Below, in pieces: positions 1 to 26,676 of a stretch of DNA of 26,676 nt. The notes beneath the pieces were generated by a model, which searched no databases, was not told the origin of the DNA, and worked only from the letters and a program-made list of their open reading frames with translations. The position numbers and the translations under genes were made by a program. Position 1 is the stretch's first letter. Every line of letters starts with the position of its first letter. Source of the stretch: a virus; IMG/VR virus record IMGVR_UViG_3300007513_000173, positions 1-26,676 of that record; one strand, 5' to 3'.

Positions 1-23
1 TTCCACGATGAAACCCCTATTCC

Positions 24-60
24 GTCCTGGCCTATCCTGTCGTATCCTGTTTTTGTCCTG
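24..60. repeat. Four helically phased RTCCTG direct repeats
   Basis: The hexamers GTCCTG, ATCCTG, ATCCTG and GTCCTG begin at 24, 34, 44 and 55. The spacing of 10-11 bp places all four on the same face of B-form DNA. The complement reads CAGGAY. Further TATCCTGT octamers lie at 97-104 (inverted) and 186-193. The array could be a regulator-binding or replication-initiator site; the sequence alone does not decide which. Confidence 0.55.
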
Positions 61-75
61 GTCGTAAGCACAGTG

Positions 76-110
76 TTGGTAAGGGGTTAGCCCCTAACAG
101 GATAAACCAA
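76..110. repeat. Imperfect inverted repeat with nested palindrome
   Basis: TTGGT (76-80) is complementary to ACCAA (106-110). Nested inside is GTTAG (86-90), three C bases, and CTAAC (94-98); the alternative pairing GGGG/CCCC is also possible. There is no downstream T run on either strand, so it does not look like an intrinsic terminator. It may be an operator or part of a leader structure. Confidence 0.35.
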
Positions 111-211
111 GACCAAATATCAGATCTATAGTGGTAACACTTATATATACACACCTATGGAGAACCCGTCCTATCCGGCATGATGTATCCTGTTATTATC
201 GGAACATAGGC

Positions 212-712
212 TTAGTGGCGGAATCCACGTGTCAGTCTGCGGTGGGCACCGACCAAGAACCGCTCTGTGAGCCGCTCACTGCTCTCCCAGGTCGTTCCGA
301 GGCATACCGGTATCCCCATGCCCATGAGAGCCAGTATGGTGCCCTCCACCTGGGCTGGTTTGATCCGTGTGGCTCTCCACCGGCCCTTGGCGATCTCTTC
401 CCAGGAGGATTCGACCATGAGGAGGATCTCCCCCCCGTCCTTGCCGATCTGGAGCAGCCGCTTCATCTGTTTCATGAACCTACGCCTATCACTGCCCACA
501 CAGCGGACTAGGTCAGACAAAGACTTTCGCTCAACCATTATTTGATCTTCAAACCCCACCACGCTGTAGTCTCCGGCCTTTAGTGCCTGCTTGGTGGTTG
601 GTATCTCCCCGTTGAACCCGTAGGGCTTCTGCTCTCGTGTATCCACGACTATAGTTGGACCTTCGTAGGGGACTCCGTGCTTCAGCACCTGGAGCAGTTC
701 CTTGTTGGACAT
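212..712 (-). CDS. ERCC4-domain nuclease
   Basis: The 166-aa product looks like a small phage nuclease of the XPF/ERCC4 superfamily. Visible motifs are VDTREQ near residue 23 and a GDYS segment followed by VERKSLSDL near residues 44-65. These match the family's acidic metal-binding core, GDx(n)ERKxxxD. Proteins of this family cut branched or flap DNA; in a phage, a role in recombination or in trimming replication intermediates is likely but inferred. No tandem HhH domain follows, so this is a minimal catalytic version. I chose the ATG at 712 because AGGTG lies about 6 nt upstream; an in-frame GTG at 721 would add three residues. It lies just downstream of a leftward terminator (740-776) that separates it from the primase operon. 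Confidence 0.85.
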   Translation of the reverse strand: MSNKELLQVLKHGVPYEGPTIVVDTREQKPYGFNGEIPTTKQALKAGDYSVVGFEDQIMVERKSLSDLVRCVGSDRRRFMKQMKRLLQIGKDGGEILLMVESSWEEIAKGRWRATRIKPAQVEGTILALMGMGIPVCLGTTWESSERLTERFLVGAHRRLTRGFRH

Positions 713-739
713 GGGGCACACCTATCCGGGTTTAGCGGT

Positions 740-776
740 AAAAAAAGCGACCCCCCGTAGCCCGACGGGAGGTCGC
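740..776 (-). terminator. Intrinsic terminator, leftward
   Basis: On the minus strand the stem arms are GCGACC (776-771) and GGTCGC (752-747). The helix continues inward through about five more pairs after one mismatch, and has a loop of about 6 nt at 759-764. Seven T residues follow directly (746-740). This is the classic rho-independent layout for leftward transcripts from the primase operon. On the + strand the hairpin is followed by AAAG, so it should not terminate rightward transcription. Confidence 0.85.
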
Positions 777-796
777 AAAGAAGGAGAGGCGGGGAA

Positions 797-1066
797 ATGA
801 AACTCGTACTTGTCGAATGGCTCGACATTATCGGTAAGGACTCTTGGCAGTCCCTCGATAAAGCACGTGCAACTTCCCCTGAGAGATTCCGTTCAGTCGG
901 CTGGCTTCTCCGCAGGGACAAAAAGGCAGTAGTCATTGCCGCTTGTCACTCCATGAAGGATGATACCACAGGATCAGTCACCTCGATCCCCTCGGGTTGC
1001 GTATGTTCAGTGAAGACTATTCCTGGGTATCAAATGCCCAGTCTTCCATCTTCGGACTCAAGTTGA
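797..1066 (+). CDS. Small conserved-type phage protein, unknown function
   Basis: An 89-aa product read on the strand opposite to its neighbours. The pattern is W-L-D near the start, then SWQSLDKA, a segment RSVGWLLRRDKKAVVIAA, and IPSGCV near residue 66. This fits a small phage protein type I recall, in which a residue run of the form 'SxGW-hydrophobic-K-hydrophobic' is followed by an IP-x-x-x-I strand. I know no function for it. AAGGAG and a G-rich stretch precede the ATG by about 10 nt. The last 50 nt overlap the 3' end of the convergent primase gene, so the C-terminal residues after about 73 may not be conserved. No promoter is evident in the short gap upstream. Confidence 0.7.
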   Translation: MKLVLVEWLDIIGKDSWQSLDKARATSPERFRSVGWLLRRDKKAVVIAACHSMKDDTTGSVTSIPSGCVCSVKTIPGYQMPSLPSSDSS

Positions 1067-3233
1067 CAAACATAGTCTGCCCCCCGATCTTCTTCTTGTC
1101 AATACGGCTCTTCTTCGTTTCGCCATAGGCGTTCACTACCTCCAAGACCCGGCCAGTCACATGCCTAGCGAAGTTGGTCTTGCTGAAGTGGCAATGAATG
1201 CCCTGATCCTTCAGCCAGGAGTTGTACGACTTGTATGCGTCATTCAGCGGCACCCGGCCTAGTTCCCCTGTGGGGTCATAGGATTCAAACAGCCACGTGC
1301 CGATATGGTCCTCGCTGGTCCGGTACTCCTTCAGTGCCGACTCCACAGCGGCAGGCATATCTGCCCCCTCCTTGAGGTACAGGTGTGCGCCCCTGATAAG
1401 CCAGGATAAGATGCGATCAGCCTCCTGCTTGACCATTCTACGCATAAGCCCATGATCTTGTTCATGCTCAGGTATCACCACGCTGAACGGTACCGGTGCC
1501 ATTCTCCTCCACAACCCATGCCCAGAATCCTTGATTGCGGGAAGGTAGTTGGTCAGGACAATGAATGAGGTTATCGGTCTGAAGGAGTGGGGGTTCTTGA
1601 AGAGCAGCCTCGCCGAGATCAGAGCCTCTCCCCCGGTGAGCATTTTGAACCGCTCGTCGTTCAGGGAGGCTCCTGACCCGAACTCGTGGACAAGTCCAAC
1701 CCTCTTGCCCATGAGGCATGCGACCTTGTTCTCCCCGCCGTCACCCTTGCCCGTGAGCGTCCCCGAAGGTACTGGAATGCAGTAGTCGCCCAGGATCTCC
1801 TGTAGCACCCCGGCAAGCACGGACTTGCCATTGGCCCCGTCCCCGAACAGTATCAATGCCTTACTGAACCCGACGTTTCCCAGGATACATGCCCCAAGGC
1901 ACTTCTGTAGGTATCTCACGGTTTCCGGGTCTTCCGACAGAACTTTGAAGAGGAACTCTACGAACTCCTTAGGCTCCTCCTCGTCGTAGGACACACGGTC
2001 AATAACGCTTGTCAGCAGGTCTTCTCTGTCGTGGTCGGAGTACTCTACCCCCTCTGCCGTCACCGTAGCGGTCGCATTCCGTGTGTTGACCTTGTGGTCC
2101 TTGTTGTCCAGGTCTTTGGCCCTCACCCAGTACTCGCTGAACAGTGCTGCTCCGTTTACGATACTGCTGATACCCTTAGCGGTAAGTAGCCTGCGGCACA
2201 TGCGGTGTAGACCCTCGTTGCGGTTCCTGGAGTCAACCATAAGCCTCATAAGGTATCTCCTGCACCTTACCTTGGTCAACTGGTCAGCCTTCTCTCCCAT
2301 TTCCCAATGGGTTCCATTCCAGTAGATCCACCCCATGCCGGTTTCGTAACGCATATCTGCGCCATGGCGACGCATAAATGCGTCTGCGATAGAACTCTCG
2401 ATTGCCTCTGGTAGTTCGTCGCCGTCCTCGTCAACCTGTGCTGGTCTTGAGTAGACGCTCCTGATGGTCGCTGCGACCTCGTAGTCGGCCAGTGGCGGGA
2501 CGTTGGTGGCTGAGTTGACTGCGTCTGCGAGTTCACGTGCGTCCTCCTCGGAGATCCCCTGGTCCCTCATGGATCGAACCTCGTCGAAGATCCGGTTGTT
2601 TCTCCCACCTTCCCCCTGCTTCTCTCCGCCTTCGGGGAAGTCGTTGAAGTCGTGGGTGCTGCTGCCGACCTCGTGTAGGTGGGTTCTGACGCATTTGTCT
2701 TCGTTCTTATTGTTGAATGACCCTGGCAGCCTCATGATCCTGGCGACCTCGCAAACCTTCATGTCTCCGCCAAGTTTCTGTGCGAGGTGCTTTAGTTTCG
2801 CCAGCAGTGCCTTGTTTGGTCGCCCGTTACCGTCTAGTGCCGGGACTTTGTAGTCAAGCACCCAGTACATGTGTACCCCGTTGCCTGACAGCACAAGCCA
2901 GTTGGGCGCAAGCCCGGTTAGGTCAGCAGCATTGTCTGCGTATGTGACTGGATCAACGGAGGAGGTGTCAACCCCGTCGATATCCACCCACAAGGCTCTG
3001 ACAAACCCGGTGTTGCTTGCTCCTCCGCCAGAGTGGGGGCATACCCTGCTTGCCACCCCGAACCCAATGTTCAGCGTGGATTCGTTGACCCACGGCGGTG
3101 GTTCCTGCACCTCCCCTGCTTCTCCCACAAGGCACAGTGCGCTGCGTGGCGACGCTGTCCCCCAGGTTCTGAGGTTGACCCACTCGCCTGGGTCGAACAG
3201 TTGGGACAGGAACTTGTTAGTGTCACTTTTCAT
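1017..3233 (-). CDS. Primase-polymerase fused to SF3 (D5/P4-type) helicase
   Basis: The 738-aa product combines a primase and a replicative helicase. The N-terminal part looks like an archaeo-eukaryotic-type PrimPol domain: VDID near residues 83-86 supplies two catalytic aspartates, SGNGVHMYW near 116-124 carries the conserved histidine, and RIMRLPGSFNNK lies near 165-176. The C-terminal part is a superfamily-3 helicase: Walker A GDGANGKS at about 464-471, an acidic Walker-B-like GLVHEF, and a downstream ILTNYLP...LWRRMAPVPF segment typical of the P4/D5 group (sensor asparagine and arginine finger). I place the start at the ATG at 3233 because AAGGAG lies 7 nt upstream; the in-frame codon at 3251 lacks this. 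The start overlaps the upstream 77-aa gene by 11 nt, which suggests translational coupling. It is the last gene of the leftward operon. Confidence 0.93.
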   Translation of the reverse strand: MKSDTNKFLSQLFDPGEWVNLRTWGTASPRSALCLVGEAGEVQEPPPWVNESTLNIGFGVASRVCPHSGGGASNTGFVRALWVDIDGVDTSSVDPVTYADNAADLTGLAPNWLVLSGNGVHMYWVLDYKVPALDGNGRPNKALLAKLKHLAQKLGGDMKVCEVARIMRLPGSFNNKNEDKCVRTHLHEVGSSTHDFNDFPEGGEKQGEGGRNNRIFDEVRSMRDQGISEEDARELADAVNSATNVPPLADYEVAATIRSVYSRPAQVDEDGDELPEAIESSIADAFMRRHGADMRYETGMGWIYWNGTHWEMGEKADQLTKVRCRRYLMRLMVDSRNRNEGLHRMCRRLLTAKGISSIVNGAALFSEYWVRAKDLDNKDHKVNTRNATATVTAEGVEYSDHDREDLLTSVIDRVSYDEEEPKEFVEFLFKVLSEDPETVRYLQKCLGACILGNVGFSKALILFGDGANGKSVLAGVLQEILGDYCIPVPSGTLTGKGDGGENKVACLMGKRVGLVHEFGSGASLNDERFKMLTGGEALISARLLFKNPHSFRPITSFIVLTNYLPAIKDSGHGLWRRMAPVPFSVVIPEHEQDHGLMRRMVKQEADRILSWLIRGAHLYLKEGADMPAAVESALKEYRTSEDHIGTWLFESYDPTGELGRVPLNDAYKSYNSWLKDQGIHCHFSKTNFARHVTGRVLEVVNAYGETKKSRIDKKKIGGQTMFVNLSPKMEDWAFDTQE

Positions 3234-3456
3234 TAGTCTTCTCCTTCTCATCTAGGGCTAAACTCGCTGTGTCAGCGATCTCTCTTGCTAGCCCGTGTGC
3301 TCCTACGAGAGGTATCTCTAGTGCTCCATGCACCTCTCCCGTGGCTCTATGCAGTTCTATTACGACAGCCCCGCTCCCGGAGTCATGAAAGACCTTGCAA
3401 TAGGTTATGGGGTAGTCTGTCACGTCCTTTGAACGCTGCTTCGGCTTCATACTCAT
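3223..3456 (-). CDS. Hypothetical protein, 77 aa
   Basis: I do not recognise this small protein. It begins MSMKPKQRSKD, continues with a likely beta-rich core (YCKVFHDSGSGAVVIELHR), and ends in a charged helix. The ATG at 3456 has AAGG about 7 nt upstream. It lies inside the last 74 nt of the preceding 214-aa gene in another frame, and its own last 11 nt overlap the primase start. No signal peptide or membrane segment is visible. The operon position suggests a replication accessory or regulatory role, but nothing in the protein shows this. Confidence 0.6.
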   Translation of the reverse strand: MSMKPKQRSKDVTDYPITYCKVFHDSGSGAVVIELHRATGEVHGALEIPLVGAHGLAREIADTASLALDEKEKTNEK

Positions 3457-4027
3457 GCAGTGCCTTCTCTATCCGTATCCGTGCCAGTTCCAGGGCTTGG
3501 TCCCGGTCATAAGGTTTCGGTGTTTCTGTATGTGTCTCCACCCACCCACACAGCGGGCCGCTGTAATAGACGAGTGGCCTAGTATCGTATCCCGTTTGTG
3601 CGTCGGGGTCAAGCAGTGTCTCGTGTGCGTACGCACAGAACGACATCAACTCAGCGTGGCAACACGCCTCCGCCTTCTTTAGCATGTCGAGGATCTCTAG
3701 TATCCTATCTCCTATATCAACTGTGGCGTACGTCCTCAGCGACTCTGCCCAGTCCTCGTAGAAGTCCTTGTCCAGCCTTACCCGTGCTAGGTGGTTGATA
3801 TACCTGCGTGATCTATCCCGTATCTCCTGTGGCGGCATTGTCGTATGTTCATTGAACATATCTACCACCGCATACTTCAACTCCTCCGTCTCCACCACCG
3901 CTGGAACCAAGAACCTCAAATCCCTCATGTTCGGTAGGGCGGGGGACAACATATCCTTCCGTATGGGCCAGCCTGGGTCGTCCAGGTGGCCTTTCTTTAT
4001 GTGCAAAAGCGTTAGCGGACTCCGCAT
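3383..4027 (-). CDS. Hypothetical protein, 214 aa
   Basis: Not recognised. The product is mostly soluble and predicted helical, with a cysteine/histidine-containing stretch (KKAEACCHAELMSFCAYAH) in the middle and a charged helix at the C-terminus. The ATG at 4027 has GGAG 5 nt upstream. A TTG at 4069 is in frame but has no better ribosome site. With the 4027 start it overlaps the upstream HTH gene by 179 nt in a different frame. Starts at 3952 or 3928 would shorten that overlap but have poorer SD spacing. It lies between the HTH gene and the primase in the leftward operon. Confidence 0.65.
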   Translation of the reverse strand: MRSPLTLLHIKKGHLDDPGWPIRKDMLSPALPNMRDLRFLVPAVVETEELKYAVVDMFNEHTTMPPQEIRDRSRRYINHLARVRLDKDFYEDWAESLRTYATVDIGDRILEILDMLKKAEACCHAELMSFCAYAHETLLDPDAQTGYDTRPLVYYSGPLCGWVETHTETPKPYDRDQALELARIRIEKALHEYEAEAAFKGRDRLPHNLLQGLS

Positions 4028-4166
4028 TGATTCTCCAAACTCCTGTGTCGGGGCATTTATAGGAGGCAAGCCTCCCGGAGGAGCAGAAGAGGCATACCCT
4101 CGATCTGCTGACCCCCAGAAGGCTTGCGGCTTCCTGTGTGGTTATGTGGCTAGAAGGGTGTGGCAT
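3849..4166 (-). CDS. Helix-turn-helix (excisionase/MerR-like) protein with AT-hook-like motif
   Basis: The 105-aa product opens with a compact DNA-binding domain: ITTQEAASLLGVSRSRVCLF forms the helix-turn-helix, then a wing GRLASYKCPDTGVWRI and NAESANAF. This is the order seen in HTH_17/excisionase-type domains, with small-residue helix contacts and a 'W-R-hydrophobic' end. It is followed at residues 59-64 by PPGRPR, an AT-hook-like GRP core that may bind the minor groove. The C-terminal 40 residues are glycine-rich, overlap the next gene in another frame, and may be poorly conserved. The ATG at 4166 overlaps the SSB end by 17 nt. It could regulate this operon or help origin recognition; both roles are inference. 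Confidence 0.72.
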   Translation of the reverse strand: MPHPSSHITTQEAASLLGVSRSRVCLFCSSGRLASYKCPDTGVWRINAESANAFAHKERPPGRPRLAHTEGYVVPRPTEHEGFEVLGSSGGGDGGVEVCGGRYVQ

Positions 4167-4515
4167 TTTCGTTACCAGCCCCGACCGTGGTGGACTCCTC
4201 CATTGGCGGCAACTTGAACTGGACGTTGTGCGCCACGATCTGGTGCTTGGTCCGCTTGTTGCCGTTCTTGTCCACCCACTCGTCCTGGGTGATACGCCCT
4301 TCGACGACCAACTCGTCGCCTTGTCGGCAGTACTCACACACGACCTCTGCGGTCTTCTTCCACGCCGTCACGTCCATGAAGACGACTTCGGAGTTCTCCT
4401 TATTGCCACGGTTGGCGGCAATCCTGAGATTGGTTACAGGGACTCCGTTCGGGGTCTCCCTGAGTTCGGGGTCTTTGGTCAAGTTCCCCGCAAGAATAAC
4501 AGTGTTGATCTGCAT
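4150..4515 (-). CDS. ssb: Single-stranded DNA-binding protein
   Basis: The 121-aa product has a bacterial-type OB fold: INTVILAGNLTKDPELRETP at the N-terminus, then VTNLRIAANR, FMDVTAWKKTAEVV, and GDELVVEGRI near residues 66-75. It coats ssDNA during replication. The C-terminus ends in Pro-Phe like bacterial SSB interaction tips, though the tail is short and only mildly acidic. The start at 4515 has AAAGGA about 6 nt upstream and gives the standard MQIN N-terminus; the reading frame is open further upstream, but those residues do not resemble SSB. It is the first gene of the leftward operon. Confidence 0.95.
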   Translation of the reverse strand: MQINTVILAGNLTKDPELRETPNGVPVTNLRIAANRGNKENSEVVFMDVTAWKKTAEVVCEYCRQGDELVVEGRITQDEWVDKNGNKRTKHQIVAHNVQFKLPPMEESTTVGAGNENATPF

Positions 4516-4692
4516 GCAGATCCTTTCAGTAGGGGGCTTACGCCCGTAGTTACCTCCCTCTCTCACGGGGAGGAGAGGCCATTCTCTCACGACCGGTGCC
4601 GCCGTCAATAGATTCCAGAACATTTTTTCCATGAAGAACTATTGCCAACTATAGGTATATGCCGTAGACTCGTATGCATGAGAGGTTGGTGT
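4516..4692. promoter_or_regulatory. Divergent intergenic region between replication and structural operons
   Basis: This 177-nt gap separates leftward and rightward operons and should contain promoters for both, although I cannot assign a convincing -35/-10 pair. Candidates include TTGCCA at about 4636 with TATAGG/TATATG shortly after. Two short hairpins sit in the SSB leader: GGGC-TTAC-GCCC at 4534-4545, and CCTCCC...GGGAGG at 4553-4573 with a 9-nt loop. Neither is followed by a T run. Confidence 0.4.
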
Positions 4693-5229
4693 ATGTCTTT
4701 ACCTTCCCCAAAGATTCCTGGTGGTTCTTCCAAGGGCAAGTATGACGACATGGTTGTTCGTCTAGGCCTGAAGGACCAGATGCGTGAGAGTATAAAGGGC
4801 GGAGCCACGTTCGAGGAAGCGTGCGAGTCTGCTGGAGTGCCTGTCGAGTTGGCTCTTGGTTTGACAAAGACCGACGAGGACTACATGGATATGTGGTCTA
4901 TAGCGAACCGTGCTGTGGGTGCTCCTGCCCCGAGGGTGTATCCCTCTACGGTACACCGCTCGCCTACTGAGGTGAAGGAAGGCTTCATGGAAATGCTTCA
5001 GGAGGCTGGTCTTTACGAGAAGTTGGGTCAGATGGCTGCCATGGCGGAGCCGGGAACCAAAGAGGGTAACCGTGTGCTTATGTTCTTCGGCAGGTCTATA
5101 TTGCCCATGGTTCTTCCCAAGGAGGCACCGGAGGCACCAACGATAGTCGCTTTGAAGGAGAAGACCGACGAAGAACTCAGGGACATGCTATTGACCATGC
5201 GTAAGGACCGGGTGAGTGGCGATGGATAG
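4693..5229 (+). CDS. Putative terminase small subunit
   Basis: The 178-aa product lies directly upstream of the large terminase, where small subunits normally sit. A likely DNA-binding helix-turn-helix is GGATFEEACESAGVPVELAL near residues 36-55. A helical central region (EVKEGFMEMLQEAGLYEKL) could mediate ring assembly, and the charged C-terminus (EKTDEELRDMLLTMRKDR) could contact TerL. The assignment rests on position, size and helix content, not on a clear family signature. I chose the ATG at 4693 because AGAGG lies 8 nt upstream; upstream in-frame ATGs at 4642 and 4678 lack a ribosome site. It overlaps the large-terminase start by 8 nt. Confidence 0.65.
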   Translation: MSLPSPKIPGGSSKGKYDDMVVRLGLKDQMRESIKGGATFEEACESAGVPVELALGLTKTDEDYMDMWSIANRAVGAPAPRVYPSTVHRSPTEVKEGFMEMLQEAGLYEKLGQMAAMAEPGTKEGNRVLMFFGRSILPMVLPKEAPEAPTIVALKEKTDEELRDMLLTMRKDRVSGDG

Positions 5230-6673
5230 GGAAGACCTCCTGAAGGCTGTCCAAGCACAGAGTGAACTTTCCCGAAGGAAGAGTCTTGACCTGTTGGCGA
5301 CTATCGACCCCAATGACCGTCAGCGTGTCTTCTTGAACGCAACCTCGAAAGAGACCATGCTGACTGGTGCAAATCAGGCGGGAAAGTCTACGGCACTCTG
5401 CATGAAGTTCACGTACCACGTCACAGGTATATACCCGGACTGGTACACGGGTCATAGGTTTGAGGGTCCAGTCCAGGGTGCCTTGGGTGGTGAGACGGCT
5501 CAGTCTACGAGGGATCTACTCGTGAACAGGTTGCTTGGTCCTCCAGAGGAGCGTGGTGGCGGTTACTTGCCAGCAGACTCCTTTGACCCCGAAGAGGATA
5601 TAACGAGGCTCAGTGGTGGTGTTGCCAACCAGATAGATTACTTCAGGGTGAAGCACTACGACTCCTCGGGGGTTTTTGACGGCTACTCGAAGGTGTATGT
5701 GTTTGCGTACTCCACAGGCTGGCGGAGGTTGCAGGGTTACTCCCTGGACCTAGTTGCTATTGACGAGGAGCCTGACATGATGGTGTATGACGAACTATCT
5801 GCACGTACAAATGCTACTGGTGGATATGTTGATATAGCCATGACCCCTCTTCGGGGAGAGACTGAACTCTATATGCTGTTTGAGAAGTCTCCCAAGAATG
5901 GTATCAAGCGTCTGATAAACTACGACATATCAGAGGCGGATCACATGGGTAAAGATCACCGTGACACGCTAATGCAGAAGTATGAGAACAACCCACTTGC
6001 TGAGGCAAGGTTGCATGGTAGGCCGGTTCGTTCTCAGGGGCTTATTTACAGCATACCGCAGGGCGAGATAATCACCCCGGACTTCATTGTCTCAGAGAAG
6101 TTCCACCAGATCATAGGTATCGACTTGGCGCACACGGTGGGTAAGTATGCAGCCGTCCGTATAGCGAAAGACCCTATGTCTGGTATATGCTACGTGGTGG
6201 ACGACTTCAAGGACGAGAATATAATGCTTGGAGATTTCGCTGCTAGGCTACGTGTCATGGGTGGTCACGAGATACCCGTTGCATGGCCGCATGACGGTAT
6301 GCGCCAGACGAACAGCGGCACAATAGTAAGCGAACTCCGTGGGCACGGAATCAATGTGCTCAACGAGGCTTCCTATGTGGTGGACCCAATGACAGGCAAG
6401 AAGAGCCGTGCCGTAATGAACATAATAGAAGAGACTATGGGCATGCTTCAGACTGGCATGCTCGTCTTTATGGCTAATGGTTGCAAGAGCACGTTGGAGG
6501 AGATGCGAAGGTATCGACACCACAAGGGTAAGGTTGCGCCGAACCAGGAGGACCACTGTATCGACGCACTGCATAAGGCTGTTATGATGTTGCGCTTCTG
6601 TAAGCCGACAGGCAGCCACATGGTGCGTGGAACAAGGGTTAGAATAGTTGACGAAGATTTCTTTGGGGGATGA
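5222..6673 (+). CDS. terL: Terminase large subunit (ATPase/nuclease)
   Basis: The 483-aa DNA-packaging motor. The ATPase domain has a Walker A loop GANQAGKST at 49-57, Walker B LVAIDEE at 177-183 and the coupling motif DIAMTPL near 204-210. The RNase H-like nuclease follows, with acidic residues at IGIDLAH (D301), WPHDG (D358) and DHCIDAL (D448). GRPVRSQGLIY marks the usual junction into the nuclease domain. The length fits this family. The ATG at 5222 has GGTGAG 5 nt upstream; a GTG at 5216 two codons earlier is a fair alternative. It acts at the portal with the preceding small subunit to cut and pump DNA. Confidence 0.95.
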   Translation: MDREDLLKAVQAQSELSRRKSLDLLATIDPNDRQRVFLNATSKETMLTGANQAGKSTALCMKFTYHVTGIYPDWYTGHRFEGPVQGALGGETAQSTRDLLVNRLLGPPEERGGGYLPADSFDPEEDITRLSGGVANQIDYFRVKHYDSSGVFDGYSKVYVFAYSTGWRRLQGYSLDLVAIDEEPDMMVYDELSARTNATGGYVDIAMTPLRGETELYMLFEKSPKNGIKRLINYDISEADHMGKDHRDTLMQKYENNPLAEARLHGRPVRSQGLIYSIPQGEIITPDFIVSEKFHQIIGIDLAHTVGKYAAVRIAKDPMSGICYVVDDFKDENIMLGDFAARLRVMGGHEIPVAWPHDGMRQTNSGTIVSELRGHGINVLNEASYVVDPMTGKKSRAVMNIIEETMGMLQTGMLVFMANGCKSTLEEMRRYRHHKGKVAPNQEDHCIDALHKAVMMLRFCKPTGSHMVRGTRVRIVDEDFFGG

Positions 6674-6674
6674 T

Positions 6675-8327
6675 ATGGATAGCCGTGCACTTGAACTAAT
6701 GTCTAGGTTGACTGCTATGAAGTCGAGCAGGTCTAACCATGAATCCTCGTGGCAGGATATCTCTGACTACATGATGCCGTTCAGGGGGGACATCACGACC
6801 AAGAAGGCTCGTGGGGCCAAGAGAGCGAAGCCTGTGTTCGACTCCACTGCCATGATTGCAGCGGACCACTTGGTGAACTTCATGAAGGGTGCGCTGCTCC
6901 CGCCCAGTCAGGACTGGCTCCGTATCGTGCCGCCGTTCGATTACCAGCAGGACGACACAATACGAAAACTTCTAGACAAGACCGCTCAGAGGGTGCTGGC
7001 TGCTTTGTCGCAGAGCAACTTCTACACGGAGGCCACGGGTGCCCTTCGGGATCTTATAGTGCTGGGTAACTCCACTATCATGGTGGAGGAGGACACGATA
7101 TCAGCCGGTGCATACGGTGGTCTGTTGTTTGAGGCCGTTCCTATCGGTCGGATGTGGTGGGCGCAGGGTAAGGGTTCCAGGATAACAATGGTTGCCCGGG
7201 AGTTCTCTATGCCAGCCCTGGATGCGGTCAGGTACTTCGACGATCCAGGCGCAACTGCTCTGAAGCACGTGTCAATGGGCAACCCCATGGAGGAGGTTCT
7301 GTACTATCAGTTCTGCTTCGAGAATGAAGGGAAGGTCAAGGGTGGCGCACCATCTAAGTCGAACAAGAACTATGTTAGCGTGTGGATCTGTTCTGACGGC
7401 ATGCCTCCGGCCATTGTCCGTGAGAGCGGGTACGACATACCACCTTACGTGATTAGTCGCCTCCACCGTGTGGATGGTGAGGAGTACGGTCGTGGTCGTG
7501 GGCACTTAGCACGTGCTGACGCTAGGGGGCTTAGTGAACTGCGTCGCCAAATCCTTATTGCAGCAGGAAGGGATCTGAACCCTCCCCTGATGGTTGAGGA
7601 CGACACCATGGTTGATATGGACATTGCTAACGGTGGGATAGTGGTGACTAGGCCGCCAGTCAAGGTGGCACCCAACTTCCTCCGCAGTGGTGCCGACTAC
7701 GCCGCAGCAGACAAGATTGCCAGGGACGACCGGGACCAGATCAGGCAAGCATTCCTTTCTGACGTACTTGCAGAGCCTTCCAGTCAGCCACGTAGTGCTG
7801 AGGAGTCCAGGCAGAGGCAACAGAGGAGTCTGCAACGTCTAGCGTCTGCCGCAGACATTGTGAATAATGAGTTCCTTGGTCCCGTGGTCCAGTCGGTGAT
7901 TGGTATCCTATCAAGGAGGGGTGAACTTCCCGAGGGTGTGGAGGCTGCCTCTCTAATGGGTGGTTCAATATCCGCCACGGTAAAGTTCAGTAGCCCATTC
8001 TTCTCTGCCCAGAAGCAGGGTTCAGCGCAGCGGGTTATGTCGTTCCTTGAGCGTAGGTTGTCGCTCATGCAGGCGACGCAAGACCCCTCGTTCATTGAAG
8101 ACATACACCCTGACCGTCTCCGTGAGTTCGACATGCAGCAGAGCGACGTACCGGCTGAGATATTCAGGACTCAAGACGAGATCAACGATATCCGAGAAGC
8201 CCGTGCAGCACAGGAGGCTCAGGCGAGGGAAGCCGAAATGCAGCAGCAAGAGCAACAAATGCAGCAGCAAGAACAAGAAATGCAGCAACAGCAACAGCAG
8301 GCCGTGGAGGAGGAACCCGTTGGATAA
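6675..8327 (+). CDS. Portal / head-tail connector protein (T7 gp8 type)
   Basis: The 550-aa product is close to T7 gp8 (536 aa). The N-terminus has the typical opening of this family: helix ALELMSRLTAMKSSR, then SWQDISDYMMPFRGD, then FDSTAMIAADHLVNFMKGALLPP. The central part includes ALRDLIVLGNSTIMVEE and the clip/stem region RGHLARADARGLSELRRQIL. The protein forms the dodecameric ring through which DNA enters and leaves. The C-terminal 35 residues are glutamine/glutamate-rich and probably form an exposed helix (CAG/CAA-rich DNA at about 8237-8300). GGGGGATGAT precedes the ATG at 6675, which lies one base after the terL stop. Confidence 0.93.
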   Translation: MDSRALELMSRLTAMKSSRSNHESSWQDISDYMMPFRGDITTKKARGAKRAKPVFDSTAMIAADHLVNFMKGALLPPSQDWLRIVPPFDYQQDDTIRKLLDKTAQRVLAALSQSNFYTEATGALRDLIVLGNSTIMVEEDTISAGAYGGLLFEAVPIGRMWWAQGKGSRITMVAREFSMPALDAVRYFDDPGATALKHVSMGNPMEEVLYYQFCFENEGKVKGGAPSKSNKNYVSVWICSDGMPPAIVRESGYDIPPYVISRLHRVDGEEYGRGRGHLARADARGLSELRRQILIAAGRDLNPPLMVEDDTMVDMDIANGGIVVTRPPVKVAPNFLRSGADYAAADKIARDDRDQIRQAFLSDVLAEPSSQPRSAEESRQRQQRSLQRLASAADIVNNEFLGPVVQSVIGILSRRGELPEGVEAASLMGGSISATVKFSSPFFSAQKQGSAQRVMSFLERRLSLMQATQDPSFIEDIHPDRLREFDMQQSDVPAEIFRTQDEINDIREARAAQEAQAREAEMQQQEQQMQQQEQEMQQQQQQAVEEEPVG

Positions 8328-8577
8328 AGTCCTAAAGGACTATGTAACCACGTTCAAAACACCCGCTGGAGAGCGTGTTCTGAAGCATCTTGAGACGATG
8401 TTTGGAGTTCGTGATACAATCGAGCCAGAGGAGATGCTGAACAAGCACCTAGAGGCGACCGGCGAGACCAAGCGTTGCCCCATAGATTCACATGCGATGG
8501 CGAAACGCCTGGGCTTGCGCTCGGCGTACTGGAAAATACATGCGATACTTGAAAGGGCGGAGGAGACACTTGAGTGA
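8320..8577 (+). CDS. Bbp19-like small structural/accessory protein
   Basis: An 85-aa product starting at TTG (8320), with GGAGG about 6 nt upstream and an 8-nt overlap with the portal stop. Recognisable features are FKTPAGERVLKHLETMFG near the start and a later helix ending SAYWKIHAILERAEE. This resembles the Bbp19-type proteins that phages encode between portal and scaffold genes; in those, an early 'F-x-T-x-x-G-x-x-V-L-x-x-L' helix is typical. The usual 'REG.R' turn is replaced here by IDSHAMAKRLGLRSAYW. The function is not established. The position suggests a role in head assembly. Confidence 0.7.
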   Translation: MDKVLKDYVTTFKTPAGERVLKHLETMFGVRDTIEPEEMLNKHLEATGETKRCPIDSHAMAKRLGLRSAYWKIHAILERAEETLE

Positions 8578-9340
8578 ACTAAACGAGCACCTTCCTGAGG
8601 ACTTTGACGGCAAGGAGGCACTTAGTGGTAAGTTCGATAGTGTGGCTGGGCTTGCTAGGTCGTACCAGGAACTTGAGAAGAGCATGGGTGGCCGAGTCTC
8701 CATTCCCGGGGCTGAGGCCAGCGGCGAGGAGTTGGCTGAGTTTTACCAGAAGATTGGTAAGCCAGAGACCGTTGATGGGTACAGTACCCCGGAAGGTATG
8801 GAAGAATGGGCGAACGAGGCGAGGGCGATTGCGGATGCGGCGAACCTGACTGCGGTTCAGTGGGAGGCGTTTGTGGAGGCTCAGAAGGCGGCAAACGAGA
8901 GCCAGCAGTCGATGCTGGGGAAGTCTCTGGAGGAAGGACACACACACTTACTGGAAACGCACGGTTCAAAGTACGAAGAATACCTGGAGTTGGCGAAGAG
9001 GGGTCGGGACCACCTGACGAGGAATGAAGCACTGAGCGACATGGTGAACTCGATGGACTTGAAGAACCCACAAGCATACGAACTTTTACGAGAGGTTGGA
9101 AATCTAATGGCTGACGATTCGTCACCAAACGCAGGCGAGGCTGCTTCGGACCCCGAGACCGAGATGCGTGCTGCTGCCGCACGTATCCGTGAGATCCTCA
9201 AGGGCGAGGAGTTCACCGACAGGCATCACCCCGCAAACGAAAAAGTTACGCAGGAGTATTACACGCTGTTTGCTAAACTCTCCGAGGCTGGGTACTCTGG
9301 GGCTTCCGACCCAAGACTACAGCCCAAGTATAGTTTTTAG
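8570..9340 (+). CDS. Scaffolding protein
   Basis: The 256-aa, highly acidic and helical product lies immediately upstream of the capsid gene. The N-terminal third has the typical scaffold pattern: GKFDSVAGLARSYQELEKSM, then a proline-containing linker, then FYQKIGKPETVDGY. Central helices are rich in Glu/Ala/Gln, and the C-terminus is charged (NEKVTQEYYTLFAKLSEAGY). Such proteins guide procapsid assembly and leave the head before packaging. It starts with TTG at 8570 behind AGGAG, overlapping the previous gene by 8 nt. Upstream in-frame ATG codons (for example 8492) lie inside the Bbp19-like gene and give a basic, unrelated N-terminus. Confidence 0.88.
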   Translation: MSELNEHLPEDFDGKEALSGKFDSVAGLARSYQELEKSMGGRVSIPGAEASGEELAEFYQKIGKPETVDGYSTPEGMEEWANEARAIADAANLTAVQWEAFVEAQKAANESQQSMLGKSLEEGHTHLLETHGSKYEEYLELAKRGRDHLTRNEALSDMVNSMDLKNPQAYELLREVGNLMADDSSPNAGEAASDPETEMRAAAARIREILKGEEFTDRHHPANEKVTQEYYTLFAKLSEAGYSGASDPRLQPKYSF

Positions 9341-9459
9341 GCAACCAATACTCCTCTCGTTGCCATGGGTGATAATAACGGGCACTCGATAACCTTCGGG
9401 CCGGGTTGACCGCAGGAAAGACTGCTGTGTGGGGCATACGTAGTTGCCAAGGGAGGCCC

Positions 9460-9492
9460 GTGGGTACGGACAACCTTCCGACAAGAGACTAA
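9460..9492 (+). CDS. Possible 10-codon leader ORF
   Basis: GTG at 9460 follows a strong SD, GGGAGG, at 9451-9456. The frame encodes VGTDNLPTRD and stops at TAA, 9490-9492. The SD and start lie in the 3' arm of the proposed CGGGCC/GGCCCG helix. The stop lies in the loop of the hairpin just before the capsid SD, so ribosomes on it would open that hairpin. It could be a regulatory leader peptide, or chance. Confidence 0.3.
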   Translation: MGTDNLPTRD

Positions 9493-9502
9493 ACTTTTGT
9501 CG
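9479..9502 (+). other. Hairpin next to the capsid ribosome-binding site
   Basis: CGACAAGA (9479-9486) pairs with TTTTGTCG (9495-9502), with seven Watson-Crick pairs and one G-T wobble, across an 8-nt loop. The 3' arm abuts the capsid SD GAAAGGA at 9502-9508. It may protect the capsid mRNA 5' end or modulate access to the ribosome site. Confidence 0.5.
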
Positions 9503-9516
9503 AAAGGACTATACCA

Positions 9517-10818
9517 ATGGTATGGCCGATTTCCTCTGGAGCCTCCTGGCCTGGAACTAGTACAGGAGAGTTTGATAACTACGTAGGTCTGTTCAAAGAG
9601 GCTTACAGTGACATGATCCGTTTGAAGACCCAGACCACTGAGTCTGTGTTGAGTGACACGTTACTGCCCGAGAACCTGCAAGGCGACCCGCTGAACCTTG
9701 ACACCTACAAGGGTGTAGACCTAGTTCAGCGTGATCGTGGTCAGCAGTACGGAAACGACACGACAGGTGGAGACAAGAACTACGAGATGACTGGGGTCGA
9801 GCGCAGGACTGTTCTGCCTCAGTTCTGGGAGTTTGCCGAACTGTTTGATCCCCGTGACGAGCGTGCGCTCATGCGTGCGGTTCGCCCCGATGGTCAGTAT
9901 GCACAGAACGTGATCGCTGCATTCAACCGCAAAAAGGACGATGTGATTCTCGATGCGTTGCTTGCAGATGCAACGGTCAACGGCACGCTTCTGGATTCCT
10001 CCTCTGCGACTACCCGTAGAACAAACCTGCACGGGTTCCGCAAGGATACCGATATGAACTACGGGCGCACAGCGGCACAGGCCGATGCTCTGAATGCTGC
10101 CACTGCTGATGTGGTAAGTGGTGCTGGAAACAACATCACTGGAACACTGGGTGCATTGGTCGAGGCCAACTCCTCTGTTGCTGGCGAGAACGGTTGTCAG
10201 CATATCATTCTAGGCGACCTTGCGCCACTGAGTCAACAGAGCAGACAGGTGCTGGATACTGCTCCTGCTGCTGGTAGTGAAATCTTTGGCACTGCTGCTG
10301 GTACTGCCGACCCTACATTGCTGACTGAGAACGCATCCGGCCTTGCCTCGACTGGATTCCACATGAGAAAGGTTCTCATTGGTCTTCAGGTTCTCCATAC
10401 AGGGGGTCTTCCGCAAGGAACAAAGATCCACTGCGTGGTATCTCCCGCTGACGTTGTGAACATGATGCATGAGGCTCAGTACACCAGTGCTGACTACAAT
10501 GCGTTGCGTCCATTGCAGAGCGGACAGCCGGTTGACTTCCTGGGTGTTTCGTTCCGTGTGTGTAACCAAATCACTCGTGGCGAGACCGTTCTTACTGGAT
10601 TCGAGGGCACGACTGCTGACACATTCGACACAAGCACTGGGCACTACGCATACATGTACGCAGAGGGTGCTGGTGTCTTCGGGATGACCAATGATGTGAC
10701 TGTACGCTTCGACGAGATCCCACAACGTGGATACTCCTTGCAGTGTTACCATAACTTCGGACTGGGTGCTGCACGCATGGACCCGAAGCAGATGATCATC
10801 ATTCCGTGTTCCGACTGA
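9517..10818 (+). CDS. Major capsid protein
   Basis: The 433-aa product follows the scaffold gene and precedes tail genes, the standard place for the coat protein. It starts with a long N-terminal helix region (FDNYVGLFKEAYSDMIRLKTQ). It then has E-loop/P-domain-like segments such as LPQFWEFAELFDPRDERALMRAV, NVIAAFNRKKDDVILDALLA and a beta-rich C-terminal half (KIHCVVSPADVVNMM, PVDFLGVSFRVCNQI). The ending RMDPKQMIIIPCSD is a typical last strand. This fits the HK97-fold capsid proteins of BPP-1-like and related podoviruses, although I rely on position and overall pattern. The start has AAAGGA 8 nt upstream. Confidence 0.88.
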   Translation: MVWPISSGASWPGTSTGEFDNYVGLFKEAYSDMIRLKTQTTESVLSDTLLPENLQGDPLNLDTYKGVDLVQRDRGQQYGNDTTGGDKNYEMTGVERRTVLPQFWEFAELFDPRDERALMRAVRPDGQYAQNVIAAFNRKKDDVILDALLADATVNGTLLDSSSATTRRTNLHGFRKDTDMNYGRTAAQADALNAATADVVSGAGNNITGTLGALVEANSSVAGENGCQHIILGDLAPLSQQSRQVLDTAPAAGSEIFGTAAGTADPTLLTENASGLASTGFHMRKVLIGLQVLHTGGLPQGTKIHCVVSPADVVNMMHEAQYTSADYNALRPLQSGQPVDFLGVSFRVCNQITRGETVLTGFEGTTADTFDTSTGHYAYMYAEGAGVFGMTNDVTVRFDEIPQRGYSLQCYHNFGLGAARMDPKQMIIIPCSD

Positions 10819-10833
10819 TTATGGGGGTGGCCC

Positions 10834-11322
10834 GTGGCCGGTAAGACCCACTGGTTGAGCGACAAGTCGTTGTCACTGATCCGTGGGGCTACGGTTGCGG
10901 GTTTCACTGAGACTTGGGTGAACTTGTTCAAAACACTGCCAACGGCTGATAGTGCTGCTGGCGTTGCTGCGAGCGAGGAGTGGACTGGTGGGGACGGGTC
11001 TGTAGGTTCTGGAGGCACGGGTCGCATACGTGTGTATCCTAGCCAACAGGCTGACAAGACCCTTCCCTACTGGTCTTCCACTCAGTCTTCGGGCGACCTT
11101 CGGTATGTGCAGAATCAGGTGACGATTTCGTGGACATCTGCCGACATACCTGGCGGTGACTCCTGGGCGAACCAGACTGTGCGTGGCATAGGTGTATGGA
11201 ACTCCGACGTTAGCGGTTCAAATGACCTGCTATACTGGGAGAGGTTTGACGACAACCGCCTTGTGGCCGTTGGCGAAGAGTTCATCCTGCCCGTGGGCAG
11301 ATTCAAAGTTAGGGAAGACTAA
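10834..11322 (+). CDS. Putative virion surface/tail-fibre-like protein, paralogue 1
   Basis: The 162-aa beta-rich product starts at GTG (10834) behind GGGGGTGG. Its plan matches the next gene: a short helix, WVNLFKTLPTAD, a Gly/Ser/Thr-rich loop, RIRVYPSQ, QVTISWTSADIPG, VRGIGVWNSD, LLYWERFDDNRLVAVGEEF and a closing strand GRFKVRE. Small phage proteins with this plan ('LxLFTxxPTxxG', then 'hydrophobic-G-hydrophobic' strands and a terminal 'GD/GE-x-x-x-hydrophobic') are often annotated as tail-fibre or decoration proteins. The exact role is unknown. Its position just after the capsid gene favours decoration of the head, or an adaptor role. Confidence 0.6.
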   Translation: MAGKTHWLSDKSLSLIRGATVAGFTETWVNLFKTLPTADSAAGVAASEEWTGGDGSVGSGGTGRIRVYPSQQADKTLPYWSSTQSSGDLRYVQNQVTISWTSADIPGGDSWANQTVRGIGVWNSDVSGSNDLLYWERFDDNRLVAVGEEFILPVGRFKVRED

Positions 11323-11810
11323 TGGGACTTACAAATATTGGGGAGCAAGTTCTTCTCAACAGGTTGTTTGCTGGCGTTGCTTCGGGCACTATCAACGCTT
11401 TGTTGGACGGTACTCAGGAGTACAAGTTGGCATTGTATACCGCTTTTACCGATCTGGAAAACCCGGCTGGTGGCACAACCACGGAGTGTACTGGCAGTGC
11501 TGGTACTGGCAGCCCCGCTGGCCCAGCGTATTCAGCGCAAGTAGTAGCCTTCACACCCGCCCTGGCCGAGGCGACTGGCACTGGTAGCAACACCGTTGAT
11601 TTGTCTGCCACCGTAGAGTTCACCGACGATGCGGGAAGTGACTGGGGAATAATCTCGCACTATGGCATTCACGTTGGTGCCACCGGGTTTACCGTAGCCA
11701 ACAGCAACTGCATATTTGCCGCTGCGTGGTCTTCCTCTGCGACTGTGAACTCAGGTGATACCGTTCAGGTTGCCGCTGGTGGTGGCGGGTTGGCTATTAC
11801 GGCTAACTAG
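11322..11810 (+). CDS. Putative virion surface/tail-fibre-like protein, paralogue 2
   Basis: The 162-aa product has the same layout as its upstream neighbour: GEQVLLNRLFAG helix, YKLALYTAFTDLENPAG, a Gly/Ser/Thr loop, AYSAQVVAFTPAL, NTVDLSATVEFTD, a strand WGIISHYGIHVG, CIFAAAWSSSATVNSGDTVQV, and a final LAIT strand. This is a clear example of the small phage tail-fibre/decoration-like family. ATG at 11322 shares its A with the TAA stop of the previous gene (TAATG), so translation is probably coupled. The two proteins have identical lengths, which suggests tandem duplication followed by strong divergence. Confidence 0.65.
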   Translation: MGLTNIGEQVLLNRLFAGVASGTINALLDGTQEYKLALYTAFTDLENPAGGTTTECTGSAGTGSPAGPAYSAQVVAFTPALAEATGTGSNTVDLSATVEFTDDAGSDWGIISHYGIHVGATGFTVANSNCIFAAAWSSSATVNSGDTVQVAAGGGGLAITAN

Positions 11811-11835
11811 TGAGTGGCCTTTCTAGGGAGGCCCG

Positions 11836-12201
11836 ATGGCGTTAGTCCAGTTCGACTCTGCCAACCCTGAACCTGTCGTCCCGACTGCCTATCCTTCTGC
11901 CCAGAAGTTGAAGGACGGCATCATCGATGGCACCTACACAATGGCTTACCAGGAAAATGGGACGGGTCTTTGGTTCCGGGTTACGGAGGTTCTTTCGTGG
12001 CAAAGTTCTCACCGGGAGGGGGTGTGGGACTTCCGGTTAGCCGACACAGTGATGCTTGTTGAGCGGGAACTCTGTTGCAAGGCAATCGTCAAGGTTGCAG
12101 CCCCCCATGAGTTAGGGATGGACATTCGAGGGCACGGGCCAGGAATCTACACGGCTGGCGAGGCTATGAACAACAGGCTGTTTGTCAAGGCGCCGGTATG
12201 A
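11836..12201 (+). CDS. Hypothetical protein, 121 aa
   Basis: Not recognised. The soluble, mixed alpha/beta product has many aromatic residues in the middle (YQENGTGLWFRVTEVLSW) and ends NNRLFVKAPV. The ATG at 11836 has GGGAGG 4 nt upstream. Its stop overlaps the next start (ATGA). Placed between the surface proteins and the tail genes, it is probably a minor structural or completion protein, but this rests only on position. Confidence 0.6.
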   Translation: MALVQFDSANPEPVVPTAYPSAQKLKDGIIDGTYTMAYQENGTGLWFRVTEVLSWQSSHREGVWDFRLADTVMLVERELCCKAIVKVAAPHELGMDIRGHGPGIYTAGEAMNNRLFVKAPV

Positions 12202-14819
12202 CAACTGCTATTGCGGCGAGGGTAGTAAACAGTTCCAGAACCCTTATATCCGGGGTTGGCGACAACGCTTCCTACACCTTGGTGGCAGGTGACAACGACA
12301 AGATCATTATAGCATCTGCGGCTCAGGACGACGACGAAGAGTTCAGGACTGGCAACTCCCACAGTATCGAATACCGGGCACGGGGTGCCGCCACCTTCCT
12401 GAGCCTGCCAACTTCAGGCACCGCAGCAGTCCCTCGGGTGGACACTACAAACACAACCCTGTCGAACAACACCAATGTATCTAACGCAAATAGGCGTGTG
12501 TCCACTGGCCCTTCCGGCGGGCAGAGTTTCCGGGCAGCGGGCAAAGAGTTTGTTACTTCACAGTCGCTGAACTACGGTGCGAGGTGTCGAGACGACTTCA
12601 CCGAATGCCAGGTCGCAATAGATTTCAGTCAGTGTGCGGCCGACACTGCTTGGGAGTTCCGTACAAGGTGGGAAGATGACGGCGGGTCCACGACCAGCGT
12701 CACCTGCCCCACGATTACAACTGCCGCCGCCGCTGGGGGCACTACCCACAGCCTTTCAGACACCGACGAGACAATCACGGTAACGTCAACCCAGGTCATT
12801 ACAGCAGTTCAGACGCATGGTCTATCCGACACTGACGAAAGCATCGCACCCACTGCCACCTCCTCTGCAATCACCTCGTCAAAGATACACAGCCTGTCCG
12901 ACACTGACGAAACGATAACTGCTACAGCAGTAAGCGTTATTACGGCAGTACAGACCCATGGCCTGTCACATGCCGAGACCGTCACGCCCACTGCGACGGT
13001 AAACGTCATTACGGCGGTACAGACGCATGAACTCGCACACACCTCTGCGTCCGTTACCGTTACGTCCACGCAAGAGATAACTGCAAACGTACTGCACAGC
13101 CTTACGCATTCGGAGACGATCACTCCCACGGCAACAAACGTCATCACTGCCGTACAGACGCACGAACTATCGCACTCAGATACAATAACCCCTACTGCTA
13201 CGGTAAACGTCATTACAGCGGTACGGGTTCACGACCTTTCACACTCCGAGACGATCACCCCGACTGCCACCAACGCCGACATATCCTCGCAGTCGTTGTC
13301 GTCCCATAGCCTGTCACATTCCGAAACAATCACGCCCACTGCCACCTCGTCTACGCTGACCGCTGACCAAATACACGACCTGTCCCATGCTGAGACGATC
13401 ACGCCTACGGCCTCTACGGGGGTTATCACTTCCAATAAGGTCCACAGCCTGTCAGACTTCTCGTTTGCCGCCTCATTTACTCTCACCAACAGGATCAAAG
13501 CGGTACAGACGCACAGTCTTTTAGACACCGACGAGGAGATCACACCCACCGCCGCTGGAGTTATTTCCGCTAAATCTGAACATTCTTTGTCAGGATCTGG
13601 TTCTCCTGTCGTAAGTAGTACTGGGGCATTGTCTGCGGGTATCACCCACTCCCTTTCGCACGCTGGCACGGTCGAGCCAACAGCGACATCGGCGCAGATC
13701 ACTACCGAACAGTTACACGGGCTGGTGTCGGCCCCACCCGCCATAGAACCGACCGCTGTTGGGTCTCTCAGTGTCACTTCGGTACACTCACTGGCAAGTT
13801 CCGTTGAAATCACCCCTACTGCTGATGCCGAGTTGTACGCAGCCCAGGAGCATTCCCTTGTTGACTCGGCCACCATACCGTCACTGACAGCAGTATCGGA
13901 GATATCCTCAAGGAATACACACTCCCTGTCCCACTCACCCGAGATCACCATCACGGAGATCGGGGAGTTGACAGCGGTTCAGACACATACGCTGATCTTC
14001 TCGGGGACGGTTGGGGCTTCAGCGTCAACAGCGAGTATAAAATCGGGCGTAATAGTAAGCCTGTCCGGGGTAGCGTCGATACCAGAACTGGTCGCTGAGG
14101 CCTATATTTACGCAGCAACGTACATACTTGAGGTTACTATAGATGGTGTTGGCAGCCTATCGGACAGTCTTTTGAAAAGGAGTGAGTACATGGCAGTGGA
14201 GGATATTTGGAATGTGGGCTTATCTCAACTAGGGGTGGGTCTCGTAGATGGGCAGGTTGACGGAAGTGCCCAGGCTGCTCTAATAGACAAGATTTGGGAC
14301 AACTTCAGGCAGCAGTTCATTAGCGACCACGCTTGGAATGGTTGCAAGACTACGGAAGTCCTGGTGCCGCTGGCAGACTCGAACTTCAAGGACACGAGCA
14401 GGTGGGCCTACGTGTACACCCTGCCAAGTGACTATATTCGGGCACTTACGCTAAATGGCTACCCCAACCAGCCTAAGTCCTCTGAGTCTGTAGCGTGGGA
14501 AATCGAGATAGTAGCCAATGATAGCGGTACAAAGTCCAGGTGCTTGGTAACGAACCAATCGTCGGCTAAACTTGAGTATGTGTTCGACGTAGGCGACGCT
14601 AACATAGAACTTCTGTCTCCCGCCATGAGTCATGCAGCGGGGTTGGGCCTTGCATCGTTCGTTGGTGCGAACTTTGGGAAGAGTGCTAGCGAGTTAGCCC
14701 TGATAGAGCAGAAGTACCGAGAGGCACTACTGAAGGCCAAGGGTATTGACGGCCAGGAGTCGTCTGGTAAGTACTTCTCGCCAACTGAGTTGGTAGACGT
14801 TAGGTATAGAGGAGGGTAG
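12198..14819 (+). CDS. Repeat-rich tail protein fused in frame to tail tubular protein A
   Basis: One uninterrupted 873-aa frame. Residues 1-183 form a beta-rich N-terminal region that includes ECQVAIDFSQCAADTAWEFR, a pattern seen in phage tail appendage domains. Residues 184 to about 645 hold some 20 tandem units of about 23 residues with consensus H-x-L-S-H/D-x-E-T-I-T-P-T-A-T-x-x-x-I-T-A-V-Q-T, likely forming an elongated beta structure. Residues 665-873 are a complete tail tubular protein A (T7 gp11 type). An ATG at 14190 with its own SD begins exactly there, so both a fusion and a free TtpA may be made. The upstream start at 12198 overlaps the previous stop (ATGA). A TGA in the +1 frame at 14173-14175 shows that one frameshift would separate the two genes, so a sequencing error or recent fusion must be considered. 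Confidence 0.8.
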   Translation: MTTAIAARVVNSSRTLISGVGDNASYTLVAGDNDKIIIASAAQDDDEEFRTGNSHSIEYRARGAATFLSLPTSGTAAVPRVDTTNTTLSNNTNVSNANRRVSTGPSGGQSFRAAGKEFVTSQSLNYGARCRDDFTECQVAIDFSQCAADTAWEFRTRWEDDGGSTTSVTCPTITTAAAAGGTTHSLSDTDETITVTSTQVITAVQTHGLSDTDESIAPTATSSAITSSKIHSLSDTDETITATAVSVITAVQTHGLSHAETVTPTATVNVITAVQTHELAHTSASVTVTSTQEITANVLHSLTHSETITPTATNVITAVQTHELSHSDTITPTATVNVITAVRVHDLSHSETITPTATNADISSQSLSSHSLSHSETITPTATSSTLTADQIHDLSHAETITPTASTGVITSNKVHSLSDFSFAASFTLTNRIKAVQTHSLLDTDEEITPTAAGVISAKSEHSLSGSGSPVVSSTGALSAGITHSLSHAGTVEPTATSAQITTEQLHGLVSAPPAIEPTAVGSLSVTSVHSLASSVEITPTADAELYAAQEHSLVDSATIPSLTAVSEISSRNTHSLSHSPEITITEIGELTAVQTHTLIFSGTVGASASTASIKSGVIVSLSGVASIPELVAEAYIYAATYILEVTIDGVGSLSDSLLKRSEYMAVEDIWNVGLSQLGVGLVDGQVDGSAQAALIDKIWDNFRQQFISDHAWNGCKTTEVLVPLADSNFKDTSRWAYVYTLPSDYIRALTLNGYPNQPKSSESVAWEIEIVANDSGTKSRCLVTNQSSAKLEYVFDVGDANIELLSPAMSHAAGLGLASFVGANFGKSASELALIEQKYREALLKAKGIDGQESSGKYFSPTELVDVRYRGG
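12747..14130 (+). repeat. About 20 tandem 69-bp (23-aa) repeats inside the tail protein gene
   Basis: Nineteen units begin with histidine, followed by a last degenerate unit that begins SLSG. Unit length is 22-25 residues, mostly 23. The most regular units read like HDLSHAETITPTA followed by a short variable strand. Later units (after about unit 11) diverge. The regular spacing of small, beta-prone residues suggests a solenoid or stalk. The DNA is less conserved than the protein, so the array is old or selected at protein level. Confidence 0.85.
14190..14819 (+). CDS. Tail tubular protein A (internal start product)
   Basis: The 209-aa product corresponds in size to T7 gp11 (196 aa), the adaptor ring between portal and nozzle. 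Family features are AVEDIWNVGLSQLG at the start, DKIWDNFRQQFISDHAWNGC, YVYTLPSDYIRAL near residues 74-86, LEYVFDV, and a C-terminal helix AGLGLASFVGANFGKSASELALIEQKYREALLKAK. ATG at 14190 has AAGGAG with 7-nt spacing, better than many starts in this operon. The same frame is also read from 12198 as the C-terminus of the repeat protein. It is followed one base later by the TtpB start. Confidence 0.85.
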   Translation: MAVEDIWNVGLSQLGVGLVDGQVDGSAQAALIDKIWDNFRQQFISDHAWNGCKTTEVLVPLADSNFKDTSRWAYVYTLPSDYIRALTLNGYPNQPKSSESVAWEIEIVANDSGTKSRCLVTNQSSAKLEYVFDVGDANIELLSPAMSHAAGLGLASFVGANFGKSASELALIEQKYREALLKAKGIDGQESSGKYFSPTELVDVRYRGG

Positions 14820-14820
14820 T

Positions 14821-17800
14821 TTGTGGTTTCCGCAGGTTAGTTTCCGAAATGGTGAGATTTCCCCGGTTTTTGACGGCTTGTCCAACCCGGAGTTGTACGA
14901 GTCATCTTGCCGTAAGGTTGAGGGTGGTGTGGTTTCAACGAATGGGACCATAAAGAAGCGTGGTGGCACAAGATTCGTCGCTGATACCGAGTTTTCGACC
15001 TCGAACAACGGGAAAACGTACACTTCAGACGCTTGCAAGTTGATCCCGTTCATACACGGCACAGATATCTACGTCCTTGTGTTTGAGGTCATGTCAGACG
15101 ACCAGGACTCATGGGGCATCATTCGTGCGGTAGTGAACAACACGCTAATAACCTCCATTGATGCGACTACCCCTGCTGCTGAGGCTTGGACCGAGGGGTA
15201 CAACCTGCCATTCAGGACCATTACCGCTGGAACAGACAAACTGAACTACTGGCCGCCCGGAACCGACGACACATCTGGCAACACAAACGTATACACTGGC
15301 GTTTTCGGACAGCACAACTTTACTGCTGCCCAACTGCCTGATCTTCAGTACTTCCAGCACGAGGAGATCCTGGTCGTCATGCACCCCGATGCGGTACCTT
15401 TGCAGGTATACCAGAGCACCAGCGACACTGGCATCAGCAGGCTTGCAACAAGGCCGTATGAGTGCAAGGGGCGATCACCGGGCGTGAAGCGTGTTGGTGA
15501 AAGGTTCTCCATGGTGGTGACACGCCAGTCTGAACCGGCTGCCTGGACGGGTCTGGAGCATGCGTGGGACGTTGAGACGACACGCCACTGGTTTGACGAG
15601 GACGACATGTTTGCCATATACAGGATTGGTCATGCCAGGAAAAACAACCCGGCCCCATATCCGCCCGTAGGTGCCTCCGAGGACGTGTGGACCGTGAACA
15701 CAGACTACAACGACTGGGGAGAGGACTTGCGTGGTGTGTACGCCATGGTGACCCGTGTCCACCACTCCAAGAAGGCCGAGATGAGGCTTGTGTCTTCCCT
15801 CACATGGTTCGCTGATTCAACCTGGGAGTTCAAAGGCTTCACGGATGACCCATTTGACTGGGACGGCCCCTGGTTGCCCGAGGATACGACCAAGTGCAAC
15901 ATAGACTACCGGCACCAAGACCCCCCAAATGCCGCAGCCAGCGGGGCGGGAGACACCGAACCGGGCGGACCGATACCAACCCCCACTGCACCCCTGGGTG
16001 GTGTAGCGTACGGGCATAACCCTACGCAGGTTGTGCTTCAGAATGTCGGGTTGAATGGATCGGCGGCAGACAAGATCACAAACCTAAACCAACTGGTAGG
16101 ATGTGTGGTAACCAAACAGGTCGGTAGTACAAATCAGGCTACAGACGAGAAGGCACTGGCAATGGTGGCTATGACTGGCACTGACCTTGGGGGCGACCCA
16201 GCGTCAGACGGGACCAATATCGCTATAGCCTACAACATGGTGGGGACTGAGGCACCCTCTGCGACGCAGCCCACGTGGGAGGACAGAACCGACACGGAGG
16301 TTTCGGGTGCAGAAATATACCGACTACGTGACAAAAGTTCCAAGGCGTTGTTGCCAACCATTACCATGGCGGGTGCCTGGGATAGTTGGGCGAACAGTGA
16401 GTCCGGCGTGGAGGCTGGGTACTACAGGAAGATAGCGGCTGGGGACGACGTGTTCCTGTACGTTGGAAATGTCCCAGACTCGGACATATTCAAGCATATC
16501 CCGGAAAACCATGACGCTGCAATCGACACAACTGAACATGGTGACGTTGCTAACCCCACTGCTGCTGTTGAGATCGGCGGGGTGGTACATATCAATGGTG
16601 GGTCGTTCGCACTGAAAGACAAGAAAGACAACTGCTACCTAGCATATTGCCTAGTGGCACCAATACACCAGTCTGTCACCTCTAAGTTTGAACTGGGGTG
16701 GTCAACTGCGATTGGTTTCCCAGGTTGCGGGGTCAGTCACCAGGGCAGGGTGCTGTTCTCAGGTTTCACTCGTGAGAAGGGAGTGGTTGTCGGCAGTTTA
16801 CCCGACGACCCCACGAACTTCTCTCTAGGGGCAGATGCTTCTGACGGCATGCACTTTGTGGTGAACGATCTCAGGGGCAGTGCGGTGAAGTGGCTGGCTT
16901 CCGGCAAGGATCTTATCTTTGGAACTGAGTCCGCTGAGTTTTCCATGACTGGTTCTCCACTGTCTTCACTGAGCGTAGGTGTTGACCGGCAATCGGCGTA
17001 TGGTTCTGGTGGGGTACGCCCGGTCATAGCGGGGAACCTGCTACTGTACGTCCAGAAGGACTTGCGGACTATCCGTGCCATGAAATACAACTTCGATAAC
17101 CAGCGATACATAAGCCTAAACATAACCTCAGAGCATGAGCACATGTTTAGCGGTAGAACTATCAAGGAGTTGATTGTGTGGGAGGACACGGAAGATCCTG
17201 TCGTCCTTGTGAGGTTGTCTGACGGAGAGGTGTTGTCGTGCCGTGTAAGTGAGAAGGGTGGGTTCTTTGGTTGGTCAAGGATGAAGTTCCCACTATGCTC
17301 GTCGATATGCCCGTCTAGGAACTACGCACAGGCATTGAATGGCCGACCCACAACGGGTGACGACTTCTACATTTCCATAGAAGGTACTAACAAGTATCGG
17401 CTGTGTCGTTTCGAGGATGAGTTATACTTGGACGAGTCGGTCACTCCGCAGCACCCGGCATACTCCTCGCCCAATCTGACAATAACACTGCCTACCGGGG
17501 TGAGCCACCTGGACGGGACCACTGTTTCGGTTGTACTCGACGGGCTTTACAGGGGCGAGTTTGCATGCACAGGCGGTGTTATCGTTGTAGGTACGGAAAG
17601 CGCAACAACTGCTGCACCTCTTGTTCGTGTGGGCAAGAAGATATCCATGGTCATTCAGCCAAGAATACCAGAGAGCGCAGGCACCCCACGTTCGGCAAGC
17701 ACGTTGGGTAGAAATAAGAACATATCGTCGGTAGCGGTCGCAGTGAATGCAACACGTGGACTGAAGGTGAATGGTTACGAGATCGACAACACCTTCACGC

Positions 17801-17958
17801 AGGTCTCCGACGCTGATTTGCCCACTGCTGTACAGGGCTGGTCTGAGGTTCCTGTTACGGGGGTTTACGGTGTTCAACCGGTTGTTGAGATATCGTCAGA
17901 TCGTCCATACGCAGCAGAGGTTTTCGGGGTAACAATGGATATGAGTACGGAGGGATAA
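14821..17958 (+). CDS. Tail tubular protein B (nozzle)
   Basis: The 1045-aa product begins WFPQVSFRNGEISPVFDGL, with ESSCRKVEGGVVSTNGTIKKRGGTRFV after it, the typical opening of T7 gp12-type nozzle proteins ('f-x-G-x-h-S-P...G-x-x-x-R-x-G-T-x-F'). It is longer than T7 gp12 (794 aa). Asp/Gly/Thr-rich central segments at about residues 330-560 could account for the extra length. A later WLASGKDLIFGTESAEFSM and the C-terminal beta-sandwich also fit. The start is TTG (14821), with GAGGAGGG 4 nt upstream. It forms the tail tip below the adaptor ring. Confidence 0.9.
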   Translation: MWFPQVSFRNGEISPVFDGLSNPELYESSCRKVEGGVVSTNGTIKKRGGTRFVADTEFSTSNNGKTYTSDACKLIPFIHGTDIYVLVFEVMSDDQDSWGIIRAVVNNTLITSIDATTPAAEAWTEGYNLPFRTITAGTDKLNYWPPGTDDTSGNTNVYTGVFGQHNFTAAQLPDLQYFQHEEILVVMHPDAVPLQVYQSTSDTGISRLATRPYECKGRSPGVKRVGERFSMVVTRQSEPAAWTGLEHAWDVETTRHWFDEDDMFAIYRIGHARKNNPAPYPPVGASEDVWTVNTDYNDWGEDLRGVYAMVTRVHHSKKAEMRLVSSLTWFADSTWEFKGFTDDPFDWDGPWLPEDTTKCNIDYRHQDPPNAAASGAGDTEPGGPIPTPTAPLGGVAYGHNPTQVVLQNVGLNGSAADKITNLNQLVGCVVTKQVGSTNQATDEKALAMVAMTGTDLGGDPASDGTNIAIAYNMVGTEAPSATQPTWEDRTDTEVSGAEIYRLRDKSSKALLPTITMAGAWDSWANSESGVEAGYYRKIAAGDDVFLYVGNVPDSDIFKHIPENHDAAIDTTEHGDVANPTAAVEIGGVVHINGGSFALKDKKDNCYLAYCLVAPIHQSVTSKFELGWSTAIGFPGCGVSHQGRVLFSGFTREKGVVVGSLPDDPTNFSLGADASDGMHFVVNDLRGSAVKWLASGKDLIFGTESAEFSMTGSPLSSLSVGVDRQSAYGSGGVRPVIAGNLLLYVQKDLRTIRAMKYNFDNQRYISLNITSEHEHMFSGRTIKELIVWEDTEDPVVLVRLSDGEVLSCRVSEKGGFFGWSRMKFPLCSSICPSRNYAQALNGRPTTGDDFYISIEGTNKYRLCRFEDELYLDESVTPQHPAYSSPNLTITLPTGVSHLDGTTVSVVLDGLYRGEFACTGGVIVVGTESATTAAPLVRVGKKISMVIQPRIPESAGTPRSASTLGRNKNISSVAVAVNATRGLKVNGYEIDNTFTQVSDADLPTAVQGWSEVPVTGVYGVQPVVEISSDRPYAAEVFGVTMDMSTEG

Positions 17959-18356
17959 TGTCAGAGGATTGGCAAGGTGCTATAGACACGGGTATGAGTG
18001 CGGCTTCTCTGGGGCACACGCTGGGTGCCTCATGGTTGGGTCCAGTGGGTCTTGTAGCCGGTTTCGCTCTGGGCCATAGGGCCAAGAAGAAGCGCAAGGA
18101 GAAGGAGAGTCTCGAACGCAAGCAGAAGGCAGACACCATGCTTTCTCAGGCGTACGAGCGTGGACGACTCACCAGGAAGAAGGCCGAAACGGACCGTTCC
18201 AAGTTCGCTGGAGGCGGATTATCTACAAGTTCTGGGTCTGCTGCTTCGGGCGAGCGAGGAACTGTGCGTGAGGGCATATACCAGCAGGCGGCCCTTTTAG
18301 CGGGCCTACCTAAGGGACACAAGGCGAGAAACCCTGCAATGTTTGGGATGGCATAA
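17958..18356 (+). CDS. Small virion protein with membrane-like segment (internal virion protein candidate)
   Basis: A 132-aa product. Residues 18-39 form a glycine-rich hydrophobic segment (LGHTLGASWLGPVGLVAGFA), followed by a strongly basic helix (HRAKKKRKEKE). The C-terminal half is flexible and ends in EGIYQQAALLAGLPKGHK. A small protein with a glycine-rich hydrophobic helix directly after TtpB resembles the place of T7 gp14, an ejected internal protein that reaches the host envelope. The start codon overlaps the TtpB stop (TAATG) and is preceded by GGAGG. EGIYQQ also occurs at residues 74-79 of the next protein. Confidence 0.6.
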   Translation: MSEDWQGAIDTGMSAASLGHTLGASWLGPVGLVAGFALGHRAKKKRKEKESLERKQKADTMLSQAYERGRLTRKKAETDRSKFAGGGLSTSSGSAASGERGTVREGIYQQAALLAGLPKGHKARNPAMFGMA

Positions 18357-21300
18357 TGGTACAGGTGAACCTAACCGGGCCTAACTACCGTGAGGCCGTG
18401 GACACACAAGACGAGTTGGCCGTAAAGGACTTACACCAAGAATACAAGTCTGCCCTTGACGACATCAGCACGATAAACACGCTTCTGGAGAAGGGTGGCA
18501 AGGTCATAGATAATATGGCACAAGGCCACTTCGAGGAGGCGTTGCTCGGGCCGCAGGGGGAGTTCCTTGGTGAGGAGGGTATATACCAACAAGGACTACT
18601 TGCTGGCTCTAACCTGGACGACGTGGACGATAACGGGGTACCTGTCCCGGTGGACACTACCGAGGCAAAGGCACACTTCGACGAAGAATACGAGAAACTT
18701 GTGCAGGGTTCCCCACTAATGTACCGGGCCATACTTCGAGGGAAGAAGGCAGGGGTAAAAGGCAAGTACGCCGCTCTTGTAGAGGAACGGGCTTACATGG
18801 AACGGGATGTCGCACTGTCCCGAATGAGTTCGGACGAGGGGACCAAGGAGGACTGGGCACGCATCCTGAGGTCGCAAAACTTGATCAGGAATCCCAACCT
18901 GAGGGTAGATGCACTAAATAGAACGTCCTTGCAATACGTAAATGCAGCCACTAGTGAGGCACCAAGCCCCCTGATTGGCCTTCAGACGGTGGACGCTGCC
19001 ATCGGCGCAGCCAACCTAATCGCACGTTACGACATGTCAGCGGAAGCAGAAGCGTTGGCTAGAAATAATGCCAACGACCGAGCGAATGCATACGCCAAAT
19101 CCGAGGAGGGTAGGTCGCACCTTGCTTACTCCGTGGTCAGTGGTGTGGATAGCGAGGATCATCTTCAGGCTGCTCGGCTTTACATGGGCACATTGGGCGG
19201 CGAAACTGCGGACTGGGCTGATACGTTCCGGGCACTTGTTCCGGCACTAGAGAGGAGTCGTGGTGGCGGGATTTACACTGCCGGAGATGCGAGATTGGTG
19301 TTGAATGCCGTGACCCCCCAGGTACTAGGTGCTGCAAGGGTTGTCAACCCTGAAGTACTCAAGGAATTGCTTGAGAGTGTGTTTCAAAGTCATACAAAGG
19401 TGGACGTTAGCGGGGCGGATGACGAAGCCATAATGGATGTCCTGATGGAACTTGAGCGGGAGCAACACAAAAACTCAGACCCTGCCTTGGGGGCTACAGT
19501 CGCCCTCCTCGAAACCTACGTGGGTAAGACATCCGTGATTGCTAGACGTGGGGCTGCTTCCGGCACAGGGATGCCGTGGGCCAACACCCCAAGCACTGAT
19601 AATGTCAAAGAGTCTGGGGCTATCAAAGCACTTGCGGAGGCAGGGATATTGCCAGAAGGTACCGAGTTTAGGGGGATAACGAAAGCACTGTCGGACTTTA
19701 CTCCACACAGCCAGAGGGCGTTTTTGGAGGAGTTGATCTCCTTTGCCGGTAGGAGGGGAAATGGCAACACCCCAGGACTTATGGGTATGCTTAGTGAGAT
19801 AGAAGACATACTCACGCTCCCCGGTGCTAAGTTGGTGAATGCCGAGAATGGTATTCCCCAAGTGGTATACCCGATCCCCGGTGCCGAGGGGGAATACCGC
19901 AACGTCCTCACACGTGGAAAGGTTGAGGTTCATCAGAGAAGTGAAGGACAGGGAGAGGTCGTACGTCCTTCTGAAGAACGGTCAACACGCCCTTCGGGGA
20001 CGACCGGACAACCCGTGGGTGGGCAACTGAACGATCCTGGCACAGGAAACCCCAATCCAGGCGTTGTGGAGGTAGGCGACACAGGCGTTGTGGAGATAGG
20101 CGGCCCCGACCAGCCTATAGGGATGATTCTTGGGGACAATTATCGTTCAAGTGAGCAGCAGCAACGGATAGAAGAACTTATCGTGTCGATTCATGAAGAG
20201 AGACTAAAGGAGGAGGAGGAGGAGGAGGAGGATCCGGTCAAGTTTATGCACGCCTACGTTTCCCTTGTGGCGTTGAGCAAGTTGGTACATTTCGGTGCCA
20301 AGGATGGGCGAGGCACTAGACTCCTTGAAAGCCTGTTGTCCAAGGGAGCGAGAGAGGGTATCTATAGTGGCCTGAGCGTTCTTGATAAGATGACCCGTGA
20401 CAAGGGCTTCCTGCAGGTGAACATAATGAAGTTCCTGAAGGACACACCACTAGGCAAGATGGTCGCACTGGAAGTTGGAGAAGAGGTACTGCTCGCTATC
20501 ATTGATCGGGCATACGGTACGAGTGCTCAGGAGTTACTGAAGAAGAAGATACAGAATGCCGTACAGAAGGAGATGTACAAGTCCATAAAGGAGAACTTGA
20601 ACCTGAAGAAACTTTTACGTGGGCATTGGGAAGTCGTAAAGTGGCTGAGTAAGGGGACCGCCAACATTGTCAGCAAGACACCAGAGGGTGCCTATGGATG
20701 GGCACGCAATGCCGCCAAGTGGACTGGCAAACAGATTATGCACCACGTACGTAACCCCATGACAATAGCAACCGGTCTTCGAAGGTTGATAAGCCTTCCA
20801 TGGCTGCTCGCTGATGTGGCCGTCACGGAAGGCTCGGAGGCCAATATAGAAGGTCGTGAGAGGCACGCTACTGAGAGCCAGTCTGGTCGCCCAGTGCAAA
20901 CGCTTTCAGACGGAGAAGCCCTGAGAAATGTCCTAATAGCCGCCGGTGCCAAGGATCTGGTGGGCGGTGCGTTCTTTGAATCTGGGCCTGGAAGGGATAC
21001 GCCCGGGACCGGCTTTGCCGCCGGAATTGACATGTTTACTGATCTCATAAAGACAGCAGCCCCTGGTGGCATACCTATCACTACGAACAGAGAGCAGGAC
21101 ATGTATGACCTCGCCGTCGGCTCCGGGACGATCATTTCTGCCGGTTATTACAACGCTATACCCCGTGGGTTATATGAGCGTTTATACCCAGATCAGAAGA
21201 ATGGCGGTGCGTTCAATCAGACTATTCACGTCGTACAGGAAGCGGTGGCGAATGAGGGCATGCTGCTTCCCTTCCATCCAGTCCCCGACCACACGCAACC

Positions 21301-22771
21301 TTATCGAGAAACGCCCCCGACGGGCCGTCGAATATTTGGTACCAAGGGGAAACCGGTAGAATATCGTGAGGACCACATATACACAGTCTATGATAGCCCA
21401 GGGGACAGAGAGGACTATGGTAGGCGGCTGTATCAATACGTACTCAGTAACCCAAATGACCTGGAGGCTTCAGTACTGATGAAAGACTGGGTTGATGAGG
21501 GCAAAAAAGGTATGGCTACGTTGTTGGATCTAGTGCAGGCTTTCCCCTTAGACCAGATCCACTACAGCGAAGTGTTCAGCCCGGAGAACCTGACCGTTGA
21601 GGGTTGGGAAGCCGTCCACGGATCGGGATCGGATGACACTCGGATTGTGGGCGATCCTCATGACAAAGACCCACCGATGCGGTTGCCTGTGGAGCACACG
21701 GTGGAAGATTTTCTTGAAACCATTGAGCCACTTATTCAACACGATAATGCACACACGTATTTCAAGTCCCTACTCCCGCCAATGCCTCAGCAAGATGCTA
21801 TGGTGCGAATATCCGGCATAGGCATTACTGGTTCACACCACATGAAGTGGGAACTCACTGCAAACGAGCAGTTCAACCACTTCGTTGTGTGGAGGACACT
21901 GCGTAGCATGGAGGACGGCGGGTTCGATCCTTCAGCGGTTCCTCGATCAGATGCCGAACGAGCGGCTGACTTGAGCAGCGACTGGTTGGAGTTCCTCGCT
22001 GTTGAAGGTGGTGCTATGAATGATGTTGATCTTACTGGGTACATGGACGAAGATGAATGGCAAAAGAAGGCTGCGGAGGTGGGAACCCAGGCAGAACTCA
22101 TGTTTGGCCCCAACTTCAGCCGTGTGCAGGACCATTTCAAGGGTGCTCCTGGGTTGGCGTTACGCCGATCACTAGATAGAGTTGGGCTAGTTAGCGACTT
22201 GGACGAGACATTAGATCAGTTGCGTAGTAAAGAGCGACCGGACCTCGCCCACTATGGGCGGTTTATAACTGGATTCATGGAGGGTGAGTCGAAAGAGAAG
22301 GTACTGTCTGAGCAGGAAGATGCTACCGTTTTTACCGGTGGCGAGAACTGGCTTCCTACGCTCTTCGACACCCCTGGCTATGATATCACTAACTGGGGTC
22401 TCGCTGGGGGAGTAGAGGTTCACCCCTCCCAGGCCGAGAGGGCTAGGGGACTTGTGCTGAGTAGGGCCATTGAGCAGTGGAGTCTTGCGCTGAGTACGCT
22501 AGAGACGCAGGCAGCCCTTCCGACACATGTGCGGATGGACACGGGGTATGAAATCAAGCACCGAAAGCCATCGACAAGACGAAACTTTCCTCCACTCTAT
22601 ACACGGTCTCAAGTGCAGGCAGCAAGCACAGTCTTCTTTCGCCCCAACGGAACCAAGCAGTGGATACCATTGAACTCCATGAAGAGTGCGATAGACGACA
22701 TGAGGAGGTACCGGAAACTCCTACACCTGAAGAAGCAGTTCGAGTGGAGCCATGAAGAAGGAGACCAGTGA
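18356..22771 (+). CDS. Large internal virion protein, 1471 aa
   Basis: The product sits where T7-like phages encode gp15, an ejected internal core protein, but is about twice its length. Residues 1-540 are helical (for example SALDDISTINTLLEKGG and ARLVLNAVTPQVLGAARVV). Residues 540-625 are a low-complexity linker: Arg/Ser/Gly/Pro, then two copies of GVVE(V/I)G, then seven consecutive Glu. The C-terminal part is mostly helical with basic amphipathic stretches (AQELLKKKIQNAVQKEMYKS). I see no transglycosylase or protease motif. Start and upstream stop overlap (TAATG). The role is inferred from position, size and helix content. It could be cut at the linker into two mature proteins. Confidence 0.7.
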   Translation: MVQVNLTGPNYREAVDTQDELAVKDLHQEYKSALDDISTINTLLEKGGKVIDNMAQGHFEEALLGPQGEFLGEEGIYQQGLLAGSNLDDVDDNGVPVPVDTTEAKAHFDEEYEKLVQGSPLMYRAILRGKKAGVKGKYAALVEERAYMERDVALSRMSSDEGTKEDWARILRSQNLIRNPNLRVDALNRTSLQYVNAATSEAPSPLIGLQTVDAAIGAANLIARYDMSAEAEALARNNANDRANAYAKSEEGRSHLAYSVVSGVDSEDHLQAARLYMGTLGGETADWADTFRALVPALERSRGGGIYTAGDARLVLNAVTPQVLGAARVVNPEVLKELLESVFQSHTKVDVSGADDEAIMDVLMELEREQHKNSDPALGATVALLETYVGKTSVIARRGAASGTGMPWANTPSTDNVKESGAIKALAEAGILPEGTEFRGITKALSDFTPHSQRAFLEELISFAGRRGNGNTPGLMGMLSEIEDILTLPGAKLVNAENGIPQVVYPIPGAEGEYRNVLTRGKVEVHQRSEGQGEVVRPSEERSTRPSGTTGQPVGGQLNDPGTGNPNPGVVEVGDTGVVEIGGPDQPIGMILGDNYRSSEQQQRIEELIVSIHEERLKEEEEEEEDPVKFMHAYVSLVALSKLVHFGAKDGRGTRLLESLLSKGAREGIYSGLSVLDKMTRDKGFLQVNIMKFLKDTPLGKMVALEVGEEVLLAIIDRAYGTSAQELLKKKIQNAVQKEMYKSIKENLNLKKLLRGHWEVVKWLSKGTANIVSKTPEGAYGWARNAAKWTGKQIMHHVRNPMTIATGLRRLISLPWLLADVAVTEGSEANIEGRERHATESQSGRPVQTLSDGEALRNVLIAAGAKDLVGGAFFESGPGRDTPGTGFAAGIDMFTDLIKTAAPGGIPITTNREQDMYDLAVGSGTIISAGYYNAIPRGLYERLYPDQKNGGAFNQTIHVVQEAVANEGMLLPFHPVPDHTQPYRETPPTGRRIFGTKGKPVEYREDHIYTVYDSPGDREDYGRRLYQYVLSNPNDLEASVLMKDWVDEGKKGMATLLDLVQAFPLDQIHYSEVFSPENLTVEGWEAVHGSGSDDTRIVGDPHDKDPPMRLPVEHTVEDFLETIEPLIQHDNAHTYFKSLLPPMPQQDAMVRISGIGITGSHHMKWELTANEQFNHFVVWRTLRSMEDGGFDPSAVPRSDAERAADLSSDWLEFLAVEGGAMNDVDLTGYMDEDEWQKKAAEVGTQAELMFGPNFSRVQDHFKGAPGLALRRSLDRVGLVSDLDETLDQLRSKERPDLAHYGRFITGFMEGESKEKVLSEQEDATVFTGGENWLPTLFDTPGYDITNWGLAGGVEVHPSQAERARGLVLSRAIEQWSLALSTLETQAALPTHVRMDTGYEIKHRKPSTRRNFPPLYTRSQVQAASTVFFRPNGTKQWIPLNSMKSAIDDMRRYRKLLHLKKQFEWSHEEGDQ
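20058..20102 (+). repeat. Two 21-bp direct repeats in the linker of the internal virion protein
   Basis: The units at 20058-20078 and 20082-20102 differ at one base and are offset by 24 bp. They encode GVVEVG and GVVEIG. The repeat lies in the Gly/Pro linker and probably arose by slippage or local duplication. Confidence 0.8.
20207..20231 (+). repeat. GAG trinucleotide tract (poly-Glu)
   Basis: Seven consecutive GAG codons after an AAG, encoding Lys-Glu(7) at residues 618-625. On mRNA this is a long SD-like AGGAGG run. An in-frame ATG lies at 20246, about 14 nt beyond, which is rather far for initiation. The tract may slow ribosomes between the two halves of the protein. Confidence 0.85.
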
Positions 22772-25700
22772 TACTACAAGACCCTAGTGGGGAACCATAC
22801 GAGCCGTTCGGGTTCACCCCCAGACAACGTCGTGAGTGGGATATGGGCGTTGACCTGCATGGTGAGGAGGCGATGATACGCAACCTGCCCAGCCGAGGCG
22901 ATAACACTTCCGGGTTTGGCGAGACCCTGTGGGCTTACACGGCAAGCGACTTGTGGGGTGGTGACCTGTTTACCGACACCCTTTCAGGCAACTCTTCTGC
23001 GCTTGTATATGGTACGAACCCTACGCTAAAGGGTATCGGGAAGATTGCGAACTCGTTGGTGTCGCACCCGCTTGGATGGATAGACCCCTTCAACACCGTT
23101 GAGGAGTACGAGAGTTCAATCGACGAGGCGTACTTTGACGCAGTATACTCGGTGACTAGGCTATTCGGGGATACTCCAGTTGAACCCATGTCTGTAGAGG
23201 AGGCTTTTAGAGCCATACCTGAGGAGTTGAGGAACCACCCCGACACTCACGCCATACTTAGGCTCGCTAACCAAGTCAGACAGTTGGAGTCGGAGGGTCA
23301 CCGGAGAGCCATGGTCTCTTCCTGGTTGAGAGAGGCACAGAACAGAAATATCCTAGAGAGAACGCCATGGTATAGCGCACTGCTGGCCGGTCTTGTCATG
23401 CTACCAGTTGACCTGTCTGCGTGGGCGGACTACTTCATGACTGGTGGCCTGCTAAGGGCGGGAGTGATCACTCGGCAGGTTGTTGGTAGTAGCGCAAAAC
23501 ATTACGGCAAAACCATAGTCGCCGGTATGGGCACAGGTGCTGTTTCTGGCTCGGCCCGTGAGTACTTACTGTGGCAAGGGCAGGAGTTGCGAACTCCCGA
23601 GATGGGTATACAGGCTGTAGCGGTAGAGACGGTACTCGGCGGGTTTATCGGTGCTGGGCTGGAGTACTTAGGCCACGGATACACCCGGGCTGTCGCTAGA
23701 AGGGCTGGCACGGAGGCCACGGGTGGGGCTATGTCACCACTACTTCCTGTGCCTACGGCGGAAGACTTGGCGGCGGCTATTCCAATGCCAAGGTCCGACA
23801 TAGAGGACGGTTTCATAGAGAGTTCTTACGAGCAACATGGGGTAGGGAACCTTGGTGGCGATACCTGGATGAAGGATCAGTACCAACGACAACTATCCAG
23901 ATATAAGCGTGACGTGCTGAACGACAGGCTGGAGGCAGTTGGCAAGCCAAGGGTAGAGGACAGTCCACTTGAGCAGGCGTGGGAGTGGGCGGTGCTCACA
24001 CGTGAAGATTGGACGCTATGGGATGTAAAGGTTCGGGACATGCTAGCAAGGCACATTGCCGAAGGTGTCCAGTTCAGCCGACCTCTACTGGACGACGGCG
24101 ACCAACCCGTGCTACCGGGAATGACCGACGTGTTTGAAGTGGATGGCGCAACACGACAAGCAGAGGCTGATGTATTCGCTGCTCTACATGCCGCAGAGGA
24201 ATCTATCATGCTCAAGAGGTTGGATCAGTTGGAAGAGATGGCTGCCAACCACATTGCTAACGGCCTGACTATGGAATCCATGAAAACGGCATGGGAAGCA
24301 GCGGGTGGAACACTAGACCCTGACGACCCAGCGTATGAAGGCGTTAGAAGGTTGATCGAAAACTTCACCCTAGAGAGAGCGGCAGTTGTGCTCAACGGGG
24401 GCGAGGTTGAGTTTGGTGACCTCTTGTCTGTACGTGGCAGTAGTGGCAAGGTTGTTGCTGACCAGGGATCGTCGGACGACCCACTTACACCAGAAGCACT
24501 AACCGAACACTTCAGGAAAGAACTGGACGCAGACTCACATGAGTACCAGTTACTGAGGCCATACCTGGAACACCTACAGGAGACCGGTGAGCATGTATCC
24601 ATAAGGGGTGTGGCTACCTTGTTCAGCGACGCTGAGGGGGGCAGGCCGTTGGTCGTTAAAGCCTCTCATACACACCATCGCCACGTTGACGACTGGAGTC
24701 CAATAAGTGCGGACGGCAAAGAGATCACCGTGACGATCAAACCCAACCTGGACCACCCACTGTTCGACGTTGAAGAGGGTGTATTGCCTGGGTTGAGTCC
24801 ACTAGATCAGTACCGTGTTGAGTCCACAACCAAGTACAGGTTCTCTAGGCAGGAGAGGGTCGGGCGTGATGGAGAGACCTCCAGGGTAGTGATCTTGGAG
24901 AGTGTTGATTATGGGGACACGGCGGCTCGACAGGCGTTTGATAGTACTGAGACCGCTGCTGCTGTGCGTAGTGGGGCGAGGCGTGACCCCGGAAGGGCGA
25001 GGTACAGGCCACCGGACACGCAGAATCAACTAGACAAAGTCTCCATGCGGAAAGCACTAGCCCATTATCTGATAGAGGTTAGAGAACTAGAGAGACTGGC
25101 TGAGAGACACTGGGGTGACATATCGCTCGTGAACATGGGGTCTTCCGGTGTTGCCCAGCATGCTTCTGGTGAGTACGACCCCCACAACATGTGGGCAAGG
25201 GAGTTCAAATACCGACGAATGGAAACTGATGAAGGATCAGCCGTAGACCTTACGGAGGAGGGTAACTGGGAAACAGGCGGTTCACTTAGTTTCTCAGACG
25301 TACATGAAAAGTACAGGGGAGACATATCGGCTGACGCTAGGCTTGTAGTCGAAGCAAAGGTGCATAACAATCCGAATCACGAGGGCTTCTTTGTTACAAC
25401 TCCCGACGAAAAGGTGACCATATATCTCGACAGTGACGGGTATGTCATAGGGTTCCTTGATGCGGACGGTAAGGCACGTGTTGAACACTTAGGCAAGCAC
25501 CACCAAGAGGTAATCACCGAAACGGACGCAGACCCAGCAGGGAAAACAACTAGCGAGATCAACAGCATGCTAGGGGACCAGATACTTCTCAATCCAGGTG
25601 AGGCAGAAGCGGCGGTCGCACGACTAAGGGAGGGTAGGGCAACCGAACCTTTGACGTTGAAGCCACGTCGAGTGAAGCGGTTTGCAGAAAAGAGAGGCAG

Positions 25701-26676
25701 GACGGATGTAGTATCCCACCGTGCTGTGCTAGACAGAGAACACCTAGACACTCTCTTTGACGAGGAAACTATAGGGGCCGACTTCGACGCTGCCGACCAC
25801 ACAAAGATCGTCCAGGGGGGGAGAGTCGATGTAGCGGAAGCAGACAACAAGGCCTGGGAAGCCTTCTACCGGCTACAGGCACGCATGAATCTATTGCTAG
25901 GCTTCCATACGGGTCGTCGCCACAACGAGTTGAGGATGCTCAAGTGGAGCGACCTGAAGATCACCAAGGACGGCGAAGGCAACATGGTGTCAGCCACCCT
26001 TCGGATACCACAGGTAGAGTACAAGAAATCTCCCGAACGAATCCAGTTGGCGGAAACCCTGAGGTTTGAGGGAGATCAACTGCACGTAATCAAGAAACTG
26101 GACCGGTTCCGTGAGTTGGAAAAGTCGAGGCTAGACTACTTTGCAAGCAAGGTGTCCGAAGAAGGGCAGTTCCCTGAGGGGGGGAAATACTACCAGACGG
26201 CGAAAGACATCAGGGATAAACATCCCGACTTGACCGACGTTGGGGGAGAAGACACCCTCATGGTGCGGCCATATCAGATGGGGAAAAGGGGTGCCATACC
26301 TTTCGGCCATCCAATGGAGCCATCAACCGCAAACAACACATCCTTACGTACCGTCGAGTTATGGTGGTCCAATCAGCGAGACATTATGAACGAGTTCCTG
26401 GCTGAGACATCTGGTTCGGGTGCCCGAGGAAAAGCGTGGCGTAAACATGTCAAGACGGGTGCCCGGGGTGGTCCAGGCGCAAATGAAGCCCTAGAGATCA
26501 CTCGAAGAACAATACTGAACCTAGCACGGAACTCAGTAGACCCAGCGGTCGTGGACACAGAGTACTTCAACACAGTGGTGCGTCTACACACTGGTCATGC
26601 GGAACCAGCGGTTATGGAGAGAAGTACCTTCGAGACTTCCTATGAGCAGGAACTGGTTCTGAACCGTGCAGGGAAC
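22768..26676 (+). CDS. Giant virion-type protein with C-terminal tyrosine-recombinase-like domain (partial, runs off window)
   Basis: I read an uninterrupted frame of 1303 codons from GTG at 22768 to the window end, with no stop. AAGGAG lies 4 nt upstream, and the start overlaps the previous stop (GTGA). Residues about 200-305 have three hydrophobic glycine-rich segments (from 202, 249 and 279), a pattern seen in large ejected phage proteins. The middle is charged and unrecognised. From about residue 1030 a tyrosine recombinase catalytic domain appears: LLGFHTGRRHNELRMLKWSD (catalytic Arg candidate R1051), YKKSPERIQL (K1086/K1087), ITRRT (R1246), HTGH (H1277), then a tyrosine candidate at 1292. 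Glu1243 occupies the place where box II usually has His. Position suggests an internal virion protein in the place of T7 gp16, but no transglycosylase motif is seen. Confidence 0.85.
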   Translation, partial: MILQDPSGEPYEPFGFTPRQRREWDMGVDLHGEEAMIRNLPSRGDNTSGFGETLWAYTASDLWGGDLFTDTLSGNSSALVYGTNPTLKGIGKIANSLVSHPLGWIDPFNTVEEYESSIDEAYFDAVYSVTRLFGDTPVEPMSVEEAFRAIPEELRNHPDTHAILRLANQVRQLESEGHRRAMVSSWLREAQNRNILERTPWYSALLAGLVMLPVDLSAWADYFMTGGLLRAGVITRQVVGSSAKHYGKTIVAGMGTGAVSGSAREYLLWQGQELRTPEMGIQAVAVETVLGGFIGAGLEYLGHGYTRAVARRAGTEATGGAMSPLLPVPTAEDLAAAIPMPRSDIEDGFIESSYEQHGVGNLGGDTWMKDQYQRQLSRYKRDVLNDRLEAVGKPRVEDSPLEQAWEWAVLTREDWTLWDVKVRDMLARHIAEGVQFSRPLLDDGDQPVLPGMTDVFEVDGATRQAEADVFAALHAAEESIMLKRLDQLEEMAANHIANGLTMESMKTAWEAAGGTLDPDDPAYEGVRRLIENFTLERAAVVLNGGEVEFGDLLSVRGSSGKVVADQGSSDDPLTPEALTEHFRKELDADSHEYQLLRPYLEHLQETGEHVSIRGVATLFSDAEGGRPLVVKASHTHHRHVDDWSPISADGKEITVTIKPNLDHPLFDVEEGVLPGLSPLDQYRVESTTKYRFSRQERVGRDGETSRVVILESVDYGDTAARQAFDSTETAAAVRSGARRDPGRARYRPPDTQNQLDKVSMRKALAHYLIEVRELERLAERHWGDISLVNMGSSGVAQHASGEYDPHNMWAREFKYRRMETDEGSAVDLTEEGNWETGGSLSFSDVHEKYRGDISADARLVVEAKVHNNPNHEGFFVTTPDEKVTIYLDSDGYVIGFLDADGKARVEHLGKHHQEVITETDADPAGKTTSEINSMLGDQILLNPGEAEAAVARLREGRATEPLTLKPRRVKRFAEKRGRTDVVSHRAVLDREHLDTLFDEETIGADFDAADHTKIVQGGRVDVAEADNKAWEAFYRLQARMNLLLGFHTGRRHNELRMLKWSDLKITKDGEGNMVSATLRIPQVEYKKSPERIQLAETLRFEGDQLHVIKKLDRFRELEKSRLDYFASKVSEEGQFPEGGKYYQTAKDIRDKHPDLTDVGGEDTLMVRPYQMGKRGAIPFGHPMEPSTANNTSLRTVELWWSNQRDIMNEFLAETSGSGARGKAWRKHVKTGARGGPGANEALEITRRTILNLARNSVDPAVVDTEYFNTVVRLHTGHAEPAVMERSTFETSYEQELVLNRAGN
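25885..26676 (+). other. Tyrosine recombinase catalytic-domain segment
   Basis: A domain within the giant protein, from about residue 1040 to the edge. The order Arg (TGRRHNEL), beta-hairpin Lys (EYKKSP), Arg (TRRTILNLARNSVDP), GH (LHTGHAEP) and Tyr is that of lambda-integrase-type enzymes. R1051 to R1246 is long (195 residues), and R1246 to H1277 is about eight residues longer than usual, so insertions are present. The His of the usual HxxR box appears as Glu. The domain may be active, or kept only for DNA binding. Confidence 0.65.

Follow-up and report, generated by a model that had tools for sequence, protein, structure and literature searches.

Genomic context of the last gene

The stretch of DNA analyzed here (the window) is an entire IMG/VR record, IMGVR_UViG_3300007513_000173, of 26,676 bases. 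Its open reading frames (ORFs) and profile matches indicate a podovirus-like module, followed at the end of the record by a very long frame. The relevant features are as follows.

5216–6673: large terminase
6648–8327: portal
9517–10818: major head protein
10834–11322 and 11322–11810: two adjacent genes for Gp80-like fibre proteins of 162 amino acids, both matching PF23140 (Gp80 podophage fibre protein)
12198–14819: adaptor-type tail protein of 873 amino acids, with a match to PHROG 394 at residues 668–870
14821–17958, + strand: tail nozzle (gp12-like), PHROG 376 (hmmscan, E 2.8e-69)
17958–18356, + strand: 132-amino-acid protein in the gp14 position, assigned by gene order only
18356–22771, + strand: 1471-amino-acid protein in the gp15 position, assigned by gene order compared with other phages
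22768–26676, + strand: putative gp16-like internal virion (ejection) protein with a C-terminal recombinase-like segment; 1303 codons, 3′ end missing
23287–24285, + strand (residues 174–506): PHROG 342 (gp16-type) region with two hydrophobic segments, from hmmscan and hydropathy
25852–26124, + strand (residues 1029–1119): match to the front half of a tyrosine recombinase catalytic domain (R-I helix, beta sheet, and next helix)
25909–25953, + strand (residues 1048–1062): box I, TGRRHNELRMLKWSD, with R1051
26431–26643, + strand (residues 1222–1292): expected site of box II and the nucleophile, with candidates R1225, R1246, R1254, H1277, and Y1292

The opposite strand encodes a primase/helicase and an ERCC4-type nuclease. 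No tRNA or Rfam matches were found in the record, and PADLOC returned nothing for it. The two Gp80-like genes are probably a tandem duplication. In the adaptor-type protein, a long run of degenerate repeats of ~23 residues (THSLSHSETITPTATNVITAVQ...) precedes the part that matches PHROG 394, and the relatives of that part are stand-alone proteins of ~200 amino acids. Neither the gp14-slot nor the gp15-slot protein had a significant family match in profile searches. A similar order of nozzle, gp14 slot, gp15 slot, and gp16-like gene is found in four other phages (L002, L003, L004, and L005). In one of them, Cobetia phage Carin1 (L005), the same slot holds a protein of 2855 amino acids with no assigned function, located at 15041–23605 after a putative lysozyme.

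The first half of the last gene resembles gp16-type ejection proteins

A preliminary description of the window had placed an open frame of at least 1303 codons in the last slot of the tail/internal-protein block, with hydrophobic gp16-like segments toward its N terminus, and all three observations hold. The frame begins with a GTG that overlaps the stop codon of the preceding gene and has GAAGGAG upstream, and it stays open through the contig end. GC content by codon position and codon usage fit a single frame along the whole gene, which lies after the nozzle gene and the genes in the gp14 and gp15 slots.

PHROG 342 (“internal virion protein with endolysin domain”) matched residues 174–506, with E values of 1e-9 for the full-length protein and 5e-10 for its N-terminal part, and the match takes in only profile positions 284–474 of 1235. 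Two moderately hydrophobic segments, at residues ~202–223 and ~279–301, lie inside this region. In a Klebsiella phage (L003), a PHROG 342 match covers almost the whole of the protein in the same slot. Taken with gene position, the profile match supports assignment of the first half of the last gene to a gp16-like virion protein, and packaging in the virion would be expected from homology and gene position only. The window protein shares with T7 gp16 and PHROG 342 proteins the match at residues 174–506, the slot after the nozzle and gp14/gp15 genes, and the hydrophobic segments, but it has no recognizable N-terminal transglycosylase and, unlike the Klebsiella phage relative, it has a recombinase-like segment at its C-terminal end.

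A probable tyrosine-recombinase-derived segment in the C-terminal part

The preliminary description also proposed that a tyrosine recombinase domain is fused to the virion protein. Such a domain was recovered in part by family profiles: PHROG 216 (integrase) aligned to residues 1036–1109, with an E value of 5e-4 for the full protein and 8e-5, against 38,880 families, for the last 323 residues. NF041502 (NCBIfam integrase_1) aligned weakly at the same place (E 0.02). Neither of these profiles was chosen by the box-I motif of the window. Pfam gave no match to the recombinase segment of this protein, and a phmmer search against PDB sequences found nothing relevant. A profile of 71 viral integrases scored 34.6 bits with the C-terminal part, across residues 1029–1119, compared with 7.3 for the best of 1000 shuffles; this profile was built from sequences picked by the window’s own motif and so favors box I. 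In a six-frame search of the window with the integrase profile, this was the single significant match (E 1.2e-9; next, 0.45).

PHROG 216 and the viral integrase profile both identify box I with the catalytic arginine, R1051, and the beta sheet lysine, K1086, which sits about where the beta-hairpin lysine belongs. The general box-I pattern occurred in none of 5000 shuffles. When IMG/VR was scanned with TG.R.NE[LIV]..L.W.D, 83 stretches were obtained, all in separate ORFs of 185–498 residues, and the five of these ORFs that were checked against PHROGs all matched integrase families. With a second pattern, containing TGRR, the scan returned 38 stretches, and the 36 ORFs recovered from them, of 176–466 residues, included no fusion. 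A core-binding domain was not detected upstream of the segment: the profile spans up to ~95 residues before box I, and the match begins at residue 1029.

Box II and the nucleophile are not recognizable

The preliminary description had read an integrase-type order of R…K…R…GH…Y into residues ~1050–1292. R1051 in box I and the placement of K1086 stand, and the second half of the set (R1246…H1277…Y) is not confirmed. The 71-integrase profile found no match beyond residue 1119, hhalign of residues 1105–1303 gave a probability of 0.2%, and a box-II position matrix made from 38 integrase segments scored the region at the level of shuffles (p 0.52 and 0.32). The order R, K, R, GH, Y appeared with similar spacings in 309 of 5000 shuffles (6%), and the bare order in 2504.

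In integrases, the box II arginine usually lies 22–24 residues before the His/Trp, and the tyrosine 9–11 residues after it. R1246 is 31 residues from H1277 and R1254 is 23; the nearest tyrosine, Y1292, lies 15 residues after H1277, and the positions 9–11 residues after H1277 are occupied by S1286, T1287, and F1288. None of the candidates, ExxR1246, NxxR1254, and KxxR1225, matched [HK]xxR followed by [HW] at 22–24. MAFFT alignment with 45 integrases placed R1254 at the invariant arginine, 23 residues before H1277, with no tyrosine in the nucleophile column, and another alignment pointed to K1222-x-x-R1225 as box II. Neither alignment was significant, and the active site is therefore unproven. 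With neither box II nor the nucleophilic tyrosine recognizable, strand cleavage has probably been lost or strongly altered. The missing signal need not mean that box II is gone: its sequence may have diverged, or an insertion may separate it from the beta sheet.

In a small family of viral integrases (L133, L138, and L165; also L129, L100, and L180), a long insert separates the beta sheet from box II, and the distance from R-I to R-II in L165 is 156 residues. L133, L138, and L165 were tried as a guide to box II in the window protein; they looked similar to it around RR...R[DN]S, but with few members they did not settle its position.

One alternative is that the virion carries an active tyrosine recombinase, and that the ejected protein cuts and rejoins DNA at entry, for example in genome circularization or integration. 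The good context of R1051 and K1086 is in its favor, as are the viral precedent for a long R-I to R-II distance and the usual spacing of exactly 23 residues between R1254 and H1277. It has to be set against a box II score equal to that of shuffles, the lack of a tyrosine 9–11 residues after GH, and the near-chance residue pattern; a membrane-bound gp16-like assembly would also be an odd setting for a recombinase tetramer. We consider this reading unlikely. Slightly less likely still is the more specific proposal that a gp16-like protein brings a functional site-specific tyrosine recombinase into the virion as its cytoplasmic end, to act on phage or host DNA at entry.

Structure prediction points to a possible recombinase fold early in the segment

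Residues 961–1303 were modeled with AlphaFold2 using an alignment guided by the 45 viral integrases. The model had a mean pLDDT of 66 and a pTM of 0.62, with pLDDT mostly 70–94 at residues ~1021–1130 and 33–73 thereafter. The first seven PDB matches in a Foldseek search were XerH and Cre (probability 0.98–0.72, ~130 columns), with weak E values (best 0.03) and TM-scores below 0.4. Since the fold might have been forced on the model by the aligned integrases, a control segment, residues 561–903, was modeled with the same set. The control reached a pLDDT of only 52 and a pTM of 0.30, and there was no recombinase among the 50 PDB matches listed for it. The first-ranked matches and the higher pTM thus favor the recombinase fold that the preliminary description anticipated, in this model and over the first half of the C-terminal segment, although the Foldseek scores are weak; an active site is not thereby demonstrated.

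The control model (561–903, 24448–25476) has a confident beta-rich end at approximately residues 870–903 (pLDDT 77–90). Foldseek also linked it weakly to CdiA-CT and colicin D tRNase domains (E values from 0.3 upward), perhaps by chance.

The recombinase match could instead be a local resemblance, with residues 950–1303 forming an unrelated gp16-C-type domain. The match spans only ~90 residues, Pfam finds nothing, and the 71-integrase profile drew on sequences selected by the window’s own motif. PHROG 216 was chosen without that motif and still reaches its E value against all 38,880 families, the match extends past box I through the beta sheet, and the control model fails; we regard a local resemblance as improbable. 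The profile searches and the model with its matched control together make fusion of a tyrosine-recombinase-derived segment to a gp16-like protein well supported. An intact R-K-R-H-Y active site is not supported.

Searches for relatives of the fusion

A tblastn search of 50,697 phage records with the whole protein and both halves found no relative of the fusion at the sensitivity used, nor did protein scans of IMG/VR and GTDB genomes at theirs. The strict box-I motif also retrieved no relative of the fusion from GTDB. The 45 records examined on account of a related portal or nozzle had integrases, if at all, as genes of their own; in two of the 45, weak similarity was limited to the gp16 part. 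With no relative found, there is no sign of selection on the fusion and no guide to its conserved residues. In the titles and abstracts retrieved from limited libraries for papers that pair integrases or tyrosine recombinases with virion or ejection proteins, no such fusion was reported, and the main text of the survey by Iyer et al. (2017, PMC5512222) of polyvalent injected proteins contains neither integrase nor recombinase as a word.

An assembly chimera, in which the end of a gp16-like gene was joined to a partial integrase gene at the contig end, would account for a fusion found in no relative and for a segment that lies within the final ~825 bases of its metagenomic contig. However, the segment continues in the frame and on the strand of the rest of the gene and resembles it in GC by codon position and in codon usage (correlation 0.86), and the normal integrase core-binding domain was not detected ahead of the segment, all of which make a chimera quite improbable. 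A functionless in-frame integrase leftover at the edge of the structural module would fit the unrecognizable box II and the missing nucleophile, but the frame is open throughout and its coding composition is normal, and we judge this very improbable.

A possible role in handling incoming DNA

The explanation that we favor, while giving it only about an even chance of being correct, is a gp16-type ejection protein with a C-terminal DNA-handling domain derived from a tyrosine recombinase, in which catalysis is impaired or unproven. Against it stand the single orphan sequence and the missing 3′ end. T7 gp16 extends across the periplasm and through the inner membrane, which places its C-terminal domain in the cytoplasm as a DNA-binding hub (reviewed in PMC8954989). 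The window protein would be packaged and ejected as T7 gp16 is, its hydrophobic middle would insert into the inner membrane, and its C-terminal end would reach the cytoplasm, where phage DNA enters. There, the recombinase-derived domain would most likely hold on to the DNA as it enters, a task also attributed to the C-terminal end of gp16. The simplest role for such an end would be DNA gripping or end protection, and 80-alpha gp44, which is ejected and binds genome ends, offers a precedent for a role of this kind (PMC7290940). Circularization, integration, or attack on host DNA by the recombinase-like segment, as raised in the preliminary description, is speculation; if the segment were active, it could allow recombination without the need for new protein synthesis.

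The segment resembles phage tyrosine integrases (PHROG 216 and PHROG 1) in box I, the beta sheet, and the following helix, but the window protein has no recognizable core-binding domain, box II, or nucleophile and is at least 1303 residues long, compared with 300–500 for those integrases. The domains known from ejected phage proteins include RNA polymerase, transferase, peptidase, and nuclease types. To these, a recombinase-derived domain placed where DNA enters would add a new fold, and its presence suggests that an integrase could evolve into a part of the ejection machine that grips DNA. In having an enzyme-type domain on a large, virion-associated, and probably injected protein, the window protein is similar to the polyvalent or injected multidomain phage proteins (PMC5512222). 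The giant virion RNA polymerase of coliphage N4 is likewise a DNA-acting enzyme delivered with the genome (PMC12633501), although that enzyme is an RNA polymerase, unlike the recombinase-like segment described here.
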